Program-made: the position numbers and the translations under genes
NCBI RefSeq assembly: GCF_010550675.1
Contig: NZ_JAAGOA010000021.1
Coordinates: 1-64,000, forward strand
Reading direction: 5' to 3'
Length of the DNA: 64,000 nt
Origin: Phytoactinopolyspora halotolerans
GTDB lineage: Bacteria > Actinomycetota > Actinomycetes > Jiangellales > Jiangellaceae
Notes under the pieces: generated by a model
What the model saw: only the letters and a program-made list of their open reading frames with translations
Told to the model about the DNA's origin: nothing
Database searches by the model: none
Shown: positions 1 to 64,000 of the stretch, piece by piece
Layout of the letters: each line of letters opens with the position of its first letter
How positions within the stretch are numbered: position 1 is the first letter of the stretch

Positions 1-122
1 CCCACCGCCCTACCCGACGTCCGCAAAGGCATCCGGATCAAAGCCGTCAGTTGATGCCGATTTCGCGGGCATTCTTAACTGAGGCACCGATCAACTTTCG
101 CGGGCATCTTGACATGAGGCAC
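1..122 (+). mobile_element. probable right end of an insertion sequence (partial)
   Basis: An open frame enters from the left edge and stops with TGA at 52-54 (last residues RKGIRIKAVS). Seven bases later come two direct copies of a 27-bp unit, at 61-87 and 96-122. Both begin TTTCGCGGGCAT and end TGAGGCAC. A gene end followed at once by spaced terminal repeats is the layout of IS21-type ends, so this may be the tail of a transposase or its helper ATPase. I do not recognise the 17 residues themselves, and the element is cut by the window edge. No target duplication can be checked. Confidence 0.4.
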
Positions 123-194
123 TACGCCGCACGCCGCAAGCACATCGATAACTGTTCGCGGCGCGCGTTCTGCGGCTCGAAGGGCGTCATCCGC

Positions 195-839
195 TTACGT
201 CGCTGCAATATGGATGCTGCGATGTTGCCGGTCGGCGGTCGATGGATACGCGGCCGTCACGGCGCCGCCGGTGTGTGACGCCAGCGCGTACTGCTCCGAT
301 TCCTGCAGCGTTTGATAGGTCGAGCGCAGCGCCTGGCGAGCACGGTTGAGCAGGCTGGACACGGCGTTCGGCGTCATCGACATCTTGGGTGCGAGTTCGG
401 CCGGCGTGTACCGGTCGACCTCGATCAGCCAGAGGATGCTGCGCCAGCGCGGTGGGAGTCTCGCCCAGGCATCGGACGCGAGCCCGACATTTTGGGTGGG
501 GACCGACCCCACGTTGCGCTCCCACACCGCCTCGTCGTCGGTGATGATCGTGCGGTTCTGCTTGGCGAAGTACCGGTACGCAAGCCGGCGCACCGTCGAC
601 TGGACGTAGCTGGCGAACGAGTCCGTCGGTCCGCGCCCGGAACGTACCGCGCGAAGGACCAGGTAGAACGCCTCCTGGACCAGGTCGTCCGCAGTGTGCG
701 GGTCGTGCACCAGGGATTGTGCGGTGTGTCGCGCCATCGGCCGGACACTTCGGTACAAGGCCGCGAATGCTTCCTCGTCGCCTGCGCGTGCTCGATCGAG
801 CAAAATCAGCAGGTCCTTCTCATCCACCCTATTCCCCAT
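195..839 (-). CDS. ECF-type RNA polymerase sigma factor (paralogue 1)
   Basis: A 214-residue sigma-70 family protein of ECF size. Residues ~10-95 form region 2, with the motif DDLVQEAFYLVLRAV. Residues ~125-180 form region 4, with SMTPNAVSSLLNRARQALR as the recognition helix area. It should direct RNA polymerase to a small set of stress or envelope promoters. It is a clear paralogue of the sigma gene at 36671-37237: both share RSGxGPTDSF and LPPRWRxxLWLIxVDRY. The ATG start is supported because the first codons align with the GTG start of the paralogue (both run into AGG-GTG). About 35 extra C-terminal residues follow region 4. No anti-sigma gene lies beside it; the downstream side is the IS end. 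Confidence 0.85.
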   Translation of the reverse strand: MGNRVDEKDLLILLDRARAGDEEAFAALYRSVRPMARHTAQSLVHDPHTADDLVQEAFYLVLRAVRSGRGPTDSFASYVQSTVRRLAYRYFAKQNRTIITDDEAVWERNVGSVPTQNVGLASDAWARLPPRWRSILWLIEVDRYTPAELAPKMSMTPNAVSSLLNRARQALRSTYQTLQESEQYALASHTGGAVTAAYPSTADRQHRSIHIAAT

Positions 840-907
840 GGCGACGACGCTGCCGAACCGGCAATACGGGGCGCTAGGGGGAAATCACCATATCCACCAC
901 GTAAAAC

Positions 908-925
908 TACGTACAGGCGTACGTG
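908..925 (-). promoter_or_regulatory. shared upstream motif of ECF sigma gene 1
   Basis: On the minus strand this reads CACGTA-N6-TACGTA, about 70 nt before the sigma start at 839. The paralogous sigma gene has CACGTA-N5-TACGTA at 37307-37323, also about 70 nt before its start. Same motif and same distance suggest an operator or autoregulatory site. Which protein binds is unknown. Confidence 0.45.
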
Positions 926-1180
926 AATCATCCCAAAAGCGACAATTTCGCTGACTGGATGGGGCCTCGCGTACTTCAGGCCCCAGGCGGTCAATGTCGA
1001 CCGGCGAGGTTGAAGGATCCTTCCCGGTCATTCCTCGCGACAAACATCTTTCGGTCATTTGAGTGTGCGAGCGCGCTCGTGCGTGAGTGGGGCCATGTGT
1101 CGCTGACCCGTTGTCGCGCCCGTCGGCAGACGTTACGCCATGGTCAGGCCGCCTTCTCTGCGCCACGCGCGCCGGTAACG

Positions 1181-1209
1181 TGATGCACGTCACATTTCTT
1201 GTTCGTGCG
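1181..1209 (+). promoter_or_regulatory. candidate ECF-type promoter of giant surface protein 1
   Basis: TGATGC, 17 nt, then CGTGCG, with the core ACGTCAC directly after the first box. The same arrangement occurs at 18714-18743, 46461-46489, 49436-49464 and 50158-50186. The start codon at 1368 lies about 160 nt downstream. It could be a sigma-factor promoter or the operator of a shared regulator. Confidence 0.5.
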
Positions 1210-1367
1210 TTTTCTCGGTCTCCGGTGCTCATGCCACCGATGCGTCAGCGCTGCAGTGGCTGTGCTGTGCGTCGTCAGGCAGTGCTCGTGCGAACGCGGG
1301 ATGCCACGGGGGGCGTCCTGGGCCACAGAACGGTCCAGGGAGTGTTGCCGAAGTAAGGAGACCGGTC

Positions 1368-4300
1368 ATGAGAAGTCCGACGAGGGGGAAGTATCGGGGG
1401 TCGCGAGGCGCGCCTCGCGGTGGCTTCCGATCCACTCTCATCCGATGGTCCGCCAGGGCGTCGAGTCGACTACGGCGCTTGACAGCATTCTCTCTGGTTG
1501 CGGCGTTGCTCAGTGGTTTGCTGATCGCCGCTGTGCCGGCGATGGGTGCGTCCGCGTCGCCGACGGGTGACCAGACGACCTCAGCCGATGAGTCGGCCGA
1601 GAGTAACGACGTTTCCGATCTGACGACGTCAGAGTTGCAGACCACGGACGACGAGGAGACTCCGTCCGAAGAGAAGGAGTCGGCTGAGGAGACACCTTCG
1701 TCGGACGATGAGAACTCGGATGACGAGGGCGCTTCGGACGAGGCGCCTGTCGAGGACGACGCCGGCGAAGAGTCGAGTGAGGACGAGGGTTCCGGTGACA
1801 GTGCGTCGACCGAGAGCGATTCGTCCGAGAGCGACAGGTCGACGGACAACTCACGCGATGGTCCCGCCGACGAGGACGAGGGCGACGGAGCTGCCAAATC
1901 GAACGGTGCCTCCCTCCAGGCGGCCTCGACGCCGGTGTACGAGATCACCGGCAGGTGGATCGAGCCGCCGCAGACGATCGCCCGCGGCAATCCGGTGGTC
2001 GCCGAGTGGCGCGTCAATGTCAACGACGACGAGGAGCCTCCGAGCAACGACCCGGTGGACAACGTCGTGGCGACGTTCACCGTGGACAAGGCCTTCTTTG
2101 ATGAGATTCCGGACTTGTGTCTGACCGATGGTGTCGATCCCGTGTCGAGCATCTCCGACGACGGCACGGAACTGACATGCAACTTCGGTACCGTCAAGAT
2201 GGGTACGGCCATCGTCGTGCAGACGCCCGTGGTGGCTAACGGGGTCACCGGCGAGGAGATCGTGCTGGACGGCACGTCGCCGGGCGGCGAAACGGTCGAG
2301 CTGCCCCCGATCCTGATCCGGAACCCGTTCGTCATGGACATCCACTACGGCGGGAATAGCCAGATCGCCAGGTGGGATGACGAGGAGAATCCCGGCGACG
2401 ATCCGAGATATGTCGATGTCGACATTCAGTGGTCACTGCGCATGGGGAAGGGCTCCGATCCGGGGCCTGATGAGGTCACGTATCGCCTCAACGTGGGCGC
2501 TGAAGGAGTGGCTCCGGCGAACATTCGGATCGGCACCCACCCGAACGGCTACGGCGTCGACGGTGGTGTCCAGGGCTGCACACGGATGGACGGAGGGAAC
2601 GCGGACGGGCATCCATGGTCCAGTGTCCCCGAGCATTTCCGCCACACGAACTTCGTCGACGAGTGCATCCTGACCCGGGTCAGCCCCGGGGTCTTCGAGC
2701 TCACCCTTCGCGGAATCAACTACGACCTGCTCAACGTGCCCACCCATGACTCGAACCGAGGCGGCGGGGGGAACCCGCTGCCGGTCAACTGGGACTACGT
2801 GGCCAGCGGTTCGCTGTGGTTCCGGGTGTTCACGAGCGAGGCTGGCTCGATCACCGTCCAATCCAACGCGCCAACGTATCAGGCGCCGACGGGGCAGACG
2901 TACACCGACCTGGCCGGTAACAACCGGACCAATAAGTCGTACACGCGACCCGGCGGGTGGAGTTCTGCATGGGTTCGCAGCTATACCAACTCAGGCGGAA
3001 CGTCATGGGATGATTCCTATCGAGTCTCGGCCGGTACCACGGTGATGGCGCACGCCAGCAGCCAATGGTCCAACGATGACGTCGCGGGGAACAGCCAGTA
3101 TGGTAACTGCCTCGCCTTCGATACGGCATATGTGACGTATCAAGGCGACCTGTCCGACCCCGAGCACCCACAGTGGTTCTCGCAGGTACGGGGTTATGAC
3201 CGGGCCGGCGGCGACCGACCAGCACCGCTCGACAACCCTCCGCCGATCGAGTATTACACCGGCGGCGTGGGTAACCCGGACACGTTCGACTGCGGCACCG
3301 GTGCCTGGTCCACGACGCCTCCGGCCAACATGGCGGATGTCACGGCTATCCGCATTCGTTACCCGCACTCGCTGTACGGTGACGAGGGCCGGGACGGGAT
3401 CCAGCTTCTTGCCTATGTTCGGATCAACGACGACGTTCCGGTGGGTCAGGACGTGTGGTCGTTCGGGTCGACCCTGCGCAACGGGACGTGGATTGGCCCT
3501 GGTAACACAGGCGTCATCACTCGCACGCCCGGTACTCGGTACCCGCAGACCAACGGCCGTCGTGACATCCTGCGGATCGTTACGGCGACACCAGCAATTC
3601 AGAAACTGGCAGAGCGGACGACTGTGTCACCGGGTGTGCCGACGGGGTTCACCTTGAGGTATTCGGCGAATGGTTCCGGCATCATTCCGGAGACGGTGGA
3701 CGACTACGAGATCGTGGACACGTTGCCGTTGGGGATGACGTATGAGCCGGGTTCTGCTGATCCGGAGCCAGTGGTCACCACAGATCCCCAGGGTAGACAG
3801 GTGCTGACGTGGACACTGGACGGCGTGACGACCAACGAGTGGCACGAGTTGACGTACCAGGCGGTGGCCGACTCGAGTATCGAGCCGGGTACGCAACTGA
3901 CCAACACGGCGTACTCCAGCTACGGCGGTGAGAACTCGCCGCAGGTGAGCCAGACGGTCACGATCACCAGGAATGGTCACACGATCATCTTGAAGACGGC
4001 CGATGTTGATTACATTCCGAATCGTGAGGGTGATGGTGTCGGTACTGGTTCGTGGACGGTGCGGATCGAGTCGACTGACCCGACGACGCAGGCGTTCACG
4101 GACACGATCGACATCCTGCCGTACAACGGTGATCAGCGTGGGACGTCGTTCTCGGGTACGTACACGCTGGATGATGTGGTGACGCCGGACGGTGGGACGG
4201 TGTATTACACCGACGCCGACCCGGCGACGCTGACGGATGATCCGGCTGACGAGTCGAACGGTGCGGCCGGTGATCCGACCGGCAACACGGTCGGCTGGAC

Positions 4301-6677
4301 GACGGAGCGGCCGGAGACCCCGACCGCCATCCGCGTGATCGGTGGTGAGCTGGAGTCTGGCGAGTCGTTCTCGTTCCAGGTGGTGATCACCACGGACGGT
4401 GCCGAGCCGCAGGATGTGTACGTCAACCGGGCGCAGGCTCGGGCTGAGCACACCGAGTTGGTGATGCGCACCTCGGCTCCGTTGATCGTCACTGACTACA
4501 TGGTGGAGAAGTCGTCGGATCCGGAGTCCGGTTCCACGGTGAAGCCGGGTGATGTGATCAATTACACGGTCACGGTGACTCAGGAAGGTGACGTGCCGGC
4601 GGGTGCGGTCTTCCGGGACACGATGGCCGGTGTGTTCGATGATGCGGTCTATAACGACGACCTTGACGCCGATATTGGTGAGGCGACGTTGGAGGACGGA
4701 GTCATCTATTGGGAGGGTGATGTTCCGGTCGGCGAGGTCGCGACGATCACCTATTCGGTGACTGTGAAGGACGTCGCCGATCTTGCCGAAGGTGAAGGGG
4801 AAGAGGGCTTCGCTTTCCTGGAGAACGACGTCTGGTCGCCGGGATGCCCCGATCCGGATGAGGAGGACCAGTGCCGGACCGTGCACCCGGTGGGGTATTA
4901 CGAGTACTCCAAGACCTCGGACCCGGCGCCGGACTCGACGGTGCAGGTCGGCGAGGTCGTGACCTACACGGTCGAGATCACTCAGAAGGGCGAGGGTGCG
5001 GTCGAGGACGCGATCGTCACCGACGACCTGACAGAGGTGCTCGACGACGCCGAGTGGAACAGCGACGCCGAGGCCTCGCAGGGTGAGGTGACGTTCGACG
5101 AACCGAACCTGACCTGGACCGGTGATCTCGATGTCGGCGACGTGGTCACGCTCACCTACTCGGTGACCGTGGGCAAGGACGGCGACTTCGAGCTGGCGAA
5201 CATTGTGACCAGCCCCGATGAGGAGCGGTCGCGGTGCGTGCCGGCGCCGGATGAGAATCCTGACTGCATGACGAAGCACTTCTTGGGTGACTTCGAGGTG
5301 ACGAAGGTTTCGGATCCGGAGTCTGGTTCGGAAGTTGAGCCGGGCGACATCGTTGAGTACACCGTCACGGTTCGCCACATCGGTAAGGCGCCGGTGGAGG
5401 CGGAGTTCGAGGACGACATGACTCAGGTCCTCGACGACGCGACGTACAACGACGACGTGGAGGCGACGTCGGGCGAGGCATCGTTCGACGAGCCGGTGCT
5501 GTCGTGGTCGGGCCCGCTTGATGTGGATGAGGAAGCGACGGTGACGTACTCGGTCACGGTCAACGCTGAGGGTGACCGGTTCTTGAAGAACGTCGTCATG
5601 ACGCCGAACCCGGAGCAGTGCGTTCCGGCGGAGGGACAGGACGAGGCGTGCACCACCGAGCACATCAACGGTGCGTACACCTTCTCCAAGACCTCGGACC
5701 CGGAGCCGGGCGCGTTGGTCGAGGCCGGTGAGGTGGTCACCTATTCGGTCCTGATCGAACACGTCGGGACCGCGCCGGTCGAGGGTGCGTCGATCGAGGA
5801 CGACCTGTCGGACGTGCTCGACGACGCTGAATGGAACGACGACGCCAAGGCATCGTCTGGTGAGGTCTCGTTCGAGGGCACCACGCTGACGTGGAACGGT
5901 GACCTCGAGGTGGACCAGGTTGTGGAGTTGACCTACTCGGTGACCGTGGGCGATGAGATGGGCGCGAGCCTGCTCAACGTCGTCACCACGGATGACGAGC
6001 GGGGCGTGTGTGTGCCGGCTCCGGATGAGAACCCGGACTGCACCACGTCGCACTTCAACGCCGCGTATGTGTTCTCCAAGACCTCCGATCCGGAGTCCGG
6101 GTCGCAGGTGAAGGAGGGCGACAAGGTCACCTACACGCTCACTATCGAGCAGGTCGGTGATGTGCCGGTGGAGGACGCCCGCGTCATGGATGATCTGTCG
6201 GAGGTGAGCAACGTCGCGTCCTGGAACGATGACGCGAAGGCATCCTCTGGCAAAGTCAGCCGGGATGGGACCACGCTGACGTGGACCGGTGATCTGGAGG
6301 TCGACGAGGTTGTGACCGTGACCTATTCGGTGACGGTGGGCGACGAGCCCGATGCGACCATGAAGAACGTCGTCACCAGTGACGACGAGCGTGCGGTGTG
6401 TGTGGAGGCAGCGGACGGCAACGCCGACTGCAAGACCGAGCACCACACGCCGTCGGCGGAGCTGCCTGGTCCGCAGCCGCCAGGCCCGCAGCCTCCGGCT
6501 CCGCAGCCGCCGGGTGCGCAGCCTCCGCTGGCTGACACTGGTTCCACGGTCCCGATGTGGGTCCTCGTGGCCGGTGTGGTGCTCCTGGTCGGCGGCATGG
6601 CGCTCGCGTCGGCGACACGTCGTCGCAGGGAACGAGGAACGGCCGAGGACAGCGTCGGCATCGACGATCTGTTCTAG
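1368..6677 (+). CDS. giant secreted repeat protein with LAXTG-type wall anchor
   Basis: 1769 residues, exported and probably sortase-anchored. Residues 1-63 are a long signal peptide (Arg-rich start, hydrophobic 39-60). Residues ~66-175 are a Ser/Glu/Asp linker. Residues ~185-740 are an unrecognised ectodomain. Two DUF11-like beta domains follow near 741 and 868. Then come five ~130-residue beta repeats (~1045-1694), each beginning KTSDPExGS-like and ending VTYSVTVG. A Pro/Gln-rich spacer (PGPQPPAPQPP style) leads to LADTG at 1721-1725, a membrane helix and RRRRE, which is a class E-like sorting signal. The start is set by AAGGAG at 1355-1360, 7 nt before ATG. The leader GTAAGGAGACC is shared with the other giant gene at 18918. 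No sortase gene is in the window. A role in adhesion or surface structure is inference. Confidence 0.85.
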   Translation: MRSPTRGKYRGSRGAPRGGFRSTLIRWSARASSRLRRLTAFSLVAALLSGLLIAAVPAMGASASPTGDQTTSADESAESNDVSDLTTSELQTTDDEETPSEEKESAEETPSSDDENSDDEGASDEAPVEDDAGEESSEDEGSGDSASTESDSSESDRSTDNSRDGPADEDEGDGAAKSNGASLQAASTPVYEITGRWIEPPQTIARGNPVVAEWRVNVNDDEEPPSNDPVDNVVATFTVDKAFFDEIPDLCLTDGVDPVSSISDDGTELTCNFGTVKMGTAIVVQTPVVANGVTGEEIVLDGTSPGGETVELPPILIRNPFVMDIHYGGNSQIARWDDEENPGDDPRYVDVDIQWSLRMGKGSDPGPDEVTYRLNVGAEGVAPANIRIGTHPNGYGVDGGVQGCTRMDGGNADGHPWSSVPEHFRHTNFVDECILTRVSPGVFELTLRGINYDLLNVPTHDSNRGGGGNPLPVNWDYVASGSLWFRVFTSEAGSITVQSNAPTYQAPTGQTYTDLAGNNRTNKSYTRPGGWSSAWVRSYTNSGGTSWDDSYRVSAGTTVMAHASSQWSNDDVAGNSQYGNCLAFDTAYVTYQGDLSDPEHPQWFSQVRGYDRAGGDRPAPLDNPPPIEYYTGGVGNPDTFDCGTGAWSTTPPANMADVTAIRIRYPHSLYGDEGRDGIQLLAYVRINDDVPVGQDVWSFGSTLRNGTWIGPGNTGVITRTPGTRYPQTNGRRDILRIVTATPAIQKLAERTTVSPGVPTGFTLRYSANGSGIIPETVDDYEIVDTLPLGMTYEPGSADPEPVVTTDPQGRQVLTWTLDGVTTNEWHELTYQAVADSSIEPGTQLTNTAYSSYGGENSPQVSQTVTITRNGHTIILKTADVDYIPNREGDGVGTGSWTVRIESTDPTTQAFTDTIDILPYNGDQRGTSFSGTYTLDDVVTPDGGTVYYTDADPATLTDDPADESNGAAGDPTGNTVGWTTERPETPTAIRVIGGELESGESFSFQVVITTDGAEPQDVYVNRAQARAEHTELVMRTSAPLIVTDYMVEKSSDPESGSTVKPGDVINYTVTVTQEGDVPAGAVFRDTMAGVFDDAVYNDDLDADIGEATLEDGVIYWEGDVPVGEVATITYSVTVKDVADLAEGEGEEGFAFLENDVWSPGCPDPDEEDQCRTVHPVGYYEYSKTSDPAPDSTVQVGEVVTYTVEITQKGEGAVEDAIVTDDLTEVLDDAEWNSDAEASQGEVTFDEPNLTWTGDLDVGDVVTLTYSVTVGKDGDFELANIVTSPDEERSRCVPAPDENPDCMTKHFLGDFEVTKVSDPESGSEVEPGDIVEYTVTVRHIGKAPVEAEFEDDMTQVLDDATYNDDVEATSGEASFDEPVLSWSGPLDVDEEATVTYSVTVNAEGDRFLKNVVMTPNPEQCVPAEGQDEACTTEHINGAYTFSKTSDPEPGALVEAGEVVTYSVLIEHVGTAPVEGASIEDDLSDVLDDAEWNDDAKASSGEVSFEGTTLTWNGDLEVDQVVELTYSVTVGDEMGASLLNVVTTDDERGVCVPAPDENPDCTTSHFNAAYVFSKTSDPESGSQVKEGDKVTYTLTIEQVGDVPVEDARVMDDLSEVSNVASWNDDAKASSGKVSRDGTTLTWTGDLEVDEVVTVTYSVTVGDEPDATMKNVVTSDDERAVCVEAADGNADCKTEHHTPSAELPGPQPPGPQPPAPQPPGAQPPLADTGSTVPMWVLVAGVVLLVGGMALASATRRRRERGTAEDSVGIDDLF
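4500..6450 (+). repeat. five tandem ~390-bp coding repeats in giant protein 1
   Basis: Repeat units begin near 4500, 4909, 5300, 5686 and 6076, a period of about 390 bp. Units 4 and 5 are closest to each other: both contain NDDAKASSG and TTLTW. A diverged sixth copy stands alone as its own gene at 31990-32415. Confidence 0.85.
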
Positions 6678-6685
6678 TCCTTAGG

Positions 6686-6716
6686 CGTTGTGCCCCGTCC
6701 GGGGCGGGGCACAACG
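6686..6716 (+). terminator. hairpin after giant surface protein 1 (first)
   Basis: A perfect 12-bp stem (CGTTGTGCCCCG at 6686-6697 with its complement at 6705-6716) and a 7-nt loop, nine bases after the stop codon. There is no long T run, as is common in high-GC actinomycetes. Confidence 0.7.
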
Positions 6717-6730
6717 ACTCTCCCGGAATT

Positions 6731-6771
6731 GGTTGTGGCCCTCGTCGAGCTGTCGGGCGAGGGCCACAACC
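6731..6771 (+). terminator. hairpin after giant surface protein 1 (second)
   Basis: A perfect 14-bp stem (GGTTGTGGCCCTCG at 6731-6744, complement at 6758-6771) followed by GTTTTG. Together with 6686-6716 it makes a tandem terminator between the giant gene and the converging gene remnant. Confidence 0.75.
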
Positions 6772-6788
6772 GTTTTGACCGGCCGAAC

Positions 6789-6832
6789 GGAAATACATTG
6801 TGGTCGCTCCGGCAGCCGCAACGTCGTTCACT
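6789..6832. repeat. intergenic palindromic element, copy A
   Basis: Imperfect palindrome with left half GGAAATACATTGTGGTCGC and a diverged complement on the right. It is one of five related elements (8055-8102, 10914-10963, 13246-13292, 15024-15072). It is most like copy B, which lies in the same orientation on the other side of the gene remnant at 6842-8017. Confidence 0.65.
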
Positions 6833-6841
6833 GCATGGGGC

Positions 6842-8017
6842 TCAGGCCCGGAGAAGCGTGACGGCGCGTCCAGCCGCGGTGCGGGCGGCGGAGAATGAGA
6901 TGCGCTCGGTGAGCGGTGGTGCTGTGCTGCGGCGGTCGAAGATGATGAGCGTGCCGTGGTCGAGGCCGAGCCGATCGAGGTAGGCGTCTAGCTGTTCTAG
7001 GCCCTCATCGAGTGGATCGACGGAGCGGTCGCGCCAGACCTTGAGTTCTACTCCTTCGTATTGGACTGTTCGTTTGCCGTCGGCGTCGGCGTAGGGCCAG
7101 CGGACGACGAGGTCGATGCGGCCGCGACCGGCGCCGTACTCGCGGTCGATGTATCCGCCGCCATTGATGACGCGATGCAGGTAGGCCATCATGACGAGCT
7201 GTGGCGCGGCCTCGTGGTAGCCGGTGCCTTCTACCAGGATCTCGCCGTGCTGGCGCCAGAATGCGGCGAACTCGCGCAAGAGCTTCTCGAAGTCGAGCCG
7301 TCCATCTGGAAGGATGAAGCTGCGAGGATCGGCGGTCACATTGTCCTCGGTGTTGGCGCCCAGGACCCGGACGACGACCTCGCGGTAGATGGGGTTGGCG
7401 ATCGCGATCGGCGGCGTTTGCGTGATGAGGCCGAGGTCGCGCAGATAGGCGATATCGTCGTTGTACGTTGAGTCACCTAATGCGAGTTCGCCTGCGATGA
7501 GCGGGGCGACGACCCGGCGCACGCGCGGCTCGTGCAAGTTGGCGGATAGTGAATCCAAGTGCGTGGCTCTTGCCTGGATGAGTCGCTCCCTCGCCTGGTC
7601 GACATGCTCCAGCGTGATAGGCGCTGGCGGGTCGATTCTCATCCGCATGGTGATCTCGCGTGCCAGGGCGTTGACCAGCCACGGCTGGCCCTTCGTGTAC
7701 TCCCATGCGCGCACGAGCGCATCTGACGAGAACGGTTGGCCGGTCTCCGCGGAGTATTGGCCATAGAGTTCGCGAACGTCGTCTTCAGTGAAGTCGCCGA
7801 TGCGCAGCGAATCGGACTTGATATTGAAAGGACTGGGCGTCCCTAGCCGATTCGGGTCACCGCCGCTGGCAGCCTTATAGTCGCGGACATCGCGCAGACC
7901 ATAAAGAGTCACGCTATGTGGAAATGCGTGCGGACGTGAATGGTAGCCGTCGCAAAGCTGACGTAAAACGCTGCGCAGACTCTCTCCGCGCAGCGCGTCG
8001 TGATCGTCCTCCGCCAT
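6842..8017 (-). pseudogene. N-terminally truncated AAA-like ATPase with PD-(D/E)XK-like C-terminal domain
   Basis: 391 residues from ATG 8017. The sequence matches the later part of a family of ~530-residue proteins: an AAA-like ATPase followed by a nuclease-like domain. It starts abruptly at DALRGESLRSVLRQL, which in the full family follows the Walker B Asp-Glu. The P-loop and Walker B are therefore missing. Retained parts are the VRDYKAASGG sensor-like segment (~35-45), the GQPWLVNALARE region and a C-terminal GRGRIDLVVRWP...EGVELKVW segment (~305-335) with the Asp and Glu-x-Lys of a PD-(D/E)XK fold. The frame stays open upstream to 8140, but that part is read through palindromic element B, so the break sits at the element. 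ATP hydrolysis by this product is not expected. Confidence 0.7.
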
Positions 8018-8054
8018 GCTCAAGACGGGCATCCTCGGCGTTGCCCTGATCCTT

Positions 8055-8102
8055 GGAAGGAAATACAAAGTGGTCGTCCGGGCAGCCACAATGTCGTTCG
8101 CT
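8055..8102. repeat. intergenic palindromic element, copy B
   Basis: Left half GGAAGGAAATACAAAGTGG, right half complementary to it with mismatches. It lies at the 5' break of the truncated ATPase/nuclease gene, between it and the divergent penicillin-binding protein gene. Confidence 0.65.
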
Positions 8103-8239
8103 TCCGTCGCGGTAAGGGCACACGAACTGAGGCGCCACATCGGGGCAAGTAGTGATCTGTGTCACATCTGCGCCGGCCGCGCCATAGACGCCGCTTGGTG
8201 CGCATCATCCCGGGTGTGTGCCGCGGTGTCACCGACGCC

Positions 8240-10852
8240 GTGAGTCGCACCGCCCGCGTCGTCGATCTTTGGAGCGCAGCCCGTGCCATGGCGTTCAGTC
8301 CCGTTCCCTTCCTGGTAGGACTCAGACGAGTCTTCGTGGCCATCGGCGTCAGCGCGCTCTGCGGTGTACTGATGGCGGGGATTGTGCTGCCTGTTGTGGG
8401 GGCCCTGGGCCTCGGCGCTCGCGTCGGCTCGGAGTGGTTCGACGACATGACCATCGACTTCGAGCCCGGCCCCCTTGCGGAGACGTCACGCATCCTCGAC
8501 GCCGACGGGAGGGTCCTGGCGACGTTCTTCGACGAGAACCGTGACTACGTCGAGCTGGACGAGATCGCGGACGTGATGATCGACGCCATTCTGGCCGTCG
8601 AGGACGACCGGTTCTTCGAACGCGGACCGATCGACTTCCAGGGCACGCTTCGCGCGTTCATCCGCAACGTCGAGGCCGGCGAGACGCAGGCCGGCGGCTC
8701 CACCCTGACGCAGCAGTACGTGAAGCTGGTGCGAGTCTCACAGGCCCAGAACGCCCAGGAGCGGTCGTCGGTACTGGCCAGTGACGGGGTTGACGGCTAC
8801 CGTCGCAAGCTTGACGAGCTGCGCATGGCGATATCGGTAGAGCAGGAGTACACGAAGGAGGAGATCCTCGAGCGCTACCTCAATATCGCGTTCTTCGGCT
8901 CGCGCGCGTACGGAGTGGAAGCCGCGGCGCGCACCTATTTCTCCGTCGGCGCCGGCGAACTGACACTGGCGCAGGCCGCACTGCTCGCCGGCATCGTACA
9001 GAGCCCGAACCGCTATGACCCGAACCGGAACCCGGACGCCGCGCTGGCCCGGCGCAACGTCGTGCTCGGCCGTATGGCGGAGACCGGAATGATCAGCGAG
9101 TTGACGGCCGCCGAGCTCCGCGGAACCGATCTCGACCTGAAACCTCGATCGGTGTCCAACGGGTGCGTCGACTCCTATGCCGGCTTCTACTGTGACTACG
9201 TCGTCAACGAGATCCGAACCATCGAGGAACTCGGGAGCACGCCGGAGGAGCGGGAGCACGCGTTGACCCGTGGCGGTCTGACCATCGAGTCGACGCTCCG
9301 CCGCAGCGTCCAGCGCACCGCGGAGGGCGCCGTCTCCGAACGGGTCGCCGCCACCGACGAGGCCATTGCGTCGCTGGCAGCCATCGAGCCCGGTACCGGC
9401 GACATTCAGGCGCTCGCCAACTCGCGCGAGTACGGCGTCGACGGCGAGGGAGTCAGCAACTTCAACTACGCCGTCGACCGGGACATGGGCGGCAGCGTCG
9501 GCATGCAGCCGGGATCAGCCGCCAAAGCCTTCGTGCTGGCCGCCGCAGTGAAGCAAGGGATCGGCCTGGGGACGTCCTTCAGTTCCCCGGCGCAGATCTC
9601 GGTGCCGATCAGCCGGTACTCGGACTGCGACGGACGCATCCGCAGCAGTGAGACCTGGAGGCCCAAGAACTACGACGGCGGTTACGGCGGCATCGACGTC
9701 AGAACGGCGACCGAGCGGTCGGTCAACACGTTCTTTGCCCAGTTGGCCGTGGAGACGGGCCTGTGCGAACCGGCGAAGCTCGCGCAGAAGATGGGTGCCG
9801 GTCGTGCTGACGGCAGCGACTACAGGACGTTCCCGGCCTCGGTACTCGGTGCCAACGAGGTGTCGCCGCTCGGCATGGCCCAGGCATATGCGACGTTCGC
9901 GAACCGGGGCGTGCACTGCCAGCCGAGGGCCGTCGTGAAGGTGAAGAATCGTTCCGGCAAGGTCGTCGTCGATCGTTCCGAGCCGGACTGTGAGCGGGTG
10001 CTGGAGAAGAACGTGGCGGACACGGTCAACTCCGTGCTGGAAGGTGTTGTCCACAACGCGGGCGGCACCGGCGGGCGGATGCAGCTGGAAGATGGTCGTC
10101 GGGCGGCGGGCAAGACCGGCACGACGAACGGCGCGGTCGCGGTGTGGTTCGTCGGCTACACGCCTCAGCTGGCCACCGCCGTCGCCGTGGCCGACGTCGA
10201 CGGCGACGAGCGCGACGGCGGACGTCTTCGCAGCTTGGATGGCATGAGCTTCAACGGAGAACAGATCCCGCAAGCGTGTGGCGGGTGCATTCCGGGTCCG
10301 ATCTGGAAGCACTTCATGGATGAGATCCTCGAGGGAGAGCCGAAGAAGACGTTCAACCGGCCGCGGGGCATCACGCGGCGTGACGACTCCGGCGGAGGTT
10401 CGACGCCGTCACGAGACTCGTCGAACGACGACGCGGGCTCGAGTGGCGGGGACCGCAACAGCGGAAGCGGCGACATGAACAGCGACACGACGGGCGGCGG
10501 CCAAGGCTCGTCGGAACGGACGGACGGCGGCGGCTCGGATGGCAGCGACGGGCGGGGCGGTGACGGCAACGACGGCGACCGTGGCGGCGGGGGCGACGGT
10601 GGAAGCACCGGCGGTGACGGCGGTGGTGGCTCCGGCACCCCCGATGACCCGCCGTCGTCGGTGCCGCCTCCACCCGCCGGTGGCGGCGACGCGAACGGCA
10701 ATGGCGACGGAGGCGGGGACGGCCATGGTGGCGGGGACGGCAGCGGCGGTGGCACGGACAACGACGGTTGGGGTAGCGAAGATCGTGAAGACGGCGGCGG
10801 CGACTGGGGGAACGGAGACTCCAATCCGGATCCAGACGACAGCGGCTGGTGA
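8240..10852 (+). CDS. bifunctional class A penicillin-binding protein (transglycosylase/transpeptidase)
   Basis: Polymerises lipid II glycan strands and cross-links peptides outside the membrane. With the GTG start at 8240 it has 870 residues. A membrane helix (~35-65) is followed by a GT51 domain with EDDRFF (~120) and GGSTLTQQ (~152). The transpeptidase domain has SAAK (~425), SVN (~494) and KTGT (~624). The last ~155 residues are a Gly/Asp/Ser-rich, low-complexity extracellular tail ending NPDPDDSGW, typical of actinobacterial PonA-like proteins but long. The frame is open back to GTG 8159, and ATG 8288 is another possible start. No candidate has a strong ribosome binding site; 8240 was chosen because the product begins SRTARV before the membrane helix. 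Confidence 0.9.
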   Translation: MSRTARVVDLWSAARAMAFSPVPFLVGLRRVFVAIGVSALCGVLMAGIVLPVVGALGLGARVGSEWFDDMTIDFEPGPLAETSRILDADGRVLATFFDENRDYVELDEIADVMIDAILAVEDDRFFERGPIDFQGTLRAFIRNVEAGETQAGGSTLTQQYVKLVRVSQAQNAQERSSVLASDGVDGYRRKLDELRMAISVEQEYTKEEILERYLNIAFFGSRAYGVEAAARTYFSVGAGELTLAQAALLAGIVQSPNRYDPNRNPDAALARRNVVLGRMAETGMISELTAAELRGTDLDLKPRSVSNGCVDSYAGFYCDYVVNEIRTIEELGSTPEEREHALTRGGLTIESTLRRSVQRTAEGAVSERVAATDEAIASLAAIEPGTGDIQALANSREYGVDGEGVSNFNYAVDRDMGGSVGMQPGSAAKAFVLAAAVKQGIGLGTSFSSPAQISVPISRYSDCDGRIRSSETWRPKNYDGGYGGIDVRTATERSVNTFFAQLAVETGLCEPAKLAQKMGAGRADGSDYRTFPASVLGANEVSPLGMAQAYATFANRGVHCQPRAVVKVKNRSGKVVVDRSEPDCERVLEKNVADTVNSVLEGVVHNAGGTGGRMQLEDGRRAAGKTGTTNGAVAVWFVGYTPQLATAVAVADVDGDERDGGRLRSLDGMSFNGEQIPQACGGCIPGPIWKHFMDEILEGEPKKTFNRPRGITRRDDSGGGSTPSRDSSNDDAGSSGGDRNSGSGDMNSDTTGGGQGSSERTDGGGSDGSDGRGGDGNDGDRGGGGDGGSTGGDGGGGSGTPDDPPSSVPPPPAGGGDANGNGDGGGDGHGGGDGSGGGTDNDGWGSEDREDGGGDWGNGDSNPDPDDSGW

Positions 10853-10913
10853 GCGGCGACGTAGCGGCCTGGCCATGGCAGTGCCCGCGTAGCTGACGTG
10901 GTGCGGAGCCTCA

Positions 10914-10963
10914 AGCGAAATGCAATGTGGTCGCCCCAGCGACCGCAATGTCGGTCATTCAGC
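10914..10963. repeat. intergenic palindromic element, copy C
   Basis: Left half GCGAAATGCAATGTGGTCGC, right half its imperfect complement (GCGACCGCAATGTCGGTCAT). It lies between the penicillin-binding protein gene and the gene at 11203, about 60 nt after the former's stop. Confidence 0.65.
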
Positions 10964-11202
10964 CCGTAGTCGGCAGTGACTGGGTCGCGCGATCGGCTCG
11001 GCAGGTCGCAGCCCGACCCCGTTTGACTCCCGCAGCGTCGTCGATGAGCGAAGTGACGGTGCCTGGTTGGACCACACGGGAAGAGAATGCGCAGAATACC
11101 AAGCTCGCTGACATGGACGTTTCATCGGCTGGGATGCGGTGTCGCCGGAAAGGTGACCTCGGGAGGCTGCGGCGGCGCGCGGACGCGGTAGGTTGGTGGG
11201 CC

Positions 11203-13188
11203 ATGGCGAAGGATCCGGTAGCGGCCCTGATGGACGAGTTGGTGCAGTGGGTTCTCCGGCCCGAGTATGAGGCCGATGGTGACCCTGCCGAGGCGGATAT
11301 GCTGTTGCGGTACCTCACCGACTACGTCGGCGTGACGGACCTGCGCGAACTCGAACCGGCACACCTGCACGAGCTGCTGCTCCGGGTGTATCCGCGCAAG
11401 GTCGCCGTCGGGAACAGGGAGGAACTCGCGGACACGATCCCCACCGTCCGCGTCATCCTCGACTTCATCGAGGGCACCGAACGGCAGGGCGAGAGTCAGG
11501 TGCGGCAGCTGAGGAAGGCTCTCGACGAGATCGAGCCGCGTTTCGCCGACCAGATGATGAACCCGGCCAACTGGGGCACCGGCCGGACAGTCGCTCAGGC
11601 GATGCTGCGTGACGGCGTCGACTTCGACGACGCCGACGTGGTCGAGGAGTGGATGTCCGAGTTCGACGAGGCCCACAGGAAAAGCCCGCGCGACGCTCTC
11701 TCCGACGCCGACCTGCTGCCGAAGACCGCTGCACTGCTGAACGGCGACGGTTTGGACGAGTTCCTGGACAGCCTGTCCGATCTGGATGCCTCGGGTGGTC
11801 TGGATCCAGAGCTGCTCGAGATGCTCGGATTGGCTGACGGTTTCCCGCCGATCCGGCTGCCGGACGAGTCCGAGCTCGCCGACGCCGCGCGCGCGAGCGG
11901 ATTGCTTCTCCGGCTGCGGAAGCTCATCGAATGGGTGGGTGACAGCCGAGCTGTCGGCGACGACGGCGAACTCGCTCCCGCAGACGCCGTGGAAGCGGCC
12001 GAAGCCCTGGGCATTCCCGTTCCGGCCGGAAAGAACGACGACGGCGCTCGGCCGGGCTCGCCGGATGAACCGAGCGTGAGCAGCATGCGCGAGCTGCCCG
12101 AGTTGCTCCATCTGTGGCGGATCGCCGAGGAAGCGGAGCTGTACTCCGACCGCGTCGACCACGTCCGTGTCGACCAGGACGACCAGGAGTGGCAGTCCGA
12201 CGAAGGAATCCTCGATCTCTGGGCGTCGGTGTTCAGCGCGGTGACCGCCGAGACGCTGTCCATTCATGCCGAGGTGCACAAGTGGGACGAGCTAGTGCTC
12301 GAGGGAGCGGGCAGCATCGTGGCGCTGATGCTGTTCGTCGCCCGCGAGCAGGGCGTGTCCAAAGCCGAGCTGAGCGAGCTGGTGCAAGAGACGTCGACGG
12401 ACCACCTCCCGCCGGCCAAGGCCCAGAAGGCGTGGAAACTGTTCTGCAAGCACGGTGATCCAGTACAGGTGCTGCTGGATCGGCTCGACGAACACGGCGC
12501 GGTAGAGATCGACGACGAGGCGGTCCGGCTCACGCCGCTCGGGCTCTGGGGGATGCGCGCGAATCTGGAGGAGATCGGGGTCGAGGTGCCCCTGCTGCCG
12601 CCCACCGAGGAGATGACCGCCGAGGATCTGGTGCGTGCGGCCGCGGGGCTGACCGAGGACGACCTGGAGGCCGAGTCATCGGCATGGGTGGCGTTGCGTC
12701 CGGCGGAGCAGGCGGTGGACGAACTGCTGACGGTCGCGTCGTCGGGCGGCGCGGGTGAGCGGATGATGGCCACCTCGCTCGCGCTGGGTGTCGGTGCGGT
12801 GGCGGAGCGGCGCTGGAAGGACGCGCTCGAGCGCGTCGAGCTGCGGCCGTACGCGAAGATGGCGCTCGCGACGTTCGCCGGTGCCGACCCGGCCGATCCG
12901 GGCAGCGTCCCTGATGACCTGCAGCCGGAGCTGGCCGATGTGGCATGGATGTTGACCGACGTGTTCGCTGCGACGGCGGATGAGCTGGAGCCCGACGAGG
13001 TCGTCGGTCAGCTTCAGGAATCTGTCCCGGCGGGTCAGGAGACTGAGATATTCGAGGCGATGTGCCGGTTGCCGCACCCCGACGTGCACTCGGTGCTCGA
13101 CCGGCTTGGCCGGCTACACCCGGACAAGAAGATCGCCAAGGCAGCCCGCAAGGCCGCGTTCAAGGCAGGGTCCCGCCCACGAGCCTGA
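11203..13188 (+). CDS. large soluble helical protein of unknown function
   Basis: 661 residues from ATG 11203. The open frame extends upstream to 10927 through palindromic element C, so that part is unlikely to be coding. The protein is acidic and helical, with no signal peptide and no membrane segment. The N-terminal ~80 residues resemble a small bundle ending PTVRVILDFIEG. Around residues 415-480 there is a winged-helix-like stretch, VLLDRLDEHGAVEIDDEAV followed by LTPLGLWGMRANLEE. The C-terminal end is basic (KKIAKAARKAAFKAG). I do not recognise the family with confidence. The gene stands alone between two palindromic elements. Confidence 0.75.
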   Translation: MAKDPVAALMDELVQWVLRPEYEADGDPAEADMLLRYLTDYVGVTDLRELEPAHLHELLLRVYPRKVAVGNREELADTIPTVRVILDFIEGTERQGESQVRQLRKALDEIEPRFADQMMNPANWGTGRTVAQAMLRDGVDFDDADVVEEWMSEFDEAHRKSPRDALSDADLLPKTAALLNGDGLDEFLDSLSDLDASGGLDPELLEMLGLADGFPPIRLPDESELADAARASGLLLRLRKLIEWVGDSRAVGDDGELAPADAVEAAEALGIPVPAGKNDDGARPGSPDEPSVSSMRELPELLHLWRIAEEAELYSDRVDHVRVDQDDQEWQSDEGILDLWASVFSAVTAETLSIHAEVHKWDELVLEGAGSIVALMLFVAREQGVSKAELSELVQETSTDHLPPAKAQKAWKLFCKHGDPVQVLLDRLDEHGAVEIDDEAVRLTPLGLWGMRANLEEIGVEVPLLPPTEEMTAEDLVRAAAGLTEDDLEAESSAWVALRPAEQAVDELLTVASSGGAGERMMATSLALGVGAVAERRWKDALERVELRPYAKMALATFAGADPADPGSVPDDLQPELADVAWMLTDVFAATADELEPDEVVGQLQESVPAGQETEIFEAMCRLPHPDVHSVLDRLGRLHPDKKIAKAARKAAFKAGSRPRA

Positions 13189-13245
13189 CAAGCCACCGTT
13201 CACGGGCCGGAGGCCGTCGCGCCCCCGAGGACGGAGCTGCGACAA

Positions 13246-13292
13246 GAGACATGCATTCCGGTCGTCCGGGCGACCACGATGCATTTCGCTTT
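13246..13292. repeat. intergenic palindromic element, copy D
   Basis: Left half GAGACATGCATTCCGGTCG, right half GCGACCACGATGCATTTCGC; the arms pair over about 20 nt with a few mismatches. It lies just downstream of the gene ending at 13188. Confidence 0.7.
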
Positions 13293-13504
13293 GGCTTGGC
13301 TGGCAATCATGTGCTGCTGGATGTGCTTGGTAGAGCGCTGTGGAGCTCTATAGCGCGTGATAGGAGCAGTTTGTCCGCGCTACATCGTGTAGTGTCGTGA
13401 TCATGGCGCCTCGACAAAGATCAGCGAAGGCCGTCTTTTGGTCGCTCACCCAACGGTGGCGTTCGGTCGTAGGTGGAAGACACCGACGCTCGACACAAAA
13501 AAGT

Positions 13505-13524
13505 GCGGCCCCCGTGGGGGCCGC
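13505..13524. terminator. GC-rich hairpin flanked by A and T runs
   Basis: Stem GCGGCCCC/GGGGCCGC with a 4-nt loop. On the left is ACAAAAAAG and on the right CTTGTT. Read leftwards it has a strong U tract, so it could terminate in both directions. It sits 80 nt before the NYN gene, so it may instead act as a leader attenuator. Confidence 0.5.
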
Positions 13525-13605
13525 CTTGTTGGCCGTAACCAACGTCGTACTCAACACGCTAGCGTGGCGGCCGCCGTCACGCAAACTCTGCAGAGGGTCC
13601 TGGCT

Positions 13606-14349
13606 GTGGACATCGTGGCATACGTCGACGCGCTGAATCTCTACCACGGGCTCACAAGCCGGTACGGAGACGCCTACTCGTGGCGCGACGTCGTTGAGCT
13701 GGTCAGGCGCATGCGCCAGCATGACACAGTCGTCAAGGTCAAATACTTCACGGCGATCGTGGCGGGTGAACCTGATGCGGCGGCGAGGCAGGAAAGCTAT
13801 CTCGCTGCGCTGACCGCCTACCGGCCGGAGGTTGAGGTCATCCGCGGCCACTTCAAGAAGAAGACCGCTCGATGCCGGCACTGCCGCGCCAGGTACTCGT
13901 GTGCGTGTGATCCTCCGCAGCAGTACAAGACCCACGAAGAGAAGCTGACAGACGTGGCACTGGGAGTGGCCATGACGGCGGACGCCGCTACCAGAAGTGG
14001 CGACATGTCGCTGTTGATCTCAGCCGACACCGATTTTCAGCCAGCCGTGGAGATGTCACTTCGCCTCGATCCGGCAAGACCCGTCATCGTGGCCTGTCCA
14101 CCTGGCCGGATTGGCCCGAGGCACAACCTCAACGGCAGAGTCGTGGCGTTCCCCATCCCGGAGAGACACCTGCGGGATTCATTATTGCCGGACGTCGTCA
14201 CTGCGAGCGACGGGCGGACGTACGCGCGTCCGACGAAGTGGAGACAAGCCGCCGACGCGCCGCGCGTGAACGAGCCTCCTGAGAGTGAACTACTGCTCAT
14301 GCCTGCCTCGTGTGAAGGTGAGCCGGCGGCCGCGGCGCGGTCAACGTGA
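13606..14349 (+). CDS. NYN-domain ribonuclease-like protein
   Basis: 247 residues from GTG 13606, with AGAGGG at 13592-13597 placed 8 nt upstream. The frame is open farther upstream, but there it crosses the hairpin at 13505. NYN (PIN-like) features are VDALNLYHG near the N-terminus, KLTDVALGVAMTADA in the middle and ISADTDFQPAV (~145), giving the usual cluster of Asp residues for metal-dependent RNA cleavage. Between them is a cysteine group, CRHCRARYSCAC (~88-99), a likely zinc-binding insertion seen in part of this family. The last 9 bases overlap the convergent phosphoesterase gene. The RNA substrate is unknown. Confidence 0.85.
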   Translation: MDIVAYVDALNLYHGLTSRYGDAYSWRDVVELVRRMRQHDTVVKVKYFTAIVAGEPDAAARQESYLAALTAYRPEVEVIRGHFKKKTARCRHCRARYSCACDPPQQYKTHEEKLTDVALGVAMTADAATRSGDMSLLISADTDFQPAVEMSLRLDPARPVIVACPPGRIGPRHNLNGRVVAFPIPERHLRDSLLPDVVTASDGRTYARPTKWRQAADAPRVNEPPESELLLMPASCEGEPAAAARST

Positions 14350-14934
14350 CGTCGACGGGAGCTTGGCAAGCTCCTCTGCCAGCACCTGGGCGGACACGGG
14401 CGCGTAGTCCCAGACGTCGACGCCGACGTTGATCTGCCGGCCGTGGACTCGCCACGCGTCGTGCACGTGGCCGCAGATCAACGGGCGCCCTTCATCGGAA
14501 GGACGGCGATCGGCGTACCGGTCACTCTCGGTGTGGTCGCCCACGTAGGGCAGGTGTGAGAGATCGACGTCGTGATCGCCGACCGAATGGTGACGGACGA
14601 CACCGGATTCATGGACGGCGGCGAAGCCCGCATCGAGGTACTCGGAGACGGCCCGCCTGGCTCGTTCCGACCGCCGGTTCCCGGTCCAGCACGCGTCGTG
14701 GTTGCCGGCCACCAGGATCTTGGTGCCGTTCAGCGACGCCACCGGGCCGAGCTTCTTCGGCGTGAGCGAGACGTCGCCGAGTACCCACACGGTGTCGTCG
14801 TCCGCGACGCGACTGTTCCACCGTTCGACCAGGCCCGCGTCCATCTCTTCGGGCGTATCCCACGGTCGGTCGGAGTACGTGATGATGTTGGCGTGGCCGA
14901 AGTGCAGATCGGCGGTGTACCAGGTCGCACTCAT
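14341..14934 (-). CDS. calcineurin-like metallophosphoesterase
   Basis: 197 residues carrying the family metal-binding motifs in order: DLHFGH (~9-14), GDVS (~53), GNHD (~77-80) and GHVH (~155-158). These bind two metals and cleave phosphomonoesters or diesters. The short length and the DLHFGH start match the small single-domain hydrolases annotated only as phosphoesterases; the substrate cannot be read. It overlaps the convergent NYN gene by 9 bp. Confidence 0.88.
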   Translation of the reverse strand: MSATWYTADLHFGHANIITYSDRPWDTPEEMDAGLVERWNSRVADDDTVWVLGDVSLTPKKLGPVASLNGTKILVAGNHDACWTGNRRSERARRAVSEYLDAGFAAVHESGVVRHHSVGDHDVDLSHLPYVGDHTESDRYADRRPSDEGRPLICGHVHDAWRVHGRQINVGVDVWDYAPVSAQVLAEELAKLPSTSR

Positions 14935-15023
14935 GCCTCATACCGTGCCCGAATCCGAGCGCGAACTCACCTGAAATATCGCGCCTCACCTGTCACCGAC
15001 GGCCCCGACGGCCGTGCGTCCCA

Positions 15024-15072
15024 AGGAGCATGCATTTTGGTCGCGCGAGTGACCACAACGCATGCTCTTTTC
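15024..15072. repeat. intergenic palindromic element, copy E (best preserved)
   Basis: Left half AAGGAGCATGCATTTTGGTC, right half GACCACAACGCATGCTCTTT. The arms pair over about 22 nt with few mismatches. It stands between the divergent metallophosphoesterase and LAL regulator genes. Confidence 0.75.
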
Positions 15073-15306
15073 GGGCGCGCCTTCGTCACGGTGCGTCGCC
15101 GTGCCGGAGAGATCCGATGAATGGTCACGGTCGGGTGAACTTTCGCTCACTTCCTGAGAATGTCCCGCGATAAGCGTCATACCTTGATCGGGAGCGCGTC
15201 GTGGTGGGTGTTCGCCGACGTCTGATATCGGGCGGGCACGGACGGGCTCACGTGCAGTTTCAGCATGCTCGGGTGGGGCCGAGCGTCGACACGAGGGGAT
15301 AGCTGA

Positions 15307-18072
15307 GTGGTGGATTCTGGTCATGTGGAGATCATCAGTCGGCAGCGCGAACTCGCATCCATCCGCAAGGTGACCGAGGCCCTCGCTCACGGTAACGGCG
15401 GCTCCTTGGCCATCACCGGGCCCGCGGGCATCGGCAAGACCGCCCTGTTGAGAGCGATCACATCCCAAGCGCGCGAGCGGTTCGCCGCCGACGCATCCGC
15501 CTCCGTCGTCATGGTCGCGGCTGCCGAGACCGAGCGGGACTGGCCATACTCCGGTCTCCACCTGGTGTTGTCGGCCGTCGTCGGCGCCGTCCCGGGCGAC
15601 GCACGCGAGAAGGCCGAGTTGCGTGTCGCCGAGGTGGCCGAGCGGCTCCACACGGGCTCCCAGCCGTACGAGGTCGCCATGCGTCTGCAGTCGTTGATGA
15701 CGCTGGCGGACGTCCCGGTGCTGGTCGTCGTCGACGATGCGCATCATCTCGACCTCCGCTCCCAGGAAGTGCTCGGTTTCATCGCCCGCCGCCTGCGGCC
15801 GGTACCTGTCGTGCTGCTCTTCGCCGGCAACCTCGCCGTTCGCCCCGCGCCGGTACTGGACGGGCTGGCGATGCTGAGGCTCGGGGAGCTCGAACCGGGT
15901 GACGCCGGCGAACTGCTGGGCACCGCTCACGGCGACGTCGCAGGCGGCGTCGCCGACGCGCTCACCCGACGCGTCGGCGGCAACCCACGTATCCTGCTGG
16001 AGATCGCCGCGGAGCTGACACCGGAGCAGCGCCGCGGCCGCGCACCGCTGGATCGGTACCTCCCCGTCCCGCCGACCGTCCGGAACATGCTGGTGCCCGG
16101 CTTGGACGGTCTGAGCGACGCTCAGCGGCACGCCCTGCTGGTGGCCACGGTCAGCGAGGACCACACCATCGGGCCGGTGGTGACGGCTCTCGAGCCGGAG
16201 GGCGACGACGTCGTGGAATGGCTGCTCCGGAGCCACCTCGACGTATCCGCCGGGACGTTCACGCTGCGTAACCCCGTGGTCGGATCGATCGTCTGGCACG
16301 AGGCATCCCACGGCGACAAGGTCCGCGCACACCGCGCACTCGCGGATGCGAACGATGGCCTGGCGCCCGACGAAGGCCTGTGGCACCGTGCCCAGGCCCA
16401 GCTCGGTTACGACGACGAACTGGCCGGCGAGTTGCGACGGCGAGCCGACGACCTGCTGCGGCGCGGCGAGCTCGAGCGATCCGTCGCGTTCGCGCGAGAC
16501 TCCGTGCGGCTCACGTCCAGCCCTGCGCTACGGATCGAGCGTCTGCTCTTGGCGGGCGAGCTGGCGCTGCACGCGGGCCGATGCGAGGAGGCTATCCAGA
16601 TAGGGCTGGAACGGCTGCGCACGGACGTCACCGTTGACCAGCGTGCGGACCTGGCGTTGCTGGAGGCCCGCGCCCGGCTCGTCGCCGATGGGCAGCCGCC
16701 GACGGAGCTGATCGACGCGCAGGCCGCGACGTTCGTCGACATGGACCCCGACCGGGCCGCCATGTACTGGCTGGTGGCTGCGGCCGGATTCGCGGACAGG
16801 CTGGAAGCCGACAAGGCCGGGGCGTACGTGGCGCGGGTCGAGCGCATCCTTGCCAGGCTGTCGGAGCCGACGCTCGGACAGTACCGACGGATCGCCGCGT
16901 GGCTGGCGTCCCTCACCGGTGAGCGTGAGCGCGCGACGGAGCTGATCGACGCCGACTCGCATGGATCGGACGTCTTGACCGATGCGGAGCGCTGCACCCG
17001 CCATGCCATGGTGCTCACCCGGCTCGAAAGGTTCGACGAGGCGCGGCAGCTGCTGAGAACCATCACGGACCAGCGACGGTTCGGGGACTCGCCAGTGGTG
17101 TCCGGCTACGCGTATTCGGTCACCGCCGTCCTGGAGATCCGTGCCGGACGGCTGGCCGCCGCGGTCGAGGCAGCGGAGGGATGGGACCGGATGCTCGGCG
17201 GCATATGGCCGCAACGAGGCAAGGCCAAGCTCTACATGATCCGCGCGTTCGCCCTGATGGGTGAGCACGAGAAGGCATTGGAGTGCCATGCGTGGGGCAG
17301 GAAGCTGGCGCACCGTCTCGGGGACTGGTGGACGGCGGCGCTGCTGCAGTCCGAAGCGGGCGCGATGTACCTGCACATGGGCCGGCTCGAGGAGGCTGTC
17401 TCGGTGCTGGAGCGTGCCTACCACTATGCGCTCGAATACGACGACCCCTCGATCCTGACCGTGGAACCCGACTTGGTTGAGGCCTACGTCCGAACCGGCC
17501 AGCGCGAGCGTGCGCGATCCATCCTGGAGGCGTACGAGCCGCGCGCCACCAGGGTGCCGGGCGCGTGGGCGACGCACACGCTGGCGCGGTGTCGTGCACT
17601 GGTGGCCGACGACGAGGAGTCGGTCGTCCTCTTCGAGCGGGCGCTGAACACCTGCGCGGACACGGCCTCACCGGTGGAGCTGGTGCGGACGCTCGTGTGC
17701 TACGGGGAGCGGCTGCGCCGGATGGGGCGGCGTGCCGAGGCGACCGAATGGATACGCCGGGCCACGGTGTGGGCGAACGAGTGCGGGGCGACGGGATTGG
17801 TGACGGCCGAGGAGGAGCTCGGTTCCCCGAATGGAACGACGACGGGCGTCGACGCGCCGGATGATCGTGTGCTCAGCGGGCTCACCGAGGCCGAGCTCCG
17901 CGTGGCGCGGCTTGTCGCGCAGGGGGCGCGTAACCGGGACATCGCCGCGAGGCTCTACGTGTCGGTGCGGACCATCGAGGCTCATCTGGGCCGGATTTAT
18001 CGCAAGCTGTCGGTCCGGTCCCGGGCCGAGCTGGCCGGCATCGTCTCCGCGGCTAAGCCCCGCTCGGGCTAA
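15307..18072 (+). CDS. LuxR family large ATP-binding regulator (LAL), copy 1
   Basis: 921 residues. N-terminal AAA/NTPase: Walker A GPAGIGKT (38-45) and Walker B LVVVDDAHH (~138-146). A long TPR-like helical middle follows. The C-terminal LuxR HTH (~859-915) contains ARNRDIAARLYVSVRTIEAH. It should be a transcription activator controlled by nucleotide and ligand binding. GTG start with AGGGGA at 15294-15299. It is one of three closely related LALs here (also 33780 and 43582), all with a YSGLHLVLS segment ~80 residues in. No obvious target operon follows it: downstream are only gene remnants on the other strand. Confidence 0.9.
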   Translation: MVDSGHVEIISRQRELASIRKVTEALAHGNGGSLAITGPAGIGKTALLRAITSQARERFAADASASVVMVAAAETERDWPYSGLHLVLSAVVGAVPGDAREKAELRVAEVAERLHTGSQPYEVAMRLQSLMTLADVPVLVVVDDAHHLDLRSQEVLGFIARRLRPVPVVLLFAGNLAVRPAPVLDGLAMLRLGELEPGDAGELLGTAHGDVAGGVADALTRRVGGNPRILLEIAAELTPEQRRGRAPLDRYLPVPPTVRNMLVPGLDGLSDAQRHALLVATVSEDHTIGPVVTALEPEGDDVVEWLLRSHLDVSAGTFTLRNPVVGSIVWHEASHGDKVRAHRALADANDGLAPDEGLWHRAQAQLGYDDELAGELRRRADDLLRRGELERSVAFARDSVRLTSSPALRIERLLLAGELALHAGRCEEAIQIGLERLRTDVTVDQRADLALLEARARLVADGQPPTELIDAQAATFVDMDPDRAAMYWLVAAAGFADRLEADKAGAYVARVERILARLSEPTLGQYRRIAAWLASLTGERERATELIDADSHGSDVLTDAERCTRHAMVLTRLERFDEARQLLRTITDQRRFGDSPVVSGYAYSVTAVLEIRAGRLAAAVEAAEGWDRMLGGIWPQRGKAKLYMIRAFALMGEHEKALECHAWGRKLAHRLGDWWTAALLQSEAGAMYLHMGRLEEAVSVLERAYHYALEYDDPSILTVEPDLVEAYVRTGQRERARSILEAYEPRATRVPGAWATHTLARCRALVADDEESVVLFERALNTCADTASPVELVRTLVCYGERLRRMGRRAEATEWIRRATVWANECGATGLVTAEEELGSPNGTTTGVDAPDDRVLSGLTEAELRVARLVAQGARNRDIAARLYVSVRTIEAHLGRIYRKLSVRSRAELAGIVSAAKPRSG

Positions 18073-18155
18073 CGCGGACGAAAGGTCACGCTCATGTGAA
18101 CGGCCGGGCCGCGACGACGGCCACGCGAAGATGGGGGATGTTGAGCCCGATCTGA

Positions 18156-18434
18156 CTACTCGAAGATGTCGTCGATGGAGGTGGCTGTGGCCGCGCGATC
18201 GGTCCAGGCGTCGAGCTGGTCAAGATCGGTGCACTCGGTGATGCGCACCCGGATGTCCTCTGGGACACTGATCCCCCGGGCGGCGAGGACCCGCAGGAGC
18301 GTCCTAGCCTCGCCCTTGGCCTCGCCTTCGGCCAGGCCTCGGTCGCGCCAGCGGCGTAGGAAGTCGCTCTTGACTTCGTAGGCTCCAATGGCCATCTGTT
18401 CCTCCAAGTAACGCTGTGCCGCCCTCGGCAACAC
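18156..18434 (-). pseudogene. C-terminal remnant of an Rpn-type (PD-(D/E)XK) nuclease
   Basis: 92 residues, starting RAAQRYLEEQMAIGAYEVKS and ending DQLDAWTDRAATATSIDDIF. This is the tail found at the end of actinobacterial Rpn/transposase-like nucleases, including the EGEAKGEARTLL helix and the RGISVPEDIRVRI segment. The N-terminal nuclease domain is absent. The same frame runs upstream only a few codons to a TAG at 18453-18455. A functional protein is unlikely. Confidence 0.6.
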
Positions 18435-18452
18435 TGCGAGTACAACATCAGG

Positions 18453-18620
18453 CTACAAGGGATGGGTCTCGTCGAGGCTGTCGAACGCGTGGACGACGGC
18501 ATCACGTACGTCTGCGAGTGTGGTGAGTTCCCAGCCGGCGGCACGTAGGTTCTCGACGTAGCGGCCGCCCAGAGATCTGTCGGCCAGAAAGCTATGCGAT
18601 TCGTCGAGGTCCGAGGAACC
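18453..18620 (-). pseudogene. N-terminal remnant of a PIN-like domain protein
   Basis: Reading the minus strand in the frame that stops at 18453 gives DESHSFLADRSLGGRYVENL and then RAAGWELTTLADV. This resembles the start of small PIN-like toxins and ribonucleases (FLxDRSLG, LRAAGW). After that the similarity ends and the frame runs into the stop, directly beside the Rpn remnant. There is no start codon with a ribosome binding site. I read it as decayed toxin-like DNA next to other decayed DNA. Confidence 0.35.
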
Positions 18621-18713
18621 GTAACGCGGCGCAGACGTCGGCGAGCGTGACGTCGTAGTCGTACGCGACGTCGGTCGTGCCTGTGGTGAATGAGTTCCTG
18701 AAAACCTCAGATG

Positions 18714-18743
18714 TGAGGCACGTCACAAGCGATGGTTCGTGCG
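18714..18743 (+). promoter_or_regulatory. candidate ECF-type promoter of giant surface protein 2
   Basis: TGAGGC, 18 nt, CGTGCG, with core ACGTCAC right after the first box. It matches the site before giant protein 1 (TGATGC-N17-CGTGCG). The start codon is about 175 nt downstream. Confidence 0.5.
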
Positions 18744-18917
18744 AGGTCGTCCTTTTCCTCACTCAGAGCGGGTAGCCGCCGGACTGCATCCTCGCCGGTT
18801 CGGCCAGCGCGTTTCTGCTGGCCAGAGGTGTATCCGGCGGCCCTTCGGGGGGCGCTCCGGTCTCGCGCCGGGGTGACGCAGTACTAGCAGTTTCCGAGGT
18901 GTAAGGAGACCAGGAAC

Positions 18918-21900
18918 GTGAGAGTGCCAACGAGGAGGGGCCCCAGCGCACCGCGCGGGAGACCTCCGGGTGGGTGTCGGACCGCGGTATCGGCCGCGAC
19001 GTCGGCGGCAGTGCTGCTGTCGTCGCTCGTCGTGCCTGCCCTATCGATAAGTACGGCGCAGGCGGCGGAGGGGGACGGCACCGTCACGGTGCGCGTGATC
19101 CGCGACTACAACGCCAACGGCCTGTGGGACGCGACGTTCGGCGGCGGCGTGGAGGTGAACGAGCCGGGCGTCGAGGGTATCGAGGTCGAGCTGATCGACA
19201 CCGAGGGCAACGTTGTCACCGGGGAGACCGGCGCCGACGGCGTGGCAACCTTCCCGGCCGATGCGAGCCTGGTCGGCGGGAAGTACCGTGTCGAGGCGTC
19301 GATCCCCGATGAGCTCGACTATCTCCACCCGGCGATCGTCGATCCGAATGCCACGGGTGACAACGCGCTGTCGAGCCATGTCGACTTCGTCGATGTGAGC
19401 GACGGTGCGGACGCCGACGTTGTCATGGGTGTGTGGAACCCGTACGACTACACGGGCGACGATCCTCGGATGGTGTCCGGGAAGAACCATTCATTCATCG
19501 TTAATGGCGAGCCTTTCGATACGGATGCGGAGAAGTCGATCACGGGGTTCGGGTACGACAGTGCTCGGAACACCTACATCCCAGGTGATCACGCGAGCGC
19601 GGACGTCATCAATTATCAGAACCCAACTGACTACTCTCTGCAGGGAGAGACGGGTGCGATTTGGGGTATCGCCGCGCATACGCCGGATGAGGTCTATGCG
19701 GCTACCGCACTCCGTCGTGGAGTCAAGTTCGGTCCGGGTGGCATCGGCGCCATCTACAAAATGGACTCGGCGGGCAACGTCGAGGTCCTAGCCGATCTCG
19801 GCGGTGCCGCGGGCAGCGTGGCGCACATGCTTGACCAAGGTGACCCCGACTTCAACCACGATCCGGAAATTGCGGTCAACGTGGGGAAACAGTCGCTGGG
19901 CGACGTAGACGTTTCGGAGGACGGATCGACCCTCTACGCCGTCAATCTCAACACCAAGGAGCTCGTTGTCATCGACGCCGCGTCCGGCGCCGTCCTCGAC
20001 GAACGAGTGATTCCTGCTCCGTCCGGTGTGAGCGGAGAAAACTGGCGGCCGTGGGGTCTAGGCGTCAAAGACGGTCAGATCTACGTCGGTGGCGTCGATT
20101 CCCAGGAGGTCGGCGGCGGCACACCAAGCGCCTATATCTGGCGGGTCGACGAAGACACGTTGAGCTTCGGCAACGCAGAGCTGATCTTGTCCGAGCCTCT
20201 CGACGATGACAGATCGGTCATTCTTCCGTCCGGACCATATTGCCCAGACGGGGCTCCGTGTCCTCCTTCGCATTGGCGGGCTTGGACCGACGACCCGGAC
20301 GAGTGGGAGATCGACTACGTCAACAATGCCGAAACCGGAACCAGGGTTGGCACGCACCCGCAGCCTATTCTCGTCGACATCGACTTCCTCTCCAGCGGAG
20401 ACCTGGCCGTCGGCTTCGAGGATCGTCGAGCGCTGCAGATGCCACATCTGGCACCGCGATGGGACGGCGGCCATGACGGTGCCCTCTACGCAGCCATCGC
20501 ACAGGCTGGAGACGTCAACCGAGTCTGCCTGGTCGACGGTGCCTATGTGTGGGAAGGCAACGCAGGCTGCGTTGCCCGGACACTCAACTCGGACACGAAT
20601 ACACAGCCGGTGCCGCCGGAGTTTTACCACGGCGACATGTCGTGGCCGTCGCACCCCGAGGCAACAATGGGTGCACTGGCGGCGGTTCCCGGGCGGGTGC
20701 ACCTGGTGACGAACGCCCACAGCATTCAAGCGGGAGGCCTTGGCCCGAGCAGTACTCAAGGTCTGCTGTGGTTGAGCAACGAAACAGGCGGCCACGACGA
20801 CAGAGCGGTCCTGCAGCCGGCCCAGGATGGAGCATTCCTCAAGGGGCACGGCTTGATGGACATCTCGGTGATGTCCGAGAACGCGCCGCTGCAGATCGGT
20901 AACTATGTCTGGTTCGACGACGACGGTGACGGCGTCCAGGACCCGGACGAGGCCCCGGTTGCGGGCGTGACCGTCAACCTCTACGACGAGGACGGCAACC
21001 TGGTCGCGACGACCGTGACGAACGAGAAGGGCGAGTACTACTTCGACTCGATCGAGCACGGTCTGGAGCCGGACACGTCCTACATCGTCGCCATCGACAA
21101 CCCCGGCGACTTCGAGGAAGGCGGAGTTCTCGAGGGCTACGGTCCGACCCAGCATCTGACCGGACAGGACACCACGGGCGGCTCGGAGGTCAACGACTCC
21201 AACGGCGAGCTGACCGACGACGGCTTCGCCGAGTCGCCGGTCACCACCGGGGACTGGGGTCACAACGACCACACGACCGACTTCGGGTTCTCCAAGCCGA
21301 ACGCGGAGATCGACAAGGGTGACGACCAGGACACCCAGGCCGACACCCCGGACGACGCCACCGGTTACGAGCCGGGTGAGACTCGTGAGCTGCAGATCCC
21401 GGTGAAGAACACCGGTGGGAAGAAGCTGACCAGCGTCGTCGTCACCGACCGGACCATCACCGGCGGCCACATCGAGGACCTGCAGTGCACATTCCCCGGT
21501 GAGGACGCCGCCACGGCAGGCACCTTCGACGAGGGCGCCGGCACGTGGGAGGTCCGCTGGGAGGCGTCGTTCGGCGATTCGCCGGCCACCTGGGATCCGG
21601 GTGTCAGCTTCGACTGCACCGCGACGCTCACGTTGGACGGCACGGACGCGCCGCACGCCGACGAGATCGAGGTGTCGGCCGAGGTGCTGGGCACCGGCGA
21701 CCCGGTCAACCCGCCGCCGGACAGGTACCACTCGTTCACCGGTGACGTCCAGGTCATCAAGTACGACGGCCGGGACGGCTACACGCCGGAGCTCGACGAG
21801 GACGGCATCCCGAACAAGCCGCTGACCAGCGAGCCCGAGCGGGACGCCAACACCGAGGACGAGGCGGTGACGTACCGGACCGAGGACGGAACCTCGACCG

Positions 21901-24900
21901 GGCCGCAGCCGGTGACGTTCGCGGTGACCAACACCGGCGAGACCTGGCTGTCCGACATCACCATCACGGACGAGACGCTGGAAGGGCCGGACCTGGAGAA
22001 CATCACGTGTGACTTCTCCACCGTCGGCGGGCCGTCGGAGGGAACCTCGTGGGCGGGCCCGTGGGAGCCTGGCACGACGTTCTACTGCACCGGTGAGCTG
22101 ACGCTCGATTCGTCGAGCGACGAGACGCACGCCGATGAAGTGACGGTCGAGGGGACGGTGCTCAAGCCGGCGCCGAACCCGGACTACGACCCGAACGACC
22201 CGGACGGCAACCCGTTCACCGACCAGCCGATGACGGACGAGGACGGCAACCCCGTTCCGAGCGACATCACGGTCACCGACGACGACCCGTACCACGCCGA
22301 CGTCTACGACCCGAGCGTGAACATCGAGAAGGAGGACGAGCACGGCAACGACGCCGACGCGCCGGAGGACTCCACCGGCTACGCGCCCGGTGAGGAGCGG
22401 GAGATCCAGTTCCCGGTCACCAACAACGGAAACCAGGATCTGTTCAAGGTCACGATCACGGACGAGACCATCTCCGGTGGTCAGATCACCGAGATGTCCT
22501 GCACCTTCCCGGGTGACGACACAGCCACCCAGGGCGAGCAGGGCGACGGCGGCATCTGGAGCGTCCGTTGGGCGGCCAGCTTCGCCGAGGAAGATCCGGC
22601 GATTTGGGAGCCCGGCGTATCGTTCGACTGCACGGCCACGCTGGTCATGGACGGCACCGACGCGCCGCACGTCGACGAGGCTCGCGTGCACGCCACGGTG
22701 GTCGACACCGGCGAGGAAGTGGACGACCCGGATCGCTACCACTCCTTCACCGGTGACGTCCAGGTCATCAAGTACGACGGCCGGGACGGCTACACGCCGG
22801 AGGTGGACGAGAACGGCGTCCCAGGCAAGCCGCTGACCAGCGAGCCTGAGCGGGACGCGAACTCCGAGGATGAAGCGGTGGCCTACCCGGCCGAGGACGG
22901 TACCTCGACGGGTGCGCAGCCGGTGACCTTCGCGGTGACCAACACCGGGGAGACCTGGTTGATGGACATCGTCATCACCGACGAGACCCTGTATGGGCCT
23001 GATCTGGAGAACATCACCTGTGACTTCTCCACGGACGCCGACGGCGCGCCGACGTCGGGCACCAGCTGGGGCGGTCCGATGGCCCCGGGTGCGACGTTCT
23101 ACTGCACCGGCGAGCTGACGCTCGACGCTGCGGATGAGGACACCGAGACCCATGGCGACAACGTCACCGTCGACGCCGTCGTCGTGAAGCCTCGGCCGAA
23201 CCCGGACTACGACCCGGAGGACCCGGACAGCGGCGACCCGTTCACCGACGAGCCGATGACGGACGAGGACGGCAACCCCGTCCCCAGCGACGTCGAGGTG
23301 ACGGACGACGACCCGTACCACGGGGAGGTATCGAACCCGAGCACGGACATCGAGAAGGGCGACGAGAAGGGCAACGACGCCGACACCATCGAGGATGGTG
23401 CCGAGTACGCGCCCGGCGAAGAGCGCGCGATCGAGTTCGAGGTCACCAACGACGGTAACCGCGACCTGAAGAACGTCGTCGTCACCGACGAGACGGTCTC
23501 CGGTGGCCAGATCACCGACATGTCCTGCACTTTCCCCGACGGGACGACGACGGACGGCGTCCTGGAGGGGCAGACCTGGACCGTGCGGTGGGAGGCCAGC
23601 TTCGCCGAGGAGCCCGCGGTGTGGGAGCCCGGGGTGGTCTTCACCTGCTCCGCCATGCTGAAGGTCGACGGCGACGCCGAGGTTCACCAGAACATCGCCA
23701 AGGTGTACGCCGACGTCAACGGAACCGGTGAGCCGGGCGGTCCCGGCGACGAGGTTCCGCCGCCGGAGGACGAGTACCACGCGTACTCCGGTGAGATCAG
23801 CGTCATCAAGTACGACGGCAACGCGACCGATCCGGCCGACGCGTCGGACGAGTCCAAGGACGCGCTCGACCCCCGGGTCGACGCGGACGACGCCGACAAC
23901 GCGGCCACCTACCCGATCGAGCAGGGCGGCACCGACACCGGTCCGCAGCCTGTCCGCTGGGTGGTGACCAACACCGGTACGGCCCCGCTGTACAGCGTGG
24001 TGGTGACCGACACCACCATCGAGGGGCCGGCGCTGGAGAACGTCACCTGTCTCTTCCCGGGCGAGTCTGAGCCCACCGCCGGCGAGTTCGCCGACGGCAC
24101 GTGGACCATCACGTGGGACGCCTCGACCGAGGTCGACGACGGCATCGCGCAGACGGTGTTCGAGCCGGGTGACACGTTCTACTGCGAGGGTGAGCTGACG
24201 CTCGAGCCCAACCAGACGCACGAGAACCACGCGGGCGCCGAGGGCACGATTGTCAACCCGGAAACCCACGAGGTCACCGAGGAGAAGGTCGAGGACGAGG
24301 ATCCCTTCGTCCCGAGGACCTTCGAGCCGGACGTGGAGATCATCAAGGAAGGCGGCCAGCCGGACGTCGAGGGCGGCGCGCCCATCGGTCCCGGAACCGT
24401 CGTCCTGATCCCGGGTGAGACCGCGCAGATCGAGTTCACCTCGGAGAACACGGGCACCGAGCCTCTGGTCGACGTGGTGATCTCGGATCTGGTCACCCAG
24501 GGTGATGCCGAGCTGACCGACCTGGTCTGCGAGTTCCCCGACGGCACGTCCGCCGAGGGCGTCGTGGTGGGCGACCGGCTCGTCGTCACCTGGGCCAACA
24601 CCGTCGGAATCGACGGTGCGGACCCGGTGTCCAGCTGGGCCCCCATCAGCGAGGACCCAGAGGCCGTCATCGACTGTGTGGCGACCCTGACCGCGCTGAA
24701 CAAGGGTGAGATTCACGCCGACGAGGTCCGAGTCGACGCGAGGGGCGAGTTCAGTGGCGTTCCCGTGGAAGACGACGACGAGTGGGACGCGGTCACGCCG
24801 AACGTCGAGGTCGACAAGTCGGTGGTCGGCGCCGTCGAACCCGTGCAGGGTGAGACGGGCCTGTACGACGTCACCTACGAGGTGATCGTCACCAATCTGG

Positions 24901-26879
24901 TCCCCGTGGCCACGACCTACGACGTGAAGGACACGTTCCGGTTCGGCGACGGCATCGAGGTGGTCGACGTCGGCGTCACCGGCGGCCCGGAGGGCGTCGA
25001 GATTCTCGGCGACTTCGACGGCGCCGGCCAGCCGTTCATCGCCAAGGGCGTGCCGATGGTCGCCGACGACGATCCGGAGTACGCGCCACACGTGTATGCC
25101 GTGACCGTCCGCGTCGACGCGTCGGGCCTGCTCGCTGACGGCGGCTCGGAGCCGGCGGCCGGCGAGTGCCCGGAGCCCGGCGGCCCGGAGGAGGGTGGTC
25201 TGCTCAACGAGGCCACCGTGACCTTCCCGGGCGGCGAGGACACCGACACCGATTGCGTGCCGGTGGGCAAGCCGACCCACGTCAAGGAGCTGAAGTCGGC
25301 CGAGCCGGCCGGCGACGGCACGTGGGCCGTGGTGTACGAGATCACGGTCTCGAACACCGGCGAGGGCCCGGCCACGTACAACCTGGACGACGAGTTCAAG
25401 TTCTCCCCGAACGTCTCCGTCGTCGAGGTGGACCCGGTCACCGCCGACCCGTCGAGCCTCGAGGTCAACCCTGGCTTCGACGGCGCGTCGGACACCCGGA
25501 TCGCGACCGGCCAGGAGCTCCTGGCACCGGACGACCCGGATTACACGGCCCACGTGTACACCGTGTCCGTGCTGGTGGACGTTCCGCTCAGCTTCGTGGA
25601 CCTCGAAGGAGGCCTGGAACAGACGGAGTGCACCGACGGTGAAGGAACCAACGAGACCGAGGAGGCCCTGAACAACGTCTCGACCCTCACGGTCGGCGAC
25701 ACGGAACAGCGGGACGACGCGTGCGCCCCGCTGCCCTCCATCGAGATCGAGAAGACGGCCGGTGACGTCGAGGTCGCGGGCGACGGTGTCGGAACCATCA
25801 CGTACGACGTGGTGGTGACCAACTCCGGAGCCGCTGCCGGCGACTACGACCTGTACGACCAGCTCCGCTACGGCGACGGGATCACGGTGGTGTCCTCCGA
25901 GGTGACCAACACCGCTCCCGGCGACGTGGAGGTCGAGGGCTCGTGGACCGGCCTGGGTGCCGAGAAGCGGTCCGCGGAGAACCTGGTCGCGGCGGACGTC
26001 CCCATGGGTTCGAAGGCCGAGCACACCTACCAGGTGACGGTCGACTTCGAGCTCGACGGAGACAACCCGCCGGCCGAGTCGGATCTCGAATGCCCGGAGA
26101 ACCCGGGTGACGGGGACCGTGGCGGCCTGCTGAACGGTGCGGTCGTCGTGCACAACGACCTCGATGACTCCGACGACGCGTGCAAGCCGGTCAAGCCGCA
26201 GGTCGACATCGACAAGACCGTGGCGATGGTCCGCGACGACGGCGACGGCAAGTACACGATCACGTACGACGTGGTGGTGACCAACGTCGGCGCCGTCAGG
26301 GATGTCTACACCTTGGAGGACACCCTCCGCTTCGGTGGCGGCATCGACATCGACCGGACGGCGATCGTCGAGACGAAGCCGGGCGGCCTGAAGGTCAACG
26401 AGGGTTGGAACGGGACCAGCGACGTGGTGATCATCCGCGACCAACCGATCGGTGTCGGCAAGAGCCACACCTACCGGGTGGGAGCCAAGGTCACCGTGCC
26501 GTCGTCGGTTGCGGACGACCCGAGTGCCTTCGAGTGCCGCCCGGTCGACGGGGACGAGGGCGGAAGCGGGTTCCTGAACACCGCGACCGTCACCGGCCTG
26601 GCCAACACGGCCGACGACGACGCGTGCGACACGCCGAAGACGCCGGAGCCGCCGTCGCCGGAGTCACCGGAGAAGCCGGAACAGCCGGAGCGACCGACGC
26701 CGCCAGGGCAGAACCCGCCGGCGCCGCAAGGGCCGCTTCCGGGGCCGGACCACCCGAACACCGGTGCCCAGATTGCGCTGTATGCAGGCATTGCCCTGAT
26801 GCTTCTGGGCGTTGGCGTGCTGCTGATTCTCGCACGTCGCCGGAACACCACCGGCATGGGAACCGGCAGCCCGGAGTGA
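18918..26879 (+). CDS. giant secreted multidomain surface protein with LPXTG-like anchor
   Basis: 2653 residues. Signal peptide 1-50 (ends STAQAA). SdrD-B-like beta domain ~53-160 with RDYNANGLWD. A beta-propeller-like region follows at ~172-655. A second SdrD-B-like domain (~661-800) has the calcium-style DDDGDGVQDPDE. Three 337-residue compound beta repeats (~795-1805), one further related domain, then four ~150-residue repeats (~1965-2575) with YDVVVTN and LRFGDG motifs. A Pro/Glu spacer, HPNTG at 2612-2616, a membrane helix and ARRRN form a sorting signal. The start is GTG with AAGGAG at 18903-18908; the leader GTAAGGAGACC is shared with the gene at 1368. The protein is highly acidic. It probably forms long cell-surface stalks or adhesins; the ligand is unknown. 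Confidence 0.87.
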   Translation: MRVPTRRGPSAPRGRPPGGCRTAVSAATSAAVLLSSLVVPALSISTAQAAEGDGTVTVRVIRDYNANGLWDATFGGGVEVNEPGVEGIEVELIDTEGNVVTGETGADGVATFPADASLVGGKYRVEASIPDELDYLHPAIVDPNATGDNALSSHVDFVDVSDGADADVVMGVWNPYDYTGDDPRMVSGKNHSFIVNGEPFDTDAEKSITGFGYDSARNTYIPGDHASADVINYQNPTDYSLQGETGAIWGIAAHTPDEVYAATALRRGVKFGPGGIGAIYKMDSAGNVEVLADLGGAAGSVAHMLDQGDPDFNHDPEIAVNVGKQSLGDVDVSEDGSTLYAVNLNTKELVVIDAASGAVLDERVIPAPSGVSGENWRPWGLGVKDGQIYVGGVDSQEVGGGTPSAYIWRVDEDTLSFGNAELILSEPLDDDRSVILPSGPYCPDGAPCPPSHWRAWTDDPDEWEIDYVNNAETGTRVGTHPQPILVDIDFLSSGDLAVGFEDRRALQMPHLAPRWDGGHDGALYAAIAQAGDVNRVCLVDGAYVWEGNAGCVARTLNSDTNTQPVPPEFYHGDMSWPSHPEATMGALAAVPGRVHLVTNAHSIQAGGLGPSSTQGLLWLSNETGGHDDRAVLQPAQDGAFLKGHGLMDISVMSENAPLQIGNYVWFDDDGDGVQDPDEAPVAGVTVNLYDEDGNLVATTVTNEKGEYYFDSIEHGLEPDTSYIVAIDNPGDFEEGGVLEGYGPTQHLTGQDTTGGSEVNDSNGELTDDGFAESPVTTGDWGHNDHTTDFGFSKPNAEIDKGDDQDTQADTPDDATGYEPGETRELQIPVKNTGGKKLTSVVVTDRTITGGHIEDLQCTFPGEDAATAGTFDEGAGTWEVRWEASFGDSPATWDPGVSFDCTATLTLDGTDAPHADEIEVSAEVLGTGDPVNPPPDRYHSFTGDVQVIKYDGRDGYTPELDEDGIPNKPLTSEPERDANTEDEAVTYRTEDGTSTGPQPVTFAVTNTGETWLSDITITDETLEGPDLENITCDFSTVGGPSEGTSWAGPWEPGTTFYCTGELTLDSSSDETHADEVTVEGTVLKPAPNPDYDPNDPDGNPFTDQPMTDEDGNPVPSDITVTDDDPYHADVYDPSVNIEKEDEHGNDADAPEDSTGYAPGEEREIQFPVTNNGNQDLFKVTITDETISGGQITEMSCTFPGDDTATQGEQGDGGIWSVRWAASFAEEDPAIWEPGVSFDCTATLVMDGTDAPHVDEARVHATVVDTGEEVDDPDRYHSFTGDVQVIKYDGRDGYTPEVDENGVPGKPLTSEPERDANSEDEAVAYPAEDGTSTGAQPVTFAVTNTGETWLMDIVITDETLYGPDLENITCDFSTDADGAPTSGTSWGGPMAPGATFYCTGELTLDAADEDTETHGDNVTVDAVVVKPRPNPDYDPEDPDSGDPFTDEPMTDEDGNPVPSDVEVTDDDPYHGEVSNPSTDIEKGDEKGNDADTIEDGAEYAPGEERAIEFEVTNDGNRDLKNVVVTDETVSGGQITDMSCTFPDGTTTDGVLEGQTWTVRWEASFAEEPAVWEPGVVFTCSAMLKVDGDAEVHQNIAKVYADVNGTGEPGGPGDEVPPPEDEYHAYSGEISVIKYDGNATDPADASDESKDALDPRVDADDADNAATYPIEQGGTDTGPQPVRWVVTNTGTAPLYSVVVTDTTIEGPALENVTCLFPGESEPTAGEFADGTWTITWDASTEVDDGIAQTVFEPGDTFYCEGELTLEPNQTHENHAGAEGTIVNPETHEVTEEKVEDEDPFVPRTFEPDVEIIKEGGQPDVEGGAPIGPGTVVLIPGETAQIEFTSENTGTEPLVDVVISDLVTQGDAELTDLVCEFPDGTSAEGVVVGDRLVVTWANTVGIDGADPVSSWAPISEDPEAVIDCVATLTALNKGEIHADEVRVDARGEFSGVPVEDDDEWDAVTPNVEVDKSVVGAVEPVQGETGLYDVTYEVIVTNLVPVATTYDVKDTFRFGDGIEVVDVGVTGGPEGVEILGDFDGAGQPFIAKGVPMVADDDPEYAPHVYAVTVRVDASGLLADGGSEPAAGECPEPGGPEEGGLLNEATVTFPGGEDTDTDCVPVGKPTHVKELKSAEPAGDGTWAVVYEITVSNTGEGPATYNLDDEFKFSPNVSVVEVDPVTADPSSLEVNPGFDGASDTRIATGQELLAPDDPDYTAHVYTVSVLVDVPLSFVDLEGGLEQTECTDGEGTNETEEALNNVSTLTVGDTEQRDDACAPLPSIEIEKTAGDVEVAGDGVGTITYDVVVTNSGAAAGDYDLYDQLRYGDGITVVSSEVTNTAPGDVEVEGSWTGLGAEKRSAENLVAADVPMGSKAEHTYQVTVDFELDGDNPPAESDLECPENPGDGDRGGLLNGAVVVHNDLDDSDDACKPVKPQVDIDKTVAMVRDDGDGKYTITYDVVVTNVGAVRDVYTLEDTLRFGGGIDIDRTAIVETKPGGLKVNEGWNGTSDVVIIRDQPIGVGKSHTYRVGAKVTVPSSVADDPSAFECRPVDGDEGGSGFLNTATVTGLANTADDDACDTPKTPEPPSPESPEKPEQPERPTPPGQNPPAPQGPLPGPDHPNTGAQIALYAGIALMLLGVGVLLILARRRNTTGMGTGSPE
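21302..24330 (+). repeat. three ~1-kb tandem coding repeats in giant protein 2
   Basis: Units of about 1011 bp (337 residues) begin near 21302, 22318 and 23338. A stretch of more than 50 bases around 21740 recurs identically around 22751 (protein VQVIKYDGRDGYTPE), showing recent duplication or gene conversion between units 1 and 2. Unit 3 is more diverged. Confidence 0.85.
24808..26640 (+). repeat. four ~450-bp coding repeats near the anchor of giant protein 2
   Basis: Units begin near 24808, 25278, 25741 and 26201. Each holds a DUF11-like beta domain with VVVTNxG and a downstream Cys-containing end (xDACxP or DTDCVP). They are diverged at DNA level, so older than the 1-kb repeats. Confidence 0.7.
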
Positions 26880-26938
26880 TCGCGTCGAGCAGGCACGGGA
26901 TGACACCGGCAAGGAGGTGATGCGGTTCACCCGGTGAG

Positions 26939-26970
26939 GGCCGGGCGGCGGGAGTTCTCGCCGCCCGGCC
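26939..26970 (+). terminator. terminator hairpin of giant surface protein 2
   Basis: A perfect 12-bp stem (GGCCGGGCGGCG, 26939-26950, complement 26959-26970) with an 8-nt loop, 60 nt after the stop codon. Confidence 0.75.
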
Positions 26971-27050
26971 TGCCACGCGTCACGCGTCGTGATCATCAAC
27001 GGCCGGCCGCATCGTCGTGTGGCTACCCGTTGGTGGTCGTGGGCGATTGT

Positions 27051-27083
27051 GAGGGCGGGGAGACCTCCCCTCTCCCCGCCCTC
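27051..27083. terminator. second hairpin downstream of giant surface protein 2
   Basis: A 12-bp perfect stem (GAGGGCGGGGAG, 27051-27062, complement 27072-27083) with a 9-nt loop. It forms a tandem arrangement with 26939-26970. Confidence 0.6.
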
Positions 27084-27196
27084 AACCGGTCGCCACGGCG
27101 ACACTCCTTACCGCATCTAACCCGCGGGTCACCCGCGGCTCGCTGATGACGTGCGACCCGATGCCTGAACCGGACCCCTGTTACCTGCGGTCCTCT

Positions 27197-27262
27197 GGTC
27201 ACCTGCGGCTCGCGGTCTACCTCCGCTCGCGGGTGGCATCCGGCTCGCGGGTCATCTACGCA
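27197..27262 (+). repeat. degenerate 18-bp tandem repeat before lipoprotein genes
   Basis: Successive units begin GGTCACCTGCGGCTCGC, GGTCTACCTCCGCTCGCG, GGTGGCATCCGGCTCGCG and GGTCATCTACG. A related unit occurs at 27126-27145. It lies 45-110 nt before the lipoprotein start; no function is evident. Confidence 0.5.
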
Positions 27263-27305
27263 GCGGAGGGCAAGTGCGAAACCAATCCATGGAAGGAATC
27301 TTGAT

Positions 27306-27710
27306 ATGAGCAGTGCTCGTACGCTGACGTCGTCGACGGTCGCCGGCGCAGTGATGCTGTTGCCGCTGCTGGGAGCGTGCTCGGACGGCTCGTCCTCCGA
27401 GGCCGAGGCGGAGCGCGTCGTGCTGGAGTTCGCGGAGGCGATAGCCGCGGAGGATGTGGTGGCGATGTGCCGGATGAGCGCGGTCGCCGGACGGCCTGCT
27501 TCAGAGGGGTCCAGCAGTGCGTCGCTCTGCGAGGATGTGCTCGCACCGATGATCCTGGAGAGCTCGGAGGACGTGAAGGCCGCGCTCGATGCGGAAGCGG
27601 TACCGGCCGTGACGGTCGACGGATCCGAGGCAGCGGCCGAGTTGGAGGGCGTGAGCAGTCCCTTCGGCATGATTGAGGTGGAAGACGAGTGGCTCGTCGT
27701 CGTCGGATAA
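27306..27710 (+). CDS. small secreted lipoprotein, unknown function
   Basis: 134 residues. A lipoprotein signal peptide ends in LLGAC (Cys ~25). The mature part is acidic, with two further Cys (CRMS, LCED) that could form a disulfide. ATG start with GGAAGGA at 27291-27297. Its last 22 bases overlap the next lipoprotein gene, so the two are translated from one message. I do not recognise the fold; its size and AxxVVxxFxxAIAxxD pattern recall small NTF2-like secreted proteins. Confidence 0.8.
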   Translation: MSSARTLTSSTVAGAVMLLPLLGACSDGSSSEAEAERVVLEFAEAIAAEDVVAMCRMSAVAGRPASEGSSSASLCEDVLAPMILESSEDVKAALDAEAVPAVTVDGSEAAAELEGVSSPFGMIEVEDEWLVVVG

Positions 27711-29173
27711 GCGGATGGCGGCGGCCGGGCAGTGCCGTAGGGGGCGCCGCCGTGACGTTCATGCTTCTGGTGGCCGCGTGTTCCGCTGGCGGTGCCGCAT
27801 CGGACGATGCCTCGGGTAACGGGCCAACGATGGTGCGTGTCCCGACGGACGCCGAGTCCATCGCCGACGCGGTGACGATGGTGGACGCCGGCGGAATGGT
27901 ACTCGTCGAGCCGGGGATCTACCGGGAGTCCGTGACGGTCGACAAACCGGATGTCACCATCCGAGGCGCCGACCGCAACGAGACGGTGATCGATGGCGAG
28001 GGACGTCGGCCTTACGGCGTCGTCGCCACGGCAGAGGGTGTGCGGGTGGAAAACCTGACCGTGACCGCGCACACCTTCTACGGCGTGCTGGTGACCGGTT
28101 TGCACGACGAGGACGGGCCGCTGGCCCAGGAATCCGACGGATATGAGCCGTTCGACCCCGAGGAGTTCCCGCCTCTGCAGCGTTTCAGCATCGATCACGT
28201 CACCGCGTACAACAACGGGCTCTACGGCATCTACGCGTTCAACGCGCAGAACGGCGTGATCCGGGACTCGTACGCATCGGGTTCCCCGGACGCGGGCTTC
28301 TACGTCGGTCAGTGCCGCGACTGCAAGATCTTGGTGGAGGGAAACGTCGCCGAGCGCAACGCCATCGGCTTTGAGAACTCCAATGCCTCGGACTCCGTCA
28401 TCATCATGGGGAACAGATTCTCCGGGAACCGTGTCGGCCTCACGCTTAACTCGGACTACCAGGAGGCGTTCATTCCACAGCGAGGGAACACCGTCGTCGG
28501 CAACGTCATCAGCGACAACGCGGAGCCGGATTCGCCGGCGCACGCTGAGGGAGGGTTCGGTATCGGAATCGGCACCGCGGGAGGGCGCGAGAACCTGTTC
28601 TGGGTCAACCGGGTCGAGGGCAATCCGGTAGCCGGCCTGGTGGTGCGGAACACGGAGGACCTCGGGGCGGTCGGCAACGTGGTGCGAGGCGGAGTCTTCG
28701 GTGGTAACGGTATCGACGTCGTCAACATCGCGGCCGAGCGAGCGCCGACCAGGGCCACCTGCGTCGACGGGGCCGGCCTGGAGAGCGTCCTCCCCGCCGG
28801 AGACAGGACCGACGAGCCTACCGGCGACGTGCGCGATGAGCATGACGACGCAGGTGCCGCGGATGCGGCACGCGTCGGTACGTCGGCTCAGACGGTGACA
28901 TGGTATGAGGACGGCGACTGTGGGTCCGTGGACCGCGATGCCGACGTGGCGCCTGCGCAACCCGCAGCCTCCGCAGCAGAACTACCCAGCGCGGCGGTTC
29001 CGGACGGCGTCGACTTCCTGGACGTGGCGGCGCCCGTGCCGCAACCCACCATGAGCGACGTGGAGGAAGCGCCCGAACGGTTGCCGGATGAGGTAGAGAT
29101 GCCGTCGTTCGCCGATCCACAACTGCCGCCGGAGGACCTCCTCGCGGACCGAACCGGTACCGCCCCGTCGTGA
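27689..29173 (+). CDS. lipoprotein with right-handed beta-helix (NosD/pectate-lyase-like)
   Basis: 494 residues from GTG 27689, overlapping the preceding gene by 22 bp. Signal peptide with lipobox LVAAC (Cys ~31). Residues ~55-345 show the ladder of a parallel beta-helix: DAVTMVDAGGMVLVEPGIYR, VTIRGADRNETVIDG, VRVENLTVTAHTFYGVLV, then repeated NxxxGIYxxxAQNGVIRDS units. The family includes polysaccharide lyases, mannuronan epimerase-like and carbohydrate-binding proteins; catalytic residues cannot be assigned by eye. The C-terminal ~120 residues are a low-complexity acidic/Pro region. It is likely tethered outside the membrane and acts on or binds surface glycans. Confidence 0.82.
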   Translation: MARRRRISGWRRPGSAVGGAAVTFMLLVAACSAGGAASDDASGNGPTMVRVPTDAESIADAVTMVDAGGMVLVEPGIYRESVTVDKPDVTIRGADRNETVIDGEGRRPYGVVATAEGVRVENLTVTAHTFYGVLVTGLHDEDGPLAQESDGYEPFDPEEFPPLQRFSIDHVTAYNNGLYGIYAFNAQNGVIRDSYASGSPDAGFYVGQCRDCKILVEGNVAERNAIGFENSNASDSVIIMGNRFSGNRVGLTLNSDYQEAFIPQRGNTVVGNVISDNAEPDSPAHAEGGFGIGIGTAGGRENLFWVNRVEGNPVAGLVVRNTEDLGAVGNVVRGGVFGGNGIDVVNIAAERAPTRATCVDGAGLESVLPAGDRTDEPTGDVRDEHDDAGAADAARVGTSAQTVTWYEDGDCGSVDRDADVAPAQPAASAAELPSAAVPDGVDFLDVAAPVPQPTMSDVEEAPERLPDEVEMPSFADPQLPPEDLLADRTGTAPS

Positions 29174-29287
29174 ACCTCGAGGCGGCGCGGTGGGCATCGG
29201 ACGCTGTGCCGCCAATCGACGTGTGTGACCGGTACGGATGCCAGATGACCGAAACTATGCGCGGTTCTCACCCTGCGTGCTGCGCGG

Positions 29288-29520
29288 CACCGTGCGTTCT
29301 GCGTGTCACCATCCGTTGCGCGTGTCACGCTGTGTATCGCCAAGGCTGGCGATCGGGGTCCATGGCGGTACGGATGGTGACATGCGGAACGGATGGTGAC
29401 ACGCAAAGCGCGCGGTGGCATGAGCGAAGCGCCGTATTCCGGTGCGGAGGCTTTCAGCCCTGAGGTATCCACCGCCGGTGTCTCGAATGTCGAACGTGCC
29501 GGGAGTTATCCACAGCTTTT
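29288..29520 (+). repeat. ~230-bp direct repeat, left copy, with inner palindrome
   Basis: Homologous to 30721-30955 in the same orientation. Inside, 29301-29328 pairs with 29377-29404 (28 nt, 2 mismatches). Both arms are built from the iterated unit GTGTCACCATCCGT. The repeat ends with TTATCCACA at 29506-29514, a perfect match to the DnaA-box consensus. The two copies bracket the AbiEi/DUF559-like gene. Confidence 0.75.
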
Positions 29521-29565
29521 CGCGCGAGGTACCGGAATGCGTCCCGGTCGGTCAGGCTGGATCGC

Positions 29566-30615
29566 GTGCCACCCACCTTGCTCAGGATGCCGCCGGATGT
29601 CGCCGAGTTACTGCGGCGCGACGGCGGCGTGATCGTCGCGACGCGAGCTCAGGCGGCCGGAATCGGGCGCAGCCGGGTAGGCCGGTTGGTCGATGCTGGG
29701 CTGCTCACGCGGATCGGTGCGGGCCAGTATGTGTCGACTGAGAGGTACACGGCGGCCGACGCGAAGGAGCGGCACCGCCTCGAGGCACGCGCGTTCGGCT
29801 TGTCGCGTGGCCCGGATGTACATCTGACCGGGTGGTCGGGTGCCGTGTTGTGGGAGCTGCCGGTGATCGGGCGGCCGCCGGATCTGCCCGAGGCGGTCCG
29901 GCCTAGGCACAGTGGGCGCTCGAAAGACGTCCGGATCGCCAACCTTCCGGCATGGCATATGACTGCTCTGAACAACGTCGCGGTCATGAGCCCGGCGTGG
30001 GTCGTCGCTGATCTGGCGCGCACGAGGCCGATATCTCACGCACTGGTGACGGCCGATGCGGTGGCCCGGATGCGCATCGACCTGCAGGACCCGATCGGGC
30101 ACATGCGCGGTTGGCTCAGGGTGGAGCGAGCCAGGTGGATCGCCCGCTACGCCGACCCGCTGGCGGAGAGTCCGATCGAGACGCTAGGCAGGTTCACCGT
30201 CATCGAGTTCGGTCTGCCGATGCCGGTTTTGAACGCGTGGGTCGGGGACGGCAAACCAGAATTCCGGGTAGACGGGCTGTGGCCGTTTCATTGGGCGGCG
30301 TACGAGGCCGACGGCGCGCTGAAGTATGACAACCGGCCGGACGCGTCGGCGATCGTGGCCAAGCAGAGCGAGCGGGAGTGGCGGCTACGGCAGATGGGCT
30401 TGGACCTCGTGCGGTACCAGTGGCGACTTGCGTTCAACGGCCGCGCCGAGCTGGCGGAGCGGTTCCGGAAGCTGCTGAAGGACGGCCCGGCACCGCAGAA
30501 ACCGATCCGGTGGTGGAAGCACGTTCCAGGGCGGGGACCCATGGAGCCGACCGCGGCCGACTGGCCGTCCCCCGCGCCGACCTCGGTCATCCTTCCTGCC
30601 GGGTGGGATGTCTAA
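29566..30615 (+). CDS. AbiEi-type winged-helix / DUF559-like protein
   Basis: 349 residues. The N-terminal ~60 residues form a winged-helix typical of type IV antitoxins (ATRAQAAGIGRSRVGRLVDA, LLTRIGAGQYV). The C-terminal part (~205-310) has the DUF559/Vsr-like endonuclease pattern ESPIETLGR, FRVDGLWP, YEADGALKY. Such proteins are common orphan genes in actinomycetes; the expected AbiEii nucleotidyltransferase toxin is not next to it. Direct repeats on both sides suggest it moved or was duplicated as a unit. ATG at 29566; ATG 29587 (MPPDVAELL) is an equally good start. Confidence 0.75.
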   Translation: MPPTLLRMPPDVAELLRRDGGVIVATRAQAAGIGRSRVGRLVDAGLLTRIGAGQYVSTERYTAADAKERHRLEARAFGLSRGPDVHLTGWSGAVLWELPVIGRPPDLPEAVRPRHSGRSKDVRIANLPAWHMTALNNVAVMSPAWVVADLARTRPISHALVTADAVARMRIDLQDPIGHMRGWLRVERARWIARYADPLAESPIETLGRFTVIEFGLPMPVLNAWVGDGKPEFRVDGLWPFHWAAYEADGALKYDNRPDASAIVAKQSEREWRLRQMGLDLVRYQWRLAFNGRAELAERFRKLLKDGPAPQKPIRWWKHVPGRGPMEPTAADWPSPAPTSVILPAGWDV

Positions 30616-30720
30616 CTACCGCATGAGCCGTAGGCGCCGGCGGCGAGCCGGTGGAACGGCGCCGTTACCACTGTGGCCGGTGTTGGCATCGCCCTGCCGG
30701 TCGCCGCGTGTGCACAGATG

Positions 30721-30955
30721 CCACGGTGCGTGCTGCGTGTCACCATCCGTGCTGCGTGTCACCGTGCGTATCGCCAACGTACGCGATCCGGGACCATGGC
30801 GGTACGGATGGTGACATGCGATACGCACGGTGACACACGCGAGGCACGGTGGCACGCGCGAGGCACGGTAGCTCGGCGCGGCGGCTCTCAGCCATGAGGT
30901 ATCTATGTCCGGCGCCCGAATCGACGTGCCGGCGTGACCTATCCACAGCTTCGCG
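30721..30955 (+). repeat. ~230-bp direct repeat, right copy, with inner palindrome
   Basis: Same order of blocks as 29288-29520. Its inner palindrome has shifted: 30756-30774 pairs perfectly with 30818-30836 (19 bp). It also holds a short tandem repeat (CGCGAGGCACGGT twice, near 30838-30870). It ends with CTATCCACA at 30939-30947, one mismatch from a DnaA box. Confidence 0.75.
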
Positions 30956-30973
30956 GGCGAGGCGCTCCGCTTG

Positions 30974-31750
30974 TCACCGGGTCAGGTCCGGGATCATCAC
31001 CTTGGTGGTGCCCGGAGCGGAGAGATCCACCGAGCCCCAGGCGTTACCGAGGCGCATCTCAACGCGGTACATCGCACCGTCGCGGTCGATCCAGTACCGC
31101 ACGGTCGCATCGTTCGCGGCGTCGTCGGCACGTTCCCCAGGACGTGCTCGGTCGGCCGATTGTGCCGGGCGTGGTCCGGAGACGACACGGAGGTCGACTC
31201 CATCGATCTCCTCGGTCCGCAACCAGCGCGCATCGGATTGCTGGAGCAGCAGCGGATTTTCCGGCCGGTCGGCACCGAGGCTGGCGATGATCTGCAGCGC
31301 CGCGTGCGGGACGTGCTTCTCAGGGGCGTAGTCGGTCGGGACCCAGGCAGCGGTCGCCTCGTCCGTCTCGGGGACCGGAAGCGGCGGCAGGTCGCCTGCC
31401 GCGACGTCACCGCTCTGGCTGCTGAACAGGTACTGGTCGGACCACATGAGCAGCGCAGCGGCCATCTCGCTGCCGTCCGCCCATAGCGTCGCGTAGCCGC
31501 GTCGATCCCGGTAATCGAACCATCCGCGCAGCCGCCACGTGTGGGTGCCATCGGGAATCGTGGCGTCGACCTGCCGCAGGCCGGCGTCGTAGTTGGCGAA
31601 CCGAGAGATGGCCAGCGCCTCAGACTCCTCAGTCGTGAGGCGGCGTCCGGTCGTCGTACTACCCGCCGACGGATCGGAGCCCGATGTGCAGGCGCCGAGC
31701 ATGATGGCCGCGCAGCCGAGCACTGCAAGTATGGCACTGCGGGCCCTCAC
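30974..31750 (-). CDS. secreted lipoprotein, unknown function
   Basis: 258 residues from GTG 31750, which gives an ideal signal peptide RARSAILAVLGCAAIMLGAC with the lipobox Cys at ~22. The open frame continues to 31921, but the extra 57 residues look non-coding. The mature part begins TSGSDPSAGST and has a soluble beta-rich pattern (WRLRGWFDYRDRRGYATLW, VRYWIDRDGAMYRVEMRL). This recalls LppX/LprG-like or outer-surface lipoproteins that carry a modified substrate, but I cannot assign a family. It is divergent from the next gene pair. Confidence 0.75.
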   Translation of the reverse strand: MRARSAILAVLGCAAIMLGACTSGSDPSAGSTTTGRRLTTEESEALAISRFANYDAGLRQVDATIPDGTHTWRLRGWFDYRDRRGYATLWADGSEMAAALLMWSDQYLFSSQSGDVAAGDLPPLPVPETDEATAAWVPTDYAPEKHVPHAALQIIASLGADRPENPLLLQQSDARWLRTEEIDGVDLRVVSGPRPAQSADRARPGERADDAANDATVRYWIDRDGAMYRVEMRLGNAWGSVDLSAPGTTKVMIPDLTR

Positions 31751-31989
31751 CGACCGTCTAGTCCGCCGTGCCCATCCCGACGCCTCCACCGCCGGCGTCG
31801 TCACCGATGCCGATGGCGCAAATGCCGGCAGCCGCCGCCCCGATCGCAGGGGGTGGAGGTGACATGGATCGGTTGTATGCACGCACGTCTTGATGTGGCC
31901 GAGGTCCGGAACAGCACGCATCCGAAATGTGATCTATTGCACCTGTAGTCCCGCGTGCGATCTTCGTTCTGCCGGCGTCATTCACAGCG

Positions 31990-32415
31990 ATGATGGAGCA
32001 ATCGAGGCGGGCTGCGATGTTGATCCAGATCCCCGTGCTGGCGGCGGCACTGGCGAGCATGGTCGTCGGCCCATGTGCGCTGGTCGGGGCTGGGCGTTGC
32101 GAGCCGGCGTCGTACCGGGCATCCACGACGGTGTGGCCGCTGCCCGGTGCCCGTGTCGCGCCGGGCGACGTCGTGCGCTACGCGATCACGATCGCCCCTG
32201 TGGGTCAAGTGCCGGTTGACGAGGCGACCTATGCCGAAGACCTGTCGGACGTGCTCAGTGACGCGAGATGGAACGGAGATCTCGACGTGTCGAGTGGGAT
32301 AGCGGCGTTCAACGGGGCCGTGCTGGCGTGGGCCGGGAATCTGAATGCGGATGACGTCGCGACCGTGACGTACTCGGTGACGGTGATGAGCGAAAGCGTA
32401 GTGAAGGATGTCTGA
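31990..32415 (+). CDS. small secreted protein made of one giant-protein repeat
   Basis: 141 residues: an N-terminal hydrophobic export segment (~9-35), then one beta-sandwich unit. Residues ~80-135 read AEDLSDVLSDARWNGDLDVS and then NLNADDVATVTYSVTV. These align nearly residue by residue with repeat 4 of the giant protein at 1368 (EDDLSDVLDDAEWNDDAKAS, LEVDQVVELTYSVTV). It has no wall-anchor signal. It overlaps the DyP peroxidase gene by 8 bp, so they form an operon. It may dock to, cap or compete with the repeat arrays; this is inference. Confidence 0.75.
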   Translation: MMEQSRRAAMLIQIPVLAAALASMVVGPCALVGAGRCEPASYRASTTVWPLPGARVAPGDVVRYAITIAPVGQVPVDEATYAEDLSDVLSDARWNGDLDVSSGIAAFNGAVLAWAGNLNADDVATVTYSVTVMSESVVKDV

Positions 32416-33622
32416 GGGGGAGCGCGAGACCCGGACGACGACGGGCGACGATGCTGCCTGCCGCGGTGCCGGTGATACCGAAGCGCGACCGTCGCGGCGT
32501 CGGATGCTCGGAGCGCTGACCGTCGGTATCGGCAGCGTCGGCGCAGGCGTCTTCGCCGGCAGGGCCGCGTTTGGAGGCACCACGACGGGCCCCTGCGGAT
32601 CATCGCCACCGAGACCGTCACCGGCGCCGATCCCGGCGACGGGCATACATCAAGCGGGCATCGCAGCACCCGTGGTACCGCAGCAGTTCTCGCTCACCGT
32701 CGTCGTCGACGTCCCCGGCGCCGGAGACCCGTCATTCCTGCCGGCGCTCGGCGACCAGCTGCTGACTTTGCTCGACGGCGGCGTTCACGACGCCGGCGAC
32801 CTGACCGTGACGATCGGTATCGGCCCTCGTCTCGTGGCCGCCGTCGACGGTGCGCTACCGGCGGCGGGGCCGCTACCGGCCTTCCTGGGCGATGCCGAGC
32901 TGGCATCCGATCGGGCCGGAGGTGATCTGCTCCTGCTGGCGAGCGGCAGCGACCCGGTGGTGTTGCCGAAAGCCGTCGACGCACTGCTGGCGGTGCTGTC
33001 CGCGCCGCTGCCCGAGGGCAAGGAACGGTGGCGACAGTTCGGCTTCCGAGGGCCGGGGGCAGACGGCGTCGTCCGGAACGCGTTCGGGTTCCACGACGGC
33101 ATCGTCGTGCCGCGCGGTGAGGCCGAGCTGCGCGAGAACGTGTGGGTGCAGGAGGACCCGCGGGTTGCCGGCGGCACGGTCGCCGTGGTCCGTCGGCTGC
33201 GGATGGATACCCGGGCGTTCACCGCATTGCCGGTCGCGGAGCAGGAGTCCGCGGTCGGGCGGCGCAGATCGGACGGTGCGCCGCTCTCCGGTGGCGGACG
33301 TATGGCCGAGGTGGATCTGACCGCGAAGACAGCCGACGGGCAGTACGTAACGCCGCTCGGCTCACATGCCCGGGCAGCGCATCCTTCGACGACGGGGAGC
33401 GCGTTGATGCTGCGTCGGGGGTACTCGTATGCCGAGGGAGACGAGACGGGTCTGATGTTCATCTCCTTCCAGCGGGACCTGCGCACGTTCGTCGCGACGC
33501 AACACCGCCTCGACGAACAGGACGCGATGATGCGCTTCGTCACGCCGACGGCGAGTGCGAGCTTCTTGGTTCCCCCTGGTTTCGACCGGGATCGGCCGCT
33601 GGGGGCGTCGCTGCTGGAGTAA
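32408..33622 (+). CDS. Tat-exported DyP-type heme peroxidase (EfeB-like)
   Basis: 404 residues. A twin-arginine signal RPSRRRMLGALTVG (~28-41) exports the folded protein. DyP hallmarks follow: the GFHDG form of the GxxDG motif with the catalytic Asp (~227), a proximal-heme His in GSHARAAHP (~318), the distal Arg in MLRRGYSY (~334) and LMFISFQRD (~346). It oxidises bulky substrates with peroxide. Unlike EfeUOB loci, no iron permease or EfeO gene is adjacent; it is instead coupled by an 8-bp overlap to the single-repeat protein. That context suggests oxidative modification or cross-linking at the cell surface, which is inference. Confidence 0.9.
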   Translation: MSEGERETRTTTGDDAACRGAGDTEARPSRRRMLGALTVGIGSVGAGVFAGRAAFGGTTTGPCGSSPPRPSPAPIPATGIHQAGIAAPVVPQQFSLTVVVDVPGAGDPSFLPALGDQLLTLLDGGVHDAGDLTVTIGIGPRLVAAVDGALPAAGPLPAFLGDAELASDRAGGDLLLLASGSDPVVLPKAVDALLAVLSAPLPEGKERWRQFGFRGPGADGVVRNAFGFHDGIVVPRGEAELRENVWVQEDPRVAGGTVAVVRRLRMDTRAFTALPVAEQESAVGRRRSDGAPLSGGGRMAEVDLTAKTADGQYVTPLGSHARAAHPSTTGSALMLRRGYSYAEGDETGLMFISFQRDLRTFVATQHRLDEQDAMMRFVTPTASASFLVPPGFDRDRPLGASLLE

Positions 33623-33779
33623 TGACCGCGGAGCCTGCGGTTCGTGCTGTGGGGGCACCTTTCTGCAGGTCGCACGCGCTGGGTGAGTGCGCGTTCGTGC
33701 GCACGTGGGTTCCGGGTGGTACGCGCGGGTGGAACACCACGTGCGGGTGGTGAAACGACACAAGGGGTGGAGACACGAG

Positions 33780-36605
33780 GTGGACCTGCAAGAAGGTGAT
33801 GGCTTGGTCGGGCGCGCGCCGGAACGACGGCGGATCGCGGCTCTCATCGATCGGCTACATGCGGGAATGGGTGGAGCGTTGGTGGTGGTCGGTGCGGCTG
33901 GGATCGGTAAGTCCGCGCTACTGCGCAGTATCGCCGACGACGCACGCAACGGTGAGGTCGCAGGCGGGCTTGCCGGCTCCGGTTCCGATGGCGACGGCCG
34001 CGACGGCCGCGGTGACGCGGCCGTCGCTGTCACGCACGTGGCGGGAGCGGAAGCGGAACGGGAATGGCCCTACTCGGGGTTGCATCTCGTGCTGTCCAGC
34101 GCTGTCGGCCCGCTGCGGGCCGCCGGCCACGACGCCGTGGCCGGACGCTTGCGCGAGCTTATGGACGACGTTCGGGCGGACTCCGACCCGTACGAGGTGG
34201 CTACCAGGGTGCAGGAGTGCGTCGGTGGAATGTCGCCGCCCTTGCTGGTGCTGGTCGACGATGCGCACGTGCTGGATCGTCGTTCGCAGGAAGTGCTGGG
34301 CTTCGTCGCGCGCCGGCTCGGTACGGTGCCGGCGGCGATGGTGCTGGTCGCCGATGGCGACTCGCTCACCGCGCCGTTCCGGTCGATCCCGGCCATGGTT
34401 GTGGAGGAGTTGTCGTCTGCGGAGGCGGTGCGGCTGGTGCGTGAAAGGGCGGGAGTAGAGACACCGCGTCGCGTGGCCGAGCAGATCGTGGCACGGGCCG
34501 GCGGGAATCCCCGTACGCTGGTGGAGGTCGTCGCCCGGACACCTCGTGCCCAGCTTACGGGTCGGGTGCAGCTCGACCGCTATCTGCCGCGGACGCCCGT
34601 GCTGGAAGCACTGGGTGCCGAGCTCGCAGAGCTCGATGACGCGCGGCGGGTCGCCCTGATCATCGCGGCTGCCAGCGACGACGGCCAACTGGGGCCCGTT
34701 CTGAAGGCGCTGGACGGATACGACCCGGCGATCGCGGAATGGCTGCTGGGCGAGTATCTGACCGAGTTCGAGGATCGCTTTCTCTTCCGCCGCCCAGCGG
34801 TCGCATCAGCTGCCTGGCTGAACGCGACGCACCGGGAGAGGCAGCAGGCACATACCGCGCTGGCCTGTGCTTACGAGAACCGGGATCGGGACCGGCAGCT
34901 GTGGCATCTGGCCCAGGCGCGGTACGACGAGGATGCCGAGCTCGCCGACGAACTGCAGCGCGTGTCGCGCGAGCGCCTCCGGCACGGGGAGGTCACTGGG
35001 GCGACCGCCTATGCCCGCGAGTCCATCCGTCTGATGCCGGCCACCTCCGATCGGGTCGATCGCCTGGTGTATGCGGGAGGCTTGGCGTTGCTCGACGGTC
35101 GCATCGAGGACGCGATCGAGCTGGCGCGCGAACGGTTCCGGGTGGAGACGGCGGTCGAGCAGCGCGCCGATCTCGCGCTCCTCGAGGTGCGAGCGCGCAA
35201 CCAGCTTGATGGCGACGTCGCCGCCGGCGTTATCACCCGCCACGCCGACGAGGTCGGTGGCGTGGATCCGAACCGCGCGGCGCGCCTTAACCTGTTCGCC
35301 GCGTACGGATTCGCCGGACGGCTGGAGCCTGCCGAGGCCAACCGCTTCCTGCATCTTGCAGAACGCCACGTCGAACACTTCGATGACACGACGCGTGCCG
35401 TCCACCAGCGGATCGCGGCGTGGCTGGCGACCATCGATGGGGACGGGGCAGGCGCCGCAGCTCTCCTGGCGGACAGCCGGACGGCCGGGAACCTGCTAGT
35501 GGAGTCGGATGCGCACATCGCGCACGCGATGGCGCTGATCCGGCTTGAGCGGTTCGGCGAGGCGCGGCGGCTGCTTCAGGCCACGGCGCTCGACGGCCGG
35601 ATCGGCCAGTCTCCGCTGCTACGCGGGAACAGCTTCGCGGTGCTGACCGTGCTGGAGGCGCGTGCGGGCCGGCTGACCGCTGCGAAGCTCGCGGCGACGG
35701 CGTGGGAGGAGACGGGGATCACGGGTCTGTGGAGGGCGGCGGTGCCGGCCCACATGATCCGGGTGTACGGGCTCATGGGAGATGACGAGCTGGCTTGGGA
35801 GTGCCGGGATCGCGCGGTCGAAGGGTCCCGGCGACACGCCGACTCGTGGGCCAATGCGCTGGTACAGGCGGAGACCGGGGCGTTACTGCTGCTGCTGGGG
35901 AGGCTGGATGAGGCGCTCTCGGTGCTGGCGCACGCTCGACGCTATGCGCTGGGGTATGCGGACCCGTCGGTTGTGCCGGTAGAGCCCGAGTACATCGAGG
36001 CATGTGTGCGCGCGGGGGCGACCGTCAGCGCACAGAGCGCGCTCGCAGACTTCGAGCAGCGAACCGTCAAAACCCCGACGGTCTGGGCACAGCACACCCT
36101 CATGCGGTGCCAGGCGCTACTCGGTGACGGCAAGGAGGCGCTGGCACTGTTTCAGAAGGCGTTGCGCAACTCGACCGGCGTGTCCCCAGTGGAGATGGCC
36201 CGGACAACCTTGTGCTTGGGGGAGCGGCTGCGCCGTATGGGGCAACGCGTGGACGCCGGTAGATGGCTGCACCGGGCCCTGGTCATGGCACAGGAGTGCG
36301 GGGCGGCGGCGCTGGTCGCGCGTGCCGAGGTGGAGCTGCAGGCGGCCGGACGCCGGGCGCGCGTGGAGTCGGCCGACGTGGATCTCCTCACCGAGGCGGA
36401 GCAGCGGATCGCGTCTCTGGTGGCGGATGGCCGGCGGAACCGCGAGATCGCCGCGGCGCTGTTCGTCTCCGTGCGGACCGTCGAGACGCACCTGAGCCGG
36501 ATCTTCCGTAAGCTCGGCGTGCGTTCACGCACCGAGCTTGCCGCCGCCTTCCGCGCCGCCGACGACGGCACCGAGGAGCCTTCGTCGGCGGACGACGGTG
36601 CGTAG
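33780..36605 (+). CDS. LuxR family large ATP-binding regulator (LAL), copy 2
   Basis: 941 residues from GTG 33780. This start places the first domain as in the other two LALs; the frame is open back to GTG 33687. Walker A GAAGIGKS (~38-45), then a shared segment EREWPYSGLHLVLSSAVG, Walker B LLVLVDDAHVLD, a long TPR-like middle and a LuxR HTH at ~870-925 (RRNREIAAALFVSVRTVETH). Its closest relative here is the LAL at 43582: both contain ITRHADE and PNRAARLNLFA. It converges on ECF sigma gene 2 and is followed by it after 65 bp. Confidence 0.88.
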   Translation: MDLQEGDGLVGRAPERRRIAALIDRLHAGMGGALVVVGAAGIGKSALLRSIADDARNGEVAGGLAGSGSDGDGRDGRGDAAVAVTHVAGAEAEREWPYSGLHLVLSSAVGPLRAAGHDAVAGRLRELMDDVRADSDPYEVATRVQECVGGMSPPLLVLVDDAHVLDRRSQEVLGFVARRLGTVPAAMVLVADGDSLTAPFRSIPAMVVEELSSAEAVRLVRERAGVETPRRVAEQIVARAGGNPRTLVEVVARTPRAQLTGRVQLDRYLPRTPVLEALGAELAELDDARRVALIIAAASDDGQLGPVLKALDGYDPAIAEWLLGEYLTEFEDRFLFRRPAVASAAWLNATHRERQQAHTALACAYENRDRDRQLWHLAQARYDEDAELADELQRVSRERLRHGEVTGATAYARESIRLMPATSDRVDRLVYAGGLALLDGRIEDAIELARERFRVETAVEQRADLALLEVRARNQLDGDVAAGVITRHADEVGGVDPNRAARLNLFAAYGFAGRLEPAEANRFLHLAERHVEHFDDTTRAVHQRIAAWLATIDGDGAGAAALLADSRTAGNLLVESDAHIAHAMALIRLERFGEARRLLQATALDGRIGQSPLLRGNSFAVLTVLEARAGRLTAAKLAATAWEETGITGLWRAAVPAHMIRVYGLMGDDELAWECRDRAVEGSRRHADSWANALVQAETGALLLLLGRLDEALSVLAHARRYALGYADPSVVPVEPEYIEACVRAGATVSAQSALADFEQRTVKTPTVWAQHTLMRCQALLGDGKEALALFQKALRNSTGVSPVEMARTTLCLGERLRRMGQRVDAGRWLHRALVMAQECGAAALVARAEVELQAAGRRARVESADVDLLTEAEQRIASLVADGRRNREIAAALFVSVRTVETHLSRIFRKLGVRSRTELAAAFRAADDGTEEPSSADDGA

Positions 36606-36670
36606 GCTGCGTCCGCCGTTCCCCACCTGCCGTCTGCAGGGAGCGGGCTGGATGAGAACGGCGCATGAGG

Positions 36671-37237
36671 TTATGACGCCGCGCCCAACTCCTCGCGCTG
36701 CTGGGCCATGTAAGCCGCGCGGAGCGCCCGACGTGCGCGGGTCGCCAAGCTGGAGACGGCGTTGGCGGTCATCGACATCGCGGGCGCCAGCTCGGACGGG
36801 GAATAGCGGTCGACGTCGATCAGCCACAGCACGTGCCGCCACCGCGGCGGCAGGCTTGCCCAGGCCGCGTTGACTAAGTCGGCTTGGTGCTCGTTGGTCG
36901 GCGCCGTGGCCTGGTCATCCCAGGCGGTGAAGTCATCGATGCAGACCGTGCGGCCTTGAACGGCCGATTGCCGGTATGCGAGCCGCTTCACGGTCGAGAC
37001 GACATACCCTCCGAACGAGTCCGTCGGTCCATGTCCGGAACGTACTGCTTTGAGTACCAGATAGAACGCCTCCTGTACGAGGTCGTCGGCGACGTGAATA
37101 TCGCGGACTATTCGATACGCCACCCGACGTGCGATTGGCGCCACATTTCGGTACAGCTCTACGAATGCACTCTCGTCGCCGCTTCTCGCCCTGCTGAGCA
37201 GAGCTGAGGTGTCGTCGATTTCCACCCTACTGATCAC
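36671..37237 (-). CDS. ECF-type RNA polymerase sigma factor (paralogue 2)
   Basis: 188 residues from GTG 37237, chosen because it aligns with the start of the paralogue at 195-839; the frame is open to 37333. Region 2 holds DDLVQEAFYLVLKAV and region 4 SMTANAVSSLATRARRAL. There is no extended C-terminal domain and no adjacent anti-sigma factor. It lies between LAL regulator 2 and the sugar ABC operon. It is a candidate reader of the TGA...CGTGCG promoters in this window, but paralogue 1 is an equal candidate. Confidence 0.85.
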   Translation of the reverse strand: MISRVEIDDTSALLSRARSGDESAFVELYRNVAPIARRVAYRIVRDIHVADDLVQEAFYLVLKAVRSGHGPTDSFGGYVVSTVKRLAYRQSAVQGRTVCIDDFTAWDDQATAPTNEHQADLVNAAWASLPPRWRHVLWLIDVDRYSPSELAPAMSMTANAVSSLATRARRALRAAYMAQQREELGAAS

Positions 37238-37306
37238 GGAGCCGACGTTGCCGGTGTGGGAAATACGACCGCGTCGCGGAGATCCACATTTCCCTGCCGG
37301 CCGCCT

Positions 37307-37323
37307 TACGTACGTACTACGTG
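37307..37323 (-). promoter_or_regulatory. shared upstream motif of ECF sigma gene 2
   Basis: Minus strand CACGTA-N5-TACGTA, ~70 nt before the start codon at 37237. It matches in sequence and distance the site at 908-925. Confidence 0.45.
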
Positions 37324-37563
37324 ATACCGACAATCGGCGCTACTTAGGCTATATGCGCAAAGAGATTAATAGACATTAAATAGTCCGAAATGCCACGGGC
37401 TGGGCTGTAACTGCCCGAGTCGTGATGGTGTTCCGGTCCGGCCGGTATGCGCCCGCGTGGCGTGCGTGATATGTGTGAGGACGGCTCGTTGCGGTGCGAC
37501 GGCCGTCGGTGGGGCGCATGCTCGGATCACCGCGCTGCGTAGGCAATTTGTGGGAGGGGACCG

Positions 37564-38877
37564 GTGGGTAGGCCGCGGATCATGATCACTGCCTCGGCGG
37601 CGCTCGCCGTCGCCCTGGCCGGGTGTGGCGGCGATGACAATGCCGGCGCGGCTTCAGCGCGGATCACCTACTGGGCGGTGAGCATGTCCTCGTCGATCGA
37701 GGAGGCCGACCTTCTCGAGCCGCTGCTCGACACGTTCACCGAGGAGACGGGCGTCGAGGTGGAACTCGAGGTGGTCCCCTGGGATGGCCTTTGGAACCGG
37801 ATCCTCACCGCCGTCAGCAGCGGGCAGGGGCCGGACGTGCTCGACGTCGGCAACACGTGGTCGGCATCACTGCAGGCCACTGGGGGTTTTGTGGAGTTCG
37901 GCGAGGACGCGATGGAGGCCATCGGCGGCACGGACAAGTTCATCCCGGCCAGCCTTGCCGCTACCGGCGCGGACGGTCTGCCTCCGGCGACGATTCCGCT
38001 GTACGGCCAGGCGTACGGGCTGTACTACAACACCCAGATCTTCGCCGAGGCGGGCATCACCGAACCGCCCGCGACGTGGGAGGAGCTGGTCGACGTCGGC
38101 CGGCGGCTCACGGTGGACACCGACGGCGACGGCGACATCGACCAGTGGGGCCTATCCATCCTGGGCGGTTCCGCAGGGGTCGGCTCGCACCTCGCGTTCA
38201 TTCTGGGGCGGCAGGAGGGTGGCACGCTCTTCGACGACTCCGGAGGACCGACGTTCGACAGCGACGAACAGGTCGCCGCGGTGCGACGGTACATCGATCT
38301 GATGGAGTCCGACCGGATCGTGTCCCCGAGCGACGCCGAATCGACCATGACCGAGGCGCTCAGCAAGCTCGCCGACGGGCGCGCCGCGATGGCGTTCGGC
38401 CAGGCGACGACGCGTCAGGCGCTGGCGTCGCTGGAGTTCGACGACTACGGCGTCACACGTATACCGGGTCCGGCCGATCCGCCGACGGGTGGGAGCGATA
38501 TCGGGTCGATGGTGGCCGGCACCAACATCGCCGTGATGAACAGCTCCGAACACGTGGACGAGGCGCTGTCGCTGGTCGGGTTCCTGACCGACGAGCACGC
38601 CCAGGTGACCCTGAACGAGGCGTACGGGACGCTGCCGGTGATCGAGGGCGCCTACCAGGACGAGGCCTTCGACGACGACGGCCTGCAGACGCTGGGTACC
38701 AACCTGCGTGACTTCGCCGAGCCCTTTCCGCAGGTGCCGGAGGTCGCGCAGATGGAGACACTGGTGGGCGGCGCGGTGAAGGAGCTCTTCGCGCAGGCGG
38801 CGACCGGCACGGTGACAGAGGAGGACATCCGCGCTGCTCTCTCCGAAGCCGACAGCCAGATGGAAGCGGCCGGATGA
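37564..38877 (+). CDS. sugar ABC transporter substrate-binding lipoprotein
   Basis: 437 residues. Lipoprotein signal with LAGC (Cys 21). The mature part is a family 1 extracellular solute-binding protein: VEVELEVVPWDGLWNRIL (~60-77), GPDVLDVGNTWSA, a YGLYYNTQIF hinge segment and DTDGDGDIDQWGL. It delivers a sugar or oligosaccharide to the two permeases downstream. GTG start, with GGGAGGGGA just upstream at 37552-37560. Between it and the permease gene is a 23-bp inverted repeat that may keep this gene's mRNA more abundant. The sugar cannot be told from sequence. Confidence 0.9.
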   Translation: MGRPRIMITASAALAVALAGCGGDDNAGAASARITYWAVSMSSSIEEADLLEPLLDTFTEETGVEVELEVVPWDGLWNRILTAVSSGQGPDVLDVGNTWSASLQATGGFVEFGEDAMEAIGGTDKFIPASLAATGADGLPPATIPLYGQAYGLYYNTQIFAEAGITEPPATWEELVDVGRRLTVDTDGDGDIDQWGLSILGGSAGVGSHLAFILGRQEGGTLFDDSGGPTFDSDEQVAAVRRYIDLMESDRIVSPSDAESTMTEALSKLADGRAAMAFGQATTRQALASLEFDDYGVTRIPGPADPPTGGSDIGSMVAGTNIAVMNSSEHVDEALSLVGFLTDEHAQVTLNEAYGTLPVIEGAYQDEAFDDDGLQTLGTNLRDFAEPFPQVPEVAQMETLVGGAVKELFAQAATGTVTEEDIRAALSEADSQMEAAG

Positions 38878-38920
38878 ACCGCCGGATGGAGGCCGCCGGA
38901 TGAACCTCCGCGCCGAGCCG

Positions 38921-39017
38921 GTGGGGCGGGAGACTTCCCGGCCTCGCCCGCGGTCTCGCTCGTTCCTCGCTCGCCGATGCCCGAGCCAAACCCTGGCCGG
39001 GAATTCTCCCGCCCCAC
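38921..39017 (+). repeat. long inverted repeat between binding-protein and permease genes
   Basis: Arms 38921-38943 and 38995-39017 pair over 23 nt with one mismatch (left arm begins GTGGGGCGGGAGACTTCCCG). The loop is 51 nt. It stands inside the operon, 43 nt after the binding-protein stop and 21 nt before the permease start. Confidence 0.7.
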
Positions 39018-39038
39018 CTTTCGTATGAGTGTCGCGGC

Positions 39039-40019
39039 ATGAACGTCGGTAGTACCCGACGCGGGGGCAGCGTACGTGCCGGTCTGTCGATGGGGCGGGA
39101 GAGTACGCGCGCGAACCGCCGCCGCGGGCGGCTGCTGCCGTATGCGCTGATCCTGCCGGCCGTGCTCCTGGAGACCGTGGTGCATCTGGGGCCGATCCTG
39201 GCCGGGATCTGGACCAGCCTCACCCGCCTGACGCAGCTGAACATCCGGGACTGGACCGGGGCGCCGGTGGTGTGGTGGGACAACTATCGCAGCGGTCTGG
39301 ATCCGAGCGGTCCGATCGGGGGTGTCCTATGGGAGACCTTTCTGCGGACCGTCGCCTTCACCGTGCTGGTGGTGGCCGCCTCGTGGGCGCTGGGAATGAT
39401 GGCGGCATATCTGGTGAACACCGAGTTCCGCGGGCGTGCGGCGTTCCGGGCGCTCTTTCTGGTGCCGTTCGCCATGCCGACGTTCGTCACCGTCATCGGA
39501 TGGTCGTTCGTCTTCGACCGCGACGACGGCGCGCTCAACCACCTGCTCGTGGACCAGACGGGCGTGCTCGACGAGCGGCCGTTCTGGCTGATCGGCGGCA
39601 ACGCGTTCTGGGCCATGGTGGTGGTCGCCGCCTGGCGGCTCTGGCCGTTCGCATTCCTCATGCTGCTGGCGGCGCTGCGGAACGTGCCCGGCGAGCTGTA
39701 TGAGGCCGGCGTGCTCGACGGGGCGTCGCGATGGCAGCAGTTCCGCCGGATCACCCTGCCGGTGATCCGGCCGGTGAACGCGGTGGTAATCCTGATCATG
39801 GGGCTGTGGTCGTTCAACGAGTTCACCGTGCCGTACGTCTTGTTCGGTCCGCAGCCACCCGAATCGGCGACCCTGCTGGCCTCGCTGATCTACGAGCACT
39901 CGTTCGTGAATTTCAACATGGGTCTGGGTTCGGCGATGAACGTGCTGGTCCTGCTGTTCCTGATGGGCGTGTCGGTCTGGTATGTCCGGACGTTCCTGCC
40001 CAGGACGCACGATGCGTGA
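39039..40019 (+). CDS. sugar ABC transporter permease, MalF/UgpA type
   Basis: 326 residues with six predicted membrane helices. The first (~30-55) follows a basic N-terminus (RANRRRGRLLPYALILPA). The EAA loop that contacts the ATPase reads YEAGVLDGASRWQQFRRITL (~223-242). It works with the next gene as a heterodimeric channel. The stop overlaps the next start (ATGCGTGA). The operon has no ATPase, so a shared MsiK-like ATPase encoded elsewhere is expected, as in other actinomycetes. Confidence 0.9.
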   Translation: MNVGSTRRGGSVRAGLSMGRESTRANRRRGRLLPYALILPAVLLETVVHLGPILAGIWTSLTRLTQLNIRDWTGAPVVWWDNYRSGLDPSGPIGGVLWETFLRTVAFTVLVVAASWALGMMAAYLVNTEFRGRAAFRALFLVPFAMPTFVTVIGWSFVFDRDDGALNHLLVDQTGVLDERPFWLIGGNAFWAMVVVAAWRLWPFAFLMLLAALRNVPGELYEAGVLDGASRWQQFRRITLPVIRPVNAVVILIMGLWSFNEFTVPYVLFGPQPPESATLLASLIYEHSFVNFNMGLGSAMNVLVLLFLMGVSVWYVRTFLPRTHDA

Positions 40020-40851
40020 GGGCCCAGCCTTTCGATGGTTCCGGCGTGCCGGTCTGACCTTCTTGACGCTGTTCACGGTGCTTCCGCTCTACGTCGTCGT
40101 GTCGTCGTCGATCAAGCCACTCGCGGACGTCGAAGGAACGTTCAGCTGGATACCGGAACGGGTGACCCTGGCCCCGTACCTCGATGCGTGGACGACCGTG
40201 CCGCTGGCGCGCTACGTGGCGAACACGCTCGTGGTGTCCCTGGCCTCCGCAGCGCTGTCGCTACCCGTCGCCGTGCTCGCGGCGTACGCGCTGGCACGGT
40301 TCGCCTTCGCCGGCCGGCGTGCGTTCCGGCTCGTGGTGCTGTCGACGCAGATGGTGCCCGGGATACTGTTCCTGGTGCCGCTGTTCCTGCTCTTCACGCA
40401 GGTGCACGCCTGGTTCGGCGTCGAGCTGGTCGGCTCCCGCCCCGGGCTGGTCATCACCTTCCTGACGTTCTCGCTGCCGTTGTCCATCTGGATGCTCACC
40501 GGGTACCTCGCCGGGTTGCCGCGCGAGATCGAGGAGGCCGCGATGGTCGACGGGCTCGGCTACGTCGGCGTCGTGTGGCGGATCGTGGTACCGCTGGCCA
40601 CTCCGGCGATCGTCGCCGTCGGCGTCTTCGCCTTCATCATCGGATGGGGCGAGGTGCTGTTCGCCTCGGTGCTCACCGACTCGGAGACCCGCACGCTGTC
40701 GATCGGGCTGCGCGGGTTCGCATCCGAGTCGACCGTGCAGTGGAATCAGCTGATGGCCGCGGCCGTGCTGGCGTCGCTGCCGGTGGTCCTGGGCTTTCTG
40801 CTGCTGCAGCGGCACCTGATGCGCGGACTCGCCTCCGGCCTCGCCCCATAG
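40012..40851 (+). CDS. sugar ABC transporter permease, MalG/UgpE type
   Basis: 279 residues from ATG 40012, which overlaps the upstream stop by 8 bp; the frame is open to 39982 but that start is less likely. Six membrane helices. The EAA motif reads EEAAMVDGLGYVGVVWRIVV (~180-199). It ends only 11 bp from the end of the convergent MalT-like regulator gene. Confidence 0.9.
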   Translation: MREGPAFRWFRRAGLTFLTLFTVLPLYVVVSSSIKPLADVEGTFSWIPERVTLAPYLDAWTTVPLARYVANTLVVSLASAALSLPVAVLAAYALARFAFAGRRAFRLVVLSTQMVPGILFLVPLFLLFTQVHAWFGVELVGSRPGLVITFLTFSLPLSIWMLTGYLAGLPREIEEAAMVDGLGYVGVVWRIVVPLATPAIVAVGVFAFIIGWGEVLFASVLTDSETRTLSIGLRGFASESTVQWNQLMAAAVLASLPVVLGFLLLQRHLMRGLASGLAP

Positions 40852-40862
40852 GTTCCGCGTGG

Positions 40863-43349
40863 CTAGGCCGGGAGCATGCCGAGGGCCCGGGCCACATTCA
40901 CCGCCTCGTGCCGGTCGCGGACACCCAGCTTGCGGTACAGCCCGCGTGCCACGGTCTTGAGCGTGTTACCGGAAACGTAGAGGCTCTTCGCGATGGCGGC
41001 GAGCGTCTCCGGCCCGGACAGGGCGGTCAGCACGTCGGTCTCACGGTCGGTCAGGCTGGGCGGCCCGTCGACGTTGGCGCGCGCCAGCACGGCCGTCTCC
41101 ACTCCCAGCCTGACCAAGGCGCTGGTGGGCGACGGGCTGAGCCGGCCGGTGACCACGGCGTCGCTGAGGAGCGGCAGCTGCAGTATCGGTCGGCGCGCAC
41201 CGGTGAACTCCAGCAATGCCAGCATCCGATAGAAGGGGTGCGACGCGTCCTCGCCCAGTTGCAGCGCGCACTCGGCCGCGAGAGCGTGGACGTCGGCACG
41301 GGCAGTGAGCGGCAGGCTCGCGTCGTCGTGATAGCCGGCCAGCTCGCGACGGGCGTCCAGCGGATTGCCCATGATGAGGTGGGCCCGGGCACGGGTGATG
41401 TGGACCAGATGCGCTTGTCCGGCGATGTCGCCCGGCCGGGCCAGCTCCTCCAGGGCGGCTTTCGGATCGTCCTGGACCAGGCGGGCGTGCGCCCGCGCGA
41501 TGGTGGCCAGGAAACGGTTGAAGGGCAGCCGGTTCGTCGCGTATCCCGCCTCGCAGAGGAGCAACGCCTGCTCCGCCGCCGACCGGTCACCGGTCAGCAG
41601 CCCGAGCGTGGACCACGCCGCCGCCAGTCGTGCGGCCGGCGGCTCGGCATCGATCTGCAGCGCCTCGTAGGCGTCGTGCAGGATCTCTCGCGAACGCCAC
41701 GCGCGGCCGTACTCGAGCTCGACCAGCCCGCGCGCGATCTGCGCGTGGTCGGTCCAGTTGGCGTGGGGCTGTTCGAGGGCACGAGCCCGCACGAGCGCCG
41801 ATTCTGCCGCGTCTTGCGCCACCTTCAGCTCACCGCGGAGGAACGACGTATAGGCCAGCGCCGCCTCGGCGTTCGCCGCGTACCACTCCGCCCGGTTGTT
41901 CTTCGCCGTCGACAGCGCCGAGTTCACCGCAGTGTCCGCCTCGTCGATACGGCCCGCCGCCAGCCTGGTCAAGCCGACTTGGAGCGTGAAATGGGATATG
42001 CGGTTGACCTGCTCGTGCCGCTGCTCGTCGGTGGCGGTGTCGAGATAGCCCCGGGCCGACCACTCCATCGCCTCGGCACGGTCGAGATCGCCGTGGAACC
42101 GCGCGAGCATCATGCTCAGCGAGTGATAGGACAGCAGCGGTCCGTTGAACGAGCCGCGATCGATGACGTCGGCGGCCTGGGCGAGCCGCAACTCGATGGT
42201 CGGCAGGTCCGCGGGGTGGCGCATGGCGTACACGGCGGACAGAAGCAGGAGGCTCGGGTCGTTCGCCAGCATCTCGTCGGTCACGGACGCGTGTGCCGTC
42301 CTGACCTTGACGTAGTCGCCGCGGGGTGCGACGTCATCGGTCCACCGCTCCCGGAGCACGTTGGCCACCACGTCGTCCAGGGACGCCTCGACCAGGTACG
42401 GCAGGGCCACAGTCGTCCGCCCGTCGGCGACCAGCAGCTGCACGGCCTTGGTGACCAGCTTTCCGCGTCGGCCCGGATGTCTCGCCTCGAGGTCGGTGAG
42501 GAGACCGTCCCGGAGGGGTTGCGGGAAACGCCAGTGGTCGTCCAGGTCGTCGTGGACGATCCAGCCGTGGCCGAACCACCTATCGAGGACGTCGACGGCG
42601 TCCACATCGGGACCGAACCGATCGTTCAGCAGCGTGGCAAGGACGGGCACGTCGAAGCGCGGTATCGCCGCCGCATCGGACAGCCTCTCCAGTTCCGCGT
42701 CGGGGATGGATCCGATCACGTCCTCTCGGACGAACCGGCCGAACAGCTCATGCAGGCGCCGGCGTGTCAGCGCGTCGCCGGTGCGCGGCGAGCGCAGCGC
42801 AGCGTCGACCATCGCCGGCCAGCCGTCCGTCACCCGGTACAGCTCAGCCACGTCGTCCGGGCCGATCTCGCGCCTGTACTTCGACGCCAGGGCACGCACC
42901 TCGTCGAGCGTGAACAGCATGTCCCCGGTGCTGACGACGCGTGCGTCGCCGTTCATCATCATCGCCGAGGTGACCGTGCCGAGCGCGCGGCGGGCGGCGA
43001 CGACGATCCGCGCACCGTGGGCGCGCCCGTACGCCACCACGGCGTCGAGCGCGTCCTCAGTGGCCTCGTCGGCGTCGTCGACGAGGATAAGACGCCGAGC
43101 CTTGCCGGCGTCCGACGGCAGGTCGTCCAGAACCGTCGTCGGATCGTCGTCAGCCGAGATCCGTATCACCACGCCGCCGGCCGCCCGCCGCGCAGCGGCG
43201 CCGAGCAGTACAGACTTCCCCAGACCGGCCGGCCCGTGCAGCACGGTGAGCGGCGCCGCGTCTGTTCCCACGATGCGTCGGAGCAGTCGTTGCCGGGCGA
43301 GCGTCTGTCGTGACGCCCACCCCTCTCCAGCAGGCCCGCTTCTGGCCAT
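40863..43349 (-). CDS. MalT-like LuxR family ATP-dependent regulator
   Basis: 828 residues. N-terminal NTPase with Walker A GPAGLGKS (39-46) and Walker B RLILVDDADE. TPR-like helical middle. A C-terminal LuxR HTH from ~765, with LTDRETDVLTAL and IAKSLYVSGNTLKTVARGLY. It lacks the YSGLHLVLS segment of the three LALs and so belongs to another subfamily, nearer MalT. The ATG start has GAGGGGTG upstream. It faces the sugar transporter operon tail to tail; regulation of that operon is likely by analogy but not shown. Confidence 0.88.
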   Translation of the reverse strand: MARSGPAGEGWASRQTLARQRLLRRIVGTDAAPLTVLHGPAGLGKSVLLGAAARRAAGGVVIRISADDDPTTVLDDLPSDAGKARRLILVDDADEATEDALDAVVAYGRAHGARIVVAARRALGTVTSAMMMNGDARVVSTGDMLFTLDEVRALASKYRREIGPDDVAELYRVTDGWPAMVDAALRSPRTGDALTRRRLHELFGRFVREDVIGSIPDAELERLSDAAAIPRFDVPVLATLLNDRFGPDVDAVDVLDRWFGHGWIVHDDLDDHWRFPQPLRDGLLTDLEARHPGRRGKLVTKAVQLLVADGRTTVALPYLVEASLDDVVANVLRERWTDDVAPRGDYVKVRTAHASVTDEMLANDPSLLLLSAVYAMRHPADLPTIELRLAQAADVIDRGSFNGPLLSYHSLSMMLARFHGDLDRAEAMEWSARGYLDTATDEQRHEQVNRISHFTLQVGLTRLAAGRIDEADTAVNSALSTAKNNRAEWYAANAEAALAYTSFLRGELKVAQDAAESALVRARALEQPHANWTDHAQIARGLVELEYGRAWRSREILHDAYEALQIDAEPPAARLAAAWSTLGLLTGDRSAAEQALLLCEAGYATNRLPFNRFLATIARAHARLVQDDPKAALEELARPGDIAGQAHLVHITRARAHLIMGNPLDARRELAGYHDDASLPLTARADVHALAAECALQLGEDASHPFYRMLALLEFTGARRPILQLPLLSDAVVTGRLSPSPTSALVRLGVETAVLARANVDGPPSLTDRETDVLTALSGPETLAAIAKSLYVSGNTLKTVARGLYRKLGVRDRHEAVNVARALGMLPA

Positions 43350-43581
43350 GGCACACCCCTCGTGTTCACCACCCCTGCAGCGCGCCGACGACGTTCACGG
43401 TCCCCACCTGTCGGCGGCGGCTCGTTCGATTCTCTCACGACGCGACCCACCCATCACCCCTCAAATCACCCCACCGCATGCGTCATGTGGCAGACCGGGT
43501 CCCGTCGTGGTGTGTGTCATAGAGCACATGTGGGGGACGGGCGCGGTCATCGGGGGCGACCCGCGTGAAGAGGGGCCTTGA

Positions 43582-46401
43582 ATGCGGACTGGACGATCAG
43601 GCGAGTGGAACGGGAACGCATGGACGGCCGGCATCATCGGCCATGAACTGGAGCGAACACGGTTACGTGACCTCGTCGCCGCGCTCGCGGAGGGCGTCGG
43701 CGGCGCGATTCTGGTCTCCGGCCGGGCGGGAACCGGCAAGAGCGAGCTGGTGCGGTACGTGCAGGCGTTCGCGAGCGCACGACCGGCACCGAAGGACTCA
43801 GGAATCACGCTCGCGCATGTGGTGGGCGCGGAGTCGGAACGGGCATGGGCGTATTCCGGACTGCATCTGGTGCTCTCCGGCGTCATCGGCGCGCTTGACG
43901 TGGAGCGCCTGCGGCAGATGGCTCCGCGGGTGGACGCCTTGCTCGCCAGGTTGAACGACCAGAGCGCGAGCTACGACGTGGCACGGCAGGTGCAGGGCCT
44001 GATCGCCGGAGTGGACACGCCGATGCTGCTGACCGTGGACGACGCACATCTGCTGGATGTGTGGTCGCAGGAGGTGCTGGGTTTCGTGGCCCGGCGGTTG
44101 CGGTCGGTGCCGGTGCTCATGCTGGTGACGGCGGACGGGTCCGAGGACATGGCGCCGTTCAACGGGCTGGCGGCGGTCACTCTGGACGACCTGTCGCCGT
44201 CGGATGCGATCCGGCTGATTCATCGTGCGGTGGGGCCGCACGTGTCGTCCCGGGCGGCGGAGTCGATCGTCGAACGCGTGGGCGGCAACCCGGGTGCGCT
44301 CCTGGATGTCGTGCACCGGATACCGCATGACCAGCTCACCGGATCCGTTCCGCTCGACCGACACCTGCCCAGGTCGCCGGTCCTGCTGGCGCACCGCCGG
44401 CACGAGCTCGACGGCCTCGAACCCGCGCAGCGACACGCTCTGCTGCTGGCCGAGGCGAGCGAGGACCGCACGCTCGCTCCGGTGCTCAGCGCGTTGCGCG
44501 AGCACGGGGAGACGCTCGCCACATGGCTGCTGGACGAGCATGTGGTCGAGGCCGACGGCGACCACTATGCGCTGCGCCGGCCGGTGACGGCGTCCGTCGT
44601 CTGGCAAGAGGCGACGTTCAGCGAGCGCTCCAGGGCACACCAGGCGCTCGCCGCCGCCTATGGGGAGCGGGATCCCGACCAGCGGTTGTGGCATCTGGCC
44701 CAGCTCCTGCACCACGGCGACGCGGAGCATGCGGCTGACCTCCAGCACGCGGCGGAGCGGGCCGTCGTCCGCGGGGAACTGGCCCGGGCGCTGTCCTTCG
44801 CGCGGGAGGCCGTCCGCCTGACCGATGAGGTCTCCGCGCGGGTGGAACGGTTGCTGCTCCTCGGGCGGCTGTGCCTGCTGAGCGGTTGCTTCGGCGAAGT
44901 GATCGGGATCGCACAGGAGCGATTCCGGCTGGACACCACCGCGCCGCAGCGGGCCGATCTGGCCCTGCTCGAGGCACGTGCGCGCTGCCTGCTCGACGGC
45001 GATGTGGCCGCCGGCCTGATCACCAGGCACGCCGAGGAACTGGCCGACGACGATCCGAACCGAGCGGCTCGGTTGAACCTGTTCGCCGTCAGTGCCTATG
45101 CCAGGAGGCTGGAGCAGGCGGAAGCGGATAGGTTCCTCGCCGTCGCCGAGCGATACGCCGCATACTTCGACGGCGCCACGCACCGCATGTACCGGCGCGC
45201 GTCGGCGTGCCTGGCGTCGATCAGCGGCGATCTCGGCCGAGCGCTGGACCTCATCGACGACGACATGGTGGCGTCGGACGTCTTCTCCGAGGCCGAGCAG
45301 CGCATCTGCCGCGCGTGGGTGCTGACGCGGGCGGAGCGGTTCGACGCGGCGCGGAGCCTGCTCGTCGCCGTCACCCGGGACCGGCGGCTGCGCGACTCGC
45401 CGTTGCTGATGGGCGAGGCGTATGCGGCGCTGGCGGTGCTGGAGACCCACGCCGGGCGCCCAGTGGCGGCGCGCGACGCCGGTACGCAGGGGCGGCGCCT
45501 CGGCGCCGGCGGCGTCTCGTCGGCGGTGCTGTCCGCGCACATGGTGCGCACGCATGCCCTGCTCGGTGACGAGGAGGCTGCGTGGGAGCGGCACCGGGAA
45601 GCGGCGGAGCGAGCGCGACGGCACAGCGACGGGTGGATCACGGCGGCACTTCAGGCCGAGGCCGGGAGTGTGTTGCTCCTCGCGGGCCGATACGAGGAGT
45701 CCGTCGCGACGCTGGAGCGCGCTCGACGGGTGGCACTGGAACACAGCGATCCGTCGATCCTCGCGGTCGAGCCTGACTACATCGAGGCGTGCGTGCATGC
45801 CGGTGATCTGGACCGTGCCGAGGATGCCTTGGCCGAGTACGAGGGGCGAGTGCTGAAGACGCCGACGGTGTGGGCTCAGCACACCCTGGCCCGGTGCCGT
45901 GCATTGGTGGCCGAGGGGGAAGAGTCGGTCGAGCTGTTCAAGGTCGCGCTGGAGACGGGGGTCGAGGACACCTCGCCGGTGGAGGTGGCCAGGACGATGC
46001 TCTGTCTGGGGGACCGGCTGCGCCGGATGCGCCACCGGGCCGAGTCCGCGGGGTGGTTGCGGCGGGCGCGGGTACTGGCCCAGGAATGCGGTGCCGCTGC
46101 GCTGGCCGAGCTCGCCGATCGGGAGCTGTACGCATCGGGACACCACTCGTCTCCGTCGGAGGTGACGTGGGACGCGTATGAGGATCGTCTGACGCCGGCC
46201 GAGCGTCGTGTCTCCGAGTTGGTGGCCGCGGGCAGGCGCAACCGGGAGATCGCCACTGACCTGTACGTGTCGGTACGTACCGTGGAGGCCCACCTCAGCC
46301 GCATCTACCGGAAGGTGGGTGTGCGCTCGCGGGCCGAGCTGGCGAGCCTGGTCAGCATGGCCAGGGACGAGCTGGACGACCGGCGCCGACCCGGCGACTG
46401 A
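43582..46401 (+). CDS. LuxR family large ATP-binding regulator (LAL), copy 3
   Basis: 939 residues from ATG 43582, with GAGGGG at 43570-43575. Walker A GRAGTGKS (~47-54), the segment ERAWAYSGLHLVLSGVIG, Walker B LLTVDDAHLLD, TPR-like middle and LuxR HTH at ~871-925 (RRNREIATDLYVSVRTVEAH). It is divergent from the MalT-like gene and lies 195 bp upstream of the epimerase-like gene, so it is a positional candidate to control the 46.6-51.1 kb surface-glycan cluster. Confidence 0.9.
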   Translation: MRTGRSGEWNGNAWTAGIIGHELERTRLRDLVAALAEGVGGAILVSGRAGTGKSELVRYVQAFASARPAPKDSGITLAHVVGAESERAWAYSGLHLVLSGVIGALDVERLRQMAPRVDALLARLNDQSASYDVARQVQGLIAGVDTPMLLTVDDAHLLDVWSQEVLGFVARRLRSVPVLMLVTADGSEDMAPFNGLAAVTLDDLSPSDAIRLIHRAVGPHVSSRAAESIVERVGGNPGALLDVVHRIPHDQLTGSVPLDRHLPRSPVLLAHRRHELDGLEPAQRHALLLAEASEDRTLAPVLSALREHGETLATWLLDEHVVEADGDHYALRRPVTASVVWQEATFSERSRAHQALAAAYGERDPDQRLWHLAQLLHHGDAEHAADLQHAAERAVVRGELARALSFAREAVRLTDEVSARVERLLLLGRLCLLSGCFGEVIGIAQERFRLDTTAPQRADLALLEARARCLLDGDVAAGLITRHAEELADDDPNRAARLNLFAVSAYARRLEQAEADRFLAVAERYAAYFDGATHRMYRRASACLASISGDLGRALDLIDDDMVASDVFSEAEQRICRAWVLTRAERFDAARSLLVAVTRDRRLRDSPLLMGEAYAALAVLETHAGRPVAARDAGTQGRRLGAGGVSSAVLSAHMVRTHALLGDEEAAWERHREAAERARRHSDGWITAALQAEAGSVLLLAGRYEESVATLERARRVALEHSDPSILAVEPDYIEACVHAGDLDRAEDALAEYEGRVLKTPTVWAQHTLARCRALVAEGEESVELFKVALETGVEDTSPVEVARTMLCLGDRLRRMRHRAESAGWLRRARVLAQECGAAALAELADRELYASGHHSSPSEVTWDAYEDRLTPAERRVSELVAAGRRNREIATDLYVSVRTVEAHLSRIYRKVGVRSRAELASLVSMARDELDDRRRPGD

Positions 46402-46460
46402 CCGAGCCCGTCCGACCGCGCGGGAGGACGGTCGCCGATAGCGCATGCGTGCGGCGAATG

Positions 46461-46489
46461 TGAAGCACGTCACTCTGTCTGATCGTGCG
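46461..46489 (+). promoter_or_regulatory. candidate ECF-type promoter of epimerase-like gene 1
   Basis: TGAAGC, 17 nt, CGTGCG with ACGTCAC core. It lies just after the LAL gene and about 105 nt before ATG 46596. It matches the sites before both giant surface-protein genes. Confidence 0.5.
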
Positions 46490-46595
46490 TTCACGACGAC
46501 GCGCATGCTCTTGCTTGTTGACGGCGTCGGCGGAGCCTGATGCGGGGATCCGTTGGATGGCGCCATCGGCTTCGGGCGCAGGAGAGGGGAACCGG

Positions 46596-47864
46596 ATGTA
46601 CCAGGGCAAGAAGGCGGTGCTCGTGGGGTGCGGCACGCGCGCGGACGCGATCAAACTCGCGCCGCTGGTGCGCGAGCTCCGGAACGGCCCGTGGACACAT
46701 CCGGTGGTGGCCGCGTCCGGGCCGGATCGGGACGCGATGGACCAGGTCAACGGGCTGTTCGGGATAGTGCCGGACGTCGACCTCGGACTGACCGACCGTG
46801 ATCTGACGCTGACCGAGACGACCACCCACGCGTTGAGCGCGTACAGCAGCCTGCTCGATGCCCAGGATGTGGATGCCGTGGTGATCGCGGGAGGGACGAC
46901 GACGGCGCTCGCCGCGGCCCTCGCGGGTTTTCACGCCAAGCGTCCGGTCGTGCATGTGGAGGCCGGGCTGCGCACCGGCTGTTTCTACGCTCCGTTCCCT
47001 GAGGAGGTCAACCGCCGGTTGATCGGTCAGATCGCATCGTTGCACCTCGCTCCGACCTGGATGAACCGGGCGAACCTGCTTGAGGAGGGCGTGTACCCGG
47101 CCGACGTGAGCGTCACCGGGAGCACGGTGATCGATGCTCTCTCCCGCGCAGCGTCGATGCGGATGCCCACCGGCGACCGCGTCGTCGATGCGGCGATAGC
47201 GGAGCGACGGCAGGTGGTGTTGGTGACCGTGGACCGCCGGGCGGGCGGCGATTCCGGGTTGGCGGCAATCGGACGGGCCGTCGCCGCCGTCGCCCGGGCC
47301 CGGCCCGAGTTGCTGATGGTCGTGCCGGTGGACGCTGCGGCAGCCGTGCGAAAGCGGCTGCTGCCGCCGTTGAAGGAGATCGAGAACGTTCGGGTGATCC
47401 CACCGCTGCCATATGGTCCCTTCGCCTGGGTTCTCAGCCGTTCGACGCTCGTGCTGACCGACTCGGGCTCGATACAGGAGGAGGCCCCCGCCTTCGGGGT
47501 GCCGGTGCTGGTCGCGAGAGACACGACGGAGCGGCCGGAGGCGGTGGAGACAGGTGCGGCGAGGCTGGTGGGTACCCAATCCGGCGCGATCGTGCACGCC
47601 GTGGAGGCACTCCTCGATCGGATCGGACGCGCTGCTGCCACGTCGCGGACATCCACGGCACCCGTCGCCGCCTCCGCCGATGCGTCTGTGCCGGAATACC
47701 GGACCGGCCACCGGGCGCCGCACGGCGTGCTGGTCAGCCCGTTCGGCGACGGGCAGGCGGCCGCGCGGATGCGCTCGGCCATCGAGGAACTGCTGGGAGT
47801 CGGGCAGCGGATCCCGGAGTTCGCCGCGCCGGTGCCGCTGCTGGAGGAGGCGAAGGCGTCGTAG
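46596..47864 (+). CDS. UDP-GlcNAc 2-epimerase-like protein with altered active site
   Basis: 422 residues from ATG 46596 with AGGAGAGGGGA 5 nt upstream. Two-domain GT-B-like fold of the non-hydrolysing UDP-GlcNAc 2-epimerases (WecB/MnaA): Lys20 in DAIKLAPLV, VEAGLRTG (Glu122), FPEEVNRRL (Glu136), TDSGSIQEEAPAFGVPVLV and RDTTERPEAVE near the C-terminus. Two residues important in E. coli WecB are replaced. The Asp of the HGDT motif is Gly (AGGTTT, 100), and the His of the THRREN-like motif is Asp (TVDRRAGG, 213). A ~70-residue C-terminal extension ends with a SPFGDGQAAARMR tail also found in the gene at 50370. Ordinary epimerase activity is doubtful. Confidence 0.82.
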   Translation: MYQGKKAVLVGCGTRADAIKLAPLVRELRNGPWTHPVVAASGPDRDAMDQVNGLFGIVPDVDLGLTDRDLTLTETTTHALSAYSSLLDAQDVDAVVIAGGTTTALAAALAGFHAKRPVVHVEAGLRTGCFYAPFPEEVNRRLIGQIASLHLAPTWMNRANLLEEGVYPADVSVTGSTVIDALSRAASMRMPTGDRVVDAAIAERRQVVLVTVDRRAGGDSGLAAIGRAVAAVARARPELLMVVPVDAAAAVRKRLLPPLKEIENVRVIPPLPYGPFAWVLSRSTLVLTDSGSIQEEAPAFGVPVLVARDTTERPEAVETGAARLVGTQSGAIVHAVEALLDRIGRAAATSRTSTAPVAASADASVPEYRTGHRAPHGVLVSPFGDGQAAARMRSAIEELLGVGQRIPEFAAPVPLLEEAKAS

Positions 47865-47875
47865 CCGGCGGAGCC

Positions 47876-47912
47876 GGCGCCAGGTCTACAACCCCCCAGT
47901 AGACCTGACGCC
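47876..47912. terminator. bidirectional hairpin between convergent genes
   Basis: CAGGTCTAC at 47881-47889 pairs with 47899-47907, extended by GGCG/CGCC with one mismatch. The loop is C-rich. It separates the epimerase-like gene from the convergent LAXTG mini-gene. Confidence 0.6.
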
Positions 47913-47943
47913 GTGCTTGCGATGTGCCGGCCGCGGCCGACTG

Positions 47944-48135
47944 CTACCGCGTCGTCGCCCGGCGGCGTGCCGGGATGACGTTCTTCGCGGCGAGAAGCAG
48001 GTAGCCGATGGTGCACAGCGCCACCGCCAGTCCTACGAACGCCCAGATCGACGGCGAGCCGGTGGCGGCCAGTGCGGTCACACCGCCGGCGCCCGTCACG
48101 GCCGTCGACGAGTTCATTGCCGTGCCTTGATACAT
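47944..48135 (-). CDS. 63-residue mini-protein ending in a LAXTG sorting signal
   Basis: Layout: ~20 Ser/Thr/Gly-rich residues, ALAATGSPS (LAATG ~22-26), one membrane helix (~31-49) and the basic tail ARRRATTR. That is a complete LAXTG-helix-basic wall-sorting signal, but there is no N-terminal signal peptide and almost no mature protein. It lies 75 bp downstream of the GT2 glycosyltransferase in the same direction, so it is probably the second gene of that operon. It could be an attachment point for a glycan, a membrane partner of the transferase, or simply a small tail-anchored protein. Confidence 0.65.
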   Translation of the reverse strand: MYQGTAMNSSTAVTGAGGVTALAATGSPSIWAFVGLAVALCTIGYLLLAAKNVIPARRRATTR

Positions 48136-48210
48136 GTTTCCCCCCTAGTAGGTGCCGTGCGATCCTTGCGCCGCACGGCGTGGTGTGTGCGGCAGGTGAG
48201 TGGCTCTCGG

Positions 48211-49296
48211 TTACCGCGCCACCGACGTCGTCGTCTGGACGTGGTGCCAGGCCGCCGGGCGTCGCAGGACGACGTCGACGGCCGACCGGAGCAGGACTCC
48301 CTGCAGGAACAGGTCATAGATCCACTCGATGAGAACTGGGGCGGCGAGAACGCGACCTCGGGCGCCCCGATGCCACACGGTGACGACGCGTTCGGCGACG
48401 AAGATCAGCCCGAGCGGTGTCCACAGCGGGTGGATGCCGAATGCGCCGATGGCGATGATGTGTGCGGTGTAGGCGAGGTAGAGCCACATGGCCACGACGC
48501 CGAACGCCATGCCTGCCTGCTGTAGTGCGTAAGGCCTGGTGACCCGGGTCAGCCCGTAGCTTCTCAGGTTCTCCAGGGCGCCGCGTTGCCAGCGCAGACG
48601 TTGTCGCCACAGGTCCCGCCACGTCGGCATGACCTCGGTGACGACGATGCACTCGGGCGGCGAGACGCAGCGCAGCCCCATGCTCTTGATCGCGAGCGTG
48701 ATCTCGTTGTCCTCAGTCAGCGCGTGGGTGTCGTATACCTGGCCACGCTGCTCGAGTAGCCGTCGCAGGACGGCCACGCGATGCAGCGTGGCCGTCCCCG
48801 TCAGCACCAGCGCGTCGTCGGCCCGGCGGGCGATCTGCCTCTGATAGCGGGCATACTCGTTGCGTTGCAGTTCACCGAGGAGTCCGCCGCCGGGCTCCCC
48901 GAGGAAGATACCGCCGACCGCGCCCACCTGTGCATCACCGCTGAGCGTGGCCAGAGCGACCTCGATGAAGCGTGGCGCGAGCATCGAGTCGGCGTCCATC
49001 ACCAAGATCGCGTCGCCTGCTCCGCGCAGGGGTAGCAACTCTCCGAGAACCTGGTTGAGTGCACCGGCCTTCTTGTGCGTGTTGCCGATCGTCTCGACCA
49101 CCTCGGCGCGGTGTGCGGCGGCGACGCCGGCGGTGTCGTCCGCGCAGTTGTCGGCGACGACGATGACCGAATCCGGTCGGCGAGTCTGCCGGTGTAGCGA
49201 CTCCAGCGCCGCCGCGATCCGGTCCGCCTCGTTGTGGGCCGGCATCACGACGGTGACGTGTGTGCCGTCCATGACGGGCGAGCGTGGCTCGCTCAT
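48211..49296 (-). CDS. family 2 processive glycosyltransferase, membrane-bound
   Basis: 361 residues. GT-A domain with VMPAHNEADR (~18-27), DADS (101-104) binding the nucleotide sugar metal, TEDNE (194-198) carrying the catalytic Asp, and QRLRW (232-236) typical of processive beta-glycan synthases such as PgaC, NodC and hyaluronan synthase. The C-terminal ~110 residues hold about three membrane helices. It likely polymerises or extends a hexosamine-type surface glycan in the membrane. Flanked by two UDP-GlcNAc-epimerase-like genes and followed by the LAXTG mini-protein, so the cluster looks dedicated to a surface polymer. Confidence 0.88.
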   Translation of the reverse strand: MSEPRSPVMDGTHVTVVMPAHNEADRIAAALESLHRQTRRPDSVIVVADNCADDTAGVAAAHRAEVVETIGNTHKKAGALNQVLGELLPLRGAGDAILVMDADSMLAPRFIEVALATLSGDAQVGAVGGIFLGEPGGGLLGELQRNEYARYQRQIARRADDALVLTGTATLHRVAVLRRLLEQRGQVYDTHALTEDNEITLAIKSMGLRCVSPPECIVVTEVMPTWRDLWRQRLRWQRGALENLRSYGLTRVTRPYALQQAGMAFGVVAMWLYLAYTAHIIAIGAFGIHPLWTPLGLIFVAERVVTVWHRGARGRVLAAPVLIEWIYDLFLQGVLLRSAVDVVLRRPAAWHHVQTTTSVAR

Positions 49297-49435
49297 CGAT
49301 ATCCCCCCGATGTGGTTCCCCCGTGGTTCCGCTCAGCGGTGGCCGCTGATTGCGGGCCATTTCGTCGTAGATACGAACAAAATGGACGTACATCATTAGA
49401 CACGGCTGGCTTGGTCGATGCGCGCTGAACGGTGG

Positions 49436-49464
49436 TGACATGTGTCACGGTCTGATAGCGTGCG
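49436..49464 (+). promoter_or_regulatory. candidate ECF-type promoter between glycosyltransferase and epimerase-like gene 2
   Basis: TGACAT, 17 nt, CGTGCG. The first part, GTGACATGTGTCAC, is a perfect palindrome. On the minus strand the overlapping set TGACAC-N17-CGCGCA points to the glycosyltransferase start 120 nt away. It may be a two-way promoter or a symmetric operator. Confidence 0.45.
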
Positions 49465-50076
49465 ACTACGCTGTGTGGTAATTGGTAGCACCATGTAAGG
49501 ATGTGCTGTTCGCAGCCGTGCCGGATGGCGGTAGGTCGAAACCGCACACGTTGTACGGGTTTTCCGCATCCGAGCATCCGGGCCGATCAATCCGGGTGGG
49601 GCGGCTGTGATCGCGGGCGCACCATCGCGGAAGGTACGCCGTCCAGAAGTGAGCGTTGTCGCACTGTGTGTGTTGTCGTGGGCGGCGCGGGGCATGGGCG
49701 TGCCGGACTACGTAGTTTCCACATGTTTCGTACGTGTTTCCCGCTTAAGTTCCCCTCGCCGCGGTTTGCCGACGCGGTGAACCCGGTGCGATCCGGCATA
49801 GTGCTGAACTGGGCCGTTCATGGGTCAGGGCGACGGTCGCGTTCGGGTCGGCGCAGGTGTGGGCCATCCGTCCGGGCGAGATTCTGATCGGCGTGCTGGG
49901 CGTGCGACCTCCAGAGGGGTGAGGTCGCGCGTCGTTCTGCCGCGCGCCTCGACTCCAGCCAGTCGGGGTGCGCGGCGTCTGCAGGTGCGTGAGCGCCTAC
50001 GCGCCACGCGGGAGTGCCGCCGCGCCGGGCGCGGGGCATGGAGCCAGGCCAGGCGGATATCCGATGTCGGCCGAAC

Positions 50077-50137
50077 GCGTGCGACGTCGGTCGGAGGGGC
50101 GTCGGCCCGGAGCGTGCGACACCGATCGGCGGGGCGT
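50077..50137 (+). repeat. 26-bp direct repeat, 35-bp period
   Basis: GCGTGCGACGTCGGTCGG at 50077 and GCGTGCGACACCGATCGG at 50112, each followed by (A/C)GGGGCGT. Further single GCGTGCGA words occur at 50134 and 50180. The last of these forms part of the promoter-like site. Confidence 0.5.
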
Positions 50138-50157
50138 GCGATGCAGGCCTGGCAATG

Positions 50158-50186
50158 TGACGTACGTCGCAGCCCGCCGGCGTGCG
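50158..50186 (+). promoter_or_regulatory. candidate ECF-type promoter of epimerase-like gene 2
   Basis: TGACGT, 17 nt, CGTGCG with an ACGTCGC core. It lies about 185 nt before the GTG start at 50370, the same arrangement as before epimerase-like gene 1. Confidence 0.45.
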
Positions 50187-50293
50187 ATCGCCCGGTGCCG
50201 AGGACTCTGCAATATGTGAGGCGCGGCTACGGGGGTCTTCGCGCATCGTGGGACATGGGGTCCGAGCGGTGAGCAGACGGCCGCGTCACGGAG

Positions 50294-50332
50294 GCTCGGT
50301 GCGTTCCATCCCTACCTCGGAACGCACCGAGC
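50294..50332 (+). promoter_or_regulatory. strong hairpin in the leader of epimerase-like gene 2
   Basis: A 14-bp perfect stem (GCTCGGTGCGTTCC at 50294-50307 with 50319-50332) and an 11-nt loop, 37 nt before the start codon. It could be a terminator, attenuator or mRNA stabiliser. Confidence 0.55.
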
Positions 50333-50369
50333 GTCCCGCCGACGTACGCGAACGGCGAGGGGAGACGCG

Positions 50370-51056
50370 GTGAGAAACGAGCACGCGATCCTGATCGCGT
50401 ACGGGTCGTGCGCCGAAGCGATGAATCTCGCTCCGGTCGTGCTGGAACTGCGGCGATGCCGCCGGATCCGTCCGGTGGTGGGTGCGCCGGGTGCGGGATC
50501 GGAGACCTTTGACCAGGTGCGGCGGCTGTTCCGGGTCGCGCCCGAGCTCGATCTGGACCTGGCCGGTTGCGGGACCTCGCTCTCCGACGTGGTGATGCGC
50601 GCCCGGGCTGGTCTCACCGCGTCGCTGGAGCGCAGTGCCGCCTACCTGACCGCTCGCGGGATCGGGTCGGTCCTGGTCGACGGTGATTCGACGTTGTCTC
50701 TGGCCGTCGCCATGGTCGGGTTCCGCGGCGGGCTACCCGTCGTCCACGTGAACGCGGGCGTCACCGGTTCGCCGCCGGAGGACTACCCGGACGGGGCACG
50801 GACCGGCCGGCTGATCGCGCAGGTGGCCTCGCTCCACCTGGCACCGACCGCGGCTGAGCGCCGATCGCTGATCGACAACGGGGTCGACCCGGATGACATC
50901 GTGGTGACCGGCAGGCTCACGGTCGACACCAGGATGGCTTCGGCGGGGAACCCGTTCGGCGACGGGCGCGCGGCGGCGCGGGTGCGAGCGGCCGTCGAGG
51001 AGCTGCTGGGGCTCGGCCGGCGCATGCCCGATTTCGAGCAGTCTCACCTGGTGTAG
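50370..51056 (+). CDS. half-length UDP-GlcNAc 2-epimerase-like protein
   Basis: 228 residues from GTG 50370 with GAGGGGAGA upstream. It aligns with residues 1-180 of the protein at 46596 (LLxxGVxPxDxxVTG, IAQVASLHLAPT). It then jumps straight to that protein's last ~40 residues (NPFGDGRAAARVRAAVEELL), so the whole second domain is missing. Active-site pattern is the reverse of its neighbour: the Asp of GDST is present (106), but the first Glu is Asn (HVNAG, 128), the second is Asp (YPDGAR, 141) and the Lys is Asn (19). It cannot be a normal epimerase. It may be a binding partner of the longer protein or a decaying copy, but the frame is fully intact. Confidence 0.75.
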   Translation: MRNEHAILIAYGSCAEAMNLAPVVLELRRCRRIRPVVGAPGAGSETFDQVRRLFRVAPELDLDLAGCGTSLSDVVMRARAGLTASLERSAAYLTARGIGSVLVDGDSTLSLAVAMVGFRGGLPVVHVNAGVTGSPPEDYPDGARTGRLIAQVASLHLAPTAAERRSLIDNGVDPDDIVVTGRLTVDTRMASAGNPFGDGRAAARVRAAVEELLGLGRRMPDFEQSHLV

Positions 51057-51069
51057 CCCGCCCGGAGGT

Positions 51070-51615
51070 TCAGCCGGCCGGCGGGAACCCGAGGTGCGCC
51101 AACGCCTGTCGGAGCAGCACACCATGGCCGCCGTGCATCTCCTGCTGAACCAGGTCCGCCGCGGCCTCGGACGGCGTCAGCCAGGCCAGATCGAGCGCGT
51201 CCTGACGCGGCTGGCAATCTCCGGTGACGGTGACGATGAACGCCAGTGCGACGGCGTGCTGGCGTGGATCATGGAACGGCGTGACGCCCGGCGTCGGAAA
51301 ATGCTCGGCCACTGTGAACGGCTGCGGGGAAGCGGGGATGCGTGGCAGTGCGAGCGATCCGAGATCCTTCTCCAGGTGCCTGTGCAGCGCATCCCGGATC
51401 CGTTCGTGGTACAAGACGCGGCCGGCCACCAGCTCGCGCCGGATCTCTCCGGATGCCGTCGACCGCAGCAGCAGGCCCAGCGACGTCACCACGCCGGTGT
51501 CGTCCACGCGGACCGGCACGGCGGTGACGTACAGGATCGGCAGGCGCTCCCGGGCGAAGGCCAGTTCGTCCGGGTCGAGCCAGTTCTCGTGCGAATCCAC
51601 CGCAGTCTGATTCAT
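51070..51615 (-). CDS. NUDIX-like protein of the DUF4916 type
   Basis: 181 residues. Contains LVAGRVLYHERIRDALHRHL and KDLGSLALPRIP, the pattern of actinobacterial DUF4916/NUDIX-like proteins, and the VALAFIVTVTGDCQP strand near 120-135. The classical NUDIX box is not recognisable, so hydrolase activity is uncertain. It converges on the half-length epimerase-like gene, with 13 bp between the stops. Confidence 0.75.
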   Translation of the reverse strand: MNQTAVDSHENWLDPDELAFARERLPILYVTAVPVRVDDTGVVTSLGLLLRSTASGEIRRELVAGRVLYHERIRDALHRHLEKDLGSLALPRIPASPQPFTVAEHFPTPGVTPFHDPRQHAVALAFIVTVTGDCQPRQDALDLAWLTPSEAAADLVQQEMHGGHGVLLRQALAHLGFPPAG

Positions 51616-51840
51616 GCCTCGTTTCTACCGGACGCGCCGACCACACGACGCAGCCGCCACGCGGAGGAGAGGCTTCCGGGCCGGGACGGGCGGTCACGAA
51701 AGGCACGCAACGGTGATATCGCCCTGGGTCGAACGGACGAGAGGATGCGCGTATGCCCGCGTGCCGGAGCCTGCGCGGCGGTACGGCGGTATCGACGCTG
51801 GGCGGATGGGTCGGTGCAGGGCACAAGCGCAGCGCACCGT

Positions 51841-52386
51841 TCATTCGAACGGGACGACGGCGCTGGATCGCGCGGTGACGGTGAAGGCACCGGCGCCGGC
51901 GGTGACGTCGCCGGCGACCAGCAGGGACACCGACGCCTGAAGCTCGACGGTCACCCGGCGGGCATCCGGGTCCACGGCGACGTGCGCCACGCGGAACTCC
52001 TCGAACCGCCCGGTCAGACCGTGCCGTGCGGCGTAGTCGACCACGGCCTCCCGCGCCGCCGCCTCGGAGACGGGAAGTGAGGAGAGCGGGACGCCACCGT
52101 ACAACACGTCGTGTGCGGCGTGCTGCGCCGCCGCGGTGACCGCGCCGTCCGCCCAGGACGCGAGCGCCCGTCGCTGCAGGAAAAGATGGGACGCATTGGC
52201 CACGACCGCGACCGCCAGCCCCAAGATGACGGCGAACCCTACGATCATGATCGTGATCTGGCCGGACTCCCGCCGCCGAGTCCGCGCGAGTCTCCGCCGT
52301 CGTCCGCCCCGCGGAATCCTGCGGCCCGAACGGTGAGTGCTACCGGGCTCGGGGTGCGGGACCTCGTGCGGGTGGCGCCGGCTCAT
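51841..52386 (-). CDS. TadG-like pilus assembly protein (last gene of Tad operon)
   Basis: 181 residues from ATG 52386, which overlaps the upstream stop as ATGA. After ~45 basic residues, the segment RRESGQITIMIVGFAVILGLAVAVVANAS is the single N-terminal helix typical of TadG/Flp-assembly proteins (RGxITV-type motif). A small extracytoplasmic domain follows (QRRALASWADGAVTAAAQHA, then beta-rich). It is probably a minor pilin or pilus-length factor. Confidence 0.75.
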   Translation of the reverse strand: MSRRHPHEVPHPEPGSTHRSGRRIPRGGRRRRLARTRRRESGQITIMIVGFAVILGLAVAVVANASHLFLQRRALASWADGAVTAAAQHAAHDVLYGGVPLSSLPVSEAAAREAVVDYAARHGLTGRFEEFRVAHVAVDPDARRVTVELQASVSLLVAGDVTAGAGAFTVTARSSAVVPFE

Positions 52387-52895
52387 GGCAGCTCCCGATA
52401 TCGATCGACGACGGCGGTGTGCGCGGCCGTGATAGGGATGTGCGCGTTGACCGTGCCGGCGATGACGTCCGGCACCAACGGCATCGCCACCTCTGTGCGG
52501 GCGGTGACGGTGATCTCGGAACCGGGCTGGAGACATGGGCGGGTGGAACAGGTGAAGGCGAGGGTGACCGAGCCGGGCTCGACCCCCTGGTCGCGGAGGG
52601 CGACGGCCGCTGCTGTCCGTGCCGCCGACTCATCTCCGGTGATCACGTACATCCGGCCCGCCTCTCGGACGGCCTGAGTGACGCCGTACGACGAGCGCTG
52701 CACATCCAGCACGGCGATGAGCACGTACACCAGGGGGACGAGCAGCAGCAGTCCGAGCAGGTGAAACTCGACGATCGCTCCACCGCGTTCGCTTCGCATG
52801 CGGCGCTTGCGTCGTCCGATGTACGTGCTGCACTCGCCGCGCGCAGCACCGTCGGGTGGGCGACGCCCACGGAACGCCGGGATGCCCGACGTCAT
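52383..52895 (-). CDS. TadE-like minor pseudopilin 2
   Basis: 170 residues. The core motif ERGGAIVEFHLLGLLLLVPL (~36-55) is the TadE signature (RG..vEF) followed by one membrane helix. The mature part carries two Cys (CSTRPC) that may pair. ATGA overlaps with both neighbours show tight translational coupling. Confidence 0.82.
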   Translation of the reverse strand: MTSGIPAFRGRRPPDGAARGECSTYIGRRKRRMRSERGGAIVEFHLLGLLLLVPLVYVLIAVLDVQRSSYGVTQAVREAGRMYVITGDESAARTAAAVALRDQGVEPGSVTLAFTCSTRPCLQPGSEITVTARTEVAMPLVPDVIAGTVNAHIPITAAHTAVVDRYRELP

Positions 52896-53305
52896 GGGAT
52901 CTCCGCCACGGCATGTCCGGACACGCTCAACCCACGGTCGACGCCGAGCAGTCCGGCCAGCGGGAGCGTGGTCACGACGTTGACCTCAACCGTGGCCGCT
53001 CCGTCCAGGTCGATCATCCGCGACGTGACGTCGCGCGCCAGGCTGGGCGACAAGGACTCGGCGATCAGTGCCTCGGTCCGGGCGGCGCCGTCGGCCAGCG
53101 TCCGGTTGGCGTTGGCCGCGTACCGGGCTCCTTCGGCCGCGCTGGCGATCAACGTGTTGCGGACGTGCACCACAAACGCCATCTGCAGGATCGCCAGGAA
53201 CAGGATCGCGAGCAGCGCCGATATCAGCGTGAACTCCGCCACCGCGGCACCATGCTCGCGGCCTGGGCGCGTCAAGCCGGACGTCCGCGGGCTACGGCGC
53301 GACAA
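52892..53305 (-). CDS. TadE-like minor pseudopilin 1
   Basis: 137 residues with REHGAAVAEFTLISALLAIL (~16-35), the TadE motif and single N-terminal helix. A compact domain follows (RYAANANRTLADGA). Its start lies inside the end of the preceding Flp-like gene (14-bp overlap). Confidence 0.85.
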   Translation of the reverse strand: MSRRSPRTSGLTRPGREHGAAVAEFTLISALLAILFLAILQMAFVVHVRNTLIASAAEGARYAANANRTLADGAARTEALIAESLSPSLARDVTSRMIDLDGAATVEVNVVTTLPLAGLLGVDRGLSVSGHAVAEIP

Positions 53306-53525
53306 GGTCGAGGGCCGCCTGGAGGATCTGCTGCAGATAGCTCTCGGCGAACGGCCACAGCACCGCCACGATCCCGGCTGACATGATGGTGACCAGCACC
53401 CAGCCCGGTACGTCGCCGCGTTCGTCGCGCATCCGTCCGGCCAGGCGGTCGCGTAGGCGATGCCGATTCGACCCGCGCGCAGGCGAGATGACTGCCTGGC
53501 CGCATGCAGGGGGACGTGGTCGCAT
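53292..53525 (-). CDS. small Flp-like pilus protein
   Basis: 77 residues from ATG 53525, preceded by AAAGGAAG; the longer frame to 53618 has no such site. The core is RDERGDVPGWVLVTIMSAG and a short helix ending LQQILQAALDLVAP. This small one-helix protein is usually found between TadC and TadE in actinobacterial Tad loci. It is probably the major or a minor pilin. The prepilin peptidase that would process it is not in the window. Confidence 0.72.
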   Translation of the reverse strand: MRPRPPACGQAVISPARGSNRHRLRDRLAGRMRDERGDVPGWVLVTIMSAGIVAVLWPFAESYLQQILQAALDLVAP

Positions 53526-53614
53526 GATCTTCCTTTCTCTGGGATGGATGGCGCTCGGGGGTGAGCCGCCGGCCGTTGGATACACCGGCAGAGGTATGCG
53601 GTTGCTGCGTCGGG

Positions 53615-54562
53615 TCATGGGACGACGGTGCCGATCTGGATGAGCCCGGGAAACAGCGCGAACGCGATGGTGACCGGGAGCACCAGGAACACGATCGGAA
53701 TGAGCATGAGGATCTCTTTCCGGCTGCCGATCTCCATCAGTTCCCGCTTTCGCAGGTCGCGGACGTCGGCCGCCTGCGCACGCAGCACATCGGCGAGAGG
53801 CGTGCCGCGTTCGACCGCCACCGCGATGCCGTCGACGAAGCGGGCGAGCGGCGTCAGGCTGGTCCGTTCGGCGATCCGGTCGAGCGCGTCGACCAGGGTC
53901 GCTCCCGTCCGGGCGTCGGCGAGCGCGCGGTGCAACTCGCGGGTGAGCTCCCCTCGGCTCGATCGCGCGACCCGCTCCAGCGCGCCGACCGGTCCCTCTC
54001 CGGCCGCGACCGACAGGGCGAGCAGGTCGGCGACCGTGGGGAACTCGGCGAGCATCCTGCGTTCCCGGTCTCGCACCGCCGCGGAGAGCCGGTGGTCACA
54101 GAGCACGACGCCGGCGGTCGCCGCCGCGACGCAGAAGACCAACAGCAGCACGGGCGAACTCGCGTAGCCGCGGGCGAGCATGACCAGGCTCAGGGCGATC
54201 GCGGCCGCGCCGCCGGCGGCGCCCCACAGCAGCTGCTGAACGCGGAATTCGTGCAGGCTCTGGTCGCGGCCGGCCTGGTCCAGCCGCTTGCGCACGGACG
54301 CCCCACCGCCCAGGACACGTTCCAGCGTGTGAGCGCCACGGGCCAGGTAGGGCCGGACGATCCGTTCCAGGGTGGGGAACGGCGTGAACACCTGCTCGGC
54401 CAGGATGCGTTCGATGCGCTCATCGGATGGTGCCCCGACGTACGGAGCCAGCCGGTCGAGCAAGGTGGGGCGGTTCCGATGCGGGAGCCGGGACCACACC
54501 AGCAGCAGCCCGCACCCCACCGCGGCACCGAGCAGCGCGCCCGAGGCCCACCCGGGGTTCAT
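53615..54562 (-). CDS. tadC: Tad secretion membrane protein TadC
   Basis: 315 residues from ATG 54562, overlapping the TadB stop as ATGA. Type II secretion F domain (~150-285) with EFPTVADLLALSVAAGEGP and RELHRALADARTG. Membrane helices lie near the N-terminus, at ~115-155 and at the C-terminus (EILMLIPIVFLVLPVTIAF). It forms the inner-membrane platform with TadB. Confidence 0.88.
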   Translation of the reverse strand: MNPGWASGALLGAAVGCGLLLVWSRLPHRNRPTLLDRLAPYVGAPSDERIERILAEQVFTPFPTLERIVRPYLARGAHTLERVLGGGASVRKRLDQAGRDQSLHEFRVQQLLWGAAGGAAAIALSLVMLARGYASSPVLLLVFCVAAATAGVVLCDHRLSAAVRDRERRMLAEFPTVADLLALSVAAGEGPVGALERVARSSRGELTRELHRALADARTGATLVDALDRIAERTSLTPLARFVDGIAVAVERGTPLADVLRAQAADVRDLRKRELMEIGSRKEILMLIPIVFLVLPVTIAFALFPGLIQIGTVVP

Positions 54563-55425
54563 CGCAGTACCCGTTCTTCGCGGGGGAGCCGTCCCACGCG
54601 CATCATCAGCCGGTACGCCGCTACGCACAGGCCGCCGCCACCGGCCAGCACCAGCCAGCCCGCGGGCGCGTTGAACGCCTCCACCGACACCGATCGCATG
54701 GACAGCAGGGCCAGCAGGATCCACGGCGCGGCCACGGCCAGCCGAGCCGCGTTGACCACCCAGGATTGGCGGGCCTCCAGCTCGGATCGGGTCCGTGCGT
54801 CCTCCCGCAGGAACGCGGAGAGCGTGCGCAGCAGGCGGCCGAGATCGGAGCCGCCGACGTCGCGGGCGATCCGCAGCGACTCGACGATCCGGTCTCCGGT
54901 CGGGTCGGCGAGCCGTCGTTTCAGGGCGTCCAGGCAGTCCGCGAATCGGCCGGTGGCGCGGTAGTCCTCGCCGAACCGCTGGAACGTCAGCCGCAGCGGT
55001 TCCGGGCCACGGGTGCCCAGCTGGGTCAGCGCCTCCGGCAGGGACAGTCCGGCGCGTACCGCGGAGGCCAGGTTGTCCACCGCATCCGGCCAGAGGTCAC
55101 GCAGCTCGCGCTGCCGCGCTCGGGCCCGCAACCGGACCAGCGCCACGGGTGCGTACGCACCGAAGACGGCGAACGCGAGGGCGACCGGCACGGTGCGGGA
55201 GACGGTCAGGAACGTCAGCCCGGTCACCAGGCCGAGACCGGCTCCTGACAGGAGCACCTGACGGCCGGAGACGGCCTCCAGGCCTGCCTCGGCGATCAGC
55301 TCGTCCAGCCGGGCGAGCACGCCACCCGACGGGTTCCGGCTCGCGGTGGAGGTCCCCGATCCGGTCCAGCCCTGCCACACCATCACCACGCCCACACCGA
55401 AGGTGAGCCCGAGTAGCGCACCCAT
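54559..55425 (-). CDS. tadB: Tad secretion membrane protein TadB
   Basis: 288 residues from ATG 55425, whose A overlaps the last base region of the TadA stop (TGATG). F-domain motif WPDAVDNLASAVRAGLSLPE (~107-126), with hydrophobic segments at ~3-17, ~55-90 and ~225-270. It partners TadC. The upstream frame to 55776 is out-of-gene extension over tadA. Confidence 0.88.
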   Translation of the reverse strand: MGALLGLTFGVGVVMVWQGWTGSGTSTASRNPSGGVLARLDELIAEAGLEAVSGRQVLLSGAGLGLVTGLTFLTVSRTVPVALAFAVFGAYAPVALVRLRARARQRELRDLWPDAVDNLASAVRAGLSLPEALTQLGTRGPEPLRLTFQRFGEDYRATGRFADCLDALKRRLADPTGDRIVESLRIARDVGGSDLGRLLRTLSAFLREDARTRSELEARQSWVVNAARLAVAAPWILLALLSMRSVSVEAFNAPAGWLVLAGGGGLCVAAYRLMMRVGRLPREERVLR

Positions 55426-56663
55426 CAGCCGGTCGTCCTTCCGGGCCGAGCATCCAGCAGGTCGGTCAGGTCGAAGCCGGCCCTGGCGAAACGGTCGGCG
55501 TGCGGCGGGTATCCGTCGGCGCGCACCAGCTCGTCGGCCCGTCGTACGAAGACTGGCTCCAACCCGATCGTCTCGTTCTCCACCCGCCCGGGGACGGCGA
55601 CGATCTCCCGTACGCGGCGCCGGCCGTCGCGGTCGAGTTCCACATGGACCACCAGGTCGACGCATCCGGCGACGGTCGGCACGATGAACTCGCTGCCGAT
55701 GTTCTTGCCGGCCAGCAGGGGGAGCAGGGACAGCTTCACCACCGCCTCGCGGGCGCTGTTCGCGTGCAGGGTGCACGCGCCGGGTTTGCCGCTGTTCAGC
55801 GCCATCAGCAGATCGAACGACTCCTCCTGCCGGACCTCGCCGACGACGAGCCGGTCCGGGCGCATCCGCAGCGCCTCCTTGACCAGCATCCGTAGGCTGA
55901 TCTCGCCGGTGCCCTCCAGGCTCGACTGCCGGGTCTGCATGCTGACGACGTCGGGCAACGGTATCCGCAGCTCCAGGACCTCTTCGCAGGTGATGACCCG
56001 TTCCTGCGCCGGTATGGCGCCGAGCAGGCAGTTGAGCACGGTCGTCTTTCCGGCCTGGGTGCCACCGGAGACGAGCACGTTCAGCCCGGCGGCGACCGCC
56101 GCGTCCAGGAAGCGGGCGGCCTGCGTGCTCAGCGTGCCCAGCTTCACCAGGTCATCCAGGCTGCTGGCGGGTAGCACGTGCTTGCGGATGTTCACGCACC
56201 AGTGCCGTGTGACCTCCGGGATGACCACGTGCAGGCGGCTGCCGTCCGGAAGCATGGCGTCCACGAACGGGCTGGAGAAGTCGACTCGCCTTCCGCTGCT
56301 CTTGAGCATGCGCTCGACGAGGTTGCGGACCTCGTCGGCGGTGAGGATGACCGTGGTCAGCTCACTGCGTCCGCGGCGCGCGACGAATACCCGCCCGGGC
56401 TCGTTGATCCAGATCTCTTCCACGTCGGGGTCGTCGAGGTACGGCTGGAGCGGCCCGTAGCCGGCGACGATGTCGACGACGGCCCGGGTCACCTTCTCGG
56501 CGTCGTCGATCGGCGGCAACGGGCGTGACAGGCTGCGCTCCAGGTACGCGCCGACCACGTCGTCGGCGATGCGGCGGACCGCGGTGCGTTCCGCCACCGG
56601 GTCGATACCGGTGCGGCGCACGAGGTCGCGCACATCGCTGACGATGATCTCGACAGCATCCAT
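55425..56663 (-). CDS. tadA: Tad pilus assembly ATPase TadA/CpaF
   Basis: 412 residues from ATG 56663 (the frame is open to 56831). Type II/IV secretion ATPase: N-terminal helical domain with DPDVEEIWINEPGRVFVARR (~78-97), Walker A GGTQAGKT (200-207), Walker B RLVVGEVR (271-278), TLHANSA His box (~297). It powers pilin assembly in the cytoplasm. First gene of the operon tadA-tadB-tadC-flp-tadE-tadE-tadG. CpaB, TadZ and the prepilin peptidase are missing from this block. Confidence 0.92.
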   Translation of the reverse strand: MDAVEIIVSDVRDLVRRTGIDPVAERTAVRRIADDVVGAYLERSLSRPLPPIDDAEKVTRAVVDIVAGYGPLQPYLDDPDVEEIWINEPGRVFVARRGRSELTTVILTADEVRNLVERMLKSSGRRVDFSSPFVDAMLPDGSRLHVVIPEVTRHWCVNIRKHVLPASSLDDLVKLGTLSTQAARFLDAAVAAGLNVLVSGGTQAGKTTVLNCLLGAIPAQERVITCEEVLELRIPLPDVVSMQTRQSSLEGTGEISLRMLVKEALRMRPDRLVVGEVRQEESFDLLMALNSGKPGACTLHANSAREAVVKLSLLPLLAGKNIGSEFIVPTVAGCVDLVVHVELDRDGRRRVREIVAVPGRVENETIGLEPVFVRRADELVRADGYPPHADRFARAGFDLTDLLDARPGRTTG

Positions 56664-56872
56664 GACTGGCCCTACCCACACATGTGCCGAAGATTTGATG
56701 ACAGGCTGCGGCGTCCGGTCCCCGTGCCGACCGCTCGTCAGACCGAAGATCATGCCGTCAAATGGCCACGTGATCAACCCCTGATGGTCGATTTCAAGAA
56801 GGACTAGACCATTCCTGTGTCGTGTTGTCACGATTCGTGTTATATGGCTTGGGGCGAGGTGCGTCGCGAAAA

Positions 56873-56916
56873 CGTCGGAAGGTTCGTGCTGCTATGACGA
56901 TAAGAACCTTCCGACG
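56873..56916. promoter_or_regulatory. hairpin between the Tad operon and prfB
   Basis: A 13-bp perfect stem (CGTCGGAAGGTTC at 56873-56885, complement 56904-56916) with an 18-nt loop, in the divergent intergenic space, 112 nt before the prfB start. It could be a leader structure or a transcription barrier. Confidence 0.5.
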
Positions 56917-57027
56917 CTGTATGTCGGCACCCGCCGGGCCGCGTACATCGCCGTGGCCGGCCGCACGCACGGCGGTTCCGGGTTGATCGTTACGGTGCCG
57001 CCTGCGGAGCGCGTACCCTTGGGAGAC

Positions 57028-58143
57028 GTGGCAGAACGTGACATCGACGCAGAGATCGCCGAACTTTCCCAGACTCTGGACGGCGTGGAGCAGGTGCTCG
57101 AGCCGGAGAAGCTCCGGGAGCAGGTGGCTGAGTTGGAAGACCAGGCTTCTGCTCCGGACCTCTGGGACGACGTGGAGCGGGCGCAGAAGGTGACGAGTCG
57201 GCTGTCGTACGCCCAGGCCGAGCTGCGCAAGGTGGACGAGCTGCGTCGGCGGGTCGATGACCTGCCCGTGATGCTGGAACTCGGCCGGGATGAAGGCGAC
57301 GCGGACGCCATGGCCGAGGTCAACCAGGAGATCGATGAGCTGCGCGAGCTGATCTCGGACCTGGAGATCCGGACGTTGCTGTCGGGCGAGTACGACGAGC
57401 GCGAGGCCGTCGTCACGATCCGTTCCGGCGCCGGTGGCGTCGACGCGGCCGACTTCGCCGAGATGCTCCTGCGGATGTACATGCGCTGGGCCGAGCGGAA
57501 CGGCTATCGAGCAGAAGTGCTGGACACTTCTTACGCCGAGGAGGCCGGCCTGAAGTCGGCGACCTTCGAGATCAAGGAGCCGTTCGCGTACGGGAAGCTG
57601 TCGGTCGAGGCGGGCACGCACCGGCTGGTGCGAATCTCACCGTTCGACAACCAGGGCCGGCGGCAGACCTCGTTCGCCGCGGTCGAGGTGGTTCCGCTGA
57701 TCGAGCAGACCGACCACATCGATGTGCCGGACACGGACATCCGGGTCGATGTCTTCCGCTCCTCCGGACCGGGCGGGCAGAGCGTCAACACCACCGACTC
57801 CGCGGTGCGCATCACGCACCTTCCCACCGGGATCGTGGTCTCCATGCAGAACGAGAAGTCGCAGATCCAGAACCGGGCCGCGGCGATGCGTGTGCTGCAG
57901 TCCCGGCTGCTGATCCTGCAGCGCCAGGAAGAGGAGGCGCAGAAGAAGGAGCTGGCCGGTGACGTGAAGGCGTCATGGGGCGACCAGATGCGCTCGTATG
58001 TCCTGCACCCGTACCAGATGGTGAAGGATCTGCGGACCGAGATGGAGGTCGGCAACCCGCAGGCCGTGCTGGACGGAGAGATCGACCGCTTCATTGAGGC
58101 GGGTATCCGGTGGCGGAAGCAGCAGGAGACGGCGTCGGCGTAG
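57028..58143 (+). CDS. prfB: peptide chain release factor 2
   Basis: 371 residues from GTG 57028 with GGGAG seven bases upstream; the frame is open to 56953. Recognises UGA and UAA stop codons through SPF in [12 protein letters not shown], and triggers peptide release by GGQ in [18 protein letters not shown]. The frame is continuous, without the programmed +1 frameshift seen in E. coli prfB. Starts the prfB-ftsE-ftsX-peptidase-smpB order typical of actinomycetes. Confidence 0.97.
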
Positions 58144-58359
58144 CTGTTTCGCCATATCTGAGCGCTCGGGCGACAGCAGGCTCGGCACATACGGGCGCAG
58201 CTCAGAAAATGTTCGCACCGTAGATATTTGGGACAACCCGGGTCTAGCCGGGCGGTTCGCCATTGTGTAGTCTTCCGCGTGGTCGTGTGGACATGCGGCC
58301 CAGGCCTTCGGGGGGCCTGTAGAGACGCTGCAGTACATGAGAGGCCAGGTTGCTTTCGC

Positions 58360-59217
58360 ATGCCTAGAACTGTGGAATCAGTGCGCCCTGCAAAGGGTCG
58401 CGCCATCGCTTCGGCCGGTATCGCCGGCCTACTTGCCGGAGGTGCGTTGATCGCCGCCGGCGCCGTCGCGTCGGCTTCGCCGGTGCCGCTGGAGGACGAG
58501 AATCCCAAGGACTTCGAGGGAAACGCGACGACGTGTGAGGACGCCGGGCTCGAGGGCGAGCTGCTGATCGAAGCTCAGAACGAGAGCGCCGAGAACGCCG
58601 ACATCAAGGGGACCATCTCCGGTGACGAGGGTCAGTACCTCAACATCGAGGTGCTCAGCGACGTCACCGTAACCGGCACGGTGGTCAAGGGCGGGAACGC
58701 CTACCGCGTCTACTACGGCGATCCGGTGCCGGACATGACGGCGCCGCCGCTGGACAAGGATTCTGCGGATGGCGACGTGGCGCCGTTGACCGACGAAGAG
58801 AAGTACCCGCAGATCAGCCACTGGTACGTCTGTGGCGAGGAGAAGGAGCCGACTCCGACTCCGACGCCGACCGAGGAGCCGACTCCGACTCCGACGCCGA
58901 CTGAGGAGCCGACGAAGACTCCGGAGCCCACGCCGGAGCCGACCGAGACTCCGGAGCCGACCGAGACTCCGGAGCCGACCGAAGAGCCGACTGAGACTCC
59001 TGAGCCCACGGACGAGCCCGAGCCGACTCAGGAGCCCTCTGAGGAGCCGACCGAGCCGGAGCAGCCGGACGACGACGGTGACGACGATGACGGTGACGGC
59101 CTGCCGGACACCGGCTCGGGTGCCGCATCCTGGCTGATCGTCGGCGGTTCCGTCCTGGTGCTCGGTGGAGCGGCTGCGCTGGCGGCCACCCGTCGTCGCG
59201 AGCCCTCGTCGCTCTGA
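58360..59217 (+). CDS. LPDTG wall-anchored protein with Thr/Pro/Glu stalk
   Basis: 285 residues from ATG 58360. Signal peptide ~1-42 (AGAVASASP). Small N-terminal domain with one Cys pair (TCEDAG and WYVCGEE, residues ~57-163). Then a ~75-residue stalk of TEEPTPTPTP and TPEPTE repeats, an acidic spacer, LPDTG, membrane helix and RRREPSSL. The stalk likely spans the wall so that the small domain is displayed. It is inserted between prfB and ftsE, which are often adjacent. The domain is not recognised. Confidence 0.8.
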   Translation: MPRTVESVRPAKGRAIASAGIAGLLAGGALIAAGAVASASPVPLEDENPKDFEGNATTCEDAGLEGELLIEAQNESAENADIKGTISGDEGQYLNIEVLSDVTVTGTVVKGGNAYRVYYGDPVPDMTAPPLDKDSADGDVAPLTDEEKYPQISHWYVCGEEKEPTPTPTPTEEPTPTPTPTEEPTKTPEPTPEPTETPEPTETPEPTEEPTETPEPTDEPEPTQEPSEEPTEPEQPDDDGDDDDGDGLPDTGSGAASWLIVGGSVLVLGGAAALAATRRREPSSL

Positions 59218-59232
59218 TACGCATTCAGACCA

Positions 59233-59265
59233 CCGACCGCGGTTGCCCCGAACTGCCGCGGTCGG
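59233..59265 (+). terminator. hairpin after the LPDTG protein gene
   Basis: CCGACCGCGG at 59233-59242 pairs perfectly with 59256-59265; loop 13 nt; 15 nt after the stop codon. Confidence 0.65.
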
Positions 59266-59333
59266 TCTACCGCCACGGTCCTGCGCCGACCGCGTGGTAG
59301 CCGTGTCTGACGACCATGCGATCGCGATGACCT

Positions 59334-59376
59334 GACGTGTCGGGCGTCTCTCCAGGTGAGAGGCGCCCGACACGTC
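59334..59376 (+). terminator. second strong hairpin before ftsE
   Basis: GACGTGTCGGGCG (59334-59346) pairs with 59364-59376; the stem continues inward with a small bulge. It is followed by GTAT. With 59233-59265 it isolates ftsE from upstream transcription. Confidence 0.7.
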
Positions 59377-59486
59377 GTATATGTGCCACGGTGCCGTTCT
59401 CAGCCGGAAGACGTACACTCGGGTGCGGCGCCTTGGGGACAGCGGGTTCTTGAGGTGGAAAGCATCGAACACGTCGGCGAGGCACC

Positions 59487-60176
59487 GTGATCCGATTCGA
59501 CAACGTCACAAAGCTCTATCCCACGCAGTCAGGCCCTGCATTGGAGAACCTGACCATGGAGGTCGAGCGGGGGGAGTTCGTCTTCCTCGTCGGACCTTCT
59601 GGTTCGGGCAAGTCGACCTTTCTGCGGCTGGTCCTGAAAGAGGAGAAGCCGTCCGAAGGGCGGATCCGGGTCGCTGGTAAGGACCTGCACCGGTTGTCCA
59701 ACTGGAAGGTGCCGCATCTGCGCCGGCGCATCGGAACCGTGTTCCAGGACTTCCGGCTGCTGCCGAACAAGACCGTGTTCGAGAACGTGGCGTTCGCGCT
59801 TCAGGTGATCGGGAAGTCGCGTCGCCAGATCGCCCGCGACGTGCCGGCCGTCCTGGACCTCGTCGGACTGGACGGGAAACAGGACCGGATGCCGGATCAG
59901 CTCTCCGGCGGTGAGCAGCAGCGCGTCGCCGTCGCCCGGGCGTTCGTCAACCGGCCGCTGATTCTGCTGGCAGACGAGCCGACCGGGAACCTGGACCCGG
60001 CGACGAGCGTTGGCATCATGAAGCTGCTCGACCGCATCAACCGCACGGGTACGACGGTCGTCATGGCCACGCACGACCAGTCGATCGTCGACCAGATGCG
60101 CAAGCGCGTGATCCAGCTTGAGCACGGACGCCTGGTCCGTGACCAGTCGCGCGGCGTCTACGGGTACACCCGTTAG
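59487..60176 (+). CDS. ftsE: cell division ATP-binding protein FtsE
   Basis: 229 residues, ABC ATPase: Walker [10 protein letters not shown] (~36-44), signature LSGGEQQR (~137), Walker [10 protein letters not shown] (~158-166) and the H-loop ATHDQ. Works with FtsX at the divisome to activate peptidoglycan hydrolysis. GTG start. The C-terminal tail is short. Probably co-transcribed with ftsX after a 111-bp gap. Confidence 0.97.
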
Positions 60177-60287
60177 CGGCATGGTTGTGCACGCCGGTCC
60201 GGTGCGGACAAGCCCGTACGGCTGCCGTCCCGACGCCGGCCTGCGCCATGACCTGGTCCTGCCCACCCCCCACCCTTAGAGAGAGCA

Positions 60288-61190
60288 ATGCGCGTCCAGT
60301 ACGTCTTGTCTGAGATCGTCACCGGCCTCCGGCGGAACCTGACGATGACGATGGCGGTCATCATCACCGTCTCGATCTCGATCGCCCTGTTCGGCACCGG
60401 GCTGCTGATCCGAGCCCAGTCCGAGACCATGAAGGGCTACTGGTACGACAAGGTCGAGATCTCGGTGTTCATGTGCAACGCCTACACCACGGAAGGCAAC
60501 TGCGGCGAGGGCGAGGTCACGGACAGCCAGCGGGAGAACATCCTCAACGAGCTGGAGAACCATCCTGAGGTGGAGGAGGTCTTCCACGAGACCCAGGAGG
60601 AGGCGTACCAGCGCTTCGCCGAGGATATGGACGATCCCGTCGTCGACGTCATCACCCCGGATCAGCTGCAGGAATCGTTCCGGGTGGCGCTGGTCAACCC
60701 GGACGAGTACGAGGGTGTGGTGTCCGCGGTGGCCGGGCTCCCCGGGGTGCAGAACGTCAACGATCAGCGTGAGGTCCTGGGCCCGCTGTTCCGGGTGCTG
60801 GACTGGTTCCGGAATGGTGCCGTGGTCGTCGCGGGGATTCAGGTGGTCGCCGCGACCTTGTTGATCGCGAACACGATCCGGTTGGCCGCGTTCAACCGGC
60901 GTCGGGAAACGGGCATCATGCGGCTTGTGGGCGCGTCGAACTTCTATATCCAGTTGCCGTTCATTCTGGAAGCGGCGATCGCGGGTCTGGTCGGGTCGGT
61001 CCTCGGTGCCGCGGCGGTGTTCTCCGTGCAAGAGGTGGCGGTCAGCCGTCTCCTGGCGCCGAACTTCACCTTCACGTCGTGGGTCGAACGCAGCGACGTA
61101 TGGGCTATAGTCCCGTGGCTGTTGATTACCGGTGTGTTCATCTCGGCGCTCGCATCCTTCGTCACCCTGCGCCGCTATCTCCGCGTCTGA
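60288..61190 (+). CDS. ftsX: cell division protein FtsX
   Basis: 300 residues. Helix 1 at ~18-42, then an extracellular domain of ~125 residues (with a CNAYTTEGNC disulfide candidate), three C-terminal membrane helices and the RRRETGIMRLVGASNFYIQL loop between helices that contacts FtsE. It transmits ATP-driven movement to a periplasm-side hydrolase, probably the M23 protein encoded next. ATG start with GAGAGAG just upstream. Confidence 0.95.
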   Translation: MRVQYVLSEIVTGLRRNLTMTMAVIITVSISIALFGTGLLIRAQSETMKGYWYDKVEISVFMCNAYTTEGNCGEGEVTDSQRENILNELENHPEVEEVFHETQEEAYQRFAEDMDDPVVDVITPDQLQESFRVALVNPDEYEGVVSAVAGLPGVQNVNDQREVLGPLFRVLDWFRNGAVVVAGIQVVAATLLIANTIRLAAFNRRRETGIMRLVGASNFYIQLPFILEAAIAGLVGSVLGAAAVFSVQEVAVSRLLAPNFTFTSWVERSDVWAIVPWLLITGVFISALASFVTLRRYLRV

Positions 61191-61212
61191 CCGACCCACT
61201 CTCTCACGCACG

Positions 61213-61308
61213 CCCTAAATGATCATGTGAAGTAGGTTTCTTCGTGCACCCCCATGTCTGCAGGCATGGTACGGCGCGAGAAAACCTACTTCACATGATC
61301 ATTTAGGG
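61213..61308. repeat. perfect 27-bp inverted repeat, long cruciform
   Basis: Left arm 61213-61239 (begins CCCTAAATGATCATGTGAAG) and right arm 61282-61308 match with no mismatch. Pairing continues inward with a few mismatches to an inner palindrome CCATG...CATGG. It is AT-rich compared with its surroundings. It lies 22 nt after ftsX and 225 nt before the peptidase gene. Confidence 0.85.
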
Positions 61309-61532
61309 GCCGCTCAATGGGTGGGTGGGTGGTTGCGTGTTTGTGGAGAATGCCCCATTGTGTCCTCATGTGTCAGTCGGGGGGATGCATAACTTGTGGG
61401 CGCTTGTGCGTGCAGATCGGTGCAATGTACGTCTCTTACATCATCATGAGACGGTGTCCTTTTGAGCCCCTCTCTTCCGCACGGCTGTGATTGGTGTTAC
61501 GGTCGTGAATGATTGGTGCGGAGGAGTCAAGT

Positions 61533-63026
61533 GTGAGCGATGTGACTAACGGGGCCTCGTGGTACCGAAGAGCAGCTGCCGCATTGGCGGCCCTCGCCGT
61601 GACGGTGACGGTTCTGAGTCCGGCCTGGGCCAGTGATCTTGAGGACAAGATCCAGGACAACGAGGAACAGCTGGACGAGAACGAACGCGAACTCGCCGAG
61701 GTGGAGGAGGAGCTCGCGCACTCCACCAAGGAACTGAATGACGCGACCCAAGCGTACGAGGAAGCCGTCGCTCAGCTTCCGGCGGCGGAGCAGGAGCTGG
61801 CTGCCGCCGAATCCGCGCTTGACACTGCCAATCAGCAGCTCGAGGTCGCTCAGGACGAGCTGGCCACTGCACGCGCAGAAGATGAGAAGGCGGCGCAGAA
61901 GCTCGCCGAGGCCGAGCAGGAGGTCGAGGACCAGCACGCTCGCATCGACGAGGTGAACGGCAAGATCGACAGCCAGCGTGCGGAGATCAGCCAGATGGCG
62001 TCCCGGGCGTACCAGCGTGGTACCGGGATGGAACTCGCCACACTCTCCGCGGCGCTGCAGGCGAGCGACCCGCACGAGCTGATCAGCAACATGGAGGCTA
62101 CTCGCTCGGTGATGGGCTCCGAGACGAGCATTCTCACCCTCCTCCAGGACAACCGCGCCGAGCTGGCGAACGAACGGGTCGTTCTGGAAGAGCTGGAAGC
62201 CGAGGCGCAGGTCTTGCGGGAGCAGGCGGCCGAGCGGCTAGAGGAGACCGAACGCCTCGAGGCCCAGGCGCGAGATGCCCAGCAAGCGGCCAAGGACGCG
62301 GCGGACAGCGCGGCTGCTGCCAAGGCCGACGTCGAGGCTCTGGTTGCCGCACGAGACGACGCGGTGGCGGCCGCCGAGGCAGCGACGGAAGAGAACGCCC
62401 GGCAGTACGAGCGGCTGGAGGGCGAGCGCGAGAGCATCCAGGCGGATATCGACCGTCTCGAGCGTGAACGCGAGGAACGACGCGAGCGCGAACGGGAGCG
62501 TGAGCGGGAACGGGAACGGGAGCGGCAGCGCGAGGACAACGACAACGACCCACCGTCCGACGACGGGGGAGGCGACGACGGCGGCGGTGGCGACTCTGAT
62601 CGCGACGATGACTCGGGTGGTGGCGACGACGACGGTGGCTCCTCGTCCGGCCTGCGCTACCCGGTGGCGAGCCCGTACGTGACCTCGCCATACGGTATGC
62701 GGACGCACCCAGTGACGGGCGTGTACAAGCTGCACGACGGCACGGATTTCCGTGCGGCCTGCGGTACACCCATCCGCGCGGCGGCCTCCGGTACGGTCGA
62801 GTGGGCTTACTACCGCGGCGGTTACGGCAACCAGGTCGCGGTCGACCACGGTGGCATGATCACCACGTACAGCCACCTCTCGTCGTTCGCCGTGGGCAGC
62901 GGGTCCAGCGTCTCGCAGGGGGAGATCATCGGTTATGCGGGTACCACCGGATACTCGACCGGGTGCCACCTGCACTTCATGCTCTACGTGAACGGTGCCT
63001 TGCAGGATCCGATGAGCTATCTGTAG
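61533..63026 (+). CDS. secreted coiled-coil M23 peptidoglycan endopeptidase (EnvC-like)
   Basis: 497 residues from GTG 61533, with GGAGGA at 61520-61525; an ATG at 61509 in the same frame is less likely. Signal peptide ~1-34 (ends PAWAS). A long coiled coil runs ~35-235 and ~250-330 (EEQLDENERELAEVEEEL, RERERERERERE). Gly/Asp spacer, then an M23 domain with HDGTD (His401, Asp405), YSHL (His448) and HLHF (His479, His481), so all zinc and catalytic residues are present. It cuts cross-links in peptidoglycan. The coiled coil is the likely contact to FtsX, as known for EnvC, but unlike EnvC this protein should itself be an active enzyme. Confidence 0.9.
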   Translation: MSDVTNGASWYRRAAAALAALAVTVTVLSPAWASDLEDKIQDNEEQLDENERELAEVEEELAHSTKELNDATQAYEEAVAQLPAAEQELAAAESALDTANQQLEVAQDELATARAEDEKAAQKLAEAEQEVEDQHARIDEVNGKIDSQRAEISQMASRAYQRGTGMELATLSAALQASDPHELISNMEATRSVMGSETSILTLLQDNRAELANERVVLEELEAEAQVLREQAAERLEETERLEAQARDAQQAAKDAADSAAAAKADVEALVAARDDAVAAAEAATEENARQYERLEGERESIQADIDRLEREREERRERERERERERERERQREDNDNDPPSDDGGGDDGGGGDSDRDDDSGGGDDDGGSSSGLRYPVASPYVTSPYGMRTHPVTGVYKLHDGTDFRAACGTPIRAAASGTVEWAYYRGGYGNQVAVDHGGMITTYSHLSSFAVGSGSSVSQGEIIGYAGTTGYSTGCHLHFMLYVNGALQDPMSYL

Positions 63027-63087
63027 CCGTGTTCGCCCCGGCCGAAATGGTTCGTGCTCGGCCTGCGTCGGATGAGATCCTGTAGAC

Positions 63088-63558
63088 ATGGCACGTGAAC
63101 GAGGGCGCACCCTGGTGGCGCAGAACCGCAAAGCGCGGCATGACTACCACATCGACGCAACCTACGAGGCCGGTCTGGTGCTGACCGGCACGGAGGTGAA
63201 ATCGTTGCGTGCCGGCAAGGCCAACCTCGGTGACGGCTACGCCGAGGTCCGAGACGGCGAGGTCTGGCTGCGCAACGTGCACATCCCGGAGTACGACCAG
63301 GGGACGTGGACCAACCATGAGCCGCGGCGCTCCCGCAAGCTGCTGCTGAACAAGGACGAGATCAGCCGCCTGATCGGGAAGACCCGTGAGCGCGGATTCA
63401 CGCTGGTGCCGTTGTCGCTGTACTTCAAGGACGGCTACGCCAAAGTGGAGATCGCCCTCGCCCGAGGCAAGAAGCAGCATGACAAGCGGCACGCACTGGC
63501 GGAGAAGGAAGCCAAGCGAGAGGCTGACCGGGCTATCGCCCGCGCCAGGAGACGGTGA
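63088..63558 (+). CDS. smpB: SsrA-binding protein SmpB
   Basis: 156 residues. Beta-barrel core with [36 protein letters not shown] and LLLNKDEI. The basic C-terminal tail ([14 protein letters not shown]) enters the ribosome mRNA channel. It binds tmRNA to rescue stalled ribosomes. 61 bp after the M23 gene. No tmRNA gene is seen in the remaining sequence. Confidence 0.96.
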
Positions 63559-63614
63559 CGACGGCTGCGCACAGACCGCTTGTCCGTCGGTCTCCGAGCG
63601 TGCACAGTAGTGCT

Positions 63615-64000
63615 GTGCAGCGTAGCGCGAGCGTGGAGTCCGGCGGGCGTCCATCGGGTCTGATCCAGTCGGCGGACCGCGCCTTGCGGGTGCTGGAAGC
63701 CGTCGGCGAGGTCGAGGAGGGCGTGACCGCGCGCCAGGTGGCCGAGCGGCTGAACATCGCGCTGGCCACCACGTACCACTTGCTCTCCACGCTGGTCCAT
63801 GCCGGCTATGTCGTGCATCTCGCCGACGAGCGCCGGTACGTCCTGGGCTACAAGGTGTACGACCTTGAAGCGGGGCTGCGGCGGCAGCTCCGGGTCACGC
63901 CCGCCACCAGGCGGGTGCTGCGGGACATTCACCGCGCAGCGGACGCTCCGGTGTATCTCGCGCTCTTCCGGGACCGTGAGGTCGCGATCGCCGACGTGGC
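63615..64000 (+). CDS. IclR family transcription regulator (partial, cut by window end)
   Basis: 128 codons visible from GTG 63615; an in-frame GTG at 63636 is an alternative start. N-terminal winged HTH with LIQSADRALRVLEAVGE, VTARQVAERLNIALATTYHL and LSTLVHAGYVVHLADERRYV. Then the start of the IclR effector domain (YVLGYKVYDLEAGLRRQL, DAPVYLALFRDREVAIADV). Such proteins usually repress or activate catabolic operons on ligand binding; the target is outside the window. Confidence 0.85.
   Translation, partial: MQRSASVESGGRPSGLIQSADRALRVLEAVGEVEEGVTARQVAERLNIALATTYHLLSTLVHAGYVVHLADERRYVLGYKVYDLEAGLRRQLRVTPATRRVLRDIHRAADAPVYLALFRDREVAIADV

Follow-up and report, generated by a model that had tools for sequence, protein, structure and literature searches.

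Two putative pseudo-epimerases of the WecB family beside a glycosyltransferase gene in Phytoactinopolyspora halotolerans

Two proteins of the UDP-GlcNAc 2-epimerase (WecB/MnaA) family, one full-length and one reduced to a single domain, are encoded in the window analysed here, a 64,000-nucleotide stretch of the Phytoactinopolyspora halotolerans genome (G000). Both have lost catalytic residues, and both are conserved, intact and under purifying selection in several species of the genus. The pair is real, conserved and unusual; it has a clear origin and varies a family already known, and is not a new kind of system. In the window the long gene is followed by a gene for a tiny LAATG peptide, a GT2 glycosyltransferase gene and the short gene (Table 1). 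A first-pass annotation made from the letters alone had given the coordinates and frames of the long, GT2 and short genes correctly, and had rightly noted that the two epimerase-like genes flank the GT2 gene. For comparison we used four other species of the genus (G001-G004), five genomes in total.

Table 1 Features of the epimerase/GT2 locus and copies of the composite promoter element in the window.
Feature	Position	Strand	Description
Long pseudo-epimerase (putative)	46596..47864	+	422 aa, WecB family, D95G and H213D
Tiny peptide	47944..48135	-	63 aa, LAATG motif, TM helix, basic tail
GT2 glycosyltransferase	48211..49296	-	361 aa, DAD and TED motifs, QRLRW
Short pseudo-epimerase (putative)	50370..51056	+	228 aa, GTG start, domain I and C-terminal helix only
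Composite element	46459..46489	+	N10 spacing, upstream of long gene
Composite element	49434..49464	+	one mismatch, GT2/short intergenic region
Composite element	50156..50186	+	one mismatch, upstream of short gene
Composite element	1179..1209	+	one mismatch, upstream of giant surface protein 1368-6677
Composite element	18712..18743	+	upstream of giant surface protein 18918-26879
Composite element	31928..31959	+	one mismatch, upstream of DUF7927 protein 31990-32415

Both proteins match PF02350 above its cut-off (268 bits for the long form, 68.5 bits for the short form), and only the long form also passes the WecB equivalog model TIGR00236 (304.8 bits, against 83.4 for the short form and a cut-off of 210). 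The AlphaFold2 model of the long form is an ordinary two-domain structure, in which two Rossmann domains in a GT-B fold are recognised from the model and its Foldseek matches. The protein was also aligned to E. coli WecB (1vgv) and a set of 26 diverse members of the family; in its own numbering, D100, E122 and E136 correspond to D95, E117 and E131 of E. coli WecB. This alignment agrees with the earlier reading that the long form keeps the Lys and both Glu of the family, with Gly for the Asp of the GDT motif and Asp for the catalytic His. R15, K20, E122, E136, R140, S290 and E296 (own numbering) are retained, D100G (equivalent to D95G) and H213D are substitutions, and the catalytic residues Asp95, Glu117, Glu131 and His213 read G, E, E and D. 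Among near-invariant columns of the alignment, 14 of 75 are changed in the long form, compared with 0-3 in the 26 controls. Three of the four allosteric residues of P. alvei MnaA are also changed, with P, D, R and D at the positions of Q42, H43, R209 and H241.

The changes are not the same in every species. His213 is D in G000, E in G001 and R in G002, and H in every full-length control aligned; several of its neighbours also differ among the three long forms, and loss of the catalytic Asp in the long form is confined to G000. When sites were classed according to the list for P. alvei MnaA (PMC11464976, Table 4), each of the four near-invariant allosteric residues differed in one or more of the three long forms, against none of the six UDP/substrate-binding residues (His213 left out) in any of them, a contrast with a Fisher p of 0.005 that draws on ten sites only. 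In P. alvei MnaA, the E135A mutant has no measurable activity, and the allosteric mutations Q42A and H241A lower kcat from 33.4 to 0.05 and 0.53 per s, respectively (PMC11464976). Judging from the altered catalytic and allosteric sites, the preserved binding sites and these mutant activities, the long form has very probably lost normal epimerase activity and would probably still bind UDP or a UDP-sugar. Calling it an active UDP-GlcNAc 2-epimerase, as automatic annotation does, is probably an error, even if the pair were only decaying. Proven active enzymes carrying the same substitutions, which the first-pass annotation had named as evidence that would refute its reading, were not found. It could be argued that the long form is a normal, working epimerase and the short one a pseudogene fragment beside it, given that the long form exceeds the TIGR00236 cut-off; however, the loss of catalytic and allosteric residues, together with a short gene that three species keep intact under purifying selection, makes this highly improbable.

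The loss of catalytic residues need not mean the absence of all chemistry, as single mutants of E. coli WecB at K15, D95, E117, E131 and H213 are reported to release the 2-acetamidoglucal intermediate still (cited in PMC8869731), and some residual chemistry may persist in the long form. The long form could even be an active enzyme with altered chemistry, catalysing elimination or hydrolysis of UDP-GlcNAc or working as a GT-B glycosyltransferase, with the short form as an accessory. The retention of the UDP/substrate-binding residues and of both Glu, the intermediate released by these E. coli mutants, and the fact that GT-B is a glycosyltransferase fold are compatible with this idea. Nevertheless, D, R and E at His213, among neighbours which also differ, are what would be expected from loss rather than from a new conserved catalytic residue, and we regard altered chemistry as distinctly unlikely.

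In the short form, domain II is wholly missing, and what remains of the WecB-family structure is domain I with the C-terminal helix. Cys, Asn, Asn, Gly and Gly occupy the positions of Arg15, Lys20, Glu122, Glu136 and Arg140 (long-form numbering), and Asp95, Glu117, Glu131 and His213 correspond to D, N, G and an absent residue. The first-pass annotation had described this protein as keeping the Asp and lacking the Lys, both Glu and the whole second domain, with which the alignment agrees, and the binding Arg has gone as well. Its AlphaFold2 model, a single Rossmann domain with a terminal helix, is confident (pLDDT 83, pTM 0.83), and the best solved structural matches of the model are 2-epimerases. 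The C-terminal tail is indeed common to the long and short forms, as had been pointed out, but it is not distinctive of them: nearly all members of the family have the motif (N)P[YF]GDGxA, which reads NPYGDGQACSR in E. coli WecB. Its presence in the short form indicates that the deletion took out domain II and left the C-terminal helix.

The idea that the two proteins have lost complementary parts of the active site did not survive comparison between species. The pattern is found only in G000, where the Asp is present in the short form and absent from the long form, as would suit a single active hetero-oligomeric epimerase in which the short form supplies the missing Asp; in G002 both forms keep the Asp, and in G001 the long form has Asp and the short form Glu. 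We rejected active-site complementation, as the Asp pattern varies between species, neither partner supplies the His in any of them, and the short form has neither the Arg, the Lys and both Glu nor domain II. Furthermore, the family builds its active site within one chain, in the cleft that separates its two domains (PMC11464976), which counts against a two-protein active epimerase, and such an arrangement is hardly credible.

The long and short forms occur together in G000, G001 and G002, that is in three of the five species, and the check for co-occurrence suggested earlier found the pair adjoining both the GT2 gene and the LAXTG peptide. The tiny peptide is present in G000 and G001; in G002, an N run beside the GT2 gene (L117 11575-11868) covers the place where it would be expected. 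G003 has only a long form, which is its intact exosortase-linked WecB, and G004 has neither form; the long form is degenerate where the short form is present. Short forms are known in three species only: screening of a sample of 394 Actinomycetes and of 22 genomes of the order yielded none beyond these. One candidate, in G360, was discarded as a frameshifted full-length gene, probably due to an assembly error or a broken gene. The first-pass annotation had staked its reading on the short form being neither absent nor frameshifted in sister strains; no frameshift was seen, and the form is absent from G003 and G004. Its statement that the frames of both genes are intact applies to all six genes of G000-G002, none of which has stops or frameshifts.

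Selection was estimated by the Nei-Gojobori method (NG86), and dN/dS between G000 and G002 was 0.26 for the long form, 0.19 for the short form and 0.14 for GT2, values limited to NG86 on this closest pair, with ML estimates being saturated or unstable. The short forms of these two species have the same length and 72% identity, and their substitutions at codon positions 1, 2 and 3 amount to 0.19, 0.12 and 0.48. From these ratios and the codon-position pattern, both the long and the short forms are under purifying selection. As weaker evidence, a neutral simulation agrees with this conclusion, the frames staying open in 0.3-5% of runs for the long form and 3.5-20% for the short form, depending on distance. 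An enzyme fold with lost catalytic residues and purifying selection on the gene, as expected of a pseudoenzyme with retained function, were found.

These data also bear on the possibility of slow decay, in which the exosortase was lost, the epimerase became unneeded and both copies are drifting remnants nearing loss. The exosortase is missing exactly where the epimerases degenerate, the replacement of His213 varies from species to species, and the short form of G001 is fast-evolving (45% identity, GDG motif lost), as decay would predict. However, dN/dS is far under 1 for both forms between G000 and G002, with the short form no worse than the long one, substitutions in the short form are concentrated as described at the third codon position, the six genes are free of stops and frameshifts, and the promoter element described below is retained upstream of both genes in G002. 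We therefore place decay on the unlikely side. A third 2-epimerase-like gene of the genome (contig C45, L124) was considered as a normal WecB backup and set aside; it sits among sugar-nucleotide genes and, by its motifs, presumably resembles WbjD/FnlC-type enzymes.

The nearest intact relatives of the pair sit in actinobacterial exosortase loci, composed of a tiny L[AP]xTG peptide, an exosortase, a GT2 and a WecB. In G003, G014 and G016, a WecB-family gene with intact catalytic residues lies near a gene for a membrane protein of ~200 aa which matches XrtS/XrtR/XrtP and TIGR04178, and the same loci hold a GT2 and a tiny L[AP]xTG peptide. Among 22 genomes of the family the exosortase was found in these three only, each time beside an intact WecB; G000, G001 and G002 have no TIGR04178 match anywhere, and none for XrtR. 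Within the 394 Actinomycetes, eight genomes carry this exosortase type, and all eight loci include a GT2 like those of G003 and G016 and a tiny L[AP]xTG sequence, with a WecB-family gene in seven. In one of these genomes (G161) the tiny sequence and the exosortase share one open frame, and in G056 (L191 2102-4894) the exosortase-type GT2 and WecB form a natural fusion in a single frame of 930 codons, which ties the two functions together. In all eight of the loci L119, L121, L122 and L190-L194 the tiny peptide starts with MY or VY and has L[AP]xTG, a TM helix and a basic tail; it may serve as a glycan anchor.

The 63-aa LAATG peptide of the window resembles the tiny peptides of these loci, and tiny peptide, GT2 and WecB homologue are found together at 46596-49296, as in the sister loci. 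The GT2 proteins of the sister loci score 273-285 against NF053846 (XrtP-associated glycosyltransferase), with one at 667 (G316); the window GT2 scores 40.6 bits, well under the cut-off of 520. Compared with exosortase P/R/S-type loci (NF012139, NF012138, NF033767; NF053846; choice-of-anchor P proteins), the window shares the WecB family, a GT2 and the tiny L[AP]xTG peptide, but its genome has no exosortase, its GT2 belongs to another subfamily and its WecB is degenerate and duplicated. In a tree built on domain I, the short forms make up one clade (99/99) within the genus clade (99/98), and this clade joins the G000-G002 long forms in a group that branches after G003 (94/80), within which the G001 long form, the G000/G002 long forms and the short clade have no settled order. 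According to the tree, the gene was duplicated once G003 had split off, on the branch to the three species, and, taken together with the distribution of the exosortase, it assigns the duplication, the domain-II deletion, the catalytic losses and the exosortase absence to the same part of the tree, implying no sequence of events. We consider it very likely that the pair descends from an exosortase locus, an origin which the first-pass annotation had not noticed. Among the papers listed, searches of the open-access literature found none on actinobacterial exosortase loci of this composition; no papers turned up on pseudo-epimerases, nor on LPXTG-linked exosortases of actinobacteria.

Two further observations concern Promicromonospora. 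An exosortase homologue beside WecB (L038 9257-9844, L041 9262-9837) lacks the residue aligned with the catalytic Cys and keeps the Arg and His, and is a possible pseudo-exosortase judging from its alignment. The WecB of Promicromonospora iranensis (L041 9986-11167) has Gly at catalytic Glu117 (HVGAG), unlike its close relatives.

The long and short genes had been said to carry the same promoter pattern, and both do have a composite element upstream, which consists of TGTGA-N6-TCAC and, 10 or 11 bases further on, CGTGCG, and which is found more often than expected by chance. Its palindrome resembles a CRP/FNR-type site. Without the first T, the pattern has six exact matches in the 7.3 Mb genome, four of them inside the window, against 0.02 expected from window shuffles; as it was refined on the window, these window counts are optimistic, and the sites in G002 and G004 serve as independent support. 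In G002 the element stands before the long gene, and a copy with two mismatches before the short gene, and in G004, which has no epimerase pair, it precedes a surface protein gene (L176). Other copies in the window (Table 1) lie upstream of two giant surface proteins of 1769 and 2653 aa with DUF11, DUF7927 and SdrD_B-type domains, which end in the C-terminal sorting signals PLADTG (1368-6677) and HPNTG (18918-26879), respectively. The distribution of these sites suggests that surface-protein genes and the epimerase/GT2 locus form one regulon, which the element marks. With a conserved, intact and selected pair which shares a promoter element and adjoins a GT2 and a LAXTG peptide, the earlier view that this is not an ordinary sugar pathway stands.

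A sigma-70 scan found nothing. The window also holds two ECF-sigma-like genes (195-839, 36671-37333) and four large LuxR-type regulators. Between the element of the short gene and its start codon, an 18-bp inverted repeat (50290-50336; 94%, 11-nt loop) is a possible terminator, operator or leader structure. The DUF7927 protein adjoins a Dyp-type peroxidase (32408-33622), a relative of which (66%) lies near the GT2 and short genes of G001 (L118 2080-3222).

The computed evidence supports a course of events that starts from an ancestor-like locus, in which an intact WecB accompanies the exosortase, the GT2 and the tiny L[AP]xTG peptide and which persists in a sister species and in other Actinomycetes. 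There WecB would most likely supply UDP-ManNAc to the GT2 for a surface glycan, by analogy with the E. coli NGR glycan, for which the GT2 NfrB and WecB have been proposed to work together (PMC8669472). Like that pathway, the intact ancestor locus probably combined a GT2 and a 2-epimerase in making a surface glycan; in E. coli, however, WecB is active and there is neither a pseudo-epimerase pair nor a sortase/exosortase link. On the branch to the three species the gene was duplicated and one copy lost domain II, in a lineage where the exosortase is absent. Both copies lost catalytic residues, remaining intact under selection and sharing their element with giant sortase-anchored surface proteins and the GT2 region. 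In these species a GT2, the tiny peptide (in G000 and G001) and the surface-protein regulon remain, and the epimerase probably survives as a pseudo-enzyme pair.

The features which the two proteins share with WecB/MnaA (TIGR00236, PF02350; E. coli 1F6D/1VGV, S. kasugaensis KasQ 7VZ6) suggest what each may do. The long form has the fold, the UDP-binding residues and the C-terminal GDG helix, and differs by the lost catalytic His (in G000 also the Asp) and the altered allosteric residues; it would not epimerise and would bind UDP or a UDP-sugar. The short form has domain I and the GDG helix, with neither domain II nor the substrate-binding residues. It would bind no nucleotide and, as the family is dimeric (KasQ is a dimer in solution; PMC8869731), is probably a domain-I partner of the long form. 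The pair might then tune the modification of surface glycan or surface proteins, most simply by regulating the adjoining GT2 according to UDP-sugar supply. Regulation is the simplest role that would suit proteins of a dimeric family in which the UDP site and domain I are retained, the active site is gone and the promoters are shared; we put it forward tentatively, with somewhat less than an even chance of being right. More doubtful is the specific form of a two-protein UDP-sugar sensor, in which the long form would bind the UDP-sugar and the short form pair with it, controlling the GT2 or sortase-anchored proteins in replacement of the exosortase pathway. The explanation as a whole, from descent from an exosortase locus through duplicated and selected pseudo-epimerases to a UDP-sugar-binding long form and a domain-I partner which tune surface modification, seems to us about evenly balanced between right and wrong.

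If it is true, living relatives would allow the origin of a pseudo-epimerase pair to be followed through the intact ancestor, the exosortase absence, the duplication, the domain deletion and the active-site loss, and the change of a biosynthetic enzyme into a regulator could be tested on this example. The pair also points to the actinobacterial loci in which a tiny L[AP]xTG peptide, an exosortase, a GT2 and a WecB are encoded together.
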